The notes below the pieces were generated by a model. It worked only from the letters and a program-made list of their open reading frames with translations, was not told the origin of the DNA and searched no databases. Made by a program: the position numbers and the translations under genes. This document shows, in pieces, positions 1 to 64,000 of a stretch of DNA of 64,000 nucleotides. Within the stretch, counting starts at the first letter, position 1. Each line of letters begins with the position of its first letter. The DNA comes from Pseudomonadota bacterium (GTDB lineage Bacteria; Pseudomonadota; Gammaproteobacteria; Burkholderiales; Rhodocyclaceae), in NCBI GenBank assembly GCA_018241665.1, contig JAFEDK010000019.1, positions 73,986 through 137,985 on the forward strand, in the 5' to 3' direction.

Positions 1-21
1 GCTGGGCCTGTGGGCTGGGCC

Positions 22-90
22 TGTGGGGGCGAATTCATTCGCCCACGGAGCTTGGCCAAGCGACCGAGGGCGAATGAATTCGCCCCCACA
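22..90. repeat. REP-pair-like palindrome, copy 1 of 5
   Basis: Perfect 23-bp inverted arms at 22-44 and 68-90 flank a 23-nt variable loop. Each arm contains the imperfect palindrome GGGCGAATTCATTCGCCC, so the unit is a palindrome of palindromes, like a REP pair (BIME). The same arms recur at 9280, 18354, 30971 and 32378, always between genes, while the loops differ. Confidence 0.9.
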
Positions 91-167
91 GTATCCCCCC
101 ACAGCATCATCTCGGCCTTCACCGCATCCGACGTCTCTCGCCTCCTGTGAGCTTCCAAGGCTGTCCG

Positions 168-776
168 CTATTTTCCGGCCAGCAGGCGCTTCAGGTCGGC
201 GACGATGGCAGCCGGCTTTTCGCCGTGCCTGACATACAGGCGCAGCCGCCCCTGGGGATCGAAGACGTAGGTGCCGGTGGAATGATCCACCGTGTAGCGG
301 CCGCCCTGCACATCCCCCTGCTTCTGGTAGAACACCTTGAAATCCCGGGCAACCGCCTGGGTCGTGGCGAGGTCGCCATACAAGCCGACGAAGCGTGAAT
401 CGAAGGCCGGCACGTACTGGGCAAGCAGTTCCTGGGTGTCCCGTTCCGGGTCGACAGTGATGAACAGCACCTGCACCCTGTCAGCGTCCGGCCCCAACTC
501 GCGCATCACCTGCGCCATGTTGAGCAGGTTGGTCGGACACACGTCCGGGCACTGGGTATAGCCGAAAAACAGGGTCACGACCTTGCCCTTGTAATCGGCC
601 AGCGTACGCACCTGCCCCCGGTGATCGGTCAATCTAAAACCATTTGCATAATTTGCACCCGTGATATCGGTGCCGATGAAGCCCTCACGCGGCCCTCCGC
701 CCCCCTCGGGGGAGCAGGCTGCCAGCAGTCCAAATGCTGCAAACGCAACAATGGTGCACCGCAAAAAAGCAAACAT
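168..776 (-). CDS. SCO1/SenC-family copper chaperone lipoprotein for cytochrome oxidase
   Basis: A 202-residue SCO protein, which in this family delivers copper to, or reduces, the CuA site of cytochrome oxidase subunit II on the periplasmic side of the membrane. The N-terminus is a lipoprotein signal with the lipobox LAAC (Cys21). The thioredoxin-like core carries the copper-binding CPDVCP motif (Cys76, Cys80) and the conserved distal histidine in VDHSTG (His165). Length is normal for the family. It is divergent from the cox operon and shares its ~130-bp promoter region, which fits a role in assembling that oxidase. Start ATG at 776 is preceded by GGAA. Confidence 0.93.
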   Translation of the reverse strand: MFAFLRCTIVAFAAFGLLAACSPEGGGGPREGFIGTDITGANYANGFRLTDHRGQVRTLADYKGKVVTLFFGYTQCPDVCPTNLLNMAQVMRELGPDADRVQVLFITVDPERDTQELLAQYVPAFDSRFVGLYGDLATTQAVARDFKVFYQKQGDVQGGRYTVDHSTGTYVFDPQGRLRLYVRHGEKPAAIVADLKRLLAGK

Positions 777-861
777 TTAAAAATTCCTTATACTTCAATT
801 AACTGCGTTTTGAAGAAGTGCACTGCAAAACACAGAGGCGATGCTACACTGCCCTCAGAAT

Positions 862-875
862 TTGATCTGCGTCAA
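862..875 (+). promoter_or_regulatory. FNR/ANR-like binding site upstream of the cox operon
   Basis: TTGATCTGCGTCAA matches the FNR/ANR consensus TTGAT-N4-ATCAA at 9 of 10 defined positions. It lies between the divergent SCO gene and the cox operon, 31 bp before the first + strand gene. A -10-like TACACT lies just upstream at 845-850; if that is the promoter, the box sits at the transcription start and would repress the oxidase when oxygen is low. Whether it activates or represses is inference. Confidence 0.6.
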
Positions 876-905
876 TAAGACGCGGACGGGCCTGGAGGAG
901 ACGCC

Positions 906-1379
906 ATGGCTATAACAATGAAAGAGGCAGCGGGCGCGCGATCCTGGATCGCGCGCCCCAACTGCTCCCTCACTCCCACACTGCGTCGCGGCCTGATCGC
1001 CCTGATCCTCGCCGCCAGCCTCATCACCAGCACGGCCTTCCTGTTGGCCGGCGCATGGCTGGTATTGCCCTTCGCCGGCATCGAACTCTTCCTGCTTTTC
1101 CTGGCCCTGCGCGCCATCGACCGCCAGGCCTCCGACTACGAATCCATCCGTCTCGACGACGACAGCCTGGTCGTTTCGACCCGCCAGTCTGCCGCCTCGT
1201 TCAGCCGGCGCTTCCAGACCGCCTGGGCCCGCGTCACGCTGGAGCCCGATGACGGGCGCGAACCACTGGTGTGCATCCGCGCCCACGGGCACAGCGCCCA
1301 CGTGGGGCGCCTGCTGACACCCGACCAGCGCAGACAGCTTTTCTCGGATCTATCCAGCCGACTCGCCAGACCTCATTAG
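906..1379 (+). CDS. DUF2244 membrane protein at the head of the cox operon
   Basis: 157-residue integral membrane protein of the DUF2244 type. Two adjacent hydrophobic segments lie at about residues 28-68, followed by a soluble C-terminal domain with alternating hydrophobic strands. Genes of this family are often found beside cytochrome oxidase genes, as here, 42 bp ahead of coxB in the same direction, but no biochemical role is established. Start: ATG at 906 follows CTGGAGGAGACGCC, a good ribosome binding site. Function is inferred from position only. Confidence 0.8.
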   Translation: MAITMKEAAGARSWIARPNCSLTPTLRRGLIALILAASLITSTAFLLAGAWLVLPFAGIELFLLFLALRAIDRQASDYESIRLDDDSLVVSTRQSAASFSRRFQTAWARVTLEPDDGREPLVCIRAHGHSAHVGRLLTPDQRRQLFSDLSSRLARPH

Positions 1380-1421
1380 CCACCGCGGGTCCGATCATCC
1401 CACGAAAAGAGAGGTAGAGAC

Positions 1422-2597
1422 TTGAGCCCAACCGTCCCCCGCTCCCAGGCCAGACTTCTCGCTGCACTCGGCCTCCTGTTCGTCTCCGGCTCAGCTCTCG
1501 CCGACTTCACGTGGAACTTCCCCAAACCGGTCACCCCGATCGGGCGCGACACGCTATCGATGCACAACCAGTTCATGATCATCATCACGGTGCTGTTCGT
1601 GGTGGTGTTCGGGATCATGGTGTATTCGATGATCGCCCATCGCAAGAGCGTCGGCGCCCAGCCGGCCCGCTTCAGCGGCCCGCGCGGCGCCTTGCAGTGG
1701 TTCTGGGTGCTGGTGCCCTTCGCGATCCTGCTCTTCATCGACTTCGTGTTGATGGGCATTCCGGCCTTCCACGCGGTGATCGACATGGAGGACACCCGCA
1801 CCAAGGCCGACATGGTGCTCAAGGTGACCGGCATGCAGTGGAAGTGGCAGTACGAATACCCGGACTCCGGCGTCAAATACATCAGCACCCTGACCACGCC
1901 CCGCGAGCAGATCGAGGGCAAGGAGGCCAAGGGCGAGCACTACCTGCTCGAAGTGGACAACCCGGTGGTGCTGCCGATCGGCAAGAAGGTGCGCATCCTG
2001 CTCACCTCCACCGATGTGATCCACACCTGGTGGGTGCCCCAGTTCGGCGTCAAGCGTGACGCGATCCCCGGCTTCCTGCGGGAAACCTGGGTACGCATCG
2101 AGGAGCCCGGCATCTACCGCGGTCAGTGCGCCGAGCTGTGCGGCAAGGACCACGGCTTCATGCCGGTGGTCGTCAAGGCCGTGCCGGAAGCCGAATACGT
2201 CGCTTGGGTGGGCCAGAAGAAAGCCGAACTGGCCGCCGCGGCCGCCAGTGGAGACCGCACCTGGTCCCGCGACGAGCTGATGGCCCACGGCAAGGAAACC
2301 TACGACAAGATCTGCGCGGCCTGCCACCAGCCCACCGGCCAGGGCCTGCCGCCGGCCTTCCCGGCGCTGGCCGGCAGCAAGATCGTCAATGGTCCGCTGC
2401 TGTCGCCGGACGGCAAGCTGATCCCCGACAGCCACGTGGACCGGGTCATGAATGGCAAGGCCGGCACGGCCATGCAAGCCTTCAAGACGACCCTGTCCGA
2501 TGCCGACCTTGCCGCCGTCATCACCTACGAGCGCAACAGCTTCGGCAACACCAAGGGCGACATGATCCAGCCCGCCCAGATCAAGGCCCTTCGCTGA
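1422..2597 (+). CDS. coxB: cytochrome c oxidase subunit II with fused C-terminal cytochrome c (caa3-like)
   Basis: 391-residue subunit II. It has an N-terminal signal/transmembrane hairpin (two hydrophobic stretches within ~residues 8-115), then the cupredoxin CuA domain with the binuclear copper ligands in CAELCGKDHGFM (Cys236, Cys240, His244, Met247). A C-terminal cytochrome c domain follows, with the haem-binding motif CAACH (Cys298, Cys301, His302) and a likely axial methionine at 351. The fusion makes this a caa3-type oxidase, accepting electrons through its own haem c. Start is a TTG at 1422 behind GAGAGGTAGAGA; no better in-frame start precedes the signal sequence. First structural gene of the operon, 10 bp from coxA. 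Confidence 0.96.
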   Translation: MSPTVPRSQARLLAALGLLFVSGSALADFTWNFPKPVTPIGRDTLSMHNQFMIIITVLFVVVFGIMVYSMIAHRKSVGAQPARFSGPRGALQWFWVLVPFAILLFIDFVLMGIPAFHAVIDMEDTRTKADMVLKVTGMQWKWQYEYPDSGVKYISTLTTPREQIEGKEAKGEHYLLEVDNPVVLPIGKKVRILLTSTDVIHTWWVPQFGVKRDAIPGFLRETWVRIEEPGIYRGQCAELCGKDHGFMPVVVKAVPEAEYVAWVGQKKAELAAAAASGDRTWSRDELMAHGKETYDKICAACHQPTGQGLPPAFPALAGSKIVNGPLLSPDGKLIPDSHVDRVMNGKAGTAMQAFKTTLSDADLAAVITYERNSFGNTKGDMIQPAQIKALR

Positions 2598-2607
2598 GGA
2601 GTCCCGC

Positions 2608-4206
2608 ATGAACACCGCGTCCCATGCCCTCGACCACCATGATGGCCACCATCCCGCCGGTCTGCTGCGCTGGCTGACCACCACCAACCACAAGGACATC
2701 GGCACGATGTACCTCACCTTCTCCCTGCTGATGTTCTTCGTCGGCGGGGCGATGATCCTCGGGGTACGCGCCGAATTGTTCCAGCCCGGTCTGCAGCTGA
2801 TGAAACCGGAGTTCTTCAACCAGCTGATCGGCGTGCATGCGCTGGTGATGATCTTCGCGGCGCTGATGCCGGCCGCCACCGGCTTCGCCAACTGGATGAT
2901 CCCGCTGATGATCGGCGCACCGGACATGGCCCTGCCGCGCCTCAACAACTGGGGCTTCTGGCTGCTGCCGCCGGCCGCGCTGCTGCTGACAATGCCCTTC
3001 TTCCTGGCCCTGTTCGGCATCGGCGACGGCGCCGTCGCCACCGGCTGGACGCTCTACGCGCCGCTGTCCGTGCAGGGCGGCATCGGGGTGGATTTCGCGA
3101 TCTTCTCGATCCACATCCTCGGCATCAGCTCGATCATGGGCTCGATCAACATCATCGCCACCATCCTCAACATGCGCGCCCCCGGCATGACGCTGATGAA
3201 GATGCCGCTGTTCTGCTGGGGCTGGCTGGTCACCGCGGTGCTGCTGATCATCACCCTGCCGGTGCTCGCCGGCGGCGTGACCATGCTGCTCACCGACCGC
3301 CACTTCGACACCCATTTCTTCAACGCCGCCGGCGGCGGCGACCCGATCCTGTTCCAGCACCTGTTCTGGTTCTTCGGCCACCCGGAGGTGTACATCCTGC
3401 TGCTGCCGGTGTGGGGCCTGATGCCCCATGTACTGTCCACCTTCACCCGCAAACCCATCTATGGCCATACCGCCCAAGTATGGTCTTTCATCGCCATCGG
3501 CGTGCTGGGCCTGATCGTGTGGGCTCACCACTTCCTCACCTCCGGCCTGCCGGTTCCGGCCCTGCTGTACTTCATGTACAGCACCATGTCGATCTCGCTG
3601 CCGCTGGCGGTGCTGTTCTTCTGCTGGATCGCCACCATGTGGCGCGGCGCGATGAGCTTCGAGACGCCGATGCTGTTCGCCCTCGGCTTCATCGTGCTGT
3701 TCGGCATCGCCGGCCTGACCGGCCTCGTGCTGGCCGACGTGGCCGCCGACGCCCAGTACCACCACAGCTACTTCGTGGTGGCCCACTTCCACTACGCGCT
3801 GTTCGCCGGCGGCATCATGGGCGTGATGACCGGCGTGTACTACTGGCTGCCCAAATGGACCGGCCACATGTACAGCGAGAAGCTCGGCAAGCTGCACTTC
3901 TGGCTGACCGTGATCAGCTTCAACTTTACCTTCATGCCCCAGTTTTTCCTGGGGCTCGCCGGCATGCCCCGGCGCATTCCCGACTACGCATTGCAGTTCG
4001 CCGAATTCAATGCCATATCCACTGTAGGGGCCTTCGCGCTGGGCCTGTCGCAATTGATCTTCGCCTACAACGTGTGGCGCTGCGTGAAAGGCGGCGACAA
4101 GGCGACCGACCGGGTGTGGGAAGGCACCGAGGGGCTGGAATGGGAACTCAGCTCCCCGCCGCCCCACCACTCCTGGGAAACCCAGCCCGTCATCAAGGCG
4201 GGCTGA
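2608..4206 (+). CDS. coxA: cytochrome c oxidase subunit I
   Basis: 532-residue haem-copper oxidase catalytic subunit with the usual twelve transmembrane segments. CuB ligand His258 and the cross-linked Tyr262 are in the GHPEVY motif, the other CuB histidines are at 307-308, and the haem a3/haem a ligands are in AHFHY (His393, His395). This is the A-type (mitochondrial-like) signature: it reduces oxygen to water and pumps protons in the inner membrane. It follows coxB by 10 bp with GAGGAG before the ATG. Confidence 0.97.
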   Translation: MNTASHALDHHDGHHPAGLLRWLTTTNHKDIGTMYLTFSLLMFFVGGAMILGVRAELFQPGLQLMKPEFFNQLIGVHALVMIFAALMPAATGFANWMIPLMIGAPDMALPRLNNWGFWLLPPAALLLTMPFFLALFGIGDGAVATGWTLYAPLSVQGGIGVDFAIFSIHILGISSIMGSINIIATILNMRAPGMTLMKMPLFCWGWLVTAVLLIITLPVLAGGVTMLLTDRHFDTHFFNAAGGGDPILFQHLFWFFGHPEVYILLLPVWGLMPHVLSTFTRKPIYGHTAQVWSFIAIGVLGLIVWAHHFLTSGLPVPALLYFMYSTMSISLPLAVLFFCWIATMWRGAMSFETPMLFALGFIVLFGIAGLTGLVLADVAADAQYHHSYFVVAHFHYALFAGGIMGVMTGVYYWLPKWTGHMYSEKLGKLHFWLTVISFNFTFMPQFFLGLAGMPRRIPDYALQFAEFNAISTVGAFALGLSQLIFAYNVWRCVKGGDKATDRVWEGTEGLEWELSSPPPHHSWETQPVIKAG

Positions 4207-4223
4207 TCAAGTAGGAGGACATC

Positions 4224-4340
4224 ATGCATTTCACGTCCGATGACCTGGCCGAGCGCCGTCGCGCTTCGTCACGCTTCGCCTGGATACTCGGCGCCATCGC
4301 GCTGGGTCTGTACCTGATCGGCTTCCTGATCGAGCGCTGA
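4224..4340 (+). CDS. 38-residue single-pass cytochrome oxidase small assembly protein
   Basis: A very short gene: ATG at 4224 preceded by AGGAGGACATC, stop at 4338-4340. The product has a charged N-terminus (DLAERRR), one transmembrane helix (about residues 19-36) and ends in ER. Tiny membrane proteins in exactly this slot between coxA and ctaG are common in betaproteobacterial cox operons and are called CoxD or cytochrome oxidase small assembly protein. The strong ribosome binding site and 8-bp gap to ctaG support translation; the specific role is inferred from position. Confidence 0.8.
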   Translation: MHFTSDDLAERRRASSRFAWILGAIALGLYLIGFLIER

Positions 4341-4347
4341 CACCGCC

Positions 4348-4905
4348 ATGCGGGAAGCCGCCCTCAATCCGCCGCCGCACCGGCACGGCAGGCTGGTCAT
4401 CCGCCTGTTGCTGGTGGCGGCGGCCTTCTTCGCCTTCGGCTTTGCGCTGGTACCGCTCTACGACACCCTGTGCCGTGCGGTGGGCTTCAACGGCAAAACC
4501 TTGAAGGACGCCATCCAGGCCAAAGACGTACCGCCGAGCGCGGTGAATTACGCCCGCAACCTGGGCGTTCAATTCACCTCCACGCTGATGCCCGGCCTGC
4601 CGTGGGAGATCCGCCCCCTCGAGCCGTCCATCGAGCTCCACCCCGGCGAACTGCGCACCACCCGCTTCCTGGTCCGCAATCTGTCCGACCAGACCATCGT
4701 CGGCCAGGCCGTGCCCAGCGTGTCGCCGACCGTGGCAGCACGCCATTTCCGCAAGCTCGACTGCTTCTGCTTCAAGCAACAGACCCTCGCCCCCGGCGAA
4801 AGCCGCGAAATGGCCCTGACCTTCGTCGTCGATGGCGACATCGGCGAGGAGATCAGTGAGCTGACGCTGGCCTACGCCTTCTTCCCGGCACCGAATCCTA
4901 ACTAG
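4348..4905 (+). CDS. ctaG: cytochrome c oxidase assembly protein CtaG (Cox11)
   Basis: 185-residue Cox11-family copper chaperone that delivers copper to the CuB centre of subunit I. One N-terminal membrane anchor (about residues 17-38) is followed by a periplasmic immunoglobulin-like domain containing the copper-binding CFCF motif within LDCFCFKQQ. Length is normal. It sits between coxA and coxC in the expected order, 7 bp after the small upstream gene. Confidence 0.95.
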   Translation: MREAALNPPPHRHGRLVIRLLLVAAAFFAFGFALVPLYDTLCRAVGFNGKTLKDAIQAKDVPPSAVNYARNLGVQFTSTLMPGLPWEIRPLEPSIELHPGELRTTRFLVRNLSDQTIVGQAVPSVSPTVAARHFRKLDCFCFKQQTLAPGESREMALTFVVDGDIGEEISELTLAYAFFPAPNPN

Positions 4906-4915
4906 GGAGTCCGCC

Positions 4916-5788
4916 TTGCACGCCTCGCACGCCAACTCCGCCGCGCCCCACGCCGGCCATTACTACGTGCCCCAGCCGAGCCTCTACCCGGTCTTCCTGT
5001 CGGGCGGCATGTTCCTGCTGGCGCTGGGCTTCATCCTGCTGATGAACAAGTTCGCGCCGGGGCCGTGGGTGATGGCCGGCGGTTCGGCGGTGATCATCTT
5101 CGTGCTGTTCAAGTGGTTCGGCGCGGTGATCGCCGAAAACCAGCGCGGCGCCTACACCGACTGGGAGGACAAGTCCTTCCGCCAGGGCATGGTGTGGTTC
5201 ATCGGCTCTGAGGTGATGTTCTTCGCGGCCTTCTTCGGCGCGCTGTTCTACTGCCGCAACATCTCGGTGCCGGCCCTCGCCCACATGGACCCGGCCTTCA
5301 CGCTGTACAAGGACTTCACCGCCGCCTGGCCGACCGCCGGCCCGAAGGGCGCCCCCTTCACGCCGATGGGCGCCTGGGGCATCCCGGCGATCAACACGGC
5401 GCTGCTGCTGAGCTCCGGCGTCACGCTGACCTTTGCCCACTGGGGCCTGATGAAGGGCTCCCGCAGCCAGCTCAACCTGGGCCTGATCCTCACCGTGCTG
5501 CTCGGCGTGATCTTCCTCGGCTTCCAGGCCTACGAATACCACCACGCCTACACCGAGATGGGCCTGACAATGGGCGCCGGCGTGTATGGCGCCACCTTCT
5601 TCATGCTGACCGGCTTCCACGGTTTCCACGTCACGCTCGGCGCGATCATGCTGGCCGTCGTCACCGGCCGCTGCCTGGCCGGGCACTTCGACGCCAAACG
5701 CCACTTCGCCTTCGAAGCGGTGGCCTGGTACTGGCACTTCGTGGATGTGGTGTGGCTGCTGCTGTTCGTCGTGGTCTATTGGCTCTAG
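4916..5788 (+). CDS. coxC: cytochrome c oxidase subunit III
   Basis: 290-residue multi-pass subunit III of the aa3/caa3 oxidase, with seven hydrophobic segments and the family stretches GSEVMFF, HGFHV and AWYWHFVDVVWLLLF near the C-terminus. Start is a TTG at 4916 behind TAGGGAGTCCGCC; the next in-frame ATG would remove the conserved first segment. Its last bases overlap by 4 bp the end of the convergent DUF2909 gene. Confidence 0.95.
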   Translation: MHASHANSAAPHAGHYYVPQPSLYPVFLSGGMFLLALGFILLMNKFAPGPWVMAGGSAVIIFVLFKWFGAVIAENQRGAYTDWEDKSFRQGMVWFIGSEVMFFAAFFGALFYCRNISVPALAHMDPAFTLYKDFTAAWPTAGPKGAPFTPMGAWGIPAINTALLLSSGVTLTFAHWGLMKGSRSQLNLGLILTVLLGVIFLGFQAYEYHHAYTEMGLTMGAGVYGATFFMLTGFHGFHVTLGAIMLAVVTGRCLAGHFDAKRHFAFEAVAWYWHFVDVVWLLLFVVVYWL

Positions 5789-5979
5789 CGCCCCACGGCG
5801 CCGAAATGCCAGGCCAGCAGCAGGCCGAGAAAGAGCAAAAGGGAGAGGGAGACGCGCAAGGTGAGCGCCCGCACAACCCGGTCGCCATTGCCCCTGTCGC
5901 GATAAAGGAAGAACAAGCCCGAAAAGAGGCTGCCGACCACCAGCAACAGCATGAACACCACGGCCAACTTGAATGCCAC
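5785..5979 (-). CDS. DUF2909 twin-transmembrane small protein
   Basis: 64-residue protein made almost wholly of two transmembrane helices (AFKLAVVFMLLLVVGSLFSG and ALTLRVSLSLLLFLGLLLAW) joined by a charged loop RDRGNGDR. This is the DUF2909/twin transmembrane family commonly found between coxC and surf1. GTG at 5979 is chosen because GGGGAGC precedes it and extension upstream adds only arginine-rich sequence antisense to surf1. It is encoded opposite to the oxidase genes, overlapping coxC by 4 bp. Confidence 0.8.
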   Translation of the reverse strand: MAFKLAVVFMLLLVVGSLFSGLFFLYRDRGNGDRVVRALTLRVSLSLLLFLGLLLAWHFGAVGR

Positions 5980-6739
5980 AGCCCGCTCCCCGAACCCGGT
6001 TCGCAGATTGTGCGCCGGCGTCCGGGCCATCACAAGCGGCCGCCGCTTCCGCCCCTCGGTGTGGGGCGGCGTGCTCGCGCTGGCCGTCGCCGCCGGCTGC
6101 CTCCAGCTCGGCAACTGGCAGTACGGCAAGGCCGAACGCAAGCAGGCTGCCCAGGCCGTGCTCGACCAGCGCAGCACCGACGCGCCGGTCAGCCTTGGCA
6201 GCACGCCGATGGATGCCGACAGTCTGCGCTCGCGGCCGGTGCTGATCCGTGGCCGCTTCGAGACCGAACGCCAGTTCCTCGTCGATAACCGCATCTATCG
6301 GGAACAGGCCGGCTACCACGTGATTACACCCTTCCACATCGACGGCGGCAACATGCGTGTACTGGTGAACCGCGGCTGGATTCCGGCTTCCGCCCGCCAC
6401 GCAGACATTCCACAGGTGGATACGCCGAGCGGCCCGCTGGAGCTGCGCGGCACCGCCGTCGTACCGGGCACCCGCTTCTTCACGCTGGGCGGCGATGACA
6501 GCAGCAACTGGCAGCCGGTCTGGCAGAACCTCGACCTGGCCCGCTTCGCCCGACTCGCGCTGTGGCCGGTGCAGCCGGTGGTGGTGCAGTTGGATGCCGC
6601 CGCGCCGGCCGGCTTCGTGCGCGACTGGCCGCGCCCGGACGAGCGTCTCGAACGCCATCTTTCCTACGCTTACCAGTGGTACGGCTTCGCCGCCTCCGCA
6701 GTGCTGATCTGGCTGGCCCTCGGCTGGAGGCGCCGCTGA
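5951..6739 (+). CDS. SURF1-family cytochrome oxidase assembly protein
   Basis: Up to 262 residues, SURF1 family, which helps insert haem a into subunit I. Two membrane helices bracket a periplasmic domain: one near residues 38-58 ending in LGNWQ and one at the C-terminus (WYGFAASAVLIWLAL). Family stretches VNRGWIP and the C-terminal YQWYGFA are present. The 5' end is uncertain: the ATG at 5951 overlaps the start of the opposite-strand DUF2909 gene, and a TTG at 6008 or a nearby codon may be used instead. Downstream gene overlaps by one base. Confidence 0.9.
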   Translation: MNTTANLNATARSPNPVRRLCAGVRAITSGRRFRPSVWGGVLALAVAAGCLQLGNWQYGKAERKQAAQAVLDQRSTDAPVSLGSTPMDADSLRSRPVLIRGRFETERQFLVDNRIYREQAGYHVITPFHIDGGNMRVLVNRGWIPASARHADIPQVDTPSGPLELRGTAVVPGTRFFTLGGDDSSNWQPVWQNLDLARFARLALWPVQPVVVQLDAAAPAGFVRDWPRPDERLERHLSYAYQWYGFAASAVLIWLALGWRRR

Positions 6740-7293
6740 TGCGCCGCTACCGCCCGCTGCTATTGATCCTGGCCCTGCTGCTGATGCCCTTCGCGGTCGG
6801 CGCCGGGCTGTATGCCTGGGGCTGGCACCCAGACCAGCCCGGCAACCATGGCGAATTGCTGTCGCCGCCGCGCCCCCTGCCGGCCCTCGCCGACGCCGCC
6901 GGCCAGCCCCTCGGCAAACAGGACTTCGACGGCCACTGGAGCCTGGTGGTCGCCGGCCCCGGCCCCTGCGACGCGGCCTGCCGCGACTGGATCGTCGCCA
7001 CCCGCCAGATCCACGTCGCCCTCTACAAGCAGATGCCGCGAGTCCAGCGCACCTGGCTGTCCGACCAGGCTGCGCCCGACATCACCCCCCTGCACGCCAT
7101 GCAGCCCGACCTGCATGCCGCGGTGGCGCGCAGCGCCGCCGCCCGCGCAGCTTTCGACCTGGATGGGCAGGGGCACCGGGTGTACGTGGTGGACCCGCTC
7201 GGCAAGATCATCCTGCGCTACGCCCCCGACGCCGACCCGCGCAACATCCTGAAGGACATGGAACGCCTGCTCCGCTACGCCTGGGCCGGCTGA
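6739..7293 (+). CDS. membrane-anchored thioredoxin-like protein of the cox cluster
   Basis: 184 residues; one N-terminal transmembrane anchor (about 7-27) and a periplasmic domain. The domain resembles a degenerate SCO/thioredoxin fold: [12 protein letters not shown] gives a CxxxC pair in the place where SCO proteins hold copper, and the C-terminal [20 protein letters not shown] resembles the SCO strand VFDPQGRLRLYVRHG. No histidine is seen in the usual SCO position. It overlaps the surf1 stop (TGATG) and precedes ctaB, so a part in oxidase assembly is likely, but not shown. Confidence 0.75.
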
Positions 7294-7318
7294 CAACGCA
7301 TCCCCCGGAGAGACCACG

Positions 7319-8218
7319 ATGCCGACGACCTTCCGCAGCACCGCCGCCCCCGCTCCTCTCGGCCTGCGCCTCGGCGCCTTCCTGACCCAGTGCAAACCGC
7401 GGGTGAACAGCCTGATCGTGTTCACCGCACTGATCGGCATGTTCCTCGCCGTACCCGGCTGGCCGCCAGCCGGCCGGATGCTCGCCGCCACCGTCGGCAT
7501 CGCACTGGTGGCCGGCGCCGCCGCGGCGATCAACTGCCTGGTGGAGCGGACCATCGACGCCCGCATGGCGCGCACCCGCGGCCGCCCGCTGCCGCTGGGG
7601 CTGATCAGCCCGACGGAAACCCTCGGCCTGGCCTGCCTGACTGGCGGCAGCGGCCTGTGGTTGCTGCATGTGGCGGTCAATCCGCTGACCATGTGGCTGA
7701 CCCTCGCCACCTTTCTCGGCTACGCCATCGTTTACACCGTGATCCTGAAACCGGCCACACCGATGAACATCGTCATCGGCGGCGCTTCCGGCGCCATGCC
7801 ACCGGTGCTCGGCTGGGCGGCGATGACCGACAGCATCGGCCTGCCAGCGCTGGCCCTGTTCCTCATCATCTTCCTGTGGACACCGCCTCACTTCTGGGCG
7901 CTGGCCTGCTACCGGCGCGAGGAATACGCCCGCGCCGGGCTGCCGATGCTGCCGGTCAGCCATGGCGTGGCGCTGACCTGCCTGCACATCCTGCTGTACA
8001 CCGTACTGCTGGCGGCGGTGTCTTACCTGCCGTGCACGCTGGGTCTGTCCGGCGCTGTCTATGCGGCGCTGGTCAGCCTGCTCAACCTGGGCTACCTGCG
8101 GGAGGCCTGGGTCCTGTGGCGCGATTACTCGGATGCCCGTGCGCGGCACGCCTTCCGCTATTCGCTGATCTACCTTACCGGCCTGTTCGCGGCCCTCTTC
8201 CTGGATCGGCTGGCATGA
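7319..8218 (+). CDS. ctaB: protohaem IX farnesyltransferase (haem O synthase)
   Basis: 299-residue UbiA-superfamily prenyltransferase that converts haem B to haem O by adding a farnesyl group. About eight or nine transmembrane helices. The first aspartate-rich-type motif is represented by [21 protein letters not shown], the family signature for CtaB, and the second loop by [11 protein letters not shown]. It follows a GGAGAGACC ribosome binding site and overlaps ctaA by four bases (ATGA), so haem O and haem A synthesis are translationally coupled. Confidence 0.96.
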
Positions 8219-9276
8219 GGGCGCACCCGTCCGGCCGGCGTAGCCTCGCCATCCTCGCCTTCCTGCTCGCCCTGGTGGTGGTTTCTCTCGGCGCCTGGGT
8301 ACGCCTGTCCGATGCCGGCCTCGGCTGCCCGGACTGGCCCGGCTGCTATGGTCATCTTGTCGGCGTGCCGGAACGCGCCCATGAAGTAAGCGCCGCGGAA
8401 ACGGCCTTCGGCCAGCGCGTGGAAGCCGGCAAAGCCTGGAAGGAAATGATCCACCGCTACGCCGCCGGTACGCTGGGCCTGTGCATCGCCGGCCTGGCCG
8501 TGCTCGGCTGGCGGCAACGCGCCACGCGCAGGCCAACGCTTGAGCTGGCCCTACTCGGCGTGGTCGTGCTGCAAGCCACGCTCGGCATGCTCACAGTCAC
8601 CCAATTGCTGAAACCGGTGATCGTCACCGGCCACCTGCTCGGCGGCATGACAACCCTGGCGCTGCTCGCCACCCTCGTGCTGCGGGACGGTCGCGGCTTC
8701 CGTCCAGCGACGACCACCAACACCGGCCTGCAGGCGCACGCCATCGCCGCACTGGCCACCGTCGTCATTCAGATCGCCCTCGGCGGCTGGGTCAGCAGCA
8801 ACTACGCAGCTGCCATCTGCCCGGACTTTCCAAGCTGCCAGGGCAGCTTCAACCCGGCGCTGGATTTCCACCACGCCTTTACGCTGGACCGGGAACTGGG
8901 CATCACCGCCAGCGGCGCCCTACTGCCAGCCAGCGCCTTGACCGCCATCCACTGGACCCATCGCCTGTTCGCCGGCGTGGTGCTGCTGGTTGCCGGCAGC
9001 CTCGGCCTGCGCCTCCTGGCCCATCGAAACAGCCGCGGATCCGGTTTCGCGCTACTCGGCGCCCTGGGTCTGCAGATCGGGCTGGGCATCGCCAACGTGC
9101 TGCTGCAACTGCCACTGCCGCTGGCCGTCGCCCACAACACCGGCGCCGCACTGCTGCTATGCGTCACGCTGGCCGTGCTCCTGCCCCTTTTGCAGAACAA
9201 AAAAGCCCACCACCGGCAACCGGCAGCAGGCTTTCCTCGACGTTTCGACAAGCTGGATACGGAATCGGCACACTGA
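8215..9276 (+). CDS. ctaA: haem A synthase
   Basis: 353 residues, starting at the ATG that overlaps the ctaB stop. CtaA/COX15 family: oxidises haem O to haem A in the membrane. Eight hydrophobic helices in two related halves; conserved histidines in [22 protein letters not shown] and AHNTGAA are the expected haem ligands. The first extracytoplasmic loop has the cysteine pair in [10 protein letters not shown] and the second half [10 protein letters not shown]. Unusually it lies after ctaB. The gene stops three bases before a palindromic repeat. Confidence 0.95.
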
Positions 9277-9279
9277 ATC

Positions 9280-9346
9280 TGTGGGGGCGAATTCATTCGC
9301 CCGAGGCGTCATGAACCGACGGAGGGCGAATGAATTCGCCCCCACA
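9280..9346. repeat. REP-pair-like palindrome, copy 2 of 5
   Basis: Arms identical to copy 1 at 9280-9302 and 9324-9346, 21-nt loop. It lies between the convergent ctaA and mpl genes, 3 bp after the ctaA stop, where it could also act as an mRNA 3'-end hairpin. Confidence 0.9.
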
Positions 9347-9374
9347 AGCCCCCACAGGGGGTGCCACCGGCAGC

Positions 9375-10721
9375 TTACTGCGCGAGAGCCGCCAGCAGCT
9401 TGCCGTGGATGCCGCCAAAACCGCCGTTGCTCATGACCAGGATCCGGTCACCGTCGCGGGCTTCAGCGACGATGGCGGCCACCAGCGCATCCAGATCATT
9501 CTCGACGACCGTCTTGCCAGCGATCGGCGCCAAGGCCGCGCGGGCATCCCACCCCAGGTTGGCGGCGTAGCAGAAGACCTTGTCGGCCTGGGTCAGGCTG
9601 GCCGGTAGCTGGTCCTTCATCACGCCGAGCTTCATGGTGTTGGAGCGCGGTTCCAGCACCGCCAGGATTCGCGCGTCGCCAACCTGCCTACGCAGGCCTT
9701 CGACGGTCAGCGTGATCGCGGTCGGGTGGTGGGCAAAATCATCGTACACCGCCACGCCCCGCACCGTGCCGCGCAATTCGAGACGGCGCTTGACGCCCTC
9801 GAAGCGGCTCAGCGCATCCAGCGCCACTTCCGGGGTGACGCCCACATGCCGCGCCGCAGCGATGGCCGCCAGCGCATTGGCCCGGTTGTGGCGGCCAGAC
9901 AACGGCAGCCGGCGGCGGCCGATCTCCTTGCCCAGATGGCGGATCACCACCTCGTCCTCGCTGGCCCCCTCCGCCACCGACCAGCCGGCCGCGTCGTTGA
10001 ACCATTCCAGTTCGGACCAGCAGCCGCGCTGCATGACCCGCGGCAGCGATTCCTCGGCGGCATTGGCAACGATGCGGCCGAGACGCGGCACGGTGCGCAC
10101 CAGGTGGTGGAACTGGGTTTCGATGGCCGCCAGGTCGGCGAAGATATCCGCGTGGTCGAACTCCAGGTTGTTCAGGATCAAAGTCCGCGGACGGTAATGG
10201 ACGAACTTGGAGCGCTTGTCGCAGAAGGCAGTGTCGTATTCGTCCGCTTCGATGACGAAGAACGGCGACTCGGTCAGCCGTGCCGACAGGCCGAAGTTCT
10301 TCGGTACGCCACCGACCAGAAAGCCAGGATTGAGGCCGGCATCCTCGAGGATCCAAGCCAGCAGCGAAGTGGTCGTGGTCTTGCCGTGGGTGCCGGCGAC
10401 ACCCAGCACCCAGCGCCCCTGCAGCACGTTCTCGGCCAGCCACTGGGGACCGGACACATAGGGCAAGCCCTTGTCGAGGATCTCCTCCAGCAGCGGATTG
10501 CCACGGGAGATCGCATTGCCGACGACGAACACGTCCGGCTCCAGGTCGAGTTGCCCGACCCCGTAGCCCTCGACGAGGCGGATGCCCTGCTCTTCGAGCT
10601 GGGTGCTCATCGGCGGATAGACGTTGGCATCGCAGCCCGTCACGGTATGGCCGGCAGCCCGCGCCAGCAGGGCCACGCCGCCCATGAAAGTTCCGCAGAT
10701 TCCGAGAATGTGTATGTGCAT
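9375..10721 (-). CDS. mpl: UDP-N-acetylmuramate:L-alanyl-gamma-D-glutamyl-meso-diaminopimelate ligase
   Basis: 448-residue Mur-ligase-family enzyme. Mpl reattaches the recycled tripeptide to UDP-MurNAc in the cytoplasm for peptidoglycan recycling. Seen: N-terminal Rossmann motif HIHILGICGTFMGG (the GICGTFMGG form separates Mpl from MurC), ATP-binding loop GVAGTHGKTTTTSLLAW, EADEYDTAFCDKRSKF, central LSGRHNRANALAA and C-terminal DDFAHHPTAI. Length fits Mpl. It is convergent with ctaA and divergent from the gene at 10808. Confidence 0.96.
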   Translation of the reverse strand: MHIHILGICGTFMGGVALLARAAGHTVTGCDANVYPPMSTQLEEQGIRLVEGYGVGQLDLEPDVFVVGNAISRGNPLLEEILDKGLPYVSGPQWLAENVLQGRWVLGVAGTHGKTTTTSLLAWILEDAGLNPGFLVGGVPKNFGLSARLTESPFFVIEADEYDTAFCDKRSKFVHYRPRTLILNNLEFDHADIFADLAAIETQFHHLVRTVPRLGRIVANAAEESLPRVMQRGCWSELEWFNDAAGWSVAEGASEDEVVIRHLGKEIGRRRLPLSGRHNRANALAAIAAARHVGVTPEVALDALSRFEGVKRRLELRGTVRGVAVYDDFAHHPTAITLTVEGLRRQVGDARILAVLEPRSNTMKLGVMKDQLPASLTQADKVFCYAANLGWDARAALAPIAGKTVVENDLDALVAAIVAEARDGDRILVMSNGGFGGIHGKLLAALAQ

Positions 10722-10763
10722 TATTCGTCTAAGCGACAGAAACAGTGCCGCAACAGTCGTGTG

Positions 10764-10782
10764 TAGAATGGGATCTATTCTA
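10764..10782. promoter_or_regulatory. inverted repeat in the mpl/10808 divergent promoter region
   Basis: TAGAAT and ATTCTA face each other across 7 bp. The left arm also resembles a -10 element for the + strand gene at 10808. A palindrome overlapping a promoter between two divergent genes suggests an operator, but no regulator is encoded nearby. Confidence 0.3.
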
Positions 10783-10807
10783 ATCGAACGGGGAGCTTCG
10801 ACCTTTC

Positions 10808-11434
10808 ATGCCGCGCCCTGCCGTTCCACACCGCAGCAATCTGCGTCGTGAAATCGCCGCCCTGGCGGCCCGCATGATCGCCGAAGACGGCATCAGCGAT
10901 TACGGCTTCGCCAAGCGCAAGGCCGCCCGCCAGCTTGGCGCCCTCGCCGCCGACGAACTGCCCAACAACGCGGAGATCGAGGCCGAAGTCCGCACCTATC
11001 TCGCCGTATTCCAGGACGAAGAGCACCTGGAACGCCAATACGTCATGCGCCTGGCGGCCGTCGAGGTGATGCGCGAACTGGAAGCCTTCCGCCCCTACCT
11101 CACCGGGCCGGTGCTGGAAGGCACCGCCGGGCGCTACTCGGAAGTGGAAATCGACCTTTTTCCGGAAAGCGCCAAGGAAGTGGAGATCTTCTTCCTCAAC
11201 AACGACGTCGCCTACGAGCACCGGGAACCGCGCCGCAACCAGCCCGACGGCCCTGAGGCGATCCTCGTCTTCGACTGGGACGACATCCCGTTCAAGCTGC
11301 GCATCTATTCCCCCGACGTGGAGCGCCTGAACCGCCGCGGCAACCATGGCGCCCGCCAGATGGAACGCGCGCGCCTGTCCGTCGTCGAAGCCCTCGTTAC
11401 CGAAACCCCGGCCGAAGCCCCCATCCATCCATGA
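10808..11434 (+). CDS. conserved hypothetical protein, 208 residues
   Basis: Soluble, acidic/basic mixed protein with no signal peptide. The N-terminus is helical (RREIAALAARMIAEDGISDYGFAKRKAARQLG), and the second half has short strands (EVEIFFLNNDVAYEH, AILVFDWDDIPFKLRIYSP). I recognise the type as a conserved betaproteobacterial protein that is often next to mpl or thiol-redox genes, but I know of no assigned function. Its end overlaps the tlpA start by four bases (ATGA), so the two are co-translated. Confidence 0.75.
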   Translation: MPRPAVPHRSNLRREIAALAARMIAEDGISDYGFAKRKAARQLGALAADELPNNAEIEAEVRTYLAVFQDEEHLERQYVMRLAAVEVMRELEAFRPYLTGPVLEGTAGRYSEVEIDLFPESAKEVEIFFLNNDVAYEHREPRRNQPDGPEAILVFDWDDIPFKLRIYSPDVERLNRRGNHGARQMERARLSVVEALVTETPAEAPIHP

Positions 11435-11991
11435 GTCGCCGCACCACCCTCGCCCTCGTCACCGCCGTTGCACTGGCCTCCGGCGCCGCCGGCCTGTATA
11501 CCTCGTACGCCAGCAACGCCAACGCCGCGCCCCCCGCCGCCAACCTGTCCCAGACCCAGCGCACCGCCCTCGGCAAGCTGCTGGCCCTCGACCTGCCCGA
11601 CGCGAAAGGTAACCAGCAGCCGTTCTCGGCCTGGAAAGGCAAGGTCCTGGTGGTCAACTTCTGGGCCACCTGGTGCCCGCCGTGCCGCAAGGAAATTCCG
11701 GCATTTTCGGCGTTGAGCCGCAAATATGCCGGCAAGGGCGTGCAATTCGTTGGCGTAAGCATCGACACCGCCAAAAATGTCGCCGGCTTCCAGGCCAAGC
11801 AGGCGGTGGACTACCCGCTGGTGATCGCGGATCCGTCCCTGGTCCAGCTGACCGAAGAGCTCGGCAACAGCTCCCAAGGCCTGCCCTTCACGCTGGTTAT
11901 CGATCGCAACGGCGGCATCAGCCTGGTCAAACTAGGCGAATTGTCGGAGCAGGAACTGGATCGCAAACTCGCCGAACTGAGCAAGTCCTGA
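11431..11991 (+). CDS. TlpA-family thiol:disulfide oxidoreductase
   Basis: 186 residues. An N-terminal signal or anchor (about residues 7-30, ending in ASNANAAPPA) is followed by a thioredoxin fold with the active site WATWCPPCRKEIP and the cis-proline region SSQGLPFTLVIDRNG. TlpA/ResA-like proteins keep periplasmic cysteines reduced, for example for cytochrome maturation or CuA assembly, consistent with the nearby oxidase genes. The specific partner cannot be told from sequence. Confidence 0.9.
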   Translation: MSRRTTLALVTAVALASGAAGLYTSYASNANAAPPAANLSQTQRTALGKLLALDLPDAKGNQQPFSAWKGKVLVVNFWATWCPPCRKEIPAFSALSRKYAGKGVQFVGVSIDTAKNVAGFQAKQAVDYPLVIADPSLVQLTEELGNSSQGLPFTLVIDRNGGISLVKLGELSEQELDRKLAELSKS

Positions 11992-12051
11992 CGCATCCGG
12001 CAGGGGCCTCGCGGTGGACAACTTGCGCGTAATTACGGCAAACTTGCATTC

Positions 12052-12549
12052 ATGACGCGCAAAACCCGCACCCAGGAAGCCACTGACGAGAACCTCCCGC
12101 AACCGCGGATTCTCGTTTTGCATGGTCCCAACCTCAACTTGCTCGGTCGCCGGGAACCCGGCATCTACGGCCTGACGACCCTCGCCGACATTCATGCGGC
12201 GATGGAGAGCCGGGCCAAGGCCGATGGCGTGCTGCTGGAGTCCTTCCAGAGCAACCACGAGGGCGAACTCATCGACCGCGTGCAGGCTGCGGAAAGCGAA
12301 GCCGTCGATTTCATCATCATCAATCCGGCAGGATATACGCACACCAGCGTCGCACTGCGGGACGCCCTTGCGGGCGTTGCCATCCCGTACGTCGAAGTAC
12401 ACCTGTCGAACATCCACGCCCGCGAGCCGTTCCGCCACCATTCCTACTTCTCCGACAAGGCGGTAGGGGTGATCTGCGGGCTGGGCGCCCAGGGCTATCA
12501 ACTCGCCCTCGAATTCGCCCTCGCCCGTCTGCGCGCAGCTCGCGCCTAA
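12052..12549 (+). CDS. aroQ: type II 3-dehydroquinate dehydratase
   Basis: 165 residues; third step of the shikimate pathway, dehydrating 3-dehydroquinate in the cytoplasm. Type II signatures are clear: [21 protein letters not shown] with the catalytic loop arginine/tyrosine, [29 protein letters not shown] and [18 protein letters not shown] with the catalytic histidine. The ATG at 12052 adds about 18 residues before the conserved core, slightly longer than usual, so a later start is possible. It precedes accBC, an arrangement common in proteobacteria. Confidence 0.95.
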
Positions 12550-12565
12550 ACACAAGACATCGGCG

Positions 12566-12585
12566 GGCCGGCCTTGCTGCCGGCC
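12566..12585 (+). promoter_or_regulatory. hairpin in the aroQ-accB intergenic leader
   Basis: GGCCGGC and GCCGGCC form a 7-bp stem with a 6-nt loop, 25 bp before the accB start. No T-tract follows, so it is not a simple intrinsic terminator. It may be an mRNA-processing or pausing hairpin ahead of accBC. Confidence 0.3.
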
Positions 12586-12609
12586 GCTTCACATATCAAG
12601 GGGAATACT

Positions 12610-13071
12610 ATGGATCTTCGCAAGCTCAAGAAATTGATCGACCTGGTCCAGGAGTCCGGCATCTCCGAGCTGGAAGTCACTGAAGGCGAGGAAAAGGTCC
12701 GCATCGCCAAGCACGCCTCCGGCCCCGCGCCGGTCAGCTACGTGGCCCAGGCCCCCGCCGCACCGATCGCCGTCAGCGCCCCTGTTGCCGCTGCACCGGC
12801 CGCCCCTGCTGCCGCTGCCGAAGCGGCCCTGCCGGACGGCCACGTGGTCAAGTCGCCGATGGTCGGCACCTTCTACCGCGCCTCCGCTCCGGGCGCCAAG
12901 CCCCTCGTCGAAGTCGGCCAGAGCGTTGCCGTTGGCGACGTGCTGTGCATCATCGAAGCCATGAAGTTGATGAACGAGATCGAGGCCGAAGTGGCCGGCA
13001 CCGTGAAGGCCATTCTGGTCGAGAACGGCGAGCCGCTGGAATACGGCGAACCCCTCTTCGTCATCGGCTAA
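12610..13071 (+). CDS. accB: acetyl-CoA carboxylase biotin carboxyl carrier protein
   Basis: 153 residues, starting at the ATG behind AAGGGGAATACT. The N-terminal domain [23 protein letters not shown] is joined through an Ala/Pro-rich linker (about residues 40-78) to the biotinyl domain with the biotinylated lysine in EAMKLMNEI. It carries the carboxyl group between biotin carboxylase and carboxyltransferase in the first step of fatty-acid synthesis. Three bases separate it from accC. Confidence 0.97.
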
Positions 13072-13074
13072 ATC

Positions 13075-14442
13075 ATGGCGATGTTCGAAAAAATCCTGAT
13101 CGCCAACCGGGGCGAGATCGCGCTGCGCATACTGCGCGCGTGCCGTGAGCTGGGCATCAAGACCGTCGCGGTCCATTCCGAGCCGGATGCCGAGGCCAAG
13201 TACGTCAAACTGGCCGACGAATCCGTGTGCATCGGCCCCGCTTCGTCGGCCCTCAGCTACCTCAACATCCCGGCACTGATCTCCGCCGCCGAGGTCACCG
13301 ACGCCGAAGCCATCCACCCGGGCTACGGCTTCCTGTCCGAGAACGCCGACTTCGCCGAGCGGGTCGAGCAATCCGGCTTCGTCTTCATCGGCCCCCGCGC
13401 CGAAACCATCCGCCTGATGGGCGACAAGGTCTCGGCCAAGGACGCCATGAAGGCTGCGGGCGTGCCCTGTGTGCCCGGCTCCGACGGCGCGCTGCCCGAA
13501 GACCCGAAGGAGATCGTCAAGATCGCCCGCGCCATCGGCTACCCGGTGATCATCAAGGCCGCCGGCGGCGGCGGCGGTCGCGGCATGCGCGTGGTGCACA
13601 CCGAGGCCGCGCTGCTCAATGCCGTCACCACCACCCGCTCCGAGGCTGGCGCGTTCTTCGGCAACCCGACGGTTTACATGGAGAAGTTCCTGGAGAACCC
13701 GCGCCACGTGGAAATCCAGGTGCTGGCCGACCAGCACGGCAACGCCATCTACCTGGGCGAGCGCGATTGCTCCATGCAGCGCCGCCACCAGAAAGTCATC
13801 GAGGAAGCCCCCGCGCCGGGCATCGAGCGGCGCCATATCACCCGTATCGGCGAGCGCTGCGCCGAAGCCTGCCGCAAGATCGGCTACCGGGGCGCCGGCA
13901 CCTTCGAATTCCTGTACGAGAACGGCGAGTTCTACTTCATCGAGATGAACACCCGCGTGCAGGTCGAACACCCGGTCACCGAGCTGATCACCGGCGTGGA
14001 CATCGTGCAGGAACAGATCCGCGTCGCCGCCGGCCAGAAGCTCAGCTACCGGCAGAAGGACATCGAGTTCCGCGGCCACGCCATCGAATGCCGGATCAAC
14101 GCGGAAGATCCGTTCAAGTTCACGCCCTGCCCCGGCAAGATCAGCAACTGGCACGTTCCAGGTGGCCCCGGCATCCGCGTCGACTCCCATGTGTACAACG
14201 GCTACACCGTGCCGCAGCACTACGATTCGATGATCGGCAAGCTGATCGCCTACGGCGACACCCGCGACCAGGCGATCCGCCGCATGCGCATCGCCCTGTC
14301 CGAGATGCTGGTCGAAGGCATCAAGACCAACATCCCGCTGCACCAGGAACTGATGCTCGACGCGCGCTTCGTCGAAGGCGGCACCAGCATCCATTACCTG
14401 GAGCACAAGCTGGCCGGGCGTAACGAAGTAAAGAAGGTCTGA
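13075..14442 (+). CDS. accC: acetyl-CoA carboxylase biotin carboxylase subunit
   Basis: 455-residue ATP-grasp enzyme that carboxylates biotin on AccB. Visible motifs: [13 protein letters not shown] at the N-terminus, [17 protein letters not shown], the ATP-binding glycine loop [33 protein letters not shown] and [16 protein letters not shown]. Full length. Either the ATG at 13075 or the one at 13081 could be the start. Two bases separate it from prmA. Confidence 0.97.
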
Positions 14443-14443
14443 G

Positions 14444-15346
14444 ATGTGGATTTCGGTCATCCTGCAGGCTGATGCAACCCGCGCCGAGGCCTTGTCCGAG
14501 GCGCTGATGGAGCATGGCGCGCTGTCGGTCAGCATCGACGACGCGGACGCCGGCACCGACGCGGAGAAGCCCCAGTTCGGCGAGCCGGGCATGCACCCGG
14601 CCAGCCTGTGGGACCACAGCCGCGTCGTCGCGCTGTTCGACACCGACACCGACCTGGCTGCGGCGCTGGCCATCGCATCGGCGGCGGTCGGGCTCGACGC
14701 CGTACCGCCCTTCACCATCGAAGAGGTCGAGGAACAGAACTGGGTACAACTCACCCAGAGCCAGTTCGACCCGATCCGCATCACCGACCGGCTGTGGATC
14801 GTGCCGTCCTGGCACGAATCCCCGGATGCCAATGCAATCAACCTGGTGCTGGATCCGGGCATGGCCTTCGGTACCGGCTCGCACCCGACCACCCGCCTTT
14901 GCCTCGAGTGGCTGACCGCGGAGGTCCCGGCGGGCGTCAGCGTCCTCGACTACGGCTGCGGCTCCGGCATCCTCGCCATTGCCGCCGCCAAGCTGGGCGC
15001 GGGTGACGTCACCGGCGTGGACATCGACGAGAAGGCCGTCGAGACCGCCGCCGACAATGCCGCCAACAACGGCGTCAGCCTGCACCTGCAGGTGTCGGCC
15101 AAGCCCCTCGACGGCACCTTCCAGCGGGTCGTGGCCAACATCCTGACCAATCCGCTCAAGATGCTGGCGCCGCTGCTCGCCGCCCGCGTCGCGCCCGGCG
15201 GCAAGCTGGCCCTGTCCGGCGTGCTGGAGGCCCAGGCCGACGACGTCATCGAAGCCTACGCCCCCTTCATCGCCCTGCGCGTGGGCGCCACCCTGGACGG
15301 CTGGGTCCGCCTCGAGGGCGAACGGCCGACGTCGGCGCAGTCATGA
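14444..15346 (+). CDS. prmA: ribosomal protein L11 methyltransferase
   Basis: 300-residue SAM-dependent methyltransferase that trimethylates ribosomal protein L11. The N-terminal substrate-binding domain begins MWISVILQADATRAEALSEALMEHGA. The catalytic domain has DPGMAFGTGSHPTTRLCLEWL, the SAM loop VLDYGCGSGILAIAAAKLGA, GVDIDEKAVETA and the NIL motif in VVANILTNPLKML. It follows accC by one base and overlaps the next gene by four. Confidence 0.96.
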   Translation: MWISVILQADATRAEALSEALMEHGALSVSIDDADAGTDAEKPQFGEPGMHPASLWDHSRVVALFDTDTDLAAALAIASAAVGLDAVPPFTIEEVEEQNWVQLTQSQFDPIRITDRLWIVPSWHESPDANAINLVLDPGMAFGTGSHPTTRLCLEWLTAEVPAGVSVLDYGCGSGILAIAAAKLGAGDVTGVDIDEKAVETAADNAANNGVSLHLQVSAKPLDGTFQRVVANILTNPLKMLAPLLAARVAPGGKLALSGVLEAQADDVIEAYAPFIALRVGATLDGWVRLEGERPTSAQS

Positions 15347-16797
15347 TCCTCGCGCGCTGCCCGGCGTGCTCAACCACCTTCCGGGTGCAGCCCGAGCAAT
15401 TGAACGCCCGTCACGGGCGGGTCCGCTGTGGCCAGTGCAAGCACGCCTTCAACGCCCTGGAAAACCAGGTCGAGGAAGAGGCGCTGGTGGACGATCTGCT
15501 GCCACCCGACCCCACCAGCCCGCCCATCGCCGAGCAGGCCGACGCCCCCCTGTTCGTCCTGCAGGAGATACCTTCCGAGGCACCGGCACTGTCAATGGAG
15601 GACGGCGAGGACACCGCAACGCCCGCGGACGGCCCGAGCACGCTCTCCTCCAGCCCTGCTGACACGGAAATCATCCCCGACGATTTGCTGGCCGGGGAGG
15701 ACGTCACGCCCGCCGATACCGCCCCGGCTGACCAGCCGGCCATTCCCGACGATCTGGATTTCCTCGCTCTCGACGATACTGACGCGCAGCCCCCACTGCC
15801 GGAAGCCGGCGACGAGCGTATCGAACCCAGCGGCGAGATCCTGCCCGAAAGCTTCGACGCCTGGTCAGTGCCGGATGAAGCCGGCGCCGCCGCGCCGGCA
15901 GAGCCCATGCTGGATGAACAGGCGCTGGACGACGACGCGCCGCTGGAGGACCACGACGAAGAAGCCGGGCCTTCCACCATCCCGCCCTTCCCCTTCAAGC
16001 CCGACTGGCCGGATGCGTCCGAACTCGACCTGAAGAACCCGCCCGACGCCTCCCTCATCGAGGAAAGCCCCCTCGACTTCGATTCGCTGCTTCACAAGCA
16101 GGTCGTGGACGACACCCCCGGCACGCCCGTGCAGGCGCTGGACCAGGACCTCCCCACCGCTGCGGCCGCAGACGCACCACAAGCCGTCGTCGGACTGCCG
16201 ATAGAGGCGCCCCCTGCGCCGGCCGACACAAGCGAACCAACAGACAACGAACAGGACGAGCCGGAGGCTTTCGCAGAAGAAGCCGCGGAAGAAGCCGCGG
16301 AAGAACCGGCGGGCCCCTCTGCCCTGCAGCAGGCCGCCTGGGCGGCCGGCGCCACGTTGCTGGTATTGACCCTGCTGGCGCAGGGCGTACTCGTCTTCCG
16401 CAGCGACATCGCAGCGGCGTCGCCGCAGATGCGCCTGTTCATGGAAAGCGTATGCGCCGGCATGGGCTGCGACCTGCCGCTGCCCCGCGAATCCGCCTCG
16501 ATCACCATCGAGAGCTCAGACATCCAGCCCGATGCCAACCGCGAAGCCTTCTTCACCCTGCACGCAACCCTGCGCAACCGCGCCGAGTTCGCACAGGCCT
16601 GGCCGCACCTGGAAATCACCCTGACCGACGCCCGCGACAAGGCCCTGGTCCGGCGCGTGCTGGATCCCAAGCAGTGGCTGCCCGCCGACATGCCGCCGGA
16701 CGCCTTCCCGGCACGCAAGGAAGTCGCCGCCCGGGTCCGCTTCGAGGCGCCCGGTGTGGCTGCGGCCGGCTACCGGGTCTACGCCTTCTACCCCTGA
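15343..16797 (+). CDS. zinc-ribbon (MJ0042) and DUF3426 membrane protein
   Basis: 484 residues. The N-terminus is an MJ0042-type zinc finger with CPAC and CGQC pairs (ARCPACSTTFRV, VRCGQCKHAF). A very long acidic, Ala/Pro/Asp/Glu-rich disordered region (about residues 45-325) follows. Then comes a single transmembrane helix (AAWAAGATLLVLTLLAQGVL) and a C-terminal DUF3426 domain with strands such as FFTLHATLRNRAEFAQAWPHLEITL. Proteins of this layout commonly follow prmA in betaproteobacteria; the function is unknown, and the disordered stretch is longer than in most that I know. Confidence 0.85.
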   Translation: MILARCPACSTTFRVQPEQLNARHGRVRCGQCKHAFNALENQVEEEALVDDLLPPDPTSPPIAEQADAPLFVLQEIPSEAPALSMEDGEDTATPADGPSTLSSSPADTEIIPDDLLAGEDVTPADTAPADQPAIPDDLDFLALDDTDAQPPLPEAGDERIEPSGEILPESFDAWSVPDEAGAAAPAEPMLDEQALDDDAPLEDHDEEAGPSTIPPFPFKPDWPDASELDLKNPPDASLIEESPLDFDSLLHKQVVDDTPGTPVQALDQDLPTAAAADAPQAVVGLPIEAPPAPADTSEPTDNEQDEPEAFAEEAAEEAAEEPAGPSALQQAAWAAGATLLVLTLLAQGVLVFRSDIAAASPQMRLFMESVCAGMGCDLPLPRESASITIESSDIQPDANREAFFTLHATLRNRAEFAQAWPHLEITLTDARDKALVRRVLDPKQWLPADMPPDAFPARKEVAARVRFEAPGVAAAGYRVYAFYP

Positions 16798-16893
16798 CGG
16801 GCCGGGCTGCCGGGTAACATCCGGCAACATTCGTCCGCGCCGGCCCCGCCAGGGCGGACCCTATAATCAATTTGCCTACATCCTGCCGACGCC

Positions 16894-17829
16894 ATGTCCA
16901 CCCTCATCTGCGGTTCCATCGCCTTCGATTCGATCATGGTCTTCCAGGACCATTTCAAGAATCACATCCTGCCCGAGCAGATCCACATCCTGAACGTCTC
17001 CTTCCTGGTGCCTGAAATGCGCCGGGAATTCGGCGGTTGCGCTGGCAACATCGCCTACAACCTCAAGCTGCTCGGCGGCGATCCGCTGATCATGGCCACC
17101 GTCGGCGACGATGCCGGCCCCTACCTGGAACGCCTGGACAGCCTCGGCCTGTCGCGCGCCCACGTCACCCACGTCCCCGGCACCTACACGGCCCAGGCCT
17201 TCATCACCACCGACCTGGACGACAACCAGATCACCGCCTTCCACCCAGGTGCCATGGTCCATTCCCACCTCAACAAGGTGGAACACAGCACGGGCGTCAC
17301 CCTCGGCATCGTCGCCCCGGACGGCCGCGACGGCATGCTGGAACACTCGCGCCAGTTCGCAGAGGCCGGCATTCCCTTCGTCTTTGACCCGGGCCAGGGG
17401 CTGCCGATGTTCAACGGTGAAGAGTTGCTGTCCTGCCTGCAACTGGCCGCTTACTGCACGGTCAATGACTACGAGGCGCGCCTGCTCAGCGAGCGCACCG
17501 GACGCAGCATCGAGACCCTGGCCAACGAAGTCGAAGCGCTGGTCGTCACACGTGGCGGCGAAGGCTCCGAAATCTACACCGGCGGCCGCCGCATCGACAT
17601 TCCCTGTGCACGCGCCGCGGCGCTCGAAGACCCCACCGGCTGTGGCGACGCCTACCGCGCCGGCCTGCTGTATGGGATCGAGAACGGCCTGGACTGGGAG
17701 CAGACCGGACGCCTGGCCTCGTTGATGGGCGCCCTCAAGATTGCCTGTCGCGGCGGGCAGAACCACGCACCCAGCCGCGACCAAATTGCCGACGCCTACC
17801 GCGCGGCTTTCGGCTCAACCCTGTGGTGA
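16894..17829 (+). CDS. PfkB-family carbohydrate/adenosine kinase
   Basis: 311 residues of the ribokinase (PfkB) fold. Seen: N-terminal GSIAFDSIMVF with the substrate aspartate, GGCAGNIAYNLKLLGGDP, the central VTRGGEGSEIYTGG, and the C-terminal anion-hole/catalytic-base motif DPTGCGDAYRAGLLYG with the catalytic aspartate of GCGDA. The DxxGxGDxF motif is altered to D-PTGCGDAY. Betaproteobacterial homologues are usually annotated as adenosine kinase-like; the substrate is not certain. A promoter probably lies in the ~95 bp before it. Confidence 0.9.
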   Translation: MSTLICGSIAFDSIMVFQDHFKNHILPEQIHILNVSFLVPEMRREFGGCAGNIAYNLKLLGGDPLIMATVGDDAGPYLERLDSLGLSRAHVTHVPGTYTAQAFITTDLDDNQITAFHPGAMVHSHLNKVEHSTGVTLGIVAPDGRDGMLEHSRQFAEAGIPFVFDPGQGLPMFNGEELLSCLQLAAYCTVNDYEARLLSERTGRSIETLANEVEALVVTRGGEGSEIYTGGRRIDIPCARAAALEDPTGCGDAYRAGLLYGIENGLDWEQTGRLASLMGALKIACRGGQNHAPSRDQIADAYRAAFGSTLW

Positions 17830-17840
17830 AAGGACACCCC

Positions 17841-18296
17841 ATGCGTACCCTTACCCTGACCCTCGCCCTGCTGGCCACCGTCAACCTGGTCGGCTGCGCC
17901 TCCGGCCTCGGCGGCGGCGACTATGAACGGACCGAAACCCGTCGCGTGATGAGCGTGCGCATGGGCGTCATCGAAAGCGTCCGCCCGGTGAAGCTGGAAG
18001 GTACCAATACGCCCCTCGGCACGGTCGCCGGTGCGGCGATCGGCGGCGTGGCCGGCAGCACCGTCGGCTCCGGCAAGGGTGCTGCGATCGCCGCCGTGGT
18101 CGGCGCCGTCGCCGGTGGCATCGCTGGAGCTGCAGCAGAAGAAGGCTTCACCCGCAAACAGGGCGTGGAAGTCACCCTCAAGATGGACAACGGCGAACTG
18201 CTGGCCATCGTGCAGGAAGACGGCGGCGAGAACTTCAAGCCCGGCGAGCGCGTGCGTCTGCTCCAGGACGGCCGCAACACCCGCGTCAGCCGCTGA
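17841..18296 (+). CDS. glycine-zipper outer-membrane lipoprotein (SlyB/PcP-like)
   Basis: 151 residues. The signal peptide ends in the lipobox NLVGCAS. The middle is a glycine-zipper double segment (LGTVAGAAIGGVAGSTVGSGKGAAIAAV and following GAVAGGIAGAA), typical of the Rick_17kDa/SlyB family of outer-membrane lipoproteins. A small C-terminal beta domain (VEVTLKMDNGELLAIVQEDG..FKPGERVRLL) follows. The ATG at 17841 gives a proper signal peptide; upstream codons add none. The stop codon lies inside the first unit of a short tandem repeat. Confidence 0.9.
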   Translation: MRTLTLTLALLATVNLVGCASGLGGGDYERTETRRVMSVRMGVIESVRPVKLEGTNTPLGTVAGAAIGGVAGSTVGSGKGAAIAAVVGAVAGGIAGAAAEEGFTRKQGVEVTLKMDNGELLAIVQEDGGENFKPGERVRLLQDGRNTRVSR

Positions 18297-18329
18297 GGTG
18301 CTGAGGTGCTGAGGTGCTGAGGTGCTGAC
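18292..18329. repeat. 8-bp tandem repeat overlapping a stop codon
   Basis: Four complete copies of GCTGAGGT and a partial fifth, starting inside the last codons of the lipoprotein gene. The first copy supplies the TGA stop. Slippage would change only the 3' untranslated part. Confidence 0.85.
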
Positions 18330-18353
18330 GCCAAGGAGCCTACGAAAAGATCC

Positions 18354-18422
18354 TGTGGGGGCGAATTCATTCGCCCATCACGCGTGATGCAAGCACCGCG
18401 GGCGAATGAATTCGCCCCCACA
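18354..18422. repeat. REP-pair-like palindrome, copy 3 of 5
   Basis: Arms identical to copies 1 and 2 at 18354-18376 and 18400-18422 with a 23-nt loop. It lies in the ~280-bp gap between the lipoprotein gene and the olsB-like gene; apart from it and the tandem repeat, I see no clear element in that gap. Confidence 0.9.
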
Positions 18423-18576
18423 AGCACAGCCCCCACCAGAGCTGCGCTCGCGGCCCCCTCCCCCTGTCGGGAGGGCCAGTCAGGCTGCGGCGCGCATCAA
18501 TCGCCCCCGGTCACACGCCCGTAACGCCCCCTTCACGGCGCCGCAATGCAGCATTTTCACAATGCGCGGAAACCCA

Positions 18577-19350
18577 ATGAGGATTCCGTCAATGCTGCAC
18601 AAGGAACAACACGTCGCCCAACGCCCCGGTCGCAACCTGCACGTCGGTCTGGCCAGCTGCTCCACCGAGATTCTGGAAGCCCAGAAGCTGCGTTACCGCG
18701 TGTTCGCCGAGGAAATGGGCGCCCGCCTGGCCAGCCGCACGCCGGGCGTCGATCGCGATCTGTACGACGCCTTTTGCGACCACCTCATCGTGCGCGACGA
18801 AGATGCCGGACGGATCGTCGGAACCTATCGCATCCTGTCGCCGTCGGCAGCCCGCGAGGTCGGCAACTATTATTCCGAGAGCGAATTCGACCTGACCCGC
18901 CTGCGCCATCTGCGCGGCCGCATGGTGGAGATCGGCCGCTCCTGCATCGATCCGGACTACCGCTCCGGCGCCGTCATCACCCTGCTGTGGGCCGGCCTCG
19001 CCCGCTACATGCTGGAGAACAACCACGACTACCTGATCGGCTGCGCGTCGATCAGCATGGCCGACGGCGGGCATGCCGCGGCCAGCCTGTATAATCGCCT
19101 CAAGGACGAGCATCTGTGCCCCCTCGAATACCGGGTCTTCCCCCGCACCCCGCTGCCAATCCAGGCCCTGCGCCAGGATCTGGACGCCGATACGCCGCCG
19201 CTGATCAAGGGCTACCTGCGCGCGGGGGCCTGGATCTGCGGCGATCCGGCCTGGGACCCGGACTTCAACACGGCCGACCTGCCGATCCTGCTGCCGGTTT
19301 CCCGGCTCGACGCCCGCTACGCCAAACACTTCATGGGACGCAAGGACTGA
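18577..19350 (+). CDS. GNAT-family N-acyltransferase (OlsB-like, ornithine-lipid type)
   Basis: 257 residues from the ATG at 18577; ATGs at 18562 and 18592 are also possible. Similar to the acyl-ACP-dependent acyltransferase OlsB, which acylates ornithine to lyso-ornithine lipid. Family stretches are EAQKLRYRVFAEEMGA, DAFCDHLIVRDE, GTYRILSP, EIGRSCIDPDYRSGAVITLLW and GCASISM. Followed immediately by a 1-acyl-glycerol-phosphate-type acyltransferase, the expected second enzyme (OlsA), so a two-step ornithine-lipid pathway is likely. Other hemolysin-like GNATs share this domain, so the substrate is not certain. Confidence 0.82.
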   Translation: MRIPSMLHKEQHVAQRPGRNLHVGLASCSTEILEAQKLRYRVFAEEMGARLASRTPGVDRDLYDAFCDHLIVRDEDAGRIVGTYRILSPSAAREVGNYYSESEFDLTRLRHLRGRMVEIGRSCIDPDYRSGAVITLLWAGLARYMLENNHDYLIGCASISMADGGHAAASLYNRLKDEHLCPLEYRVFPRTPLPIQALRQDLDADTPPLIKGYLRAGAWICGDPAWDPDFNTADLPILLPVSRLDARYAKHFMGRKD

Positions 19351-20099
19351 AACCCGCCAGCCCCACCCCACGCCTGATCCGCGTTCTCCGCGCCGCCCAC
19401 CTGACGGTCCACCTGCTGCAAGGCCTGCTGCTGGCGGCGTTCGCCTTTCCCTTCCTGTCCGTACACAAGCGCCTGCACCTGCGCCAGCGCTGGTCGGCCC
19501 GACTGCTGAACGTCCTCGGAATCCGCCTGCAGACCGACGAGCCCTTCGTCGTCCCGGGCAGCCTGCTGGTGGCCAACCATGTGTCGTGGATCGATGTCTT
19601 CGTGATCAACGCGGCCTACCCGGCCGCCTTCGTATCCAAGGCCGAGGTACGCCAGTGGCCGCTGATCGGCTGGCTCGCTGCCAAGAATGAAACGGTCTTC
19701 CTGCGCCGCGGCAGCCGCGGCCACGCGAAGATCGTGAATGGGGAAATCGGCGGACTGCTCGGCCGCGGCCGCCATGTGGCGATCTTTCCGGAGGGCACCA
19801 CGACCGACGGCAGCCACGTGCTGGGCTTCCACGCCGCGCTGCTGCAGCCGGCCATCGAAGCCGGCGCGCCGATCCAGCCGCTGGCCATCGCCTACCGCCT
19901 GCCGGACGGCCGCTATACCCGCGCGCCGGCCTACGACGGGGAGATCAGCCTGCTCGACTGCATCAAGGCGATCATCGCAGAGCCCGAGATCGTTGCCCGG
20001 GTGCGCGTCGCTCCGGCCATCCAGCCCGGCGAACTGCCCGACCGCAAGGCTATCGCCCGCGCGGCACGGGACGCCATCGCCGCGCGCATCACCGACTAA
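19347..20099 (+). CDS. 1-acyl-glycerol-3-phosphate-type acyltransferase (PlsC/OlsA-like)
   Basis: About 250 residues. One N-terminal membrane segment (HLLQGLLLAAFAFPF), then the acyltransferase motifs NHVSWIDVF (the HX4D catalytic motif as H-VSWI-D), FLRRGSRG and FPEGTTTDG. It probably acylates the product of the preceding OlsB-like enzyme or lysophosphatidate. The start is unusual: the frame has no ATG, GTG or TTG at the right place. A CTG at 19347 overlapping the upstream stop (CTGA) is the best candidate, with AAGGA just before it. The alternative ATG at 19116 lies deep inside olsB and would add junk. Confidence 0.85.
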   Translation: MKPASPTPRLIRVLRAAHLTVHLLQGLLLAAFAFPFLSVHKRLHLRQRWSARLLNVLGIRLQTDEPFVVPGSLLVANHVSWIDVFVINAAYPAAFVSKAEVRQWPLIGWLAAKNETVFLRRGSRGHAKIVNGEIGGLLGRGRHVAIFPEGTTTDGSHVLGFHAALLQPAIEAGAPIQPLAIAYRLPDGRYTRAPAYDGEISLLDCIKAIIAEPEIVARVRVAPAIQPGELPDRKAIARAARDAIAARITD

Positions 20100-20103
20100 G
20101 CGC

Positions 20104-20937
20104 TCAGGAGGGCTTGGGCTTGCCGTGAGCCAGCCCCGGGCAGGCCACCTGGAAGACGGCCCGGTCCTCCAGCCTCACGGCGGTCAGCTCGCGCCCCCAC
20201 AAACAGCCGGAATCCAGCGCCAGCAGGTTCGGCTCGACGCGCAGCCCCAGCGCCGACCAGTGGCCGAAGACCACGGTGGTATCGGCGCTCTTGCGCCCCG
20301 CCACCTCGAACCACGGCAGATAGCCCTTCGGCGCCTTGGCGACCTCGCCCTTGACCTTGAAGTCCATCACGCCGTCCTCGGTACAGAAGCGCATGCGCGT
20401 CATCGCATTGACGATCACCCGCATCCGTTCGTAGTCACGCAGATCATCGTGCCAGGCAGCCGGTTCGCTGCCCCACATGTTATGCAGCAGATCCGCATGG
20501 TAGGGCCCGGCCAGCGCGCCTTCCACCTCGCGGGCCAGCGCCCGCGCCTGCGGCACCGTCCAGCCCGGCAGCAGCCCGGCGTGGACCATCGCAAAACCGT
20601 TCTCTACGTGCATCAGCGGGCGTGTACGCAGCCACGCCAGCAAGGCGTCCCGGTCAGGCGCTTCAAGCACCGCCTGAATGGTGTCGTCCTTGCCACGATT
20701 CCGGATGGCGCCACAAGCCACCATCAGCAGATAGAGGTCGTGATTGCCCAGCACGGTGACTGCCGCCGCTCCCAGTTCGCGCACGAAACGCAGCGTCTGC
20801 AGGGAGTCCGGCCCACGGTTGACCAGATCGCCAACCAGCCACAGGCGATCCCGGGATGGATCGAAGGAAACCCGGTGGAGCAGCGCCGTCAGGGACTGGA
20901 AGCAGCCCTGGATGTCGCCAATTGCATAAGTTGCCAT
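20104..20937 (-). CDS. apaH: symmetrical diadenosine tetraphosphatase (ApaH)
   Basis: 277-residue metallophosphoesterase that hydrolyses Ap4A, and can remove Np4 caps from RNA, in the cytoplasm. Motifs: YAIGDIQGCFQSL, LWLVGDLVNRGPDSL, VTVLGNHDLYLL, and later VHAGLLPGW and FGHWSALG. Length is normal. Convergent with the acyltransferase (4 bp apart) and 3 bp after the polysaccharide gene upstream on the same strand, so probably transcribed with it. Confidence 0.96.
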   Translation of the reverse strand: MATYAIGDIQGCFQSLTALLHRVSFDPSRDRLWLVGDLVNRGPDSLQTLRFVRELGAAAVTVLGNHDLYLLMVACGAIRNRGKDDTIQAVLEAPDRDALLAWLRTRPLMHVENGFAMVHAGLLPGWTVPQARALAREVEGALAGPYHADLLHNMWGSEPAAWHDDLRDYERMRVIVNAMTRMRFCTEDGVMDFKVKGEVAKAPKGYLPWFEVAGRKSADTTVVFGHWSALGLRVEPNLLALDSGCLWGRELTAVRLEDRAVFQVACPGLAHGKPKPS

Positions 20938-20940
20938 GCT

Positions 20941-22818
20941 TCAGTTTCCTGCCGACGCTTTCGCGATCGGGCGCAGATGCGGTGCGGTGATATTGGCCGG
21001 GGTGTATTCGGGTACCCAGCGGCGCAGTTCGCGGCGGACCTCCGGCCCATCCACCGGGCGGCGCTGGCGCAGCCACAGCAGCAGCGCGTCGAGCCAGCCA
21101 TCCTCGACCGCCAGGGCGCGCGCAATACGCAGCTTCGGGTGATGGGTGGCGCGGGTTTCCTCCGCGTCGGCCAAGACTTCCTCGTACAGTTTTTCGCCGG
21201 GGCGCAAGCCGGTAAACACGATGCGGATCTCTTCCTCACTGCGCCCGGACAGGCGGATCATGTCCTGGGCCAGCTCGGCAATCTTCACCGGCTCCCCCAT
21301 GTCGAGCACGAAGATCTCGCCGCCCTTGCCCATCGAGCCCGCCTGCAGCACCAGTTGGGCCGCCTCGGGGATCGACATGAAATAGCGGGTGATCTCCGGG
21401 TGGGTCACGGTCACCGGCCCGCCGGCGGCGATCTGCTCCTGGAACTTGGGGATCACGCTGCCCGCGCTGCCGAGCACATTGCCGAAACGGACGATCTCGA
21501 ATTGGGTACGCCCATGGGTCGCCAGGGCCTGGCACACCTGCTCCGCCAGGCGCTTGGTAGCACCCATCACATTGACGGGATTGACGGCCTTGTCAGTGGA
21601 TACCAGCACGAAACGCGGGATGCCGAAAGCCACCGCGCTGCGCGCCACCTGCCAGGTCCCCAAGGCATTGTTGCGCACCGCCTGCCAGGCATTGTCATCC
21701 TCCATCAGCGGCACGTGCTTGTAGGCCGCGGCATGGAAGATCACGTGCGGACGGTAGCGGCCCAGCACCTCGTCCACCCGGACCGCATCCTTCACATCAC
21801 CGGCCAGCGGCACCAGCTGCACATTCGGAAAATAGGCGTGAAATTCCTCGCACAGGCGGTACAGCGCGAACTCCGACAGTTCGAAGCAGACCAGCACCGA
21901 CGGCTCGAAGCGGGCGATCTGACGGCACAGCTCGGAGCCGATGGAACCGCCCGCCCCGGTCACCATCACCGTCTTGCCGCGTAGGTATTCCTTCACCTCG
22001 GCAGCATTGATGCGCACCGGGTCACGCCCCAGCAGGTCTTCCACATCCACCTGGCGGACATCGCCGACCTTCACGCGGCCCAGCATCACGTCCTCGATGG
22101 CCGGTACGGTCAGCGCCTTCACGCCAGCCCGCACGCAGATGCTAGTCACGCTGCGGCGCAACTCATGGCGCTCCTGGGGCAACGCGATGATGGCATGGCC
22201 GACGCGGTGTTCCGCAGCCACCCGGGCCAGATCGGTAAAGGCGCCGAGCACCTTGCAACCGTAAATTTCCCGCCCCTCGCTCTCCCGCGTCTTGTCGAGC
22301 AGGCCGACGACCCGCCACTCGGAAGAACGGGACAACTCGCGGATCAGCCCGACCGCGGCCTCGCCGGCCCCCATCACGATGACCGGCTGTCCCTGGGCGC
22401 GCAACGCGCCATACAGCCGGAACTCCTTCCAGGTCCGGTAGAGGGCCCGCGTGCCCCCCATGTACATGACGAGCAGCAAGGGCTGCAGGATGTAGATCAG
22501 GCGCGGCACCGTCGGGTGGTAACGCACCGCGACGACCAGCACCAGCGGCGTCACCAGGGTGGCAACCCCCACCGCCCGCAGGATGCGCAGCAGATCGGGC
22601 AGGCTGGCGAAGACCCAGATCCCGCGATACAAGCCGAAGGCCCGCAGCAGCACGCCCTGCAGCAGCAGCACGATGGGCAGCGCCACGCCGAAAGCCGGCA
22701 TGAACTCAGCGGGAATGTCGGTATTGAAACGGATCAGGTAGGCCAGCCACCAGGTCAGCGCGACCCCGAACAGGTCCGACAGGAACACCAGCAATGACCG
22801 GGACATAGCTTCCTTCAC
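20941..22818 (-). CDS. nucleoside-diphosphate-sugar epimerase/dehydratase (WbpM/CapD/PglF type)
   Basis: 625-residue membrane enzyme. Four N-terminal transmembrane helices (about residues 8-115) are followed by a first Rossmann-like domain (VIVMGAGEAAVGLIRELSR) and the catalytic SDR domain with VTGAGGSIGSELCRQIARFEP and FHAAAYKHVPLME. These are the UDP-GlcNAc 4,6-dehydratase class, supplying a deoxysugar for O-antigen, capsule or glycan. The SDR position usually tyrosine reads VSTDKAVNPVNVMGATKR, as in the WbpM subfamily. Overlaps the upstream glycosyltransferase gene by four bases. Confidence 0.93.
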   Translation of the reverse strand: MKEAMSRSLLVFLSDLFGVALTWWLAYLIRFNTDIPAEFMPAFGVALPIVLLLQGVLLRAFGLYRGIWVFASLPDLLRILRAVGVATLVTPLVLVVAVRYHPTVPRLIYILQPLLLVMYMGGTRALYRTWKEFRLYGALRAQGQPVIVMGAGEAAVGLIRELSRSSEWRVVGLLDKTRESEGREIYGCKVLGAFTDLARVAAEHRVGHAIIALPQERHELRRSVTSICVRAGVKALTVPAIEDVMLGRVKVGDVRQVDVEDLLGRDPVRINAAEVKEYLRGKTVMVTGAGGSIGSELCRQIARFEPSVLVCFELSEFALYRLCEEFHAYFPNVQLVPLAGDVKDAVRVDEVLGRYRPHVIFHAAAYKHVPLMEDDNAWQAVRNNALGTWQVARSAVAFGIPRFVLVSTDKAVNPVNVMGATKRLAEQVCQALATHGRTQFEIVRFGNVLGSAGSVIPKFQEQIAAGGPVTVTHPEITRYFMSIPEAAQLVLQAGSMGKGGEIFVLDMGEPVKIAELAQDMIRLSGRSEEEIRIVFTGLRPGEKLYEEVLADAEETRATHHPKLRIARALAVEDGWLDALLLWLRQRRPVDGPEVRRELRRWVPEYTPANITAPHLRPIAKASAGN

Positions 22819-23825
22819 AGCCTGGCAGCGTCAGCGGCTTCGAAACGCCGCCAGCGGTGGTCCACCCACACGCCCACCGCCAGAAAGGCAATGGCCCACA
22901 TTGTAAGCGTGATGCACTGCAGCGAAAACCCTGAGGGCAGGACCAGCACCGCCGAAATGCCCGTTCCAAGCATCAGTGCATAGGCACGCAGGGCCGTGCC
23001 CCGGTGGCCCAGGCCCATCCGCACCATGCGCTGGTAATAGTGGCTGCGATGCGCCTGCCAGACCTTTTCGCCGCGCAGGGCACGTCTCAGCAAGGTGACG
23101 CTGGCATCCAGCACGAATGGCGCGAAAACCAGCAGCGGGAACCACAGCGGCCACGCGCCGCCCCCCCACCCCACCAGACCGAGGGCGCCCGCCAGGAAGC
23201 CGAGGGGCACCGAACCCACGTCGCCCATGAAGATGCGCGCCGGATGGAAGTTGAACAACAGGAAGCCGGCCGCCCCCGCCGCGATGGACGCGCTTGCCAG
23301 GGCCAGGCCGAAACGCCCTCCCAGGTAGGCCGCTACCGCGTAGGCCGCGAAGCCGAATAGGGCCATCCCCCCGGCCAGCCCGTCGGAGCCGTCCATGAAG
23401 TTGTAGAGATTGGCCAGCCACACCAGGGATACCAGCAACAGCACCGCCATCGCCCACCCCAGCGGGAAGCTCGCGCCATACAGGAAACCTGCGGCCACCA
23501 GCACCTGCACCAGAAAGCGCAAGCGCGCCGGCAGCGTATGGCGGTCGTCGAGCAAGCCGAGCAGGGCCAGCACCCCGGCGCCACCGAAGGCCAGCAGCAC
23601 ATTCGCCGGCAACCAGCCGGACGCCGCCGTCAGCCCCACCCCGACCAAGCTGCCTGCCATGACCCCGACGCCGCCGGTGCGCGGGATGGGCTGCGAATGC
23701 AGGGAACGCTCGTTAGGGTGATCGAGAAAATACAGCCGGCTCGCGGGGTGGCAGCACGCCCGCGTAGTCAGCCAAGCCGCCAGCCATGCCATCGGCACAG
23801 CCAGCCAGCGCAATGTATCGGACAT
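22815..23825 (-). CDS. MraY/WecA-like UDP-sugar:undecaprenyl-phosphate sugar-phosphate transferase
   Basis: 336-residue polytopic glycosyltransferase-4 family protein. About ten transmembrane segments; motifs LDHPNERSLHSQPIPRTGG, LLDDRHTLP, NLYNFMDGSDGLAGG and FMGDVGSVPLGFLAGAL with the catalytic aspartates in DDR and GDVGS, and a C-terminal HRSHYYQRMVRMG. It starts lipid-linked surface-polysaccharide synthesis. Together with the overlapping dehydratase gene it forms a small O-antigen/exopolysaccharide unit. Confidence 0.93.
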   Translation of the reverse strand: MSDTLRWLAVPMAWLAAWLTTRACCHPASRLYFLDHPNERSLHSQPIPRTGGVGVMAGSLVGVGLTAASGWLPANVLLAFGGAGVLALLGLLDDRHTLPARLRFLVQVLVAAGFLYGASFPLGWAMAVLLLVSLVWLANLYNFMDGSDGLAGGMALFGFAAYAVAAYLGGRFGLALASASIAAGAAGFLLFNFHPARIFMGDVGSVPLGFLAGALGLVGWGGGAWPLWFPLLVFAPFVLDASVTLLRRALRGEKVWQAHRSHYYQRMVRMGLGHRGTALRAYALMLGTGISAVLVLPSGFSLQCITLTMWAIAFLAVGVWVDHRWRRFEAADAARL

Positions 23826-23906
23826 GCTTGCCTGTCAGCAGAAAAACGGGATTCTGCCGCAGTATCCGGCAACAGCCTTTCCCGCCGCAACCATAGTAGG
23901 CAAGCA

Positions 23907-23955
23907 AAAAGTTCATATAGGAAAATCCGTGGTATATTGTCCTATATGAACTTTT
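23907..23955. promoter_or_regulatory. perfect 16-bp inverted repeat spanning promoter and start codon
   Basis: AAAAGTTCATATAGGA (23907-23922) and TCCTATATGAACTTTT (23940-23955) are exact reverse complements separated by 17 bp. The arm centres are 33 bp apart, about three helical turns. The spacer holds a -10-like TATATT (23933-23938), and the right arm contains the ATG of the next gene at 23946, so the transcript would be leaderless or nearly so. In DNA it looks like an autoregulatory operator. Read-through RNA from upstream would instead bury the start codon in a 16-bp stem. Confidence 0.75.
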
Positions 23956-24599
23956 CCGTGCACATTCCCCTCGACGTCCAGCCCGAGCAGCGGGAGCGCC
24001 TGGCCGCCCTGCAGCAGGCGGTGGCGGAAGTGTGCAACGCGCTGGCACCCATCGTGCGGGACACCCGCTGCTGGAACCGGGTCGGCCTGCACCACCTGGC
24101 CTACCGCAACCTGCGCGAACGCTTCCCGCAGGTCGGCTCGCAGATGATCTGCAATGCGATCTACTCCGTGTCGCGCACCTGCCGCCTGCTCTTCCAGCAC
24201 CCGCAAAGCCCCTTCAACGTCGCCCGCCACCCGGACAAGCCGCTGCCGCTGCTGCAGTTCCAGCCCAGCCTGCCGGTGTATTTCGACCGCCACACGCTCA
24301 GCGTCAAGGTCGGCCAGCTGTCCATGTACACCCTCGACGGGCGCATGAAGTTCCAGCTCAACCTCACCGACGCCGACGTGCAGCGCTTCAAGGAAAACAA
24401 GCTGCGCGAGATCGTGCTGACCCAGACCCAGGAAGGCTACCGCCTGTCCTTCACCTTCGCCGATCCCCAGGCCAGCGACACCGAGAGCGCCGACAGCAGC
24501 CTCGACGACAGCGGCGATCTCCCCGAATACGTGCTCGTCTCCGAAGACGGCCTCCCCTCCCATCCGACTGCGGCAGTGCCCCAGCCGGCATCCGTCTAA
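23946..24599 (+). CDS. stand-alone TnpB N-terminal-like protein upstream of type I secretion genes
   Basis: 217 residues. The first ~170 resemble the N-terminal, nucleic-acid-binding part of IS200/IS605 TnpB proteins of the shorter bacterial type: HIPLDVQPEQRERLAALQQA, then a tryptophan/arginine-rich RVGLHHLAYRNLRERFP, QMICNAIYSVSRTCRLLF, and paired strands YFDRHTLSVK..YTLDGRMKFQL. The RuvC nuclease part is absent: the tail is an acidic low-complexity stretch, and no downstream frame supplies it. The start at 23946 lies in a perfect inverted repeat. It ends 21 bp before the first secretion ABC gene in the same direction, so it may be a domesticated DNA-binding regulator of that operon. The family call rests on pattern recognition only. 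Confidence 0.6.
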   Translation: MNFSVHIPLDVQPEQRERLAALQQAVAEVCNALAPIVRDTRCWNRVGLHHLAYRNLRERFPQVGSQMICNAIYSVSRTCRLLFQHPQSPFNVARHPDKPLPLLQFQPSLPVYFDRHTLSVKVGQLSMYTLDGRMKFQLNLTDADVQRFKENKLREIVLTQTQEGYRLSFTFADPQASDTESADSSLDDSGDLPEYVLVSEDGLPSHPTAAVPQPASV

Positions 24600-24620
24600 G
24601 CCCCTTTTCAGGTAACAGCC

Positions 24621-26345
24621 ATGAAACCCGGCGAAAAACTCTCCGCGCTGCGCGAAGCATTGCTGCAGCAGAAACCCGCCTTCCACAAGGTGATCTTCTT
24701 CAGCTTCTTCATCAACCTGCTGGTCATGGCACCCACGGTGTACATGCTGCAGGTCTATGACCGGGTGGTGAACAGCCGCAGCCTGACCACGCTGGGCATG
24801 CTGACCCTGCTGATCGTGGTGCTCTACGTCGTCATGGAAGCGCTGGAATGGGTGCGCAACGGCATCCTCCACCAGATCGCGCTGAAGTTCGACGCGCACA
24901 TCAACGAGCGGGTCTTCAACACCGTCTTCGAGGCCAACCTGCGCCGCATCCCCGGAGCCACCGCCCAGGTGCTGCAGGATCTGCGCACGGTGCGCGACTT
25001 CATCTCCAGCCACGCGCTGACCGCGATCATCGACGTGCCCCTGTCGATGCTCTACATCTTCGCGATCTTCTACATCAACCCGGAGATGGGCTGGATGTCC
25101 ATCGTCGGTGCGTTGATCCAGGTCGGCCTGGCCTGGCTCACCGAACGGGACACCCAGGCGCCCCTCGCCGCGGCCAATCGCTCCGCCATCGCCGCGCAGA
25201 ACTACGCCGCCAACAGCCTGCGCAACGCCCAGGTCATCGAGGCGATGGGCATGCAGGGCGGCATCCACAAGCGCTGGCTCAAGCGCCAGAACGAAACCCT
25301 GCGCCAGCAGGCCCTGGCCTCCGACAAGGCCGGTGCCTACTCGGCCCTGTCCAAGTTCGTGCAGCAGTCCCAGTCCTCCCTGCTGCTCGGCGCTGGCTGC
25401 TGGTTCATCATCGCCGGCCTGTTCCCCCACGGCGGCGGCATGGTCATCGTCGCCTCGACCCTCGGCGGCAAGCTGCTGTCGCCGATCGTGCAGGTCATCG
25501 GCTCATGGAAGCAGGTGGTGGCGGCGCGGGAAGCCTATGCGCGCCTCAACACCCTCCTCAACAACGTCGCCTTGCGCGAACCCGGCATGCCGCTGCCCGC
25601 CCCCAAGGGCCAGCTGTCGGTCGAAGGCGTGGTGGCCGGTGCCCCCGGTGCCCCGGCGGCCATCCTGCGCGGCGTGACCTTCGGCGTTGCCCCCGGCACC
25701 GTGGTCGGCCTGATCGGCCCATCCGCCTCCGGCAAATCCACTCTGGCCCGCCTGCTGGTCGGCGTGTGGCCCGCCGCCAGCGGCAAGGTGCGCCTCGACG
25801 GGGTGGACATCTACCCGTGGAGCAAGGCCGAACTGGGCCCGCACCTCGGCTACCTGCCGCAGGAAGTCGAGCTCTTCGACGGCGCACTGGCCGAGAACAT
25901 CGCCCGCTTTGGCGAGGTGGACATGGCCAAGGTAGAGGCCGCCGCCCGCGCCGTCGGCATCCACGACATGATCATGTCCCTGCCCGACGGCTACCAGACC
26001 AACATCGGCGACGACGGCTGCCGCCTGTCCGGCGGCCAGCGCCAGCGCATCGGCCTGGCCCGGGCGATCTACGACAACCCGCGCTTCATCGTCCTCGACG
26101 AACCCAACTCCAGCCTCGACGAAGCCGGCGAGCGCTCCCTGGTGCAGATGCTGCTGAGCCTCAAGGCCCAGGGCTCGACGATCATCGTAGTCACCCACCG
26201 CACCAGCGTGCTGGTGGCCGTGGACAACCTGCTGCTGCTGACCGACGGCCAGGTGAAGGCCTACGGCCCACGTGACGAAGTCCTCGCTGCCCTGCAGCGC
26301 GGCGCCCAGCAGGCCGTGGCGGCGCCCCAGCCGGCCGCCGCCTGA
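24621..26345 (+). CDS. type I secretion ABC transporter, first of two (PrtD-like)
   Basis: 574 residues: an ABC transmembrane domain with six helices (about 20-310) and a nucleotide-binding domain with Walker A GPSASGKST, signature LSGGQRQR and Walker B FIVLDEPNSSLDE, followed by the switch histidine in VVTHR. All catalytic elements are intact. PrtD-type exporters lack the N-terminal peptidase-like domain, as here, and move proteins with an uncleaved C-terminal signal straight out of the cell. It heads a run of two ABC genes, hlyD and tolC genes separated by 3-35 bp. Confidence 0.92.
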   Translation: MKPGEKLSALREALLQQKPAFHKVIFFSFFINLLVMAPTVYMLQVYDRVVNSRSLTTLGMLTLLIVVLYVVMEALEWVRNGILHQIALKFDAHINERVFNTVFEANLRRIPGATAQVLQDLRTVRDFISSHALTAIIDVPLSMLYIFAIFYINPEMGWMSIVGALIQVGLAWLTERDTQAPLAAANRSAIAAQNYAANSLRNAQVIEAMGMQGGIHKRWLKRQNETLRQQALASDKAGAYSALSKFVQQSQSSLLLGAGCWFIIAGLFPHGGGMVIVASTLGGKLLSPIVQVIGSWKQVVAAREAYARLNTLLNNVALREPGMPLPAPKGQLSVEGVVAGAPGAPAAILRGVTFGVAPGTVVGLIGPSASGKSTLARLLVGVWPAASGKVRLDGVDIYPWSKAELGPHLGYLPQEVELFDGALAENIARFGEVDMAKVEAAARAVGIHDMIMSLPDGYQTNIGDDGCRLSGGQRQRIGLARAIYDNPRFIVLDEPNSSLDEAGERSLVQMLLSLKAQGSTIIVVTHRTSVLVAVDNLLLLTDGQVKAYGPRDEVLAALQRGAQQAVAAPQPAAA

Positions 26346-26372
26346 TCCCCACATCCAGCCCATCGAATCCTG

Positions 26373-28100
26373 ATGAAGACTCCTTCCTCCTTCCGGCACA
26401 GCGAGCTGCGCACCGTCCTGTGGGCCTTCCGCCGCGAGTTCGCGGTATGCCTGCTGTTCTCGGTGCTGATCAACATCCTGATGTTGACCCCGACGATGTA
26501 CATGCTGCAGCTGTTCGACCGGGTCATGCTCAGCCAGAACCTGGTCACACTGACCGTACTGACCATCGTCATGCTGTTCTGCTTCGCCGCGGTGGCCTTT
26601 GCCGAATGGTCCCGCTCGCGGGTGCTGGTCCGCCTCGGCGTCAAGCTCGACCAGCAACTCAACTCCCGCGTCTTCGCCGCCAGCTTCGAGGCAGCGCTGC
26701 GCCAGCAGGGCAAGAACCCCACCCAGGGCTTTGGCGATCTGGCCAACGTCCGCCAGTTCCTCACCGGCAACGGGCTGTTCGCGCTGATGGACGCCCCGTG
26801 GACACCGATCTACCTGGCCGTGCTGTTCCTGCTGCACCCGTGGCTGGGCATTCTGGGCATCGTCTTCTCGCTGATTCTCGCCGGCATGGCCTGGGTCTCC
26901 CACCGTCTGTCCCATGCCTCCATCGAGGCCGCCCAGGAAGCCGGTGGCCAGGTCGGCGGCTACATCCACAGCAAGCTGCGCAACGCCGAAGTCATCGAGG
27001 CGATGGGCATGCTCGACAACTTGCGCGCCCGCTGGAAGACCCGCCAGCAGCACTACCTGGAACTCAACCGGCAGGCCAGCGACGTGTCCGAGCGGGTCAA
27101 GGCGATGACCAAGTTCGTGCGCTACACCCAGCAATCCCTGGCCCTGGCCGCCGGCGCGGTGCTGGTGATCCGCGGCGAGCTGAGCCCGGGCGCGATGATC
27201 GCCGCCAACGTGCTGCTCGGCCGCACCACCCAGCCGGTGGACATGATCGTGATGACCTGGAAGTCCTTCCTGTCCGCCCGCAAGGCCTTCCTGCGCCTCG
27301 AAGAAACCCTGGCCCAGAATCCGCCGCGGGACACCACCCTGGTCCATCCCGAACCCAAGGGGCAGCTGAGCCTGAAGAACGTGATCGCCACCGCGCCGTC
27401 CCGCCCGCAGGCCATCCTCAAGGACTTGAGCATCGATTTCCCGGCCGGCGAAGTGATCGGGGTGGTCGGCCCGTCCGGCTCCGGCAAGTCCACCCTGGCC
27501 CGCACCCTGGTCGGCATCTGGCCCTACACCGACGGCCGCGTGCTGCTCGACGGCGTGCCGCTGGAGCGCTGGGAACGGGATGAGCTGGGCCCGCACCTGG
27601 GCTACCTGCCCCAGGACATCGAGCTGTTCGAGGGCACGATCGCCGAGAACATCGCCCGCTTCGGCGAGGTCGAGCCCGACAAGGTCATCCGCGCCTGCCA
27701 GCGTGCCGGCGTACACGACATGATCCTGCGCTTCCCCCAGGGCTACGACACCGAGATGGGCCAGGCCGGCGGTCTGCTGTCCGGCGGCCAACGCCAGCGC
27801 ATCGCCCTGGCCCGCGCCATGTACGGCGACCCCAAGCTGCTGGTCCTCGACGAACCCAATTCCAACCTCGACGACGTCGGTGAGAACGCCCTGCTGAAGG
27901 CCGTCCAGGACCTCAGGCAGCAGGGCAGCACCGTCTTCGTGATTACCCACCGGCCCAGCGTGCTCAGCGTGGCCGACCGCCTGCTGGTGCTCAACGACGG
28001 CCGCATCGCCCTGTACGGCCCCCGTGCCGACGTCATCGCCACGCTGCAGGCCCAGGCTGCCGCCCAGCAGAACCCCGGCGCCGTGGCCCAGCCCGCCTGA
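26373..28100 (+). CDS. type I secretion ABC transporter, second of two (PrtD-like)
   Basis: 575 residues with the same layout as the preceding gene: six transmembrane helices, Walker A GPSGSGKST, signature LSGGQRQR and Walker B LLVLDEPNSNLDD, VITHRPS. The two proteins are clearly related (MYMLQLFDRVM versus VYMLQVYDRVV in the first helix) and look like an old tandem duplication. With both ATP sites intact they could form a heterodimer or serve different substrates. It lies 27 bp after the first ABC gene and 35 bp before the membrane-fusion gene. Confidence 0.92.
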   Translation: MKTPSSFRHSELRTVLWAFRREFAVCLLFSVLINILMLTPTMYMLQLFDRVMLSQNLVTLTVLTIVMLFCFAAVAFAEWSRSRVLVRLGVKLDQQLNSRVFAASFEAALRQQGKNPTQGFGDLANVRQFLTGNGLFALMDAPWTPIYLAVLFLLHPWLGILGIVFSLILAGMAWVSHRLSHASIEAAQEAGGQVGGYIHSKLRNAEVIEAMGMLDNLRARWKTRQQHYLELNRQASDVSERVKAMTKFVRYTQQSLALAAGAVLVIRGELSPGAMIAANVLLGRTTQPVDMIVMTWKSFLSARKAFLRLEETLAQNPPRDTTLVHPEPKGQLSLKNVIATAPSRPQAILKDLSIDFPAGEVIGVVGPSGSGKSTLARTLVGIWPYTDGRVLLDGVPLERWERDELGPHLGYLPQDIELFEGTIAENIARFGEVEPDKVIRACQRAGVHDMILRFPQGYDTEMGQAGGLLSGGQRQRIALARAMYGDPKLLVLDEPNSNLDDVGENALLKAVQDLRQQGSTVFVITHRPSVLSVADRLLVLNDGRIALYGPRADVIATLQAQAAAQQNPGAVAQPA

Positions 28101-28135
28101 ACACAGTAATCGCCCAATTTTCCAGAGAAGCCCTC

Positions 28136-29509
28136 ATGGTCAATCAAACCGCTCCCAACTCCGGCGACCTGCCCGTCACCGCCAAGCAGCTCCAGGACAG
28201 CGAAGCGCTGCTGCCCACCGACACCAGCCGCCCCGCCCGCATCGGCCTGTGGGTGCTCGGCCTCGGCTTCGGCGGCTTCCTGCTGTGGTCCTCGCTGGCG
28301 CCCCTCGATGAAGGCGTCCCGACCTCCGGCATCGTCACCATCGACACCAAGCGCAAGACCATCCAGCACCTCAGCGGCGGCATCGTCAAAGAGATCTTCG
28401 TCAAGGAAGGCGAATTCGTGAAGGCCGGCACGCCGCTGGTACGCATCGACGACGCCACCACCCAGGCCAATTTCGAGTCGGTCCGCCAGCACTACCTGAC
28501 CGTCCGCGCGATGGAAGGCCGGCTGGTGACCGAGCAGACCGGGCAAGGGAAGATCACCTTCCACCCCGACCTGCAGAAGGAAAGCGGCGACCCGCTGGTC
28601 CGCCAGACCATGGACACCCAGCAGAGCCTGTTCCAGTCCCGCCGCAGCGCGCTGGCGGCCGACCTGCAGGCCTATGAAGAGAACATCCGCGGCCTGGAAG
28701 CCTCGATCCAGGGCTACCAGGGCGTGCTGGCCAGCCGCAAGGCCCAGCACGACAACCTGCAGGAAGAGCTCGCCGGCATTCGCGACCTGGTCAAGGAAGG
28801 CTACGCCCCGCGCAACAAGCAGCTCGAACTGGAACGCATGCTGGCCGATGCCACCGCTGCGATGGCCGACCTGCAGGGCAACATCCTGCGTGCCCGCCAG
28901 GGCATCGCCGAGGCCCGCGCCCGCGCCCGCGCCCGCCAGGAGGAATACCGCAAGGAAGTGGACGGCCAGCTCGCCGACGTGCGCCGGGAAGTCCAGGCCG
29001 ACGCCGACAAGCTGAAGGCCTCCGGCGACGAACTGACCCGCACCACCATCCGCTCCCCGGTCGACGGCCAGGTCGTCGGCTTGGCCACCCAGACCGTCGG
29101 CGGCGTCATCGGACCGGGCCAGAAGCTGATGGACGTGGTCCCGCGCCACGAATCCCTGCTGCTCGAAGCCCACGTGCCGCCGCACCTGATCGACCGCCTC
29201 AAGCCCGGCCAGGAGACCGACGTGCGCTTCTCGACCTTCGCCCACTCGCCGGCGCTGGTCGTCGAGGGCAAGGTCGATTCGATCTCCACCGACCTGATCA
29301 CCGAGCCGGCCAGCGGCAACGCCCCCGCCAGCGCTTACTACCTGGCCCGTATCTCCCTCACCGACAAGGGGCTGACGGAGCTCGGCAATCGCCAGATGCA
29401 GGCCGGCATGCCCGCCGAGGTCGTCATCAAGACTGGCGAGCGCACCGTCCTGAACTACCTGCTGCACCCGCTGCTCAAGCGCCTCGCCGCGTCGATGAAA
29501 GAGGAATAA
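28136..29509 (+). CDS. type I secretion membrane-fusion protein (HlyD/PrtE-like)
   Basis: 457 residues. One membrane helix near residues 38-58 (IGLWVLGLGFGGFLLW), a lipoyl/barrel-sandwich half, a long alpha-helical hairpin with coiled-coil heptads (about 90-290, e.g. LEASIQGYQGVLASRKAQHDNLQEEL and the RARARARQEEY stretch), the second lipoyl half TTIRSPVDGQVVGLATQTVGGVIGPGQKLMDVVP, and a C-terminal beta-barrel. It bridges the ABC transporter to the TolC-like protein. Four bases separate it from the next gene. Confidence 0.93.
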   Translation: MVNQTAPNSGDLPVTAKQLQDSEALLPTDTSRPARIGLWVLGLGFGGFLLWSSLAPLDEGVPTSGIVTIDTKRKTIQHLSGGIVKEIFVKEGEFVKAGTPLVRIDDATTQANFESVRQHYLTVRAMEGRLVTEQTGQGKITFHPDLQKESGDPLVRQTMDTQQSLFQSRRSALAADLQAYEENIRGLEASIQGYQGVLASRKAQHDNLQEELAGIRDLVKEGYAPRNKQLELERMLADATAAMADLQGNILRARQGIAEARARARARQEEYRKEVDGQLADVRREVQADADKLKASGDELTRTTIRSPVDGQVVGLATQTVGGVIGPGQKLMDVVPRHESLLLEAHVPPHLIDRLKPGQETDVRFSTFAHSPALVVEGKVDSISTDLITEPASGNAPASAYYLARISLTDKGLTELGNRQMQAGMPAEVVIKTGERTVLNYLLHPLLKRLAASMKEE

Positions 29510-29512
29510 GCC

Positions 29513-30892
29513 GTGTCCGCGATCCGCAAGCTCACCCGTTTCCTGCCGGCTTCCGGCCCGTCGCGCCTGGCCGCCGCGCTCAGCCTGGCGCTGGCCGCCG
29601 CGCCGGCCGGCGCCATCGACCTGATGCAGGCCTACGAGCGCGCCCTCAGCCAGGACGCCGCCTTCCAGGCGGCCCGCGCCGACACCGAGGCACGCCGCGA
29701 AGCCGTGCCCCAGGCCCGCGCCCAGCTGATGCCCAACATCTCGAGCAACCTGTACCGCAGCAAGGCCAACACCGACCAGCGTTCGATGAGCATCCTCGGC
29801 ACGCCGGTCAAGCAGAGCTACGACTACTTCAGCAGCAACTACGGCATCAGCCTGCGCCAGCCGCTGTTCCGCAAGTACAACTTCGCGCTGTACCGGCAGG
29901 CCAAGTCCGACGTGGAAAGCGCCGAAGCCAACCTCGACAAGAGCCAGCAGGATCTCGTCGTGCGCATGGCCGGCGCCTACTTCGAAGCCCTGATGGCCAA
30001 GGCCCAGTACGCGCTGATCCTGGCCCAGAAAGAGGCCTACGGCTTCCAGCTGGAAGCCGCCAAGCAGAGCTTCGCCAAGGGCCAGGGCACCGTCATCGAC
30101 GTGGACGACGCCCAGGCCCGCTACGACATGACCATCGCCCAGGAGCTGGAAGCCCGCCAGAACCTCAGCTACACGCGCCGCGCGCTGCAGGTCATCGTCA
30201 ATGAGCCGGTGGAATCCCTCGCCGATCTGGTACCCGCTCGCCTGGAACTGACCCCGCCCTTCCCGACCGACGTGGAAGAGTGGATCGGCCGCGCCGAAGA
30301 AACCAACCCCGAGCTGCGGGCGATGCGCGCCAACATCGAATCCGCCAACCAGGAACTCGCCAAGGCCCGCGCCGGCCATTACCCGACCGCCGACCTGGTG
30401 GTCCAGCGCAGCATGAGCGAGAGCGAGAACAACGTGTCGATCAACAGCCGCTACCTGACCTCCCAGGCCGGCGTGCAGGTGACCATCCCGCTGTTCGCCG
30501 GCGGCTACGTGTCCTCGCAGATGCGCCAGGCCCGCGCCAACATCGAGAAGTTCGAGCAGCAGTACGAAGGCCGGCGCCGGGAGATCAGCCTGCAGGTGCG
30601 CAAGGAATACCAGAACATCACCGAAGGCATCGCCAAGATCCAGGCCCTGCAGCAGGCCGAACGCTCCGCCGAGCGGGCCCTGGACTCCAACCAGAAGGGC
30701 TTCCCGGCTGGCACCCGCAGCCGCGTGGACATCCTCAACGCCCAGCAGCAGCTGATCAACACCAAGCGCGACCTGGCCCAGGCCCGCCTCACTTACATCC
30801 TGGCCCGCGTGCGCCTGCAAGGGCTGGTGAGTTCCCTCAACGAAGCCGAAATCCAAACCATCAACGCCTGGCTGGAAGCGCCGCGAGGCTGA
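29513..30892 (+). CDS. TolC-family outer-membrane channel of the type I secretion system
   Basis: 459 residues, GTG start at 29513. A signal peptide ends near AAAPAGAIDLMQAYERALSQDA, the usual start of mature TolC. Two tandem half-repeats follow, with the coiled-coil helices and the beta segments that form the outer-membrane barrel (for example YGISLRQPLFRKYNF and AGVQVTIPLFAGGYVSSQMRQAR). It ends the four-gene secretion operon. About 75 bp later a palindromic repeat begins. Confidence 0.93.
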   Translation: MSAIRKLTRFLPASGPSRLAAALSLALAAAPAGAIDLMQAYERALSQDAAFQAARADTEARREAVPQARAQLMPNISSNLYRSKANTDQRSMSILGTPVKQSYDYFSSNYGISLRQPLFRKYNFALYRQAKSDVESAEANLDKSQQDLVVRMAGAYFEALMAKAQYALILAQKEAYGFQLEAAKQSFAKGQGTVIDVDDAQARYDMTIAQELEARQNLSYTRRALQVIVNEPVESLADLVPARLELTPPFPTDVEEWIGRAEETNPELRAMRANIESANQELAKARAGHYPTADLVVQRSMSESENNVSINSRYLTSQAGVQVTIPLFAGGYVSSQMRQARANIEKFEQQYEGRRREISLQVRKEYQNITEGIAKIQALQQAERSAERALDSNQKGFPAGTRSRVDILNAQQQLINTKRDLAQARLTYILARVRLQGLVSSLNEAEIQTINAWLEAPRG

Positions 30893-30970
30893 AGCCGGGG
30901 TGGGCAGGGTGTGGGGCTCCATTGAGGCCCCCACCACCGATCACCTCACCGGAAGCCTGGGCAGCCATCC

Positions 30971-31042
30971 GGTGGGGGCGAATTCCATTCGCCCTTCCGG
31001 TACATCGAAACGCCTCTGCGGGCGAATGAATTCGCCCCTACA
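30971..31042. repeat. REP-pair-like palindrome, copy 4 of 5 (diverged)
   Basis: Same arms as the other copies, but the left arm (30971-30994) has one inserted C and its outer end starts GGTGGGGG, and the right arm (31020-31042) has one substitution (CCCCTACA). Loop 25 nt. Lies between the convergent tolC-like gene and the glycosyltransferase gene. Confidence 0.85.
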
Positions 31043-31071
31043 AGAGGCCTCCCCACAAGAAGATACCCCTC

Positions 31072-32337
31072 CTACAGCAGCGACAGAATTTCCTGCAGGT
31101 CGCTGCGCAGTTCGGCAGCGCCAAGCGCTGACGGCGGCTGCGTGGCGGCAAGCCCTTCGACCCACGCCAGCTGCTGCGGAAGGCAGACCGTCCGGGCGTC
31201 GTGATGGGTACGCACGAACTCGCGGGCCTGCAGGCCGAGGCGCTCCCGCTCGGCGGGGTCGTCGAGCAGGCGGTAGGCCGCATCGGCCAGGGCCTGGCTG
31301 TCGGGGTAATCCACCAGCAGCCCGCTCTCGCCGTCCCGGATCGCCGCTTCCAGCGGCGCCGTCCGGCTGCCAACGATGGCGCAACCGACGCTCATCGCCT
31401 CCAGCAGGCCCGCCGAGGCCAGAGTGGGATCGCCAAGTTGCACGTGGACGGTGGACAACTGCAGCAACCCGACCCACTGGGGCCCGGCCAGCGGGCCAAC
31501 GAAATGCACCCGCGCCCATTCCCCCGGCGTGAGCTGCGACTGCACCTCGACGGCCAGCGCCTCGCGCCAGCTCCGCTGGCCCGGTGCCGGTGCCGCCGGC
31601 CCGTCGCCACCAGCGATCAGCACATGCAGCGCCGGCCGCCGCCGCAGGATGTCCGGCAAGGCGCGCATCAGCACGTGAAAGCCGGCCTGCGGCCCCAGCT
31701 CGCGGCAGGCAAAGGTGAGCACCTCGTCCTGGCGGCTCAGGGCCAGTTGCCCGTTGAGGGTCAGGCTGATATCCGCCTTCGGTCCCAGGGCTTCGGTATC
31801 GACCCCGTCCGGCACGACGCTCAGGCGATCGCGCCAGGGCCTGGGGAAGGAATCCGCCTGCCAGCGGGTCGGCACCATACCCTGGTCGGCCTGCTCGAAC
31901 TGCAGGCGCTGAGCCAGTTGCTGCATCCGCAGGCCTGCCGCCTCGGCGCCGGAGCCCCCACCTGCTGTATGTCGGAAGTGGTCGCAGCAGATCCCCAGCC
32001 GCGCCTCTGGCCACACGTCCTTGATGAACAGGGCCTCGCCCCAGCCCGAATGGGCCACGATTACATCAGGCATGAAGCCTTCGGCCTTGAGCCCGAGGGC
32101 CGCGTTCAGACAGGCTTCGGCGACGCAGGTCTTGCCCTCCAGGTCGGTAAGCCACGGATGTACGCCCGGCGTACCGCCGCGCTGCAGCGCAAACGGCACG
32201 AGGCGGACGCCCTCCCATTCCGGGGCGCTCACCGCCTGCATCGTCAGCGCGACGACGGCATGCCCCGCCTGGACCAGCGCAGGAGCCAGGTGGACGAACT
32301 GGCCGGGAAAATGGGGATGAATGATCAGGATGTTCAT
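31072..32337 (-). CDS. GT4-type glycosyltransferase, GT-B fold
   Basis: 421 residues. Begins MNILIIHPHFPGQFVHLAPAL, typical of GT4 nucleotide-sugar transferases. The C-terminal half has RLSVVPDGVD, LTFACRELGPQAGFHVLMRALP and the donor-site pattern ASAGLLEAMSVGCAIVGSRTAPLEAAIRDGESGLLVD with the conserved ExxxxG glutamate. No membrane segments. It may glycosylate a surface or secreted product, as it is beside the secretion operon and on the same strand as the protease gene, but its substrate is not evident. Confidence 0.88.
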   Translation of the reverse strand: MNILIIHPHFPGQFVHLAPALVQAGHAVVALTMQAVSAPEWEGVRLVPFALQRGGTPGVHPWLTDLEGKTCVAEACLNAALGLKAEGFMPDVIVAHSGWGEALFIKDVWPEARLGICCDHFRHTAGGGSGAEAAGLRMQQLAQRLQFEQADQGMVPTRWQADSFPRPWRDRLSVVPDGVDTEALGPKADISLTLNGQLALSRQDEVLTFACRELGPQAGFHVLMRALPDILRRRPALHVLIAGGDGPAAPAPGQRSWREALAVEVQSQLTPGEWARVHFVGPLAGPQWVGLLQLSTVHVQLGDPTLASAGLLEAMSVGCAIVGSRTAPLEAAIRDGESGLLVDYPDSQALADAAYRLLDDPAERERLGLQAREFVRTHHDARTVCLPQQLAWVEGLAATQPPSALGAAELRSDLQEILSLL

Positions 32338-32377
32338 GGAGATACGATTTCAGGAAACACGGGACCAGGGCGATCCC

Positions 32378-32449
32378 GTGGGGGCGAATTCACTCGCCCG
32401 GAAAGACTGGAAAGGGAAGCGGTATTGGGCGAATGAATTCGCCCCCACA
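32378..32449. repeat. REP-pair-like palindrome, copy 5 of 5
   Basis: Left arm 32378-32399 has one A-to-C type change in the inner palindrome (CACTCGCCC) and a changed outer base; right arm 32427-32449 is the exact standard arm. Loop 27 nt. Located between the protease gene and the glycosyltransferase gene. It is the last copy in the window. Confidence 0.85.
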
Positions 32450-32484
32450 GTAACCATAAGAAAACCCATCACGGGGAAGCAGGA

Positions 32485-33690
32485 TCACGCGACAGCTCCG
32501 CCGTCGTCATTGACGATGGTCCGTACCGCGGTCAGCTGGACCACACCATCGCCGAAGCTGCCACCAACGGGGTGGGTGACGTCGAGATAGAAGTTCTCGT
32601 CGGGCTCCGGCGTGGTGTCGCCGATGATCTCGACGGGGATCACCGCCTGGTTCTCGCCGGGGTAGAGCTTCAGCGTGCCGTGAGCCGCCACATAATCCTG
32701 GCCGGCCGTTGCCGTGCCGTCACGGGTGGCGAAATCCACGCTGAGAATTTCATTCGGGTCGCTGCGCACACCGGTGAACTGCAGCAGGAAGTACGCGTGC
32801 GTAGTGCCACTGCTACCTTCCGGCACTGCCTTCTTGACCTCCTCCGGCTTGGTCGGCGCATCGGGGTAATGGGCGCGCAGGTTCTGGTCGATCCACTGCT
32901 GGTAATAGCTGACCCGCTGCCAGGCGGCGATCTCGCCGAAGCTGCTGTTGAGCTCGGAGTCGATATCCGGATGGGTGCTGCCTTCGTACAGGCTGGCCGT
33001 GTAGGTGGCGATACCCGCCAGCTTGCCGTTGATGAAGGCCGGCCCGCCGCTGTCGCCCGGCGCAATCAGCCCTTCGTCCACGCCCAGCCCGGCGTCGAAG
33101 CGGTTGATCAGCATCCCCAGCGCGTCATGGCCGACGGTGCCATCATCGAAATCCGCCAGCAGCTGGGACCCGGCCGGCGCCGACCAGGACAGGCTGTTCC
33201 ACAGGCCGCTCTGCAGGGTGCCGAAATCCACGTCCATCCGGTTCTCGGCCTTCAGGCGCAGATCGCCGGCGGAATAGCCGCTCAGCGCCCCGGTTGCGCC
33301 CGAGCCCGGCAGACCATAACCGACCAGGGTTGCCACCTGGCCGATGTCGTCGCCATCCCGGTACAGGGTGTAGCGTTCGGCCGTCAGCGGCGCGCTCTGC
33401 CCCAGCCACACCAACGCCAGATCGCTGCTCCCGTTCTGGTTGTAGAGCGGATGCACCAGCACGCTGGAAGCACTGACCGTCTGGATGCCGCTGCTCGTCT
33501 CGAAGCGTACGCTGGCCGACAGGCTGCCATGGTCGAACAGGTGGGCCGCCGTCAGCACCGCTTGCCCGTCGTAGAGCAGTACGCCCGTGCCGTAATACCC
33601 CCCCGAGGAGACACGCACGACCCCGTCGTAGCCCTCGCCAGGCAGGGCGCGGTTACGGAGATCGGTAAAGGAAGTGACGGTGGTGACCAT
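32485..33690 (-). CDS. trypsin-like serine protease with C-terminal Calx-beta domain
   Basis: 401 residues. The S1 protease catalytic triad is visible: His in VLTAAHLFD, Asp in SSDLALVWLG and Ser in APGDSGGPAF. The C-terminal ~115 residues form a Calx-beta calcium-binding-type domain (LSVDFATRDGTATAGQDYVAAHGTLKLYPGENQAVIPVEIIGDTTPEPDENFYL). There is no cleavable signal peptide at the N-terminus (MVTTVTSFTDLRNRAL), yet the domains are extracellular types. Together with the adjacent type I secretion operon this suggests export through that system. No RTX nonapeptides are present. Confidence 0.88.
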   Translation of the reverse strand: MVTTVTSFTDLRNRALPGEGYDGVVRVSSGGYYGTGVLLYDGQAVLTAAHLFDHGSLSASVRFETSSGIQTVSASSVLVHPLYNQNGSSDLALVWLGQSAPLTAERYTLYRDGDDIGQVATLVGYGLPGSGATGALSGYSAGDLRLKAENRMDVDFGTLQSGLWNSLSWSAPAGSQLLADFDDGTVGHDALGMLINRFDAGLGVDEGLIAPGDSGGPAFINGKLAGIATYTASLYEGSTHPDIDSELNSSFGEIAAWQRVSYYQQWIDQNLRAHYPDAPTKPEEVKKAVPEGSSGTTHAYFLLQFTGVRSDPNEILSVDFATRDGTATAGQDYVAAHGTLKLYPGENQAVIPVEIIGDTTPEPDENFYLDVTHPVGGSFGDGVVQLTAVRTIVNDDGGAVA

Positions 33691-33770
33691 GGAGCGGGCG
33701 CTACGCAGCGCTACGGTGGTGAGTCAGGGCTACACCCCGCATTATCCTTGATCGCGACGCCGCCCGCGCG

Positions 33771-34259
33771 TCAATGCAGCATCTGTGCGGGCGGAGCGAC
33801 ACCCGCAATGGGCCCGATCAGCCAGGACGGCCAAGCCTCCAGCGGCCATTCAGCCACTCCGCACTGTGCATGCAGGATCCCCAGCCATTGCCGTAGGGCC
33901 TGTGGCTGCAAAGTCAACGCCACCCGCGCGTCCTCTGTCCCCCGGAAAACCAGGCGCAGCGACTCCCCCCCGGCGGCCACATCCACCGCATGAACCAGCC
34001 AGTTGCGCCGCGCCGTCTCCGGCTGCACTGGCGCTTGCGGCGACAGCGCCTGCAGCGCATCAGCCACGCCGGAACTCTCCGGCACCGCGCCCAACCCGCC
34101 CTGCTTCTCCAGCCAGGCACAGAGATGGGGAACGAGCCGACCGATCAAGCGCCGGGTCAGCCACAGCAGCTCGGCCTCCCCCGGCGCCGTCTCGCCGCTC
34201 AGGCGGATACGGTCCTCCAGATCCACGTACTCGGTGGTGAAACGCTGCAATTCGCTCAT
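33771..34259 (-). CDS. unknown protein, 162 residues
   Basis: Soluble, tryptophan-rich protein without signal or membrane segments. The N-terminus MSELQRFTTEYVDLEDRIRLSGE is helical, and a middle stretch LTRRLIGRLVPHLCAWLEKQ is followed by two strands (WLVHAVDVAAGGESLRLVF, RVALTLQPQALRQWL). I do not recognise the family. It follows the small gene at 34276 by 16 bp and precedes the protease gene by 80 bp on the same strand, so it may be made with them. Ribosome binding site before the ATG is weak. Confidence 0.6.
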   Translation of the reverse strand: MSELQRFTTEYVDLEDRIRLSGETAPGEAELLWLTRRLIGRLVPHLCAWLEKQGGLGAVPESSGVADALQALSPQAPVQPETARRNWLVHAVDVAAGGESLRLVFRGTEDARVALTLQPQALRQWLGILHAQCGVAEWPLEAWPSWLIGPIAGVAPPAQMLH

Positions 34260-34275
34260 CGAAGTTCAGCCGGAC

Positions 34276-34533
34276 TCACACCAGCAGCAGGGTCATGGCG
34301 CCCTCCTGCGCATCCTGTGGCACACCCACGATGCTGATGACGGTCACGTCCGTTCCCGGCCGCTCCGCGACGTGGAGATAGGCATCGCCCCCCAGCGGCC
34401 ACCAGCCGATGGATTCCGCCTCGATGGCGCGCAGCTCCTGCGCCTCGTCCACGCTCGTGCCCACCTCCGCGGATACCGGGTGGCTCGCATCGGGCACGGG
34501 CGTTGCGCCGCTGATAATAAGGATGTCGTTCAT
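34276..34533 (-). CDS. unknown small protein, 85 residues
   Basis: Starts at the ATG MNDILIISGATPVPDASHPVSAE; a longer frame upstream adds unlikely sequence. The product is acidic, with a C-terminal strand-rich half (YLHVAERPGTDVTVISIVGVP). Function not recognised. It is the first gene of the minus-strand run leading to the protease and glycosyltransferase, and the last gene before the composition changes to the accessory region. Confidence 0.55.
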   Translation of the reverse strand: MNDILIISGATPVPDASHPVSAEVGTSVDEAQELRAIEAESIGWWPLGGDAYLHVAERPGTDVTVISIVGVPQDAQEGAMTLLLV

Positions 34534-34970
34534 GGCGCCCGCAGTTTCGCGGCAGAGCGGGACAAGTGCAAGCGCGGCGTACGGGATCGGCAAGACCAGC
34601 CGCCTGGCCTGCACTGGGCGGAAGTACGGACCCAACGGCAATAGCCTCATCCCACTCGCCCCGTCGCGGGATCAGACGCATCCTGCTGCCTGGCTACTTG
34701 CTTAATCTTGTCCTGTGACGCGTGGGTGAAGGGAGCTCGCCAAGAAGACCGTCACTTCGTGTCCCGCGCAACATCCCAAAAAAGTTTCACCGGTCCTGCA
34801 TCCTTTGTAATGGTCCTTCGTCTTCCATAGTGGGAAGATACAAGACGGAGGTGCAGGCCAAAGGTATTCACGCTTGAGGCGCGTCGGCCCGACTTCTGGT
34901 GAAGGCAACTCGTACTTACGGTTCGTGAGTAAGGTCGTAGAGGACGGGCCGAGTTAGCTGGGAGTCGGAC
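34534..34970. other. intergenic border between core and accessory DNA
   Basis: No convincing gene in 437 bp; the short frames here lack ribosome binding sites and similarity. GC drops from the core level. A small hairpin TCTTCC-ATAGTG-GGAAGA lies at about 34830-34847, and an imperfect repeat around ACTTACGGTTCGTGAGTAAGGT precedes the permease gene. These could be regulatory sites for the permease. I see no clear transposon or tRNA boundary. Confidence 0.4.
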
Positions 34971-36407
34971 ATGGACTGGGTCGTAACCGCGCTTCAAGGA
35001 GGCTTCGATAGTCTGGCCTCTTACTTGGCAGCTCACGTCCTGCTTTGCCTGGTCCCCGCGTTCTTCATCGCCGGGGCGTTGTCCGCCTTAGTTCCGCAGC
35101 AATCCATCATCCGCTTTCTCGGGCCTGACGCACCCAAGTGGGTTTCCTACTCTGCCGCCGCAGGTGCAGGAAGTCTTCTTGCCGTCTGCTCTTGCACCAT
35201 TCAACCTTTGTTCGCGGGTATCTACAAGAAAGGCGCGGGCCTTGGCCCTGCAATTACTTTCCTGTTCTTCGCGCCGGCGGCCAACATCCTCGCACTCTCT
35301 TACACAGGCGTCGCGCTGGGCGCAGATTTTGCGATTGCCCGTATTGTGTTGGCACTCTCTTTCGGCATCGGTATCGGGATGATTATGGCGGTGCTCTTCC
35401 GAGACAGTGATGTCGCACGACTCGCGGACAGCCCCGAGTTCGCATCGAGTGAATCAATCTCCGGAAAGGCTCTCCTTTTCTTGGGAACACTGGTCGCTCT
35501 CCTCATTGCAGGTACCCTGAAGCTGGATTTCCTGAAGACGGTGCTGGTGAGCGTATCTCTCCCCTGGCACAACGCAATGGAAGTTCAGCAGTTGCTGGAC
35601 AGCTGGGTGCCGGTCAATGAGACAACCGGGGCTGAAGGCCTGAGCGTGCAGGGTGCCGCACTCATCGTGGCCCTCGCCTTGATCGGTGGCGCCGCTTGGC
35701 ATGGTTTGGGCAAGGTGGATGAAGGAATCAACCGGCTGACCACAATCACCTTGGCTTTGGTGGTTGCGACCCTGGTGTTTGCCGCGACCGGTATTCAGGT
35801 GGGTGGAAAGGGCATCACCTTGGTTATCACCGGCCGCACCTTGGCCGTCACCGTAACCAGCCTTGCGCTAATACCCCAAGCCCGGCGGTTCGAAGAATGG
35901 GACATCCAGCAATGGCTTTGGGAAACCTGGCGATTCGTAAAGATGATTTTTCCATTACTCATTGTCGGCGTCTTTCTGGTCGGAGTGATTCGCGTCTTCA
36001 TACGACCAGAGTGGGTACAGGCCATTGCCGGAACCAATTCCGTTCTGGCCAACGTCGCCGGGGTGGTCTTCGGAGTGTTTATGTACTTCCCGACGCTGGT
36101 CGAAGTTCCCATCGCCAAGATGTTCCTGTCACTCGGCATGCATCCTGGTCCGCTCATCGCCTACTTGATGGCCGACCCCGAACTGTCGCTGCAAAGCATC
36201 CTGATAACCGCCGCCATCATCGGCAAGCTGCGGGCTTGGACCTACGTAGGCCTGGTGGCGCTGTTCTCCACGTTAGCGGGTTTGACTTACGGCGCCTGGG
36301 TAGATGGTGGTTCAGCACTGACCCTGGGCCTCGCCGTCGCAGGATTTGTGCTCGCGCTGAGCGCGATGCTTTATCTCATCGAAACCCGCCACAACGCGCT
36401 TACTTGA
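34971..36407 (+). CDS. COG0701 (DUF318) permease, ArsP-like
   Basis: 478-residue integral membrane protein with ten or more helices. The family motif AAGAGSLLAVCSCTIQPLFAGIYKKGAGLGPAITFLFFAPAANI holds the CSC pair typical of UPF0718/ArsP permeases, and the second half repeats the theme near VVFGVFMYFPTLVEVPIAKMFL. Members are linked to efflux of organoarsenicals or metals. Here it is followed by a thioredoxin-fold gene and a rhodanese-fold gene, a frequent COG0701 setting, so thiol-linked metal(loid) export is plausible; the substrate is unknown. Base composition is lower in GC than the core. Confidence 0.85.
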   Translation: MDWVVTALQGGFDSLASYLAAHVLLCLVPAFFIAGALSALVPQQSIIRFLGPDAPKWVSYSAAAGAGSLLAVCSCTIQPLFAGIYKKGAGLGPAITFLFFAPAANILALSYTGVALGADFAIARIVLALSFGIGIGMIMAVLFRDSDVARLADSPEFASSESISGKALLFLGTLVALLIAGTLKLDFLKTVLVSVSLPWHNAMEVQQLLDSWVPVNETTGAEGLSVQGAALIVALALIGGAAWHGLGKVDEGINRLTTITLALVVATLVFAATGIQVGGKGITLVITGRTLAVTVTSLALIPQARRFEEWDIQQWLWETWRFVKMIFPLLIVGVFLVGVIRVFIRPEWVQAIAGTNSVLANVAGVVFGVFMYFPTLVEVPIAKMFLSLGMHPGPLIAYLMADPELSLQSILITAAIIGKLRAWTYVGLVALFSTLAGLTYGAWVDGGSALTLGLAVAGFVLALSAMLYLIETRHNALT

Positions 36408-36415
36408 AGGAGCTC

Positions 36416-36652
36416 ATGATGCTAATCAAGGTTCTTGGCCCCGGGTGTGCCAAGTGCAAACGGGTCGAGCAACTCACGCGCGAAGCTCTCGCTGAATTAG
36501 GACTTGCAGCCGACTTCGAGCACGTCACACAGCTTGAGCAAATCATGGCGTATCCCATCATGACAACGCCGGCATTAGTGGTCGACGAGGTCGTGAAGTG
36601 CTCTGGGCGCATTCCTAGTAAAGACGAAATTCTGGCTTGGCTGAAACAGTAG
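36416..36652 (+). CDS. small thioredoxin-like redox protein (TM0996/MTH895 family)
   Basis: 78 residues, ATG preceded by GAAGGAGCTC. Redox motif GPGCAKCKRVEQ (CxxC) at the N-terminus and the cis-proline in MTTPALVVDEVVKCSGR, the hallmark of the small redox-active disulfide protein 2 family that usually accompanies COG0701 permeases. A third cysteine follows at KCSG. Eight bp after the permease gene, so in its operon; it may pass electrons or bind the permease substrate. Confidence 0.88.
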   Translation: MMLIKVLGPGCAKCKRVEQLTREALAELGLAADFEHVTQLEQIMAYPIMTTPALVVDEVVKCSGRIPSKDEILAWLKQ

Positions 36653-36739
36653 TCATCTCGTCCTGGCTAGGTCGAAGGCCGCAATGCTCAACGCGTGATT
36701 GAGTATAAGTGGTTGAATTTCTAAACATGGAGGTCTGCC

Positions 36740-37144
36740 ATGAATGCCGCAGCAGCCCCGGCACCCCTGCCACAAGCCAAAGAGTGCTGTCCGACTTCAA
36801 CCCGTAAGCGCATTGAATTCAAGCATGCGTTACTGGTTGACGTCCGTGAAAAGGACGAGCTCGAGAAACTAGCTCTCGATGTGCCAGATTTGTTGAATAT
36901 CCCGCTAAGTGACTTCGAACGCAGGTTCAAGGAAATCCCGCGAGACCGCCAGGTCATCATGGTCAGTGCCGACGGTCATGATAGTTTGCGAGCCACGTAT
37001 TACTTGATGCGCGAAGGTTACGAGGATGTATTGAACATGACTGACGGTATCGCCAAATGGATACTTCGCGGTTTCCCTGTCAAGGGAGATTGCAGTGGAT
37101 TCAAGCTCGACGTGAACGCGGGTGGTTGTTGCTCTGCCTCCTGA
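36740..37144 (+). CDS. rhodanese-fold protein with serine in place of the active-site cysteine
   Basis: 134 residues. A single rhodanese domain: HALLVDVREKDELEKLALDVPDLLNIPLSDFERRF, then VIMVSADGHDSLRATYYLMREGYEDVLNMTDGIAKWI. In active rhodaneses the loop reads CxxGxRS; here it is SADGHDS, so the sulfur-carrying cysteine is missing. Cysteine pairs occur instead at the ends (KECCPTS and GGCCSAS). This suggests metal or thiol binding, not sulfurtransfer. AACATGGAGGTCTGCC precedes the ATG. It follows the thioredoxin gene by 87 bp. Confidence 0.82.
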   Translation: MNAAAAPAPLPQAKECCPTSTRKRIEFKHALLVDVREKDELEKLALDVPDLLNIPLSDFERRFKEIPRDRQVIMVSADGHDSLRATYYLMREGYEDVLNMTDGIAKWILRGFPVKGDCSGFKLDVNAGGCCSAS

Positions 37145-37254
37145 GCCACCAAATGTACATTTCAGGAGCTCGTCTGGGCACATGGAAAAGACCTGATGAA
37201 GACCTTGCCAATACTCTGGCAGAGACTTGTCTCTAATGGGCTAACCTGTCCTCG

Positions 37255-37603
37255 ATGCGCGCAGACAACAGCCTGGTCTTCACCAGCCGCAGCTACACAG
37301 CCTTGGTCAAAAGCTACGACCTGAAGCAGGAATTCATCCCCCTGCACCCCGCAGCAGAATGGGCTGGTGGCGCGGATGATCCGCACACTGAGGGAGCAGT
37401 GCATCCACCGCCACCGCTTCGAAACCCTGCAGCACACCGGCCGCGTGATCGGTGACTGGATCCAGTTCTACAACCACCAGCAGCCCCATCAGGCGCTGGA
37501 GATGAAGACGCCTGCTGAGGCATTCGCTTTAGTGGCGAGATCTGCGCAGGATTCGCTGGGTCAATACACTGGGCCGATCTGCCAAAGTTCGGTTTTAATT
37601 TAG
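37255..37603 (+). pseudogene. IS3-type transposase remnant, frameshifted and truncated
   Basis: C-terminal part of a DDE integrase-core transposase split over two frames. The first frame reads RADNSLVFTSRSYTALVKSYDLKQEFI, the region around the second catalytic aspartate. The second reads QQNGLVARMIRTLREQCIHRHRFETLQHTGRVIGDWIQFYNHQQPHQAL. The frame changes around 37340-37355. The catalytic glutamate normally in NGxVERMIRTL is replaced by alanine. The N-terminal two-thirds and the left end are missing. Confidence 0.85.
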
Positions 37604-37611
37604 TGGAAATA

Positions 37612-37639
37612 GCAAAAGGGGCCTTCCGGCCCCTTTTGC
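37612..37639 (+). terminator. hairpin after the IS3 remnant
   Basis: GCAAAAGGGGCC and GGCCCCTTTTGC form a perfect 12-bp stem with a TTCC loop. The arm itself supplies T-runs in either direction, so it may be a bidirectional intrinsic terminator. It begins 9 bp after the remnant's stop codon. Confidence 0.7.
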
Positions 37640-37651
37640 TTACTTAGACTC

Positions 37652-37704
37652 CGACCAACTTTATTCGGTGGTCTCAAAGTGACTGGAGAAAATAAAGTTG
37701 GTCG
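37652..37704. repeat. perfect 14-bp inverted repeat, possible mobile-element end
   Basis: CGACCAACTTTATT (37652-37665) and AATAAAGTTGGTCG (37691-37704), spaced by 25 bp. It lies right after the IS3 remnant and before the Wadjet genes. It could be a scar of two facing element ends or an end-binding site. I found no second copy in the window. Confidence 0.5.
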
Positions 37705-38015
37705 AGAGCGTCACTGTCAAGCCATTGATCCATAAGACGTTAGGCCGCACGCGAAAGTCTGTCGGACGTAGTCCGTTTGTCGTCTCAAGTTTCACATCGA
37801 CAAACAAAGTCAGTCGGTGCAAGGGCCAGTCCAACCAAACCAGCAGCCCGGTTCGGCATAGATCGTGCGGGGGTATTCAACGAGGGCTACGTTACTCAGC
37901 ACGCCGGTGACGCACCTGATACACCTGACCGGGCGTCAGAGCATGAGTCGGCGCCAGGCAGGATAAGGTACCGGATCCGGTCAAATTCAGTCTCACGGTC
38001 GAACGGCCCGACCAT
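37705..38015. other. gene-free gap before the Wadjet operon end
   Basis: About 310 bp with no supportable gene. It contains a smaller inverted repeat GTTTGTCG / CGACAAAC at about 37780-37805. It is 3' of jetD and is a likely place for the left end of the Tn7-like element, but no TnsB-site array shared with the tnsA side could be recognised by eye. Confidence 0.4.
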
Positions 38016-39275
38016 TCATGTTGGGCATCCTGCCGGCTTGACGATGTTGCTCTGGCTCTCAATGTGTTCACGAGCCCATTGAGAGGACACATCCCCATAG
38101 AGCGCGCGCATCAGCACGGCCATGGCATCAGCCCAGCCCAACCGCTCCTGCTCCATCCGAATACGAGGCCCCCAAGCGCTGGCTCTCAGGTTTTCATAAA
38201 CCGACTGCTCCTCCGCCGTCAAAGCGTCAAGAGGAACGTTGGGACACTGGGCCGCCTCCTCAACCCACAACGAGCGGTGCGACAGCAGCGTCTCCTCGTC
38301 CATGAGGACCGAGCGGAGATGCGGAACGGCGCGACGTGCGCGATTCAGGATGGCGAAACCGTGGGTGTCAATATCACCCCAGTACAACACCGCCTCTGCC
38401 CCAACCAGCCACGGAAATGCTCCCACCGCACCAACGGCGTTTCCGAGCCCCATGACGACCATCGTGTCGGGCAAGTCAGGTAGCGCCAGGCCGGTCTCCA
38501 GGTTCTCGACAACGACAACGGCCCTGGGTGAAATCGGCAACGCCGCTATTTCTGCCACCGGCGCTTCGATGTCGCATAGACCACCTATGGCCTGTCGCAA
38601 GGCAGGGCAAAGGGCCCGAATCCGTACCCGATGCGCCGGCTTCCTCAGCCCAAAGAGGCGATAGAAGTCACTTTCCTCTTCGCTAAGCTCACGCAGCGAC
38701 CGAAGCAGGCCCGCGACCAGGCCCGTGCGCTTCTCAAGCCACTTCGTATCCACCCCTTCCACCGGTATCTGACGAAGATACAAGCCTGATGCGCGGTTCG
38801 CGTTCAACCAGGCCAAGAGGGACACTAGCCGTTCGAAGTCCACGGCGGAATAGTCCGCGAGCACATCGAACCGTGTTGCGAGTGCACGCACCCCCATGTC
38901 TGGCCACCGCTCCCGCATCTGCTGACAGCGTTGCGTAGCAATTTCCCAGCGCCGCAACTGCCCTACGCAAGCAGCGACAGCCGCCGCATCCGGCAAGGTC
39001 AAGCTGACCGGCAGCCGATGCCGGCCCAGCCGGGCAAACTGGCGCTCCTCGAACATAAGCTCACCTGGCCCCGTCCTCGACAGCCAGGCTGATGCCCAAG
39101 CCCTGACTGCTGCCACGTCGTCCGTGATGTCCTTTTCGGTCGGGACACCCAAATTGACCTTCAGCGGCCACGCACCCTCGCCTGCCAACCAGTTCTGGTG
39201 CTGGTTGTTGAAGCGCCGAACTAGGAAGTCCCGAGCGGCGTCAGGAGATAGCAGCTTCTTCGGCATTGCGAACAT
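38016..39275 (-). CDS. jetD: Wadjet nuclease subunit JetD
   Basis: 419 residues; DUF3322/DUF2220 protein. The C-terminal TOPRIM-like half has VVVENLETGLALPDLPDTMVVMGLGNAVGAVGAFPWL and the metal-binding AVLYWGDIDTHGFAILNRARRA. In type I Wadjet, JetD is the topoisomerase VI-like nuclease that cuts small circular DNA after JetABC extrude a loop. Starts ATG 39275 or the ATG at 39266, overlapping jetC by up to 35 bp, so translation is coupled. Last gene of jetABCD. Confidence 0.93.
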   Translation of the reverse strand: MFAMPKKLLSPDAARDFLVRRFNNQHQNWLAGEGAWPLKVNLGVPTEKDITDDVAAVRAWASAWLSRTGPGELMFEERQFARLGRHRLPVSLTLPDAAAVAACVGQLRRWEIATQRCQQMRERWPDMGVRALATRFDVLADYSAVDFERLVSLLAWLNANRASGLYLRQIPVEGVDTKWLEKRTGLVAGLLRSLRELSEEESDFYRLFGLRKPAHRVRIRALCPALRQAIGGLCDIEAPVAEIAALPISPRAVVVVENLETGLALPDLPDTMVVMGLGNAVGAVGAFPWLVGAEAVLYWGDIDTHGFAILNRARRAVPHLRSVLMDEETLLSHRSLWVEEAAQCPNVPLDALTAEEQSVYENLRASAWGPRIRMEQERLGWADAMAVLMRALYGDVSSQWAREHIESQSNIVKPAGCPT

Positions 39276-42200
39276 CCTGGGTCAGCTTCAAGCGTTGAGC
39301 GCCACGGTCGTACTCGATGGGAATGACAGCAGACTTCTTGCGATCCTTGATATGCACGAAGCAGGCGCCGCCGATGAACGGCTCCAGCGTCATCACCGAC
39401 TTGAGCGGCGTCGCCACAATCATCTGGAAGCCAAAGGTCTTGAAGATATTCATCGCCATCGCCGTGAACTCGGCATCAGCTTTGTCGAAAGCCTCGTCAA
39501 GCACCACGGTGGAGTAGCTCGGCAACGCCCTGTCCTGACCACCGAGTTGATAGCGCAGTGCTGCAGCCAAGCAGGTCGCCGCCAGCTTCTGGCGCTGCCC
39601 ACCCGATTTGCCGGCTCCGCTGCGGTAGACCTCCACCTCGATGTCGTCGCCGTCAAGCTCACGAGCGACAAACTCCACGTGTTGCCTGACATCAAGCACC
39701 AGGTTGCGCCAGTTCTTGTCCACGGTCTCCTGGCTCGCAAGACGCTTGACCAAGGCCGCCAAGGTCTTGAAACGCTCCTCGGCCAGATCGCGGTCATTCG
39801 AGAACGAGTGGCTGAGCGACTCTTTCAAGCTCGCGCGAAACAGCCGCACGTCCTCGAGAGACTTGTCCATCGTCTCGATGACCAAGTGGGTCCCCGGGTT
39901 GAACGGCGCGGCTTTCAAGCTCTCGTTAACCAGTTCCATGCGGGAGCGGATAGCCGAGCGCTCTTCGTCCAGCTTGGTCGCCAGCAGCGTGAGGTTCTGG
40001 TCGCTCTGTTCGCGTAGCAGGCTGAAGAAGCGGTCCTCATAGGCAGGCAAGTTATCGTCTTCGAGACGCTCGAGCTTGGCCAAGTAGTCGTCCGCACTTT
40101 CCAGCGTTGCGTCTAGACCGCCAGCGACTGCAGGCCACAAGCGGTTGAATTCGACGAACCGCTGAACGATGGAACCTTTCAACTCCGTCAAGCGAGACTC
40201 CAGCACTCGCAACTCGTTGCTGAGCCCTCGGTCGACCTGCGCATGCACTTGGTCGAGACTCTCAAGAGTGACTTCCTTGCCAACGGCCTCGTACCTGGCT
40301 GCAATCTGGTCTGCGAACGCCGGCGCGCGATCAGAAGTCGGCCACAGACGCGCCAGCTCGGCGAGTTTGCCGTTCAGCTTTTCGAGATCCTTGGCGAGGC
40401 CTCGGCCTTTCGCGTCCTCGTCATTCTTCTTGCCGACAGCCTTGGAATGCACCGTCTCCTGCGTCTTGATACGGTCGTCCAGAACGGCCAGGTCTGGCCG
40501 TGCATCCCGTTCCGCCTTCAGACGCATCGTCAAGTCGCCGATGCGAGCCAGGAGAGCGCCAACGTCGACATCATTCCAGGTCAGGTTCGACAGGTTCTGG
40601 CAGTGCAGAAGCTGCTCTTGCTGGAGGTCCTCTTCGTCGCCAATTTTCTCCAGCGCTGTTTGCAGTTCGGAGATACGCCCACCTAGCTCTGCCGCGCGGC
40701 TCTTGTAGAGCGCCAGCTTCTCCTTGTTGTCGAAGCCCAGGACCCACTGGCTGCGGTCGTTGACGTTGTGTCGGTCGTTCTTCTCGTGCCGGGTCGCGCT
40801 GTGCTTGACCAAGCCTTCCCTCGTGACCGCGCGTGGCGCATTCCGGAAGGTCTGCATGGTGTCTGCGCACTCGAGGTCAAACGCGTGCTTCAGCTCCTCG
40901 CGAACCCAATCACCGAAGGGCCCTGGCGCCAAGTTCAGTTTGCGCACCAGCGAGTTCGGACCGGGGGTACGCCCAGAGGTCTGTTGGATGGTCCGGAAGT
41001 ACACCAGGCGCTCGCCGATGTTGCACTCGTTCAAGTAGCCGGAGACTGCGGAGTAGTTCCTGTCATCGACGAGGATGGCTCGCGCGAAGCCGCCGAGAAC
41101 ACGTTCGATGGCACCTTGCCATTCGGCCGAGTCGGAACGCACTTCCACCAGCTCTCCAACGAAGGGCAGCTTCTCTTCCGGGATCGAAAGGTCGTGCGCC
41201 ATGCGCTCTCGCAGGTCCACCAGCCGCGCCGGAAGGTTCGATTTCTGGCGCTCAAGCGCCCTTACCTCGGCCACCGTCTTGGCGAAGCCATCACTCGCTT
41301 GCCGATGGTCAGTCTTGAGCTGATCCTTGCGGCATTCGAGTTCCTTCTTCAGGTCGCGGGACTTCAGAACACGCTGCTTGGCAGCGTCCACCCGCTGAAC
41401 GAACCAAACGACGCCGTCGGGCACAGCCCAGCCCATGGCCTGGCAGGCCGCAGCCGCTTGGTCGCGCTTTGCCATCCGGACTGGCTTTTCAGCTTCGGCC
41501 GCCTTGATATCTTCTGCCAGACGGTCAAGAACTTCAGCGCCCATGTTGAGCTTCTGTCGCTGCAAATCCGTCAGCTTCTCGAACTCGGTGTCGGCAATCT
41601 GGGATAGCCGCTGAACCTCTTGGCGAGACGCCTCCTTGTCCACTTCCAGTTCCGCAACCCGCTCATCGAGGAGAGCCTTGCGACGAAACTCTCGGTACTG
41701 GTCAGTAGCGGTCTGGATGGCCTGCAAGCCGTCGTGCTCGTTGTTACCTCGCCCCAACTCCATGTGCTCATCACGCGCCGGCTTGAGCGTCTGGATTTGC
41801 TTGCGAGCCGCCACCACCTCCTGGTGCGCCTCGTTGAGCTCCCCGAACTCGTTGACCAGGCTGGTAGCGATGCCGAAGGTCTCGGGCTCATCGAGCATGA
41901 AGTCCCGCAGGAACACGTTCAGATCGCCGAGGTTCTTCGCCGATTGCGTCTTGTGCAGGAGCCGAAGCGCACGCTCGTTATCGATACCCAGCAAGCGGCG
42001 GAAGCGCTCCTGGTAGGCGCTGAACTCGGTATGCACCTTGGCATCAGGCAGGTCGTGCTTGAAGCGCCGCGTGTCGAACTCGCTCTTGGCAAAGAACTCC
42101 AGCTCCTGCACGTCAAACTCGCGCTCCAGGGTCAGATACAAGCGCTTGGCGTCCCCTGAGGACGTCGAGTTTCCCTTGACCCATAGAACCTGGGCGAGAA

Positions 42201-42597
42201 CGACCACATGGCCCTGCTCGTTGCAGTAGGTCTCAGCGATGGCTGACCAAGTCGTGCCGCTGCGCAGGTACTGCGAGACGTACTCACCGCCATCGCCCGT
42301 CTGCTGCGCCCAAGCGCCCCGAAGGTAGGTCATAACGCTGCGGTCACGCCCATGTCGCTCGGCCTCGCGCGCAGCGACGTTGAAGTCCACCCACTTCGGT
42401 GGTGTCAGCAATGCCGCATGAGCGTCCAAGACCGTCGACTTGCCCGAGCCGGATGGGCCGACAAAGAGATAGCCCTCTTTAGGGATTGGGAAGTCGAAGA
42501 TGTTGGAGAACGTGCCCCAGTTGAACGTCTGGATACGAGTGAGCCGAAACTGGTCATCGGCGCCTTCGAACAGGGAAGTTTGGCCAAAGGGGTTCAC
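39241..42597 (-). CDS. jetC: Wadjet SMC-like ATPase JetC
   Basis: 1118 residues, MukB-like SMC ATPase. Walker A GPSGSGKST lies at residues 47-55, two long coiled-coil arms occupy most of 230-900, and the C-terminal lobe has the signature SGGQRQKLAATCLAAALRY and Walker B VVLDEAFDKAD. JetC forms the motor of the JetABC condensin-like complex, which senses and extrudes small circular DNA such as plasmids. Starts in the ATGA overlap with jetB. ATPase sites are intact. Confidence 0.95.
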   Translation of the reverse strand: MNPFGQTSLFEGADDQFRLTRIQTFNWGTFSNIFDFPIPKEGYLFVGPSGSGKSTVLDAHAALLTPPKWVDFNVAAREAERHGRDRSVMTYLRGAWAQQTGDGGEYVSQYLRSGTTWSAIAETYCNEQGHVVVLAQVLWVKGNSTSSGDAKRLYLTLEREFDVQELEFFAKSEFDTRRFKHDLPDAKVHTEFSAYQERFRRLLGIDNERALRLLHKTQSAKNLGDLNVFLRDFMLDEPETFGIATSLVNEFGELNEAHQEVVAARKQIQTLKPARDEHMELGRGNNEHDGLQAIQTATDQYREFRRKALLDERVAELEVDKEASRQEVQRLSQIADTEFEKLTDLQRQKLNMGAEVLDRLAEDIKAAEAEKPVRMAKRDQAAAACQAMGWAVPDGVVWFVQRVDAAKQRVLKSRDLKKELECRKDQLKTDHRQASDGFAKTVAEVRALERQKSNLPARLVDLRERMAHDLSIPEEKLPFVGELVEVRSDSAEWQGAIERVLGGFARAILVDDRNYSAVSGYLNECNIGERLVYFRTIQQTSGRTPGPNSLVRKLNLAPGPFGDWVREELKHAFDLECADTMQTFRNAPRAVTREGLVKHSATRHEKNDRHNVNDRSQWVLGFDNKEKLALYKSRAAELGGRISELQTALEKIGDEEDLQQEQLLHCQNLSNLTWNDVDVGALLARIGDLTMRLKAERDARPDLAVLDDRIKTQETVHSKAVGKKNDEDAKGRGLAKDLEKLNGKLAELARLWPTSDRAPAFADQIAARYEAVGKEVTLESLDQVHAQVDRGLSNELRVLESRLTELKGSIVQRFVEFNRLWPAVAGGLDATLESADDYLAKLERLEDDNLPAYEDRFFSLLREQSDQNLTLLATKLDEERSAIRSRMELVNESLKAAPFNPGTHLVIETMDKSLEDVRLFRASLKESLSHSFSNDRDLAEERFKTLAALVKRLASQETVDKNWRNLVLDVRQHVEFVARELDGDDIEVEVYRSGAGKSGGQRQKLAATCLAAALRYQLGGQDRALPSYSTVVLDEAFDKADAEFTAMAMNIFKTFGFQMIVATPLKSVMTLEPFIGGACFVHIKDRKKSAVIPIEYDRGAQRLKLTQDVRNAEEAAIS

Positions 42598-43322
42598 AGC
42601 GCGTCTTCCTCATCTTCAGGGTTATCCAACTGTCCGTCGCCTTCGATACCATCCTCGTGAGCCGCCGCTGGCGCAGATGCCAACGAGGCGTACGTTCTCG
42701 CCAAGTCCTGAATTTCCTCGGCAGAGAACAACAACTTCAGCGTCGGCGCCACCTCGTAGCGCTCGCCAGAGCCGCGGATGAACTGCAGCAGGCTCAGCTT
42801 CTTGGCCTTGTCAACGGCGTTGACAATCTGCCGTTCGAACCTCGCGTGGTCGGGATTGCTGTCCCGCTCAAACACCGACAAGTGCTGCTGCATGTCGTCG
42901 AAGGACACGACCGCGCGCTCGCCCTGAGCATCGGCCTGGGTCAAGCGCTGGCGCAGAAACAGCAGCAACGCCGTCTCCAAGAAGGTCAGCGATGCCTTGC
43001 GCAGTAGGATAGGCACGTCGAACTCTTCGGAGACGACCTGCCGCGTGAACGCGACGCGCTGCTCGTGGTCGATGACGACTTCCAAGAACAGGTCGTGCAT
43101 GCGCGACCGAATGACGGCTTCGTCGCGCAGCAGCACTGGCCAGAGTTTGGACTGGCGCCGAGCATCCACCGAAGGGCCCAGAAGCAACTGCACGAGCACC
43201 CGCCGAGTGTCGACGGGAAGTCCACCCGTGTCGCCGCGGAAGATTGTCGCTTCTGCGGTCGGCGCGTCCGGTGCCTGCTCCTCGGCAAGAGGCTCGTCCG
43301 TCGAATCAGTCAACGAGTTCAA
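42594..43322 (-). CDS. jetB: Wadjet MukE-like subunit JetB
   Basis: 242 residues, DUF4194 family. Winged-helix (kite) features: RRVLVQLLLGPSVDARRQSKLWPVLLRDEAVIRSRMHDLFLEVVIDHEQRVAFTRQV and ASLTFLETALLLFLRQRLTQADAQGERAVVSFDDMQQHLSVF. Acidic ends. JetB joins JetA and JetC in the condensin-like complex. Overlaps jetA by 17 bp upstream and jetC by 4 bp downstream. Confidence 0.92.
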   Translation of the reverse strand: MNSLTDSTDEPLAEEQAPDAPTAEATIFRGDTGGLPVDTRRVLVQLLLGPSVDARRQSKLWPVLLRDEAVIRSRMHDLFLEVVIDHEQRVAFTRQVVSEEFDVPILLRKASLTFLETALLLFLRQRLTQADAQGERAVVSFDDMQQHLSVFERDSNPDHARFERQIVNAVDKAKKLSLLQFIRGSGERYEVAPTLKLLFSAEEIQDLARTYASLASAPAAAHEDGIEGDGQLDNPEDEEDAL

Positions 43323-44769
43323 GATAGCGCTCCCTCATGAAATAGATGGTCGGCACCTTGGCGCGACGCTGCATCGCGTCGTCACCGGCCCACGAAACGA
43401 CTTCGGATTCGTCCGTGACTTCGCCATGCTTGGCACCCAGGGCCACGTACCCAACGACGCTGCCAAGCCCCTGCTCTGCCGGGAACTCCGTAAGGACCTG
43501 GCCGATGGTGACCTGCGACTGGCGTTCGAGAATGGAGCGCAGATGCGCCTTGAGCGTCCGGAAGTCGATTTCAGACTGGCGGACAAGTTCGCTCACCGCG
43601 TCGAGGTCCAGCTCTGAAGGCTCGGCGGCAAGCATCGACGAGTCGGTCACACGCTGCGCCGGGTCATACAGAGCCCATTGAGATACCGACCGGATGCGGC
43701 TGCTGGATTGCATGAGTTCGAAGCCGACCTGCTCGTTAGGGCGCACCAAGTCCTTGGCACTCAGTGCCGCCTGTGTTGCCTCTTTCAGCAAGCTGTGCAA
43801 CCGACGGTGCTCGAGGAACTCCCGGCTCTGGACGAAGCTTTTCAGGCTGCGCGCGAAGTGCTGCAGTACGTCGTGCACGCCACGGCCCTCGTTGAGCAGC
43901 GCGCCTGTCAGCCCCAGCAGGAACTTCCGTTCGTGTGATTCAAGCTGCCGGGCGAAGGGGCGCCCCGTTACTTCATCTAATGACTCCCGCAGAGTGGTGG
44001 CTTGCTCGCTGTCGGTCAGCAACCGCCAGAAGGCATTGAAGGTCCGGCCAGCATCGCTCTCGCCGATGAGGTCCACGCCTGCGAAGAGCTGCTCCAGCAC
44101 GTCGCCGCGGCTGCCGTAGTTCTCCATGAGGCTCTGCCGCAGCCCGCGGTTCAGGCGTTCAAACTCGTCGCGAACGCTCCGGAAATCGGCAGCCAGTTCC
44201 TGCGCCAGGGCAATGACCTCTCGCGCGCGCTCCAGCGCTCGGTCAGGTGCGAGTGTCTTAACGCCTCCACGTTCGACCTCTTCGATGGCTCTGTCGATGC
44301 GGTCGCGCTCAGCGCGTAGCGCTGCCATACGAGCTTCAGGGCTGGTGTTCGTCTCCTCGGCCAGGCGTGACAGCTGGTGGATGACGACTGACAGCCGGCT
44401 CTCGGTCGCGGTAGTCCTTGGCTTCAACAGGCCGGTGACGAAGCGCAGCGCGGTCAGAGCCTCAGCCGACAGCTCGTACTCCTCCTCGGGAGCGCCGGTC
44501 GGAAACCGCCGCGTCAGCCATCCCTGGTTGAGCCATTCGGCGACATAGGCCTGAGGCGCCTGCGGCAGGTCTTCGCCTGCGGAGCGAAGCGCATCGACGT
44601 CACGAGCAAGGCGTTCCAGGAGCACCGAGCCCGGTAGAGCTTTGTCAGCCTCCATGAACAATGCCTGCAGCAGCGCAATCACCACTGGGGCCTTGGCGGC
44701 CGCAAGCAGTTTCCACAGCGGCTGCTCCCGCAGATTGCGGAAGGCTGCAGCACCGCGAAGCGCCTTCAT
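43306..44769 (-). CDS. jetA: Wadjet MukF-like kleisin subunit JetA
   Basis: 487 residues, DUF3375 family. The start chosen is the ATG at 44769 because GGAGGTGTTGC sits directly before it; a longer frame lacks a ribosome binding site. N-terminal winged-helix region (RNLREQPLWKLLAAAKAPVVIALLQALFME), a central helical part with RMAALRAERDRIDRAIEEVERGG, and a C-terminal wHTH-like region. JetA is the kleisin linking the JetC heads. First gene of jetABCD; its promoter shares the 44770-44897 gap with the divergent regulator. Confidence 0.93.
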   Translation of the reverse strand: MKALRGAAAFRNLREQPLWKLLAAAKAPVVIALLQALFMEADKALPGSVLLERLARDVDALRSAGEDLPQAPQAYVAEWLNQGWLTRRFPTGAPEEEYELSAEALTALRFVTGLLKPRTTATESRLSVVIHQLSRLAEETNTSPEARMAALRAERDRIDRAIEEVERGGVKTLAPDRALERAREVIALAQELAADFRSVRDEFERLNRGLRQSLMENYGSRGDVLEQLFAGVDLIGESDAGRTFNAFWRLLTDSEQATTLRESLDEVTGRPFARQLESHERKFLLGLTGALLNEGRGVHDVLQHFARSLKSFVQSREFLEHRRLHSLLKEATQAALSAKDLVRPNEQVGFELMQSSSRIRSVSQWALYDPAQRVTDSSMLAAEPSELDLDAVSELVRQSEIDFRTLKAHLRSILERQSQVTIGQVLTEFPAEQGLGSVVGYVALGAKHGEVTDESEVVSWAGDDAMQRRAKVPTIYFMRERYLELVD

Positions 44770-44897
44770 GCAACACCTCCGTCGATTTGACTGCCGTTCG
44801 CGACTCGCACCTTGAACCTCCAAGCGGAACTGTCTCTCAAATATACGACTACTTTTTATACTCGTCTAGTTTTTGTTCTTATGGCAAAATCTTCAAC

Positions 44898-45836
44898 ATG
44901 AAGGAACATAGCAGCCCCACATCGGACACCGCCAAGGCGGCCGGACGCCCGGCCGGCAGATGGAGCCAAGAACGACGGCTGGAATTCATCGACTTCCGCT
45001 TGCGATGGGACGGCCGACTCAATAGAGGCGACCTGGTGGACTTCTTCGGCATCTCCGTGCCGCAAGCGTCTCTGGACATATCCCGGTACACCGAGCTGGC
45101 GCCAGGCAACCTTGTGTACGACCGAAGCTCGCGGGCTTACCTCGCCTCGGACGGCTTCAGCCCTCTTTACGCCTCGAGCAACGCAAGCCGCTACCTCAAC
45201 GAGCTGCTTGATCAAGTCGCCGGCGTTGACTCCGGGCCCAACAGCTTCCTCGCATGGGCTCCCACGGTGGCGACCGTCCCTAGCCCCGGACGAACGTTTC
45301 GCATTGATGTCCTTGTCGCGTTGTTGAAGGCAATCCGTGAGGGCACGGCCTTGCGTGTCCTCTATCAGTCGATGACACGACCGCAGCCGACCTCGAGAAC
45401 GCTGTCTCCCCATGCGCTAGCCCATGACGGATTTCGCTGGCACGCGCGCGGCTACTGTCACACGCGCAAGGAGTTCCGCGATTTCGTGATTGCCCGCATG
45501 CTCGAGGTCAACGGTCCAGAGCCCGCAGCGACGGCCAGCGCTGAAGACGACCAGGAGTGGCACACCATCGTACCCCTGGTGCTTGTTCCACATCCGAATT
45601 TATCTGAATCTCATAGGCGAGCGATAGAGCTCGACTTCGGGATGAAGGACGGCCAGGTCGAGTTTCAGTGCCGTCAGGCGTTCCTCTTCTATGCTTTGAG
45701 ACACCTACGGCTCGATCTTGACCAGTCCGCCAGGCCAGAAGCGCAGCAGATTTCTTTGAAGAACCGAGCATTCATCGAGACAGTTATGACTGGACGACGC
45801 ACTTCCGGTGAAAAGGCAAAGAACGAGATCACCTGA
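44898..45836 (+). CDS. WYL-domain regulator of the BrxR/CapW type
   Basis: 312 residues from the ATG at 44898. The N-terminal winged helix (RLEFIDFRLRWDGRLNRGDLVDFFGISVPQASLDISRYTEL) is followed by a WYL ligand-sensing domain (LRVLYQSMTRPQPTSRTLSPHALAHDGFRWHARGYCHTRKEFRDFVIARML) and a C-terminal WCX-like extension. This layout is that of BrxR/CapW repressors that control phage-defence operons. It is divergent from jetA, so it probably represses Wadjet; it may also affect the next, convergent defence gene. The leader before the ATG is AT-rich and has no strong ribosome binding site. Confidence 0.85.
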   Translation: MKEHSSPTSDTAKAAGRPAGRWSQERRLEFIDFRLRWDGRLNRGDLVDFFGISVPQASLDISRYTELAPGNLVYDRSSRAYLASDGFSPLYASSNASRYLNELLDQVAGVDSGPNSFLAWAPTVATVPSPGRTFRIDVLVALLKAIREGTALRVLYQSMTRPQPTSRTLSPHALAHDGFRWHARGYCHTRKEFRDFVIARMLEVNGPEPAATASAEDDQEWHTIVPLVLVPHPNLSESHRRAIELDFGMKDGQVEFQCRQAFLFYALRHLRLDLDQSARPEAQQISLKNRAFIETVMTGRRTSGEKAKNEIT

Positions 45837-45899
45837 ATCCTCCTGAACCTGGCTTCTTGGCAAGGCTGCTTCGGTCCCGAGATCCCTTGTTTCGTCTGA

Positions 45900-48800
45900 C
45901 TACTTTATCCCCACCCAAGAACTGAGTTCTGGATAGACCCGGCCTAGTAGGCGCTGCTCGTGAACAGCCTTAAGAGCTTTGGAACGCAGGTCCGAGATTG
46001 AGGTCATCAGCTCTTCGTCTTCCACTCCCATGTCTTTGAAAGCCCTCTCCACATAGTCGTAGGTGCAATGCAACTTTGGGGGCGTGCGTTTAAGCCAAGC
46101 TTTGGCGATGTTCACTAGGTTGGAAACGAGCTCCGCCGACAGACTTTCGTCAGCCCCCTCCGCCGCAAAGTTTCGGACAGTCAGGATGGACTTAAAGAGC
46201 GCGTAGTCCGGCTGCAAGAGCGACAAAAAATCGTTCAAACGGTTGTTCGGGATCCATTGAGCCGCCTCTTGAAACGAATCAAGAGCCGAAGGAGCAATTT
46301 CAGCCATCCGCGACAACCATCCAGTTTTGATATCCTCTGGAACGGGCAAGCCAAACAGTGCGCTCCAAACTTCTGGCAGAAATTCACCGTTGGTCCGACG
46401 CTTCCGCTCCAGGACGAGCCCGGCTACACGATCGGCATGGGACGGCTCGAGACTGAGGACCCCCTGAACCATCTCTTCCACCGCACCATCCGTCATCAGC
46501 CATTCCCACGCGGCCTCAAACATTTCATGCTCCGGCGTCACAGCGATCTCAGACAGGATCACCCTCCAAGCCGTGTTCCTGCAGCCGTGTGCGCCGACGT
46601 AATAGATGATGGGATGGTTCCCAGTAAACACGTCGATGCAGGCGCCTAAGAGCTTGGGATCCATCCGAGCAATCACATCTCGCGCCGGCCGATCAAGCCT
46701 CGCGTCCTCAGGTAGCAGATGCGCCTGTATGTCCATTGGCACAGTGGTTCGAGTCAACGCTGTAGCTTGGACCCATACCTCGTCTGGCGCGCCTGCGACC
46801 AAGTGATCAAGCAGTTTGCTCCGCTCCACATCGGACAGATCGCCCCAGCACCTCACGAAGTCAGCCACCACGCGAATCCGAGCAGCAGTTCCAGGCAAAC
46901 CGAGAAGGCGATCTATCCGCTTGAGGCGATCAACGGATCCTAACGGAAGCCCGGAAACGACGATGTCACTAACGCCGAGCATGTAGTCACTGGGAACTCC
47001 TCCAGAACCGGCAATTTTAATCACCAGTCCCAGCCATTGATCGACGATGGCTGTTAGCGCCTCGTCCGGAATTTTCCCGATCGCGTTAGCGACGACTTCG
47101 TACAGACGCTCATCCCTAATGGACGCACCCAGCGGCAGTTCCCTCAGCACCACTGGCATCAAAACTTCGAATATTCGCCATGGTGTTGAGATACCGCCAC
47201 ACTCCTTGCGAGAGATCAGCACGAGATCCCCGACAAGTGCCGCCGCCGTGACAGGTGAGGCCGCCATCTTCTGCAGGCCATCAAGAAGCTGCTTCCGCCG
47301 ATCTTCGTCGCAGTCCGGCCATGCCAGCAGCACACCCTTAAAAGCCGCCTGCGCAACTGCCGGTTGGTCTTCCGAGAAAATCCGTTCCAGGACTTCTGCG
47401 TCATCCACGCGCGGCAGACGCAACCAAGCCTTCGCCGCCGGCGCCCGAATCAGTGCGACATCGAAGCTGAGCAGCCGGGCCGTCATCTGTGTCGTCATCG
47501 CATCTGGGTTCTCCGCCAAGAACTGAGTAGCTCTGGCTGCCGCTTGCGTTGATACTTTGTCGGCGCAGTCGCTGTTTAAGAGCTCCAATGCCCCTTCGAC
47601 TTCCGACCTCTTCACTCGCTCAGGGAACGGGTCCACCTCAAGGGCTCCCGCCATGGTCGCGGGAGGTATCCGAGGCTCATCGTTGCTCCAAACCACATAG
47701 GACAAGCGTGGCCAAGTGACATTCTGCACCCAGTCCGAGACTTCACCTTGCTCGTCCTGTGGCAACATCGGAAGCCGCTTCAAAAGGAAGTTGAAGCAAA
47801 GCTCTCTTACCGCGGGAAAGATCGATTGCAGGCCCGACTTGGCGACCGCAATCACATCTGAACCGCCACCGTGCCCGCACAGGTTCTGGTAAATCCAGTC
47901 GAGATTGGTCGCTGCCGCTTTGGCGGCGGATGGCTCCACTGTGAAGATCGCCCTCTCAAGTTGCAAGACCGCAGCATCCCTAGCCCTCCTCGTCGCCGCA
48001 TCCAAAAGCGATTCGGCACTGGCTCGATAGAACGGATGATTGAACGTGTACGACCGGTGTACCTCGGAAACCATCCGACGCAGCTCCAGCGTTTCCAACC
48101 TATCCATGTCCGATGCTTCAAGCTGGGGGAGCTGCTCGTACATCGGCTCCACCACTACGGACACCTCAGCCCTCGAATCGGCTCCTGCGCCCATGGATAC
48201 CATAATTGAATCCACGTTTGACTTGCCAGGGCGATCCACTCGCGACGGGTCCAAGATGAAGGCCAACTCGGTCTCGCCGACCCTGAGCTTTGGCGTCGAT
48301 GCAACCGCCAGCGCGGTCATCAAAGGAGCCAGCTTCTCCACCCTAAGCGCAATCCCGAGAGCCTTTGCATCCTGACGAGCTATACGAACCACGTCGTCTA
48401 GCTGCGCCCCAGCCGCGACCTGATGATGTCTACTGGCAAGGTGCACGAGACACCCTGGCTCAAGCTCCAATCGCCCCGCTAGCAATTCATGGGAGATCTG
48501 CTCTGCGAGGACCGGCGAGACCTGATGCAACTGCGCAGCCTCTCGCCAGACCTGGTTGAGAAACGTCGGAGTACCAGGTCCAAGAACCACCCATGCCTGT
48601 CCCGCAGTGAGAAGACCTTGAACCGAAGGCTCGCGTGTGACCTCGAGAAGGCGATCTTGAGCTTGCGCAACGATCAACCGCCGCCGACTTCCAAGCCGTG
48701 GGATGAGTTGCTCGAGCTGGCTTAGCTCACGGCCAGCATTCTCGGAGGCGTGGGAACCACCAAGCGGGTCGTCGACGAGTGCCGCGCGAAATTCAACGAC

Positions 48801-49784
48801 CGGTTCGAGAAGGTACCGCGAGGCCTCCTCAACACTACCGCAAACCTGCACCCTAAAGGACTGACGCTGGAGGCTGGCCGCAAGACTTCTTGCGAGGAAA
48901 CTCTTCCCAACCCTTGGGACACCGGTAATCAGGACTGCCTTGTTCTCGGAGATTTGCCCTCGGAGGAGAACTTCCTCATGTCGATCCACGTGAGTGGGCG
49001 AGCTCAACGGATCCGTCGCTTGCCCTGATCTGATGACTTTGGCAATTTCCGGAAGCACATTCACCTGAGTCCGCTTCTCTCGAACGATGATTTCCTCAAT
49101 CTCGCGCGCAACCCTGTCAGCATGGTCAGGGACGACTCGGTGGGTGCCTTGGAGCACATCGCGAATTCTTCTCACGAGATCATCGTCCCCCAGTTGCTCA
49201 ACGAGCATCACGCGCTGGAGGGCCGACTTCAGCTCCGACGCCTTGACCTTTGGGATGGTGGTCCCGATGTGAACGCGACGCCTCTTATCGATCTCACCAT
49301 CCGCACTCGACACAACTGCGGCATAGGAAATTAGCTCGCTCCGCACCGTGGCTTCAGTTACGTCCTTCACCTTGCCATGCTCAAGCGAGGTGCGATCCAC
49401 GCTGATCGGCACAAGATGAGACGCGGTCGCATCGGTGCAGCGCCCGCTTGCTACGAACAGGACGGACCTTAAGCTTTCGGACACGAGGTTCTCGAGCAGG
49501 GAATCTTCAGCCTTGCGACTTGGGAAGTGCGCCAACCAGTCGACCAGTCGGCCTACGCCGATGTCTCCCTGCTCACGCTTGGCTTGAACCTCGACCACAT
49601 GGCGAGCCCCCTGCTTCATCACTACCAGTCGTGCGTCCTCTCCACCGGCGGGCTCGATGAACAGTTGAATGGCTGCATCCTCGGCTGCCAGGGCTGCCAA
49701 TAGAACGCAGACGCGATCCTGGAATTCGTAGGCCTTTGGGCCGGTAATCTCGATGGACATTTGACTCTTGATATCTTGGGCCAT
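45900..49784 (-). CDS. Avs-like STAND ATPase with N-terminal PD-(D/E)XK-type nuclease domain
   Basis: 1294 residues from ATG 49784 (a TTG at 49802 is possible). The N-terminal ~110 residues resemble the Cap4/DUF4297-like nuclease domain: YEFQDRVCVLL, then GGED (Asp50) and VVEVQAK (Glu65, Gln67, Lys69). A STAND/AAA-type ATPase follows with Walker A GVPRVGKS (288-295) and a Walker B-like RAALVDDP. The C-terminal ~700 residues are helical, HEAT-like repeats, as in sensor domains of antiviral STAND (Avs) proteins. A cleaving effector released on target recognition is the family model; that this protein does so is inference. It is convergent with the WYL regulator and downstream of a helicase gene on the same strand. 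Confidence 0.7.
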   Translation of the reverse strand: MAQDIKSQMSIEITGPKAYEFQDRVCVLLAALAAEDAAIQLFIEPAGGEDARLVVMKQGARHVVEVQAKREQGDIGVGRLVDWLAHFPSRKAEDSLLENLVSESLRSVLFVASGRCTDATASHLVPISVDRTSLEHGKVKDVTEATVRSELISYAAVVSSADGEIDKRRRVHIGTTIPKVKASELKSALQRVMLVEQLGDDDLVRRIRDVLQGTHRVVPDHADRVAREIEEIIVREKRTQVNVLPEIAKVIRSGQATDPLSSPTHVDRHEEVLLRGQISENKAVLITGVPRVGKSFLARSLAASLQRQSFRVQVCGSVEEASRYLLEPVVEFRAALVDDPLGGSHASENAGRELSQLEQLIPRLGSRRRLIVAQAQDRLLEVTREPSVQGLLTAGQAWVVLGPGTPTFLNQVWREAAQLHQVSPVLAEQISHELLAGRLELEPGCLVHLASRHHQVAAGAQLDDVVRIARQDAKALGIALRVEKLAPLMTALAVASTPKLRVGETELAFILDPSRVDRPGKSNVDSIMVSMGAGADSRAEVSVVVEPMYEQLPQLEASDMDRLETLELRRMVSEVHRSYTFNHPFYRASAESLLDAATRRARDAAVLQLERAIFTVEPSAAKAAATNLDWIYQNLCGHGGGSDVIAVAKSGLQSIFPAVRELCFNFLLKRLPMLPQDEQGEVSDWVQNVTWPRLSYVVWSNDEPRIPPATMAGALEVDPFPERVKRSEVEGALELLNSDCADKVSTQAAARATQFLAENPDAMTTQMTARLLSFDVALIRAPAAKAWLRLPRVDDAEVLERIFSEDQPAVAQAAFKGVLLAWPDCDEDRRKQLLDGLQKMAASPVTAAALVGDLVLISRKECGGISTPWRIFEVLMPVVLRELPLGASIRDERLYEVVANAIGKIPDEALTAIVDQWLGLVIKIAGSGGVPSDYMLGVSDIVVSGLPLGSVDRLKRIDRLLGLPGTAARIRVVADFVRCWGDLSDVERSKLLDHLVAGAPDEVWVQATALTRTTVPMDIQAHLLPEDARLDRPARDVIARMDPKLLGACIDVFTGNHPIIYYVGAHGCRNTAWRVILSEIAVTPEHEMFEAAWEWLMTDGAVEEMVQGVLSLEPSHADRVAGLVLERKRRTNGEFLPEVWSALFGLPVPEDIKTGWLSRMAEIAPSALDSFQEAAQWIPNNRLNDFLSLLQPDYALFKSILTVRNFAAEGADESLSAELVSNLVNIAKAWLKRTPPKLHCTYDYVERAFKDMGVEDEELMTSISDLRSKALKAVHEQRLLGRVYPELSSWVGIK

Positions 49785-49927
49785 TGAGCTCGACCTCGAC
49801 AAAGCTGGTCCGTCCTCGGCGATGAGTTCTACATCAAACGGGGCTCATGTAGTAGTCAACCGGACCGCAAAGTGGGCGACGCTCGGAGGCCGAGTTCTCC
49901 TGCGTCTGCCCTCTTGCAGTGATGAGC

Positions 49928-52447
49928 CTATTTGAGGTTTCTCAACTTTTTTGTTGACTGGGTCAGCAACGTCTGCACGTCGAGACCATGCTGGTTGACG
50001 AGCTTTTGAATGTGCGTGACAGACAGGTCGCGGAAATTCAACAATTCAAAGCTCTTGAAGAAATCGCGCAGCCGCTTGACGAATTGTTTCAGCTCTTGTT
50101 CACGCATCGCCTCGACATCGTGGGTGAACGATGCTGCGCTCGCGACCGTGTGGGTTGGGTGGATGAGAATGCGCTTCACCTGCAGGCCGGGGTAGTGCTT
50201 GGAGAACCAGGCGCTGGACCGATTCATCTGTTCCGCCTCGCGCTTGTTAATTTCCGAGCGATTGATCTCGACCTCGTCCTTGCACTCCCAGAGGATGTAT
50301 TGCGAGTCATCCAGAGCCCAGAGGTTGTCCGGCCCCTCTTTCCATTCCTTGTCCGGCCGCTCACCTGCAAAGCCGATGCCCCAACTGATCTCGTCGAGGG
50401 CTTGCTCGAACTTGTCCGCCTTGACTCCGAAAGCCAACCGGCCAAGGATTTCCGACACGGCAATGTCTAACTGCTCATAGTTGTCAAACTTGCTGACCCA
50501 GGTGACGATGCGCTCAATTCGGCCTTGGCTCACGACCGTCAGCTTGGCGACGGTGACGCCCTCTGGCGGCTTCAGCAGCAGACGGTTAGCCTTGTGGGCG
50601 GCGAGTTGCAGGCGCCGGGATTCGGTACGGTTGCCTCGGTACTGGTAGCGGGCGATCTCCTGCAAATACCAGCCTTGGTCCTGCTTATCGACCTGCTTGT
50701 CATCTAGAGCCTTCTGCAGCATCTCGGCCGCACTGGCGTAATCGCCGTCGAGGTAGGTCTGCTCCGCCGCCGCCTCCGCGGCGTACATGCGCAGCATTTT
50801 CTCGTTGGCGCCGGACGGCTTGACCTTCTCCATTTGCTCGACGTAAAAGGCTTTCCAGTCTTCATCTCGGCTGAGGCATTGGCGAACCAGCGCTTGGAAG
50901 GCTACGGACGGCGTGTCACCGCTTTCAATGTCCTGCTTCGCCATTTCGGCGATCTCGAGGCCGATCTCAATCTGCCTCGACATCTGCGACGAAAGAAAAG
51001 TCCGCGACGCCTTATCGCGGACGAGTCGCGTCAGATCAGGCCCGATGATCACGACAACCGAATAGTCCTTCTCGCCACGCACGCTGCGGCCCATGCCCTG
51101 TTCTACCGTGCGCACGGTACGCATCAGCGTGGCCACACTGTCAGGTCGACAAGCCTCTTCGTAGAGATCGACCAAGCTTTCTGAATACGGCTTGCCGTCG
51201 AAGATCAGGATGCGGCAGGTATCGTCAGGCAAATCGATCCCGTCGTAGCGGTTGACAAGGACGACGGTCTTCTCGTACTCACCATCACGCAGGCCCTCGA
51301 TGACCTCGCTCACGGAGTCCTTGTCCGCGACCGTGGCGCCATATGACTGCCAGTCTTTCACTCGGGCAAACGCCGTCGCCAGCGCGACTACGCCAAACTG
51401 GCGCTTGGGATTAGGGGCAGCGTAGCCCTTCACTATCCGCTCGCGGTCCAACTCTTCATGGATCAATGAGGGCAGCAGGACCATCTTCTCGCCCGACCAG
51501 CTTTCCTTGGCGTACGTCAGGGGATGAAGGATGGTTTCCGGTTTGAGCTGCAGTCCTTTGATGAGGAAGGCGTCGTCTGTCACCGTGGCAGACATGAAAA
51601 TGCGGTGCGCTGCATTAGCGTAGCTGCCGAAGGCAGTCAGGGGCGGAATTCGCGGCTCGATCTCGATGGCCACGCCGGATACAACGCATCGGCAGAATTC
51701 CAAGATGTCCTTGAGCAATGGCCAGACGAATTTGACCGACTTACGCTCCGTGTGCGCGGCGAGAATGTTGGCGACATCGGACGCGCGCTCGATCCAGGCC
51801 CAGTAGGGCACTTGGAGCAGCGCGTCGCGCTTGCCATTGCTGACATCCGCAAACGTTCCCACGCCCTGTTGTTCCAGGTCACTGGCGAACAGCGTCTTGA
51901 TAGCGTCGTAAGCGGGCTCATCCTTCGGGATTCGAATCCGGCAGGCCTCGCGAATCGTGTCGGCACAGGCATGGGCGTCGTCCATAAGCATCGTGCCCAC
52001 GGCAACGGACTTGTGATGCAGCCCGAACTTGGTGAGCCCATTGAACAGCTTCTGGACTGACGTAATCAGAATCTTGTCGCTGTTCAAGAACTCATCGGAC
52101 AGCTCAGGGTCGGCCTGGCAGGTGGGAATGCCGAATTGCTTGGCCTGCTCAATCGTCTGCTCGATCAGGAAGTTGTCCGGGCACAGGTACAGGGCAGGAC
52201 CTTTGCCGTTGTTGAGTTGGGACTGCAGCATCAGTAGGCCAATCAGCGTCTTGCCCTGCCCCGTGTGCAGCTTGACGATTACGTCCTGCTGTTCGCGATG
52301 ACTCGTGAACCAATCATGCAACACTGCGGCCTGGGCGGGACGCAATGGCCCCTTGTCATGCGCACGATCCAGGGTGTCATACAGCTTAACTGGATCGGTC
52401 GGGCGCTCGGCCTTCTTTCCGGCCAGCCGCTTCTTGAAGTCAACCAA
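49928..52447 (-). CDS. DEAD/DEAH-box (XPD/DinG-like) helicase in a defence island
   Basis: 839 residues. Superfamily 2 motifs: Q-like [13 protein letters not shown], Walker A TGQGKT (62-67), DDAH box (about 156-159), MSATV, and motif [14 protein letters not shown]-terminal ~300-residue region of helical repeats, including TPR-like [22 protein letters not shown], has no assignment. TTG start at 52447 is supported by GGAGG seven bases before. It is 143 bp upstream of the STAND gene on the same strand, so the two may work together; nucleic-acid unwinding in defence is inferred from context. Confidence 0.8.
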
Positions 52448-52727
52448 CTCTGCCTCCCATTTTGGTTCTTTGCTCGCGCATTACTCGGTAGCTTCAACTT
52501 TAGCCTCGATCTCCACTTCGGAGTAAGCCTGAAGCTCGGCTAGCACATAAGGTGAAGTTTCTTCATCTCCGAAGCATATCGGAGCTTGAGACTCAAGGAT
52601 TCACATCGTACTCGATTGTCGTAGAAGCGGAGATTGAAGTCGCCCCCTTTCCGAAGACACCTCACTAGAACTGGTCAAACGCCACACCTTGCAGCCGAGC
52701 GACCTGCGCTGAGTAGCTGTCATGCAC
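52448..52727. other. gap upstream of the helicase gene
   Basis: 280 bp holding the end of the 52728 gene's flank and the presumed helicase promoter. AT-richer than its surroundings. I see no gene, repeat array or CRISPR-like unit in it. Confidence 0.4.
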
Positions 52728-53357
52728 TCACCGAGCAGCTCGATCTCGAGCCTCGTTTAACCACATATCTCGGTCGTACCGATAACCTGGAAAAGCCTCC
52801 TCGACCGTCACCTCCCGCTTGGCTAGCCTCCTCGCCAGAGAGGCTAGGCGGCGCACACCATCCACACCACATACTTCCAGGGGGGCACACAACTCCATCC
52901 CGACTCCCCAGCGGTAACGCCTCATCGTCATACTCACATCAACGCTGTAGTCGATCCCTTCGAGCATCAATCGCTGCTCAATCGCATTGACCTGGTCGAA
53001 GTACGCTCTCAGCGCTTCCGAGGACCATTGGGTTCTGTGCACTACGACCTGCTTTCTCGAACGACCGACGCGCTTCCACTGTCGTTCTTCGTCACGGAAC
53101 AGCAGCTCATCTGGCATCACCCCTGCCTCTTGTTGTGCCCGCTTGGCGATCTCATCGCTGAACTTTGAACGCGGATGCTGCCACCAGGCCATCACGCGAC
53201 GTCCGTTCAAGATGAAGCCGACATCGTCCCACCACGACAGTGAACGTGGCTCCGTGTAGGCGTGAGGAATGAACAACCCGTCGTGCAGTCGCCACGGATG
53301 GTGGCGATGAAAGTCCCGCATCTTTGTGCGCAACAGTTCGAAATATCGATTCTTCAT
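52728..53357 (-). CDS. unknown protein beside the XRE-tniQ pair
   Basis: 209 residues, starts ATG 53357 behind GGAGACG. Basic and tryptophan-rich (RDFHRHHPWRLHDGLFIPHAY, WWDDVGFILNGRRVMAWWQHPR), with a C-terminal helical part. No signal peptide or membrane segment. I do not recognise it. It is divergent from the XRE-tniQ operon, sharing a 114-bp promoter region with a perfect palindrome, which suggests that it is controlled together with the transposition genes. Confidence 0.6.
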   Translation of the reverse strand: MKNRYFELLRTKMRDFHRHHPWRLHDGLFIPHAYTEPRSLSWWDDVGFILNGRRVMAWWQHPRSKFSDEIAKRAQQEAGVMPDELLFRDEERQWKRVGRSRKQVVVHRTQWSSEALRAYFDQVNAIEQRLMLEGIDYSVDVSMTMRRYRWGVGMELCAPLEVCGVDGVRRLASLARRLAKREVTVEEAFPGYRYDRDMWLNEARDRAAR

Positions 53358-53435
53358 CAGTCGTCTCCGTTGTTATCCGCTCGATAGCAGTCCATACCGT
53401 TCCGCGCCAACGCCAGTCTGCCACGAGACTTACGT

Positions 53436-53462
53436 TGACGAACCACCATGCATTAATGCATC
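53436..53462 (+). promoter_or_regulatory. promoter and palindromic operator of the XRE-tniQ operon
   Basis: TTGACG at 53436-53441 is a good -35 element. The 14-bp perfect palindrome ATGCATTAATGCAT at 53449-53462 fills the spacer and reaches the -10 region. The XRE gene starts only 10 bp later, so its mRNA is probably almost leaderless. The geometry fits autorepression by the XRE protein. Confidence 0.6.
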
Positions 53463-53471
53463 TTTGCGCAT

Positions 53472-53825
53472 ATGCCATCACCCGTACCCGAAGCCGCCAT
53501 CGCATTGGCCGCTCTTCGTATCAAGAAGTTCTGCATCACCCAAGAAGAGATATCCAAAGCCATCGGTGCCAGCCAGTCCCAGATCAGCCGGATTTTGTCC
53601 GGCAGGACGTCCGCTTCGTCAAAGCTCGCCCTTGATTTATGCACTTATGTATCACTGGCAGTCGGCGGCGTGTCTCGCGAAGCCGTTGCAAGCAACGATG
53701 AGCTGATGGACGCGCTGAAGGATGTCTGGGATGGAACGCCCACACACGCCCGAGCGCTGGCTACAGTCATTCGAAGCCTCGGTTTGTTCAAATCTCCCCC
53801 GCAGCCAGACCGGAGTACGTCGTGA
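53472..53825 (+). CDS. XRE-family HTH protein coupled to tniQ
   Basis: 117 residues. Helix-turn-helix: ITQEEISKAIGASQSQISRILSGRTSASSKLALDLCTYV. The C-terminal half is helical (NDELMDALKDVWDGTPTHARALATVIRSLGLF). It overlaps the following tniQ gene by four bases (GTGA), so both are made together. XRE regulators that control targeting genes are known in Tn7-like and CAST elements. Likely binds the palindrome just upstream. Confidence 0.85.
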   Translation: MPSPVPEAAIALAALRIKKFCITQEEISKAIGASQSQISRILSGRTSASSKLALDLCTYVSLAVGGVSREAVASNDELMDALKDVWDGTPTHARALATVIRSLGLFKSPPQPDRSTS

Positions 53826-54964
53826 TTCAAAATCTGCCGATTCCCCTCGACGATGAACTGGCCATAGGCGTGCTTGGCCGATTTGCACGCCTCAACGCAA
53901 TCCCGTCCATCACCTGGGCCACCCAGTCGATCAGGAAGGCGTTCCCGAGCGATGACAATGTCCCTGCCCTTTGGCTGGTCGCTCAGGCTTGCGGCGCACA
54001 CATAGCTGACTTCACGGCCAAGCACTCGATGATCCCCGTTCTGTACCCGGTGTCCCCTCACGCGGGCTCCGAGCGTGAAGCAAATCATCGACGGCATTTG
54101 GCTAATATCTACGGCCTCGGTGCCTCTGCGGGCGGGCGCCGGTGGTGCCCGAGATGCGCCCAAATTGACCATGGCGACCATGGTTTTGCCTACTGGCGGC
54201 GGCGACACCAGATCAATGGCATCGACTGGTGTCCAACCCACCATATCCCCCTTGGCATTCTGGCGGATGAATCGGTGATATCGGAGCCCAAGCGCCAGCC
54301 GGCCCTTAGTCACCTGACAGTCTCCGAGATCGACCTTCAGGACGAACTGGCGTCGTCTGCGATTCACCGTCTGCAGGGCATCTTGCTCGGATGGCTTCAC
54401 CGACCAGAGCCCGTTCACGTGCGAGCCTGGAGCGACGTTGTTCGCGAACGCTGCCACGCCCTCGACTTGCGGATAGGAGAAGTGGGGAAGCGCCCTGTCA
54501 CCAGCGACCTGATCCTGGAACACTTCCCGCAAAGTTGGCTGAAGCGGCATATGCCGGAGGTGGCATCCAAGCAGGCACTGGCATACATCAGGAAGATCGA
54601 CGGTGCCTGCATAGATCGGCACGTCGCTTACCCAGCCCTGGCTTGCGCTGCCATCCTGGCCGTACTGTTCGACAGTGCAGAAGAGGCGTTGGCCACCTTG
54701 GACCTGGCACATCGGCGGATTGCCGCCTACGGCAATGCTGTCGATGCGGCCAGCCAGGCTCTCGGCGCCTTTCTTGCTGGAGCTGGGCTCCAACAGGCCT
54801 GCAGAACGTTCGGTGCCGACATGGAGGACGTTGAGCGCCTGCTGCGAAACAGGTGCAGAGCAACCCGGGAACTGAGGTCGCCCGACGTGCTCACCGATCG
54901 GCTTGTTCATCTACACCTTCTTGATTCAGAAGCGGATGCGCGGGCCTATGACAACGTAAGCTGA
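53822..54964 (+). CDS. tniQ: TniQ-family target-selection protein (short, second TniQ)
   Basis: 380 residues, GTG start overlapping the XRE stop. TniQ hallmark: a zinc-binding region WCPRCAQIDHGDHGFAYWRRRHQINGIDWCPTHHIPL with Cys109, Cys112, Cys137 and His140. The N-terminal DDELAIGVLGRFARLN also fits. It is shorter than TnsD and lies on the strand opposite to the tns operon. It overlaps the end of the tnsD gene by 74 bp in convergent orientation. It probably serves a second target-site pathway under XRE control. Confidence 0.9.
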   Translation: MIQNLPIPLDDELAIGVLGRFARLNAIPSITWATQSIRKAFPSDDNVPALWLVAQACGAHIADFTAKHSMIPVLYPVSPHAGSEREANHRRHLANIYGLGASAGGRRWCPRCAQIDHGDHGFAYWRRRHQINGIDWCPTHHIPLGILADESVISEPKRQPALSHLTVSEIDLQDELASSAIHRLQGILLGWLHRPEPVHVRAWSDVVRERCHALDLRIGEVGKRPVTSDLILEHFPQSWLKRHMPEVASKQALAYIRKIDGACIDRHVAYPALACAAILAVLFDSAEEALATLDLAHRRIAAYGNAVDAASQALGAFLAGAGLQQACRTFGADMEDVERLLRNRCRATRELRSPDVLTDRLVHLHLLDSEADARAYDNVS

Positions 54965-56669
54965 CCGTCAGCGCCTCAACGGTCAGAGGCCATTGTTCCG
55001 GGCTGTGGATGGCCTTGCGTAGTGCAGGGAGTGCCCGTTTCAATTCGTCAAGCAACCGTCGCGGAGCTTCCCTGCTGCAGGACAGAGCTACGTTGCACAG
55101 CGCATCGGCCATCCGCGCATCCGATCGCTCCATCCGCACAGCGGCGTGATTCGCTCTGTGAGCGGTTGCCACACGCTCAAGCGATGCCTTGAGCCAATCG
55201 TGATCGTTGCGGTAGAGCCACGCGTAAACAGCCGGCTCAAGCCGCCGGAGCCTCTTGACGCCAAGATGAAGGTTTAGCGCCGCCACCTTCGCCCAGGCGG
55301 CCCTGGCCGCCATCCGGCGACTTTCTTGACGGACGCGATGCCATTCATCCTGAAGCCCCGGAACCGTGCGCAGAATCCTGGTCACGGTCAGTACCGACAC
55401 CTTGGCAGCGTCTGCAACAGCCTGCTTCTCGGCGCCATTCCTGAGCATTCCAAGTGCCAGGCTCCACGACGGGGCATCAAGTTTCTTGGGCCGTCTTGGC
55501 GGCTCAATCGCGACACGACATGCCCATGCGGCGAGCGTCGCATAGCTGACCCCCAACTGCCGCGCGGCCGCAGTCATACTAAGGTTACCGTCCCGAAGGG
55601 CTGTCAGGATCTCCTCCGGAACCGGCCCCTGGGTCGCCGCATCGCAGGTCGCCCGACGGGAGGCTGCGGTTGCCCATGTTTGGTCTGTGACCATCCCGCT
55701 GCTCTCGTAGGCTTGTTCGAAATCGTCGATCCCGTCAAACCAAGCGGCGATCCAAGTCAGATATCGCAGAGGATGTGCCAGGGAGCGTGCAGACAGAAGA
55801 CGGGCGAGTTGTCCCTGAAGCAAGCCCAAGTCGGCATCCTGACGTGCCTCGGGAAGACAAGCCAGTTTCGTTGCCAACTGGAGCAACCGAGGCTCGACCT
55901 CGCGCCAGCGGACACGGCCGCTGGCGTGGAGCATTCCGATACCCTCCATGCGAAGCCGGAAGGCTTGAGCAATCCGAACGGGGTCTGCAAAGCGCCCTGG
56001 GCTCATCCCTACAAGCGCGAGGCCCTGGGCTGCCAGCTGGCGTAACCAGTCGCCTTGGGTAGATTTGTCAGCGGCGTTATCCAGACACACGACTTCTTGG
56101 CCGCACGCAGGTACAGGAAGCGTCCAGGCAAATCGCGCCACTTGATCCAGCTTCAGGTGGGATACCCGCAGAGGAATGCCGTGGCTGGGACACACCCATA
56201 CACCAGGGAGCTGATGGGCCCGGCGCCAGTACGCCCAACCATGCCCCTCCAGATCGGCCTGCATACATTCAGGGCAGCTCTTCAAGGGATGCGCAGCTCC
56301 GAGCCCACTGGTCAGCAGACCTAGCCGGTATTTCAGATGCGCAATGCCATTGCCCCTCATGGCTGCTACGGATTGCCTTGCCAGATCCGAAGGCTTGAAA
56401 GGCCAGTAGAAAGGCAACAACGTCCGATCTCGGATAACTTGCTCAGCGGTTCCCAAGGATCCTTTGCTTCGAGCCACCAGCGCATCGATCCGGCCCGGAA
56501 AGTCATGAGCCGAGCCAATGCGCGCATGCCCGAAGAGTTGGAGACAAGTCGTGCGATCAAGTCCATTGGCAGCCAGCCGGTGGTAGCGGCTGCACCAGCT
56601 GAACAGCGTCTCGTCGGGCAATGGCGCCAGGCCAACCTTCGACTCAAAAATCTCAGCTTGTCTCGACAC
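54891..56669 (-). CDS. tnsD: TnsD/TniQ-family target-site selector
   Basis: 592 residues, GTG start at 56669. N-terminal TniQ domain (LPDETLFSWCSRYHRLAANG) with zinc ligands Cys132, Cys135, Cys160 and His163 in SCPECMQADLEGHGWAYWRRAHQLPGVWVCPSHGIPL. A C-terminal DNA-binding part contains an HTH (LSMTAAARQLGVSYATLAAWA) and further helical repeats, as in TnsD proteins that recognise a fixed chromosomal site. It overlaps tnsC by 17 bp and is the last gene of the tnsABCD operon. The site it reads is not identifiable here. Confidence 0.9.
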   Translation of the reverse strand: MSRQAEIFESKVGLAPLPDETLFSWCSRYHRLAANGLDRTTCLQLFGHARIGSAHDFPGRIDALVARSKGSLGTAEQVIRDRTLLPFYWPFKPSDLARQSVAAMRGNGIAHLKYRLGLLTSGLGAAHPLKSCPECMQADLEGHGWAYWRRAHQLPGVWVCPSHGIPLRVSHLKLDQVARFAWTLPVPACGQEVVCLDNAADKSTQGDWLRQLAAQGLALVGMSPGRFADPVRIAQAFRLRMEGIGMLHASGRVRWREVEPRLLQLATKLACLPEARQDADLGLLQGQLARLLSARSLAHPLRYLTWIAAWFDGIDDFEQAYESSGMVTDQTWATAASRRATCDAATQGPVPEEILTALRDGNLSMTAAARQLGVSYATLAAWACRVAIEPPRRPKKLDAPSWSLALGMLRNGAEKQAVADAAKVSVLTVTRILRTVPGLQDEWHRVRQESRRMAARAAWAKVAALNLHLGVKRLRRLEPAVYAWLYRNDHDWLKASLERVATAHRANHAAVRMERSDARMADALCNVALSCSREAPRRLLDELKRALPALRKAIHSPEQWPLTVEALTVSLRCHRPAHPLLNQEGVDEQADR

Positions 56670-58104
56670 GATCCCGTCCCGTTGGGGGTTCGCTGGAAGG
56701 TGACGACCTCTTGGCCGAGGACGGTTTGGACTTTGCCAAGGTACCCCGCAACAGCTCCGCGCCTTCGCGCAAGGTCTGAGCGGATATGGTGGAACGACGG
56801 GGCAAGGGCGTCACCTTGGCCGCATCGTTTGGCCGTAGGGGATGGTCGGCTGCCTGACGTAATACCCGGAGGGTCTTCTGTGCGTCGATACTCAGGGTGC
56901 TTTCCAGCATCGCCACCGGGGGGATGGTGCCGGTTTCTACGTTACCGGCCGCTCGGCCATGGAGCATCGGTCGCTGGAGCCCTCTGACCGGCGCAAAGGG
57001 GCACACCAGATCGGCACGCTGCTGGGCGATCAAGCCGGACACGGCCAGGGACGCCAAGTCTTCCACATCCTTGCGATGGCTACTGAATGCAGCGCTACGA
57101 TAGGCCTGCCTGACGTCATCCATGGTGACGGCGCGCGCACTCCGCCCGACGGCCACCCGATAGGCCTCCAGAAGGAGTTGCCGCAAGATTCTGAACAGTC
57201 CGGCGGTAAGCCGGTGCAGCTCGTGGGCGTGAGCAGACACCTCCAGATGAAAGTGCTCGGGTGCAACAGCAAGGTACTCACCAACCGCCGTGCGCCAAAT
57301 CTCCGAGTCGGCATCCGGTGGCTCAAGCACGATCGGATGCGCGAGAAGACGATCTTTCTCCTCATGGGGACGTTCGAGCAGCTTCTTGACCAAGGAGTAG
57401 TTGGCTGCATAAACAAGCGGAATGCCAGGACTCGCCAGGGTCATGATGAGCTGCGCCGTCTTGGTGCTTGCCTTGCCGCTTTGCGTGTAGAACTGCATCT
57501 CATCGACGATGAGCAACGCAGTACCCGTCGCCTGAAACCAGTCCCGGACGTGTGCGAGCAGGACACTCACATCGACCATCGTGCGGCCGGCGACCGCCAC
57601 AGGATTCGAGAGGCTCTTGAGCAGCGCCCGCACCGAGAGATGCGCCTGCACGGAAATGCGTCGAGCCGGATGGACCGTCAGCCGTTGCGAGTCCGTAACG
57701 AATTGGCTATCTGGGGTGACCTGGCAGATACGGACGAGTGCCTGCATGAGGGAAGACTTGCTGACACCGGCCAGGCCGGTCAGGCAGCGAATCGGGTAGG
57801 GCTTCCGAACTGTCTCGATCTCCCCGCTGCGCCGCCGGTTGTAATCCCTCAGCGTCGGATACATCGACTGGGAGTATTCCTTCGCTTGGTCCACCAGCAT
57901 GCGCAAGATTTCGATGTGGCGAGGTCCGGGGACGAAGACCTCGCTCCATGCAGCGTCCAAAGCGCTGCAGGCCCTCTCGACGGGCAAGGCCTGTAGATCT
58001 TTGACCGGCGTCACCGCGCGGTATGCCGCCCTCCGAATCGCATCGTCGGTATCCAGCCGATCAAACCAATGCAGCCACCCGTCTGCAGTAGAAGCAGCGC
58101 TCAT
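56653..58104 (-). CDS. tnsC: TnsC-like AAA+ transposition regulator
   Basis: 483 residues. Walker A GLAGVSKS (110-117) and Walker B ALLIVDEMQ (Asp201, Glu202), with TnsC-family surroundings PYPIRCLTG and RDWFQATGTALL. TnsC oligomerises with ATP on DNA, passing the target from TniQ/TnsD to TnsAB. A disordered Ser/Pro/Arg-rich tail (about 440-483) may contact the transposase. Start overlaps the tnsB stop by four bases (ATGA). Confidence 0.92.
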   Translation of the reverse strand: MSAASTADGWLHWFDRLDTDDAIRRAAYRAVTPVKDLQALPVERACSALDAAWSEVFVPGPRHIEILRMLVDQAKEYSQSMYPTLRDYNRRRSGEIETVRKPYPIRCLTGLAGVSKSSLMQALVRICQVTPDSQFVTDSQRLTVHPARRISVQAHLSVRALLKSLSNPVAVAGRTMVDVSVLLAHVRDWFQATGTALLIVDEMQFYTQSGKASTKTAQLIMTLASPGIPLVYAANYSLVKKLLERPHEEKDRLLAHPIVLEPPDADSEIWRTAVGEYLAVAPEHFHLEVSAHAHELHRLTAGLFRILRQLLLEAYRVAVGRSARAVTMDDVRQAYRSAAFSSHRKDVEDLASLAVSGLIAQQRADLVCPFAPVRGLQRPMLHGRAAGNVETGTIPPVAMLESTLSIDAQKTLRVLRQAADHPLRPNDAAKVTPLPRRSTISAQTLREGAELLRGTLAKSKPSSAKRSSPSSEPPTGRDRVETS

Positions 58105-60239
58105 CGCTTTCCTCCTTCCGCTCGCAGGTATTGCATGATCTGCCTGCGTTCCTCCACTGAAGCGGCCTTCGATCTCTTGTTCCTTCCCCCCTTGACGACA
58201 CCCTGGTCGAACGGCTGGCCTGCATGCTGCTCGAATGCAGCCTCGTACTCGGCTCGCGCAGCAAGCCGGTGGGATTGGAGCTCCAGTTTCCCATCGCGCC
58301 GCAGGCGCTCAAGCTGCTCCAGCTCCACCACCGAGATGTAGAGTTGTTCCTCCCCATCCCGGATGGCCAGCATCGCATCCACCTCGATCAGATCCGCTCC
58401 CACCTCCACCCACAGGTGGCGCACGCAGATATCCAACATGTAGCCACCCAGCCGATACGTTCCGCAGGTGTGTGCCTTCTGCAACGCGCCCGACCGCTGT
58501 AGCGCCGCGGAGTCAAAGCGCATTTCCTTGAAGTACACCGCATCGTCCTGAACGGTCAGCTCAATGGGTGTCAGGTATGCCCGGACGGCCTCTTCGAAGC
58601 GCATTGAAACGGCGTGGTTGCGTCCTCGGCGATCCAGGTAGTTCCAGAAAGCAACAGGGATCGGAAACACACCGGCTTCGACTGCATCGTTGTTGAGCCG
58701 GTCCGTCACATCGATGCTGTGGTTATCGGCGATCGTCCTGATGATCTCCTGGGCCGCCAATTGGGCTATCGAGAGACGCGTCTCCACATAGTGGGGCTTA
58801 CCTTCGAGCTTGACCGCCTTCGGGTGGGTCGTTTCGATGGACGCCTTGGATTGCCCTGCGTAACTGGGCGCCGACTCCTTGATGACGGGCCGCAGAGCAG
58901 GCTCCGTCGATTCGGCCTTGGCTGTAGCGCCAGGACCTCGGTCATGGATCACATGGGGTGACACCCCGACGCTCGGCCAGTCGCCCTCCCGGATCTGCAA
59001 GCCGAACAGGCTGCAGAACTTCACCTTATCGATGGCTTCGCAGAACTTGGCCAGGCGATACGCTGACGCCGCCTCTCCCCCTATGGAGAATCCAATCCCG
59101 ACAATCATCCCGGATGCGATGCAGCGCGTGCGCACAACCCAGAGTGTCGGCTGGTGGCTGCCGGGCAAGTAACCTTTGGCCACCTGATCACAACAATAGG
59201 CATCCTGCTCGGTCCGTTCCATGAGGTTGCCCACGCTCTCAGCAAAGCGACCAAGCGAATGCTGTAACCGGGTCCTGACCCGGGTATGGCCATACTTGTA
59301 GACTTGGCGCACCTCCAGTGGAAAGGCTTGGCCGACCCGGTAGGCGAACTGACCAAAGGTTGGAAAGGCCCTGCCGGCGGGGTGTACGAAGGACTTTCTA
59401 CCCTGGGGGTCGGTTTGCACCACACAGCCGAACACGGTGCGCAGGGTCCGGCGATAGATCGCGCGCAGGTGCTGCCCTGGGCCGGCATACTTGCGGTACC
59501 CCTCCAGAATCCGATCAATCATCTCCTGGTCGTTGGAACCGTGGCCATGATGGGCGCCCTTCAGCCTTGATGGACGGCCAAACTTCCGCTCGCGCCCCAT
59601 CCGATCCCAATGACCAATGTGATGAACCGGATAGTGCAGGGCCCACCGACTGCAACCGAAGCACACGTAGGCATAGAACGCGGTCCGAAAGCGCGTTTCA
59701 TGCTGTGGCGGCTTACACGCCCTCGCGTGCGCATTGATGAGGGTATCGGGAGACTCGGCGCCCAGAATCTGGTCCAGGTTCTGCACCAGCGGCCATAGAT
59801 GCGCCAGGGTCTGGTCGATACGCGCAGCGTGGCTGCGCTTCTGGCCCACCCGTAGTTCGGCGTACGCTTGGAGTTCTACGACGGTCACGCCGGATAGCCA
59901 AGGGGGAAGCTCATCCTGGGTTTCGCACGCGAAAATCAGCCCACGCTCCAAGGCCTGCTCGAATCGATGTCGAGACAGGAAATGGAGAACAGGCCTGTAG
60001 CTGGCATATGTTGTTCCGCCCGCGCCCTGATCAGCGACACCCGGATGCCCCCCGGATGCGCCTCCTCTGGAGCTGATTTCGGCACTCCTTTGGCCTTCAC
60101 CACCGCGCTGGCGTTTGCGCTGAAATTCCACCAGCAACACGCGCTGTCGGGCCGGGTCGCTGCGGAGCAGGTGATAACGTACGCCCTTGCAAAGGGCATC
60201 AAAGCCCTCTGGGGCACATAACTGAGTACCGGTTCGCAT
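58101..60239 (-). CDS. tnsB: TnsB-like DDE transposase
   Basis: 712 residues. The RNase H-fold catalytic triad is present: Asp351 (CDQVAKG), Asp433 (HDRGPGA) and Glu469 (ASIETTHPK), all in the order and setting of TnsB. N-terminal DNA-binding part, then HLRAIYRRTLRTVFG, and a C-terminal basic tail ending QGVVKGGRNKRSKAASVEERRQIMQYLRAEGGKR. TnsB binds the ends and joins the 3' ends to the target. ATG at 60239 follows GAGGTG. Nine bp after tnsA. Confidence 0.93.
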   Translation of the reverse strand: MRTGTQLCAPEGFDALCKGVRYHLLRSDPARQRVLLVEFQRKRQRGGEGQRSAEISSRGGASGGHPGVADQGAGGTTYASYRPVLHFLSRHRFEQALERGLIFACETQDELPPWLSGVTVVELQAYAELRVGQKRSHAARIDQTLAHLWPLVQNLDQILGAESPDTLINAHARACKPPQHETRFRTAFYAYVCFGCSRWALHYPVHHIGHWDRMGRERKFGRPSRLKGAHHGHGSNDQEMIDRILEGYRKYAGPGQHLRAIYRRTLRTVFGCVVQTDPQGRKSFVHPAGRAFPTFGQFAYRVGQAFPLEVRQVYKYGHTRVRTRLQHSLGRFAESVGNLMERTEQDAYCCDQVAKGYLPGSHQPTLWVVRTRCIASGMIVGIGFSIGGEAASAYRLAKFCEAIDKVKFCSLFGLQIREGDWPSVGVSPHVIHDRGPGATAKAESTEPALRPVIKESAPSYAGQSKASIETTHPKAVKLEGKPHYVETRLSIAQLAAQEIIRTIADNHSIDVTDRLNNDAVEAGVFPIPVAFWNYLDRRGRNHAVSMRFEEAVRAYLTPIELTVQDDAVYFKEMRFDSAALQRSGALQKAHTCGTYRLGGYMLDICVRHLWVEVGADLIEVDAMLAIRDGEEQLYISVVELEQLERLRRDGKLELQSHRLAARAEYEAAFEQHAGQPFDQGVVKGGRNKRSKAASVEERRQIMQYLRAEGGKR

Positions 60240-60248
60240 GGTCGCACC

Positions 60249-61235
60249 TCATGCCTGCTGCCGCGCAAACCAACTCGCGTAGACCTGGAGCGGATCGCGG
60301 CGCTCCGGCCGTAAAGGGCGGTCAACGAAGATGACCTCCTCCATCAACTCCGGGCGTACGTCGCGACGCCAAAGCGCACGGAAAAACAGGGCTTTGGCCG
60401 TCTCCAAGTCCAGATCGTGTCGATGAATGACGGAGAGCAGGATTTCGAGAGGGGGCTGCTCCGTCTGCAACGACGCCCGCAAGCGATCGCAGACCTCTTC
60501 ATAGATCGATGCATCGACGCCAGCGGCCCGGTGTTGCACCAGAATGAGGCTTCGGAGGTTCTGCGCAAACAGCTCGGGGATATCGGAGTCCACGATACGG
60601 ACAGTGGGGATGCCCGCGTCCAGGTAGTAGCGCTCCTCGATGGCGTGCCGGGCACGCACCGCCGCCTCTTGCACCTCGGCACGGCGGGCCGGGCGGCGAC
60701 CCAACGGGCGACGCTGAAACTCCTCCTCCGAAGCCTTGACCGTCCAGTTCACGCAATAGGGGCCATGATCGTCCGTCAGGAACAACAGGAAATCGCCTAT
60801 GAATGGCGCTGGCACAGGAACCCGGTCGGTACCATCCGGGTGGTCAATGAAAATCCACGGGAGCCGATCGATCATGTCCAGGCGTTCGCACACATCAATC
60901 GTGCCACGCAGACCCGGTAGTTCAAGACCCGTGGCCAGACTGTGGCCTGCCAGCGGATGTGGCTTTGATTCCGTGGCGAGCATCCGCTGCTCCTGGAGCT
61001 CAAACAACTGTGGATTGAACAGCGCCAGTAACAGCACCTTCTGCTCGACCAAGGACAAGGTATGGCAGTAGCGATCCAAGCGTTCCGACCAGACTTGTGC
61101 TGGCCGACTTCTGGAGGGGGCTTCCTCCCGCGTAGCGCGAATCGCGGGGTCGTACTGCTTGCCCCATTGGGGTGGATCCTGACGACGCAGGATTTCCTTC
61201 AGACGCGCCAGAGTCAGTTTGATGGCTTTGGGCAT
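60249..61235 (-). CDS. tnsA: TnsA-like endonuclease
   Basis: 328 residues from the ATG at 61235, chosen because GGAAAGGAACTGGC precedes it; a frame 33 codons longer runs into the structured RNA region. N-terminal restriction-enzyme-like nuclease with the TnsA triad Glu64 (VEQK), Asp148 (FIGDFLLFL) and Lys167 (NWTVK); then a C-terminal winged-helix domain. TnsA cuts the 5' ends of the element, giving cut-and-paste transposition with TnsB. First gene of tnsABCD, with the outer element end expected a short way beyond it at higher coordinates. Confidence 0.92.
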   Translation of the reverse strand: MPKAIKLTLARLKEILRRQDPPQWGKQYDPAIRATREEAPSRSRPAQVWSERLDRYCHTLSLVEQKVLLLALFNPQLFELQEQRMLATESKPHPLAGHSLATGLELPGLRGTIDVCERLDMIDRLPWIFIDHPDGTDRVPVPAPFIGDFLLFLTDDHGPYCVNWTVKASEEEFQRRPLGRRPARRAEVQEAAVRARHAIEERYYLDAGIPTVRIVDSDIPELFAQNLRSLILVQHRAAGVDASIYEEVCDRLRASLQTEQPPLEILLSVIHRHDLDLETAKALFFRALWRRDVRPELMEEVIFVDRPLRPERRDPLQVYASWFARQQA

Positions 61236-61284
61236 GCCAGTTCCTTTCCGACCGGGATCTCCGGCCTGAAAAACCGATAGGGAA

Positions 61285-61403
61285 AGGAAGGCCCTTGACG
61301 CGCGCAGAGTGCGCGAGTAGATTTCAACCACCAAGCGAAATCTGAGGGTCTTCCTCAGTACGAAACGCCGCCAGCCTGCCAGCCGGCGGCGTTTTTGTTT
61401 TTT
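61285..61403 (+). ncRNA. candidate small RNA with three-way junction and intrinsic terminator
   Basis: On the + strand, an outer stem of 11 pairs (61285-61295 with 61345-61355, including one G-U pair) encloses two hairpins: 61301-61315 (6-bp GC stem) and 61319-61343 (7-bp AGATTTC/GAAATCT with an 11-nt C/A-rich loop AACCACCAAGC). Next is a 10-bp terminator stem 61363-61372/61385-61394 followed by TTTTTGTTTTTT. The G-U pair and T-tract both fix the + strand. No protein gene lies upstream in this direction, since tnsA runs the other way. No clear promoter is visible. It could instead be a leader or end element of the transposon. Confidence 0.55.
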
Positions 61404-61418
61404 CGGGGCGTCAAGTCG

Positions 61419-61709
61419 TCATGAATGCCTCCCGCCGCTTGCCATTGCCGCAGCCAAACCCTCCGGCGACCTCGCTGCGGTGTCCGCTCCACTTATCGCC
61501 AGCGAGGGAGGTCTTGACGATTTGAGGCCAAGCGCCACGGCAATCCGATGGCTTTCTCCGCGGCTCGCTCGACTGCGCCCCGACAGCACGCTATAGACCA
61601 AATGGACGTCAAACCCGCGCTGACGGGCCCAGTCCACGACCGACACTCCCTCCTCGTAGAACTGCCGCTTGACGGCATCCAGCTCGGACTGGCTTGGCGC
61701 TATTGACAT
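61419..61709 (-). CDS. BcepMu gp16-like phage-type DNA-binding protein
   Basis: 96 residues from ATG 61709 (MSIAPSQSELDAVK); a start at 61751 is less likely because it lies inside the operator. HTH-like core: RQFYEEGVSVVDWARQRGFDVHLVYSVLSGRSRASRGESHRIAVALGLK, the pattern of the BcepMu gp16 family found in Mu-like phages and related mobile DNA. Divergent from the regulator at 61782, with a shared operator, as in a phage-type switch. Confidence 0.75.
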   Translation of the reverse strand: MSIAPSQSELDAVKRQFYEEGVSVVDWARQRGFDVHLVYSVLSGRSRASRGESHRIAVALGLKSSRPPSLAISGADTAARSPEGLAAAMASGGRHS

Positions 61710-61737
61710 GGGTTTGATCAAAATTGAATTAAAATAA

Positions 61738-61770
61738 CTATTGACGGTCAATAGTTTCTATAAATATACT
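61738..61770 (+). promoter_or_regulatory. operator palindrome and promoter of a divergent regulator pair
   Basis: CTATTGACGGTCAATAG (61738-61754) is a perfect palindrome with 8-bp arms. It contains the -35 TTGACG (61741-61746) of a promoter with -10 TATACT (61765-61770), spacing 18. Transcription would start about 5 nt before the ATG at 61782, so that gene is nearly leaderless. Binding here would block transcription of both divergent genes. Confidence 0.7.
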
Positions 61771-61781
61771 AATCTCAGAAT

Positions 61782-62168
61782 ATGAGAAACCTCGAAATCC
61801 GTCAACAAATCGGGGAGCGGTTGCTTGAGGAACGGCAACGCCTCCGTCTCAGCCAGCAAGCTCTTGCTGACCTGATAGGGGGCGTTCGGCTCAGCATCGT
61901 CAAGTACGAAAGCGGACGCAGCTCACCCGCAGCAGAGACCCTGGCAGCAATGGAGGCGATCGGAATCGACGTGCGGTACGTGCTCACAGGCTTTCGAACA
62001 TCACCCTCCGGCATCGACCGTGAACGCTTCAAGGTCGCATTCGCCGAAGTCCAGCGCCAAGCAAAATCCAAGCAAGAAAAGCTATCCCTTGAGGCAAGCC
62101 TTGACTTAGCCTGGCGCTTCTACGATTCCTTCGCCACATTGCAGGCTGCTAGACCTCTCGCGATCTAG
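61782..62168 (+). CDS. XRE-family transcriptional regulator (phage-type)
   Basis: 128 residues. HTH at about 8-60: IGERLLEERQRLRLSQQALADLIGGVRLSIVKYESGRSSPAAETLAAMEAIGIDVRYVLTG, then a helical C-terminus. Typical Cro/CI-like regulator of Mu-like phages and mobile islands. No Shine-Dalgarno sequence precedes the ATG, matching the predicted near-leaderless transcript. Probably represses itself and the divergent gene through the palindrome. Confidence 0.88.
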   Translation: MRNLEIRQQIGERLLEERQRLRLSQQALADLIGGVRLSIVKYESGRSSPAAETLAAMEAIGIDVRYVLTGFRTSPSGIDRERFKVAFAEVQRQAKSKQEKLSLEASLDLAWRFYDSFATLQAARPLAI

Positions 62169-62337
62169 CAGAACGATGAAGAACACAGCGAACGAACTCA
62201 CCACCCGCCCCGCCCGTCAGCGGAGCGCAATTTGCTGCAGCCGGCTGCGGACTCTGGAAGCGTCGAACCAGCAGACCCACTCACAGTAAGCGGTACGCCA
62301 AACATGCTGCAGCCACCATCATCAGCCCACGAAAAAA

Positions 62338-62365
62338 TTACAGTTTTCTGTATTTTAAGTACAAT
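62338..62365 (+). promoter_or_regulatory. promoter of the HTH-NADAR operon
   Basis: TTACAG (62338-62343) and TACAAT (62360-62365) with a 16-bp spacer, in a markedly AT-rich stretch. A small inverted repeat TACAG-TTTT-CTGTA overlaps the -35 element and may be an operator for the HTH protein encoded downstream. Confidence 0.5.
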
Positions 62366-62391
62366 TTAACTTGTTTATTACACAGAATATC

Positions 62392-62673
62392 GTGCCTCAT
62401 ATACAAGAAACGTTAGGCCACATCATGCGGCGACTCCAGGTCTCTCAGAACCGCCGCTTAACTTATCGCGACCTGGCAAAGATGGCCGGGACCAGCGAAC
62501 GAACGATGGCCGAGTGGATGCGCGGTGCCACTTCGCCTATGGCGATGAACGGGCTGCTCAATTTGATGGCCGCCTTGAAGGCGGACGACGTGATACAGGT
62601 GTTGGCGCTGTGGCGCGAGACAGCACCGCAAGACCCCACCAGTGCCGACAGGACGCAGGAGATTCATAAATGA
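62392..62673 (+). CDS. HTH protein translationally coupled to a NADAR gene
   Basis: 93 residues from the GTG at 62392 (a TTG at 62371 is possible). HTH: RRLTYRDLAKMAGTSERTMAEWMRGATSPMAMNGLLNLMAAL, then a short tail. The stop overlaps the start of the NADAR gene (ATGA), so the two are translated together. It probably regulates its own operon through the repeat just upstream. Confidence 0.8.
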   Translation: MPHIQETLGHIMRRLQVSQNRRLTYRDLAKMAGTSERTMAEWMRGATSPMAMNGLLNLMAALKADDVIQVLALWRETAPQDPTSADRTQEIHK

Positions 62674-63284
62674 CTAAGATCGAAACCGAAATCGAGCTAA
62701 CAGAAGTGCGCTTCTACCGTGCAAGCGAGAAGCCGTACGGCGCCTTCAGCAACCTGTACCGGCGCGAGATCGAGTTCGAGGGTGAAAAGTTCGCGACCTC
62801 GGAGCACGCTTACCAAGCCGGCAAGGCTCGCAAACCAGAAGTTCGGAAATGGCTGATGGAGGCCCCCTCTCCCGCGCTGTTGGCCATGGCTGCCCATGGT
62901 CTCTATGTGTGGGACATCAATCCGGACTGGTCGAAAATCAAGTTTGACCGGATGAAGCGTGTATTGCAGGCAAAGTTCTCGCAGCATGAGGACCTTAAGC
63001 AACTACTCCTGAGCACCGGCACAGCACGCTTAGTGGAGTCAGCCACTGTCGACAACGCCGTAAACCGCCTTTGGGGCGAGGTTAATGGCGTCGGCAAGAA
63101 CAAGTTGGGCGAGTTGCTCATGGAAGTACGTGCCGAACTCGCTGGAACCGAAGCGCCCACGACGATCAAGGGCAAGGAGGAACCGAAGGTTCCGCCCAAG
63201 AGTCGGGCCGTGCAGCCTAACTCGACAGCCAGTAATGCTGGCCGTTCAAGGCGACGGTCAGCAGCCGAGCCCATCTCAGCGTAA
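62670..63284 (+). CDS. NADAR-domain protein
   Basis: 204 residues. The NADAR (YbiA/DUF1768-like) domain covers about 10-155: VRFYRASEKPYGAFSNLYRREIEFEGEKFATSEHAYQAGKA, the middle AHGLYVWDINPDWSKIKFDRMKRVLQAKFSQHEDLKQLLLSTGTARLVE and the C-terminal NRLWGEVNGVGKNKLGELLMEVR. Known NADAR proteins cleave N-glycosidic bonds; some remove ADP-ribose from guanine in DNA, and others act on riboflavin intermediates. The last ~45 residues are disordered and basic. Coupled to an HTH gene and followed by a SIS gene, so an immunity or nucleotide-processing role is possible. Confidence 0.9.
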   Translation: MTKIETEIELTEVRFYRASEKPYGAFSNLYRREIEFEGEKFATSEHAYQAGKARKPEVRKWLMEAPSPALLAMAAHGLYVWDINPDWSKIKFDRMKRVLQAKFSQHEDLKQLLLSTGTARLVESATVDNAVNRLWGEVNGVGKNKLGELLMEVRAELAGTEAPTTIKGKEEPKVPPKSRAVQPNSTASNAGRSRRRSAAEPISA

Positions 63285-63393
63285 GACGGCATCAGGCATA
63301 TCGGGCGTACGGTGCGATGTGCCGGCCAGCAACGCTCCGCCGTTGCGAGTAGCGGCGCCGGCCCACAAACTGGAACTTCAATCGACTAGGCAC

Positions 63394-64000
63394 ATGGGCA
63401 AACGATTCATCGACGAGCTCCAACAACTTCCCACGACCATGCAGTGGGCAGCCGAACAGGATGTCGCGTTATTGCGCCGAGCAGTTCAGCTATACGGCGA
63501 TCGAGGCCTCCTAGCAGTGGGTTCTGGCGGCTCCTTCACTGCGGCAGCCTATGCGGCGGATCAACATTTCCGATGGTACGGCCGCCCGTCGCAGGCCATC
63601 ACGCCACTCGAGGTCTTTCAGGTACCCACCAACGCGGCAGCGAATGCCGCGGGGTTGCTGCTGTCCGCAGAAGGCAAGAACTACGACATCCTGGCCGCAG
63701 CGAAGCAACTTCGGCTGCGTGCCTGCCCGACTATCGGTCTGACGCTGCGTTCAACGAGCCCGTTGGTTGAGCTGACTGATGAGACTGGCGCGGCATCTCT
63801 AGCGGCCTACGACATGCCTTGGGGCAAGGACGGCTATCTTGCAACGAACTCGCTTATCGCCACGCTGATCCTGCTCTGGAGAACGTATGAAGCAGATGCC
63901 ACCGTCGAGGCCGAGTTACCACTTCTGGTGAACTGGTTCCTACAGTTCAATCGCCGCCTCGAGGAGACTGGCAGTCTGAAGCGTTCAAAGCGTGCGTTGA
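63394..64000 (+). CDS. SIS-domain protein, partial (runs off the window)
   Basis: At least 202 residues from the ATG at 63394; no stop before the end of the window. An N-terminal sugar-isomerase (SIS) fold is visible: LLAVGSGGSFTAAAYAADQHFRWYGRPSQAITPLEVFQVP holds the phosphosugar-binding Gly/Ser loop, and the rest continues with KNYDILAAAKQLRLRACPTIGLTLRSTSPLVELTDE. SIS domains bind or isomerise phosphosugars and also occur in regulators. The gap from the NADAR gene is 109 bp with no terminator, so an operon is possible. It is not a glmS: no glutaminase domain precedes it. Confidence 0.8.
   Translation, partial: MGKRFIDELQQLPTTMQWAAEQDVALLRRAVQLYGDRGLLAVGSGGSFTAAAYAADQHFRWYGRPSQAITPLEVFQVPTNAAANAAGLLLSAEGKNYDILAAAKQLRLRACPTIGLTLRSTSPLVELTDETGAASLAAYDMPWGKDGYLATNSLIATLILLWRTYEADATVEAELPLLVNWFLQFNRRLEETGSLKRSKRAL

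What the first reader, a model, noticed from the sequence alone, without database searches (positions are those of the whole stretch)
53436..61235. Complete Tn7-like transposition module with two separate TniQ proteins, one under its own XRE control
The operon tnsA-tnsB-tnsC-tnsD is intact: TnsA triad Glu64/Asp148/Lys167, TnsB Asp351/Asp433/Glu469, TnsC Walker motifs, and zinc ligands in both TniQ proteins. A second, shorter TniQ (380 residues) is encoded on the other strand, coupled to an XRE regulator behind a palindromic operator. Established knowledge: separate TniQ/TnsD proteins can direct Tn7-like elements to different targets. Inference: the XRE-TniQ pair is a regulated alternative targeting pathway. 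No cas genes or CRISPR repeats were seen.
Basis: partly seen in the sequence, partly recalled or inferred. Interest (0 to 1): 0.75.

Follow-up and report, generated by a model that had tools for sequence, protein, structure and literature searches.

The report
Tn7-like transposon with self-regulated second selector
A defence-carrying Tn7-like transposon parked beside the glmS gene also carries a small switch-controlled gene pair, a repressor-like protein plus a second targeting protein, that recurs as a swappable unit in related transposons and probably gives them a second, controlled way to choose where to jump.

Summary
The module is real and belongs to a Tn7-like element of about 33.2 kb (window ~37,681 to 70,838, beyond the window edge). 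Its right end lies 17 bp past the glmS stop, with TnsB-type sites at both ends and a 4-of-5 target duplication; TnsD is therefore the likely glmS homing selector. The second TniQ is not a degraded TnsD copy: 45 TniQ2 and 47 TnsD-type proteins separate on one branch (100/99). Nor is the XRE a chance neighbour: in 40 of 43 loci found by the XRE alone a TniQ follows, behind a conserved palindrome that occurs once in this genome. Insertion site follows TnsD, not TniQ2: an rpoH-sited and an amt-sited locus share 58-73% TniQ2 and 75-80% XRE identity with glmS-sited ones, but only 24-26% TnsD identity. XRE-TniQ2 looks like a modular, autoregulated second-selector cassette without CRISPR, reminiscent of Xre-controlled I-F3 CASTs. 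Its target, and repression by XRE, are inferred, not shown. Dual TniQ-TnsD elements are known (998 loci in Faure 2023); a dedicated XRE switch on a CRISPR-less second TniQ was not seen in four literature searches. Correction: TnsB's conserved Asp is D346, not D351.

The parts
37681..64000 (.). Tn7-like element from its left tip to the window edge; it continues to 70838 (L017 position 7024), 17 bp from the glmS stop
   Evidence: TnsB-site motif AATAAAGTNNGTCGG at 37691(+) and 37803(+) in the left end and 70813(-) and 70793(-) in the right end; glmS 70859-72694 (-); hand-read flanks TCTTT (glmS side) and ACTTT (left tip)
37681..37817 (+). left end: tip GACTGGAG... with two TnsB-type sites
53448..53461 (.). 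palindrome ATGCATTAATGCAT, presumed operator of the xre-tniQ2 promoter
   Evidence: single site in the genome at <=1 mismatch
53472..53825 (+). xre: 117-aa Cro/CI-type regulator
   Evidence: Pfam HTH_3 9.8e-7; 41-50% identity to six relatives
53822..54964 (+). tniQ2: 380-aa short TniQ, GTG start overlapping the xre stop by 4 nt
   Evidence: PF06527 3.2e-14; AlphaFold2 model pLDDT 77.9, best fold match Tn7 TnsD(1-318) 8glu, E 3.7e-6
54891..56669 (-). tnsD: 592-aa TniQ/TnsD, presumed glmS homing selector
   Evidence: PF15978 1.6e-24 and PF06527 2.4e-16
56653..58104 (-). tnsC: AAA+ regulator
   Evidence: AAA_22 2.4e-5, just under cut-off; K116, D201, E202 invariant in 7
58101..60239 (-). tnsB: DDE transposase, D346/D433/E469
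   Evidence: 68% to L037; invariant residues
60249..61235 (-). tnsA: endonuclease, E64/D148/K167
   Evidence: 68% to L037; invariant residues
38016..44823 (-). cargo: Wadjet type I jetABCD
   Evidence: PADLOC JetA1 1.6e-200, JetB1 2.5e-92, JetC1 0, JetD1 4.2e-131
49928..52447 (-). cargo: candidate defence protein PDC-S28 (DEAD/ResIII helicase)
   Evidence: PADLOC E 0; Pfam
37651..37679 (-). right-end-like TnsB site of a neighbouring, probably older tandem element
   Evidence: 0-mismatch site at 37651(-); similar layout in G395 (37596) and G400 (34896)

Best explanation
The element uses two TniQ-family selectors on one TnsABC transposase. TnsD (592 aa) homes it to the 3' end of glmS, as in classical Tn7. 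The short TniQ2, a TnsD(1-318)-like core with a reduced C-terminal part, is a second selector feeding the same TnsC. It is expressed from its own xre-tniQ2 transcript, whose promoter region holds a palindromic operator for the XRE protein it encodes. Most likely XRE shuts the second pathway off once the element is settled, and the pathway opens in a burst when the element enters a naive cell lacking XRE (zygotic induction). XRE plus TniQ2 behaves as a cassette that can be exchanged between elements with different att sites. Shown by comparison: element ends and glmS site, two old TniQ lineages, conserved pair, conserved palindrome, insertion site following TnsD. Inferred: that XRE binds the palindrome and represses, that TniQ2 binds TnsC, zygotic induction, and that its target is mobile DNA.
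For: glmS lies beside the right end, 3' side. In 16 of 24 genomes searched (24 of the 43 loci chosen by me) an XRE of this family lies 2-50 kb from a glmS match on the same contig, on its 3' side in 16 of 16 (three weaker cases are named in the full report). XRE is followed by a TniQ in 40 of 43 loci, with a TnsD-type TniQ upstream on the same strand in 36 of those 40. Palindrome core at the same place at <=3 mismatches in 35 of 44 and <=4 in 41 of 44, against 35 and 137 of 2,200 random windows. TATGCT-N6-ATG in 30 of 44. TniQ2 and TnsD split 100/99. Cassette swap: L098 (rpoH) vs L103 (glmS) XRE 75%, TniQ2 58%, TnsD 24%; L104 (amt) vs L108 (glmS) XRE 80%, TniQ2 73% over 226 aa, TnsD 26%. Best fold match Tn7 TnsD(1-318) bound to TnsC. 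Xre control with zygotic induction is described for I-F3 CASTs (PMC11406308, passages).
Against: No target or insertion attributable to TniQ2 was found. The nearest TniQ2s, in G395 and G400 (43% and 40%), have no XRE beside them, so XRE is not indispensable. The window's own promoter has no sigma-70 consensus match, and its palindrome stands 7 nt closer to the start than in most loci (hand-read). XRE does not co-vary specially with TniQ2 (partial rank correlation 0.25 given TnsD, against 0.42 with TnsD given TniQ2; n=24). The 43 loci were collected by an XRE motif, so they overstate how often TniQ2 has XRE, and the palindrome core was chosen after looking at these same loci.
Confidence: 0.62

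Rival explanations
1. XRE is not only a repressor but the DNA-binding partner of the short TniQ: it marks target DNA carrying ATGCAT-type palindromes and TniQ2 bridges it to TnsC, as TnsF or Cascade do in other elements.
For: Gene pair in 40 of 43 loci; XRE is the most conserved of four proteins compared (mean pairwise identity 0.56, against 0.35 TniQ2, 0.42 TnsD, 0.47 TnsA; n=24); several short TniQ2s lack the first C-terminal segment.
Against: The palindrome occurs once in this genome, at the xre promoter itself. No special XRE-TniQ2 co-variation. TniQ2 persists without XRE in G395 and G400. The conservation figure is biased because the loci were chosen by XRE.
Confidence: 0.12
2. TniQ2 recruits a target selector in trans, for instance a host protein or a Cas effector of the host, as proposed for short TniQs without a partner (Faure 2023).
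For: Window TniQ2 is short (380 aa) and four relatives are 303-314 aa; Faure 2023 discusses such orphan TniQs.
Against: This genome shows only a 141-aa Cas1-like frame (other Cas families not tested). The TniQ2 fold resembles Tn7 TnsD more than CAST TniQ.
Confidence: 0.16
3. The cassette is a decaying or purely regulatory passenger: TniQ2 no longer selects targets, and XRE-TniQ2 is a relic or a competitor that damps TnsD.
For: Relics exist: 56-58-aa XRE stubs beside rpoH in L123 and L125, TnsD+XRE without TniQ2 in L100; TniQ2 is the least conserved of the four proteins compared.
Against: Zinc ligands are kept in 7 of 7, the palindrome is conserved, and XRE and TniQ2 resemble each other between elements whose TnsDs do not.
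Confidence: 0.1

Closest known systems
Tn7 (TnsABCD at attTn7/glmS)
   Same: TnsA, TnsB, TnsC, TnsD order; right end beside the 3' end of glmS; AATAAAGT-type end sites (Tn7 ends recalled, not from a call); TniQ2 model best matches Tn7 TnsD(1-318), 8glu
   Different: No tnsE noticed (not searched for); a second TniQ under its own XRE; about 33 kb with Wadjet and other defence cargo
Type I-F3 CAST (Xre regulators RtaC/RtbC; VpxR in Vibrio)
   Same: An Xre-family regulator controls the element's targeting genes (PMC11406308 and PMC12150760, passages)
   Different: No CRISPR array seen; tniQ2 converges on tnsC within 220 bp in 26 of the 29 loci where that can be measured, leaving no room for a cas operon behind it; TniQ2 fold closer to TnsD than to CAST TniQ
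Dual TniQ-TnsD elements without Cas (Faure et al. 2023, PMC10293859)
   Same: One long TnsD and one short TniQ; 998 dual loci counted there (section read)
   Different: Here the two proteins are separate lineages shared across the group, and the short one is often wired to a conserved XRE; the term xre has 0 occurrences in that paper's main text
Tn6022 (short TniQ + TnsF)
   Same: A short TniQ in an operon with a DNA-binding protein (PMC10293859, section read)
   Different: The neighbour is a 117-aa XRE with its own palindrome, not a 498-aa TnsF; home is glmS, not comM

Membership tests
Tn7-like transposon | TnsA + TnsB + TnsC + TniQ/TnsD with catalytic residues | tested here: met
   (TnsB Asp is D346)
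Tn7-like transposon | Terminal TnsB sites at both ends | tested here: met
   sites at 37691, 37803, 70813, 70793 (0-1 mismatch); a single mononucleotide shuffle of the 83-kb stretch gave 9 hits at <=3 mismatches against 16 real
Tn7-like transposon | 5-bp target-site duplication | tested here: inconclusive
   Window 4 of 5 (TCTTT/ACTTT); G395 AATTT/AATTT and G400 AGCTG/AGCTG 5 of 5; read by hand, with the right tip taken as TGAC and the left as GAC (with symmetric TGAC tips the shared flank is 4 bp in all three)
glmS-homing Tn7 group | Insertion just downstream of glmS, tnsA-proximal end towards glmS | tested here: met
CRISPR-associated transposon | CRISPR array and Cas effector genes in the element | tested here: inconclusive
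   No array seen and no Rfam match in 37000-64000; cas profiles were run only on the cargo proteins and Cas1 genome-wide
I-F3 RtaC/RtbC-type regulator | XRE closely related to RtaC/RtbC | not tested
   their sequences were not at hand; profile A1 found only two weak PDB matches, neither named as such a regulator
XRE autoregulator | Conserved palindrome in own promoter region | tested here: met
   binding and repression not testable here
Second target selector | Directs insertion to a site other than TnsD's | not testable with these tools
   needs a transposition assay

The most novel reading that the evidence does not exclude
xre-tniQ2 is a portable, self-repressing target-selection cassette, a CRISPR-free counterpart of the I-F3 xre-tniQ-cas unit. 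It can be plugged into Tn7-like elements with different att sites (glmS, amt, rpoH) and two transposase types, and gives each a burst of TniQ2-directed jumping on entry into a new cell, by a protein-guided mechanism that is not yet described.
Probability: 0.35. Interest if true: 0.75.

Novelty: new variant of a known kind. Interest (0 to 1): 0.5.

Why it matters
About a quarter of the Tn7-clade loci in Faure 2023 carry more than one TniQ/TnsD (998 + 50 of 3,953), and that paper says that for some it is hard to tell whether they bind the site themselves. A recurring XRE switch with a defined palindrome gives a handle: deleting one small gene should unlock the second pathway and reveal its target. 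The exchange of the pair between elements also suggests that target selection and its control can travel together.

Tried and rejected
XRE as a chance neighbour: rejected. TniQ2 as a broken copy of TnsD: rejected. Exact 5-bp duplication in the window: not found, 4 of 5. Second palindrome inside the xre reading frame: present at <=2 mismatches in L088, L089, L092, L111, L116, L118, L120, L122 and L124, but most loci lack it, the window is 3 off, and codon choice gives no general support. XRE-TniQ2 co-variation: nothing special. HTH in the TniQ2 C-terminus: no Pfam match for the window fragment; below cut-off matches in relatives, best 5e-4; profile A3 gave a weak PDB match there, 2lvs, E 0.0023, not followed. 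Cassette elsewhere: TniQ2 matched 6 plasmid records over at most 42% of its length; XRE matched 6 at 28-38%, and of the four of these that I looked at, three have no TniQ in the fetched region and one is followed by a weakly peptidase-like gene; phages and viral contigs gave none. Left chromosomal junction by comparison with congeners: not found; DNA next to glmS differs.
Full report
WHAT IS THERE. Pfam assigns TniQ and TnsD domains to the 592-aa protein, TniQ to the 380-aa protein and HTH_3 to XRE; TnsC is just under the AAA_22 cut-off, and TnsA and TnsB match nothing in Pfam. They hold except TnsB D351, which varies; the invariant Asp is D346.

THE ELEMENT IS LARGER. The neighbouring DNA of the same contig shows glmS at 70859-72694 on the minus strand; the gene before it reads like glmU (name recalled from its sequence, not from a search). 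Sites matching AATAAAGTNNGTCGG with 0-1 mismatch lie at 70813 and 70793 beside glmS and at 37691 and 37803 on the far side, so the element runs from about 37,681 to 70,838, some 33.2 kb. In glmS orientation the 5-bp flanks are TCTTT (13-17 bp past the stop) and ACTTT, 4 of 5 bases. Two relatives with the same gene order, G395 and G400, have AATTT/AATTT and AGCTG/AGCTG, 12-17 bp past glmS. These duplications were read by hand and take the right tip as TGAC and the left tip as GAC; with symmetric tips the shared flank is 4 bp in each of the three. In all three a second right-end-like site abuts the left tip, so these look like tandem arrays at an attTn7 spot. The cargo includes a complete Wadjet type I system (jetABCD) and candidate defence genes.

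TWO TNIQ LINEAGES. A tree of 92 TniQ domains (three duplicate loci and pieces under 180 aa left out) puts all 45 TniQ2 proteins on one side of a branch and all 47 TnsD-type proteins on the other (100/99). Window TniQ2 groups with G395 and G400 (100/98), window TnsD with the same two (100/100). The program warns of long rows (among them G062_D2, which meets the TniQ2 side) whose places are unsure. Faure et al. 2023 (sections 8 and 11 read) found 998 dual TniQ-TnsD loci and inferred repeated in-situ duplication overall; within the set compared here the split is single.

THE XRE PAIR. A scan of 84,980 species genomes with XRE profile A1 (pattern ASQ[SPA]Q[VI]SRI) gave 43 loci, mostly from organisms that I know as beta-proteobacteria; L088 and L116 are named Moraxellaceae and Lysobacteraceae, L085 and L103 only Proteobacteria. 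In 40 of 43 a TniQ follows; exceptions are L100 (TnsD+XRE only) and L123 and L125 (56-58-aa XRE stubs beside rpoH). In 36 of the 40 a TnsD-type gene lies upstream on the same strand. Some TniQs are cut or short (L086 189 aa at a contig end, L104 267, L119 268). The set is redundant (L094-L096 99.99-100% identical). A core ATGCATATATGCAT, chosen after looking at these loci, is matched at the same distance (118-136 nt before the ASQ codons) at <=2 mismatches in 23, <=3 in 35 and <=4 in 41 of 44, window included; best matches in 2,200 random 220-nt windows of the same loci reach these levels in 17, 35 and 137. In 30 of 44, TATGCT stands exactly 6 nt before an ATG, which suggests a leaderless message (inference). 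In the window the palindrome is ATGCATTAATGCAT, 24 nt from its start to the ATG instead of the usual 31, and no sigma-70 consensus is scored. It occurs once in the 5.43-Mb genome within one mismatch. So XRE most likely controls only its own transcript.

XRE IS NOT UNIVERSAL. Searching by TniQ2 instead, 11 of 249 family genomes and 7 of 399 order genomes matched, the window's own genome in both (different E-value limits). XRE stands beside TniQ2 in G000, G037, G074, G157, G369 and G521; no XRE homologue was detected beside TniQ2 in G395, G400, G591, G616, G017 or G081 (tblastn). In G245 and G119 the gene lies near a contig start and was not judged; the matches in G040, G062 and G135 are to TnsD-type or short proteins.

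INSERTION SITE FOLLOWS TNSD. In 24 genomes (24 of the 43 loci, chosen by me), an XRE of this family is on the same contig as a glmS match and on its 3' side in 16, 2-50 kb away. Weaker cases: in G652 the glmS match is partial at the contig end, in G658 it is a 48% fragment, in G660 the XRE is a second copy and not L109, and in G670 it is L100, which has no TniQ2. In 8 no linkage was seen; L117 lies inside a 640-kb contig without glmS. Other loci sit at amt (L124, L104) or rpoH (L085, L097, L098). TnsDs of L124 and L104 form a clade with G081 (100/99) and those of L098 and L085 another (100/99), yet L098 TniQ2 groups with glmS-sited L102 and L103 (100/99), L104 TniQ2 with L108, L109 and L121 (100/94), and L124 TniQ2 with glmS-sited L118 (96/91). 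Pairwise: L098 (rpoH) vs L103 (glmS) XRE 75%, TniQ2 58%, TnsD 24%; L104 (amt) vs L108 (glmS) 80%, 73%, 26%; the two amt loci L104 and L124 44%, 28%, 34%. L104 may be a composite, since its TnsD lies on the other strand and its TniQ2 is 267 aa. The rpoH loci have no tnsABC in the fetched stretch. The simplest reading: TnsD sets the home site, and xre-tniQ2 is a cassette exchanged between elements.

WHAT TNIQ2 DOES. An AlphaFold2 model (9 sequences, pLDDT 77.9, residues 348-380 low) matches Tn7 TnsD(1-318) bound to TnsC best (8glu, E 3.7e-6; TM 0.56/0.66); CAST TniQs are weak (E 0.19 and above). Profile A2 hits only 8glu in the PDB below E 0.1; profile A3 hits 8glu (1.3e-8) and, over the C-terminal part, 2lvs (0.0023). 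Long relatives carry two C-terminal segments that could be helix-turn-helix, with weak Pfam support; the window protein keeps only the second. I read TniQ2 as a second selector feeding TnsC. No target was found: searches of plasmids, phages and viral contigs showed no XRE-TniQ2 pair (two of six XRE-like plasmid hits were not opened). That it serves transfer to mobile DNA, with zygotic induction as in I-F3 CASTs (PMC11406308, passages), is analogy.

LITERATURE. Four searches (listings of 30, 15, 10 and 10 papers out of 78, 17, 10 and 170) showed Xre control for I-F3 CAST and MerR control for V-K CAST, and nothing on XRE in CRISPR-less dual-TniQ elements. Seen in part: PMC10293859 (outline, passages, sections 8 and 11), PMC11406308 (passages, section 8), PMC8649781, PMC12150760 and PMC12452197 (passages); PMC9938897 only as listing. 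Subscription papers, among them the original I-F3 Xre work, were not seen, so a prior description cannot be excluded; the review's figure legend lists XRE among abbreviations for TniQ domain organisations.

VERDICT. A real and apparently modular, autoregulated second-selector cassette in a glmS-sited Tn7-like element; new variant of a known kind; mechanism probable but target unknown.

Noticed in passing
window 38016-44823: Complete Wadjet type I jetABCD operon as first cargo inside the left end, with a WYL-domain gene (44661-45836) on the other strand beside it.
   Followed up: partly
window 34971-37150: ArsP-type permease and genes that read like thioredoxin and rhodanese, in what may be the neighbouring older tandem element.
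   Followed up: no
L088, L089, L092, L111, L116, L118, L120, L122, L124 (inside xre): A second palindrome like the operator inside the xre reading frame, in most of these about 198 bp downstream of the first, exact in L118; possible looping repression in a subset.
   Followed up: partly
L085, L097, L098, L123, L125: TnsD-xre-tniQ2 units, or XRE stubs, beside rpoH without tnsABC in the fetched stretch: remnants or transposase-less selectors.
   Followed up: partly
window 61419-62673: Three small regulator-like genes upstream of tnsA (two match HTH families); small regulator-like genes also stand by tnsA in G017 and G081.
   Followed up: no
glmS 3' side in same-genus genomes, L057 (also L051, L053, L058): L057 has a right end with two AATAAAGT sites at the same spot as the window element; L051, L053 and L058 have similar but looser sequences, so the glmS 3' side may be a hot spot in this genus.
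   Followed up: partly
L129 19748-21137: On a Pseudomonas koreensis plasmid a related XRE (38%) overlaps a gene with a sub-cut-off M78-peptidase match, suggesting that this regulator type is shared with other systems.
   Followed up: no
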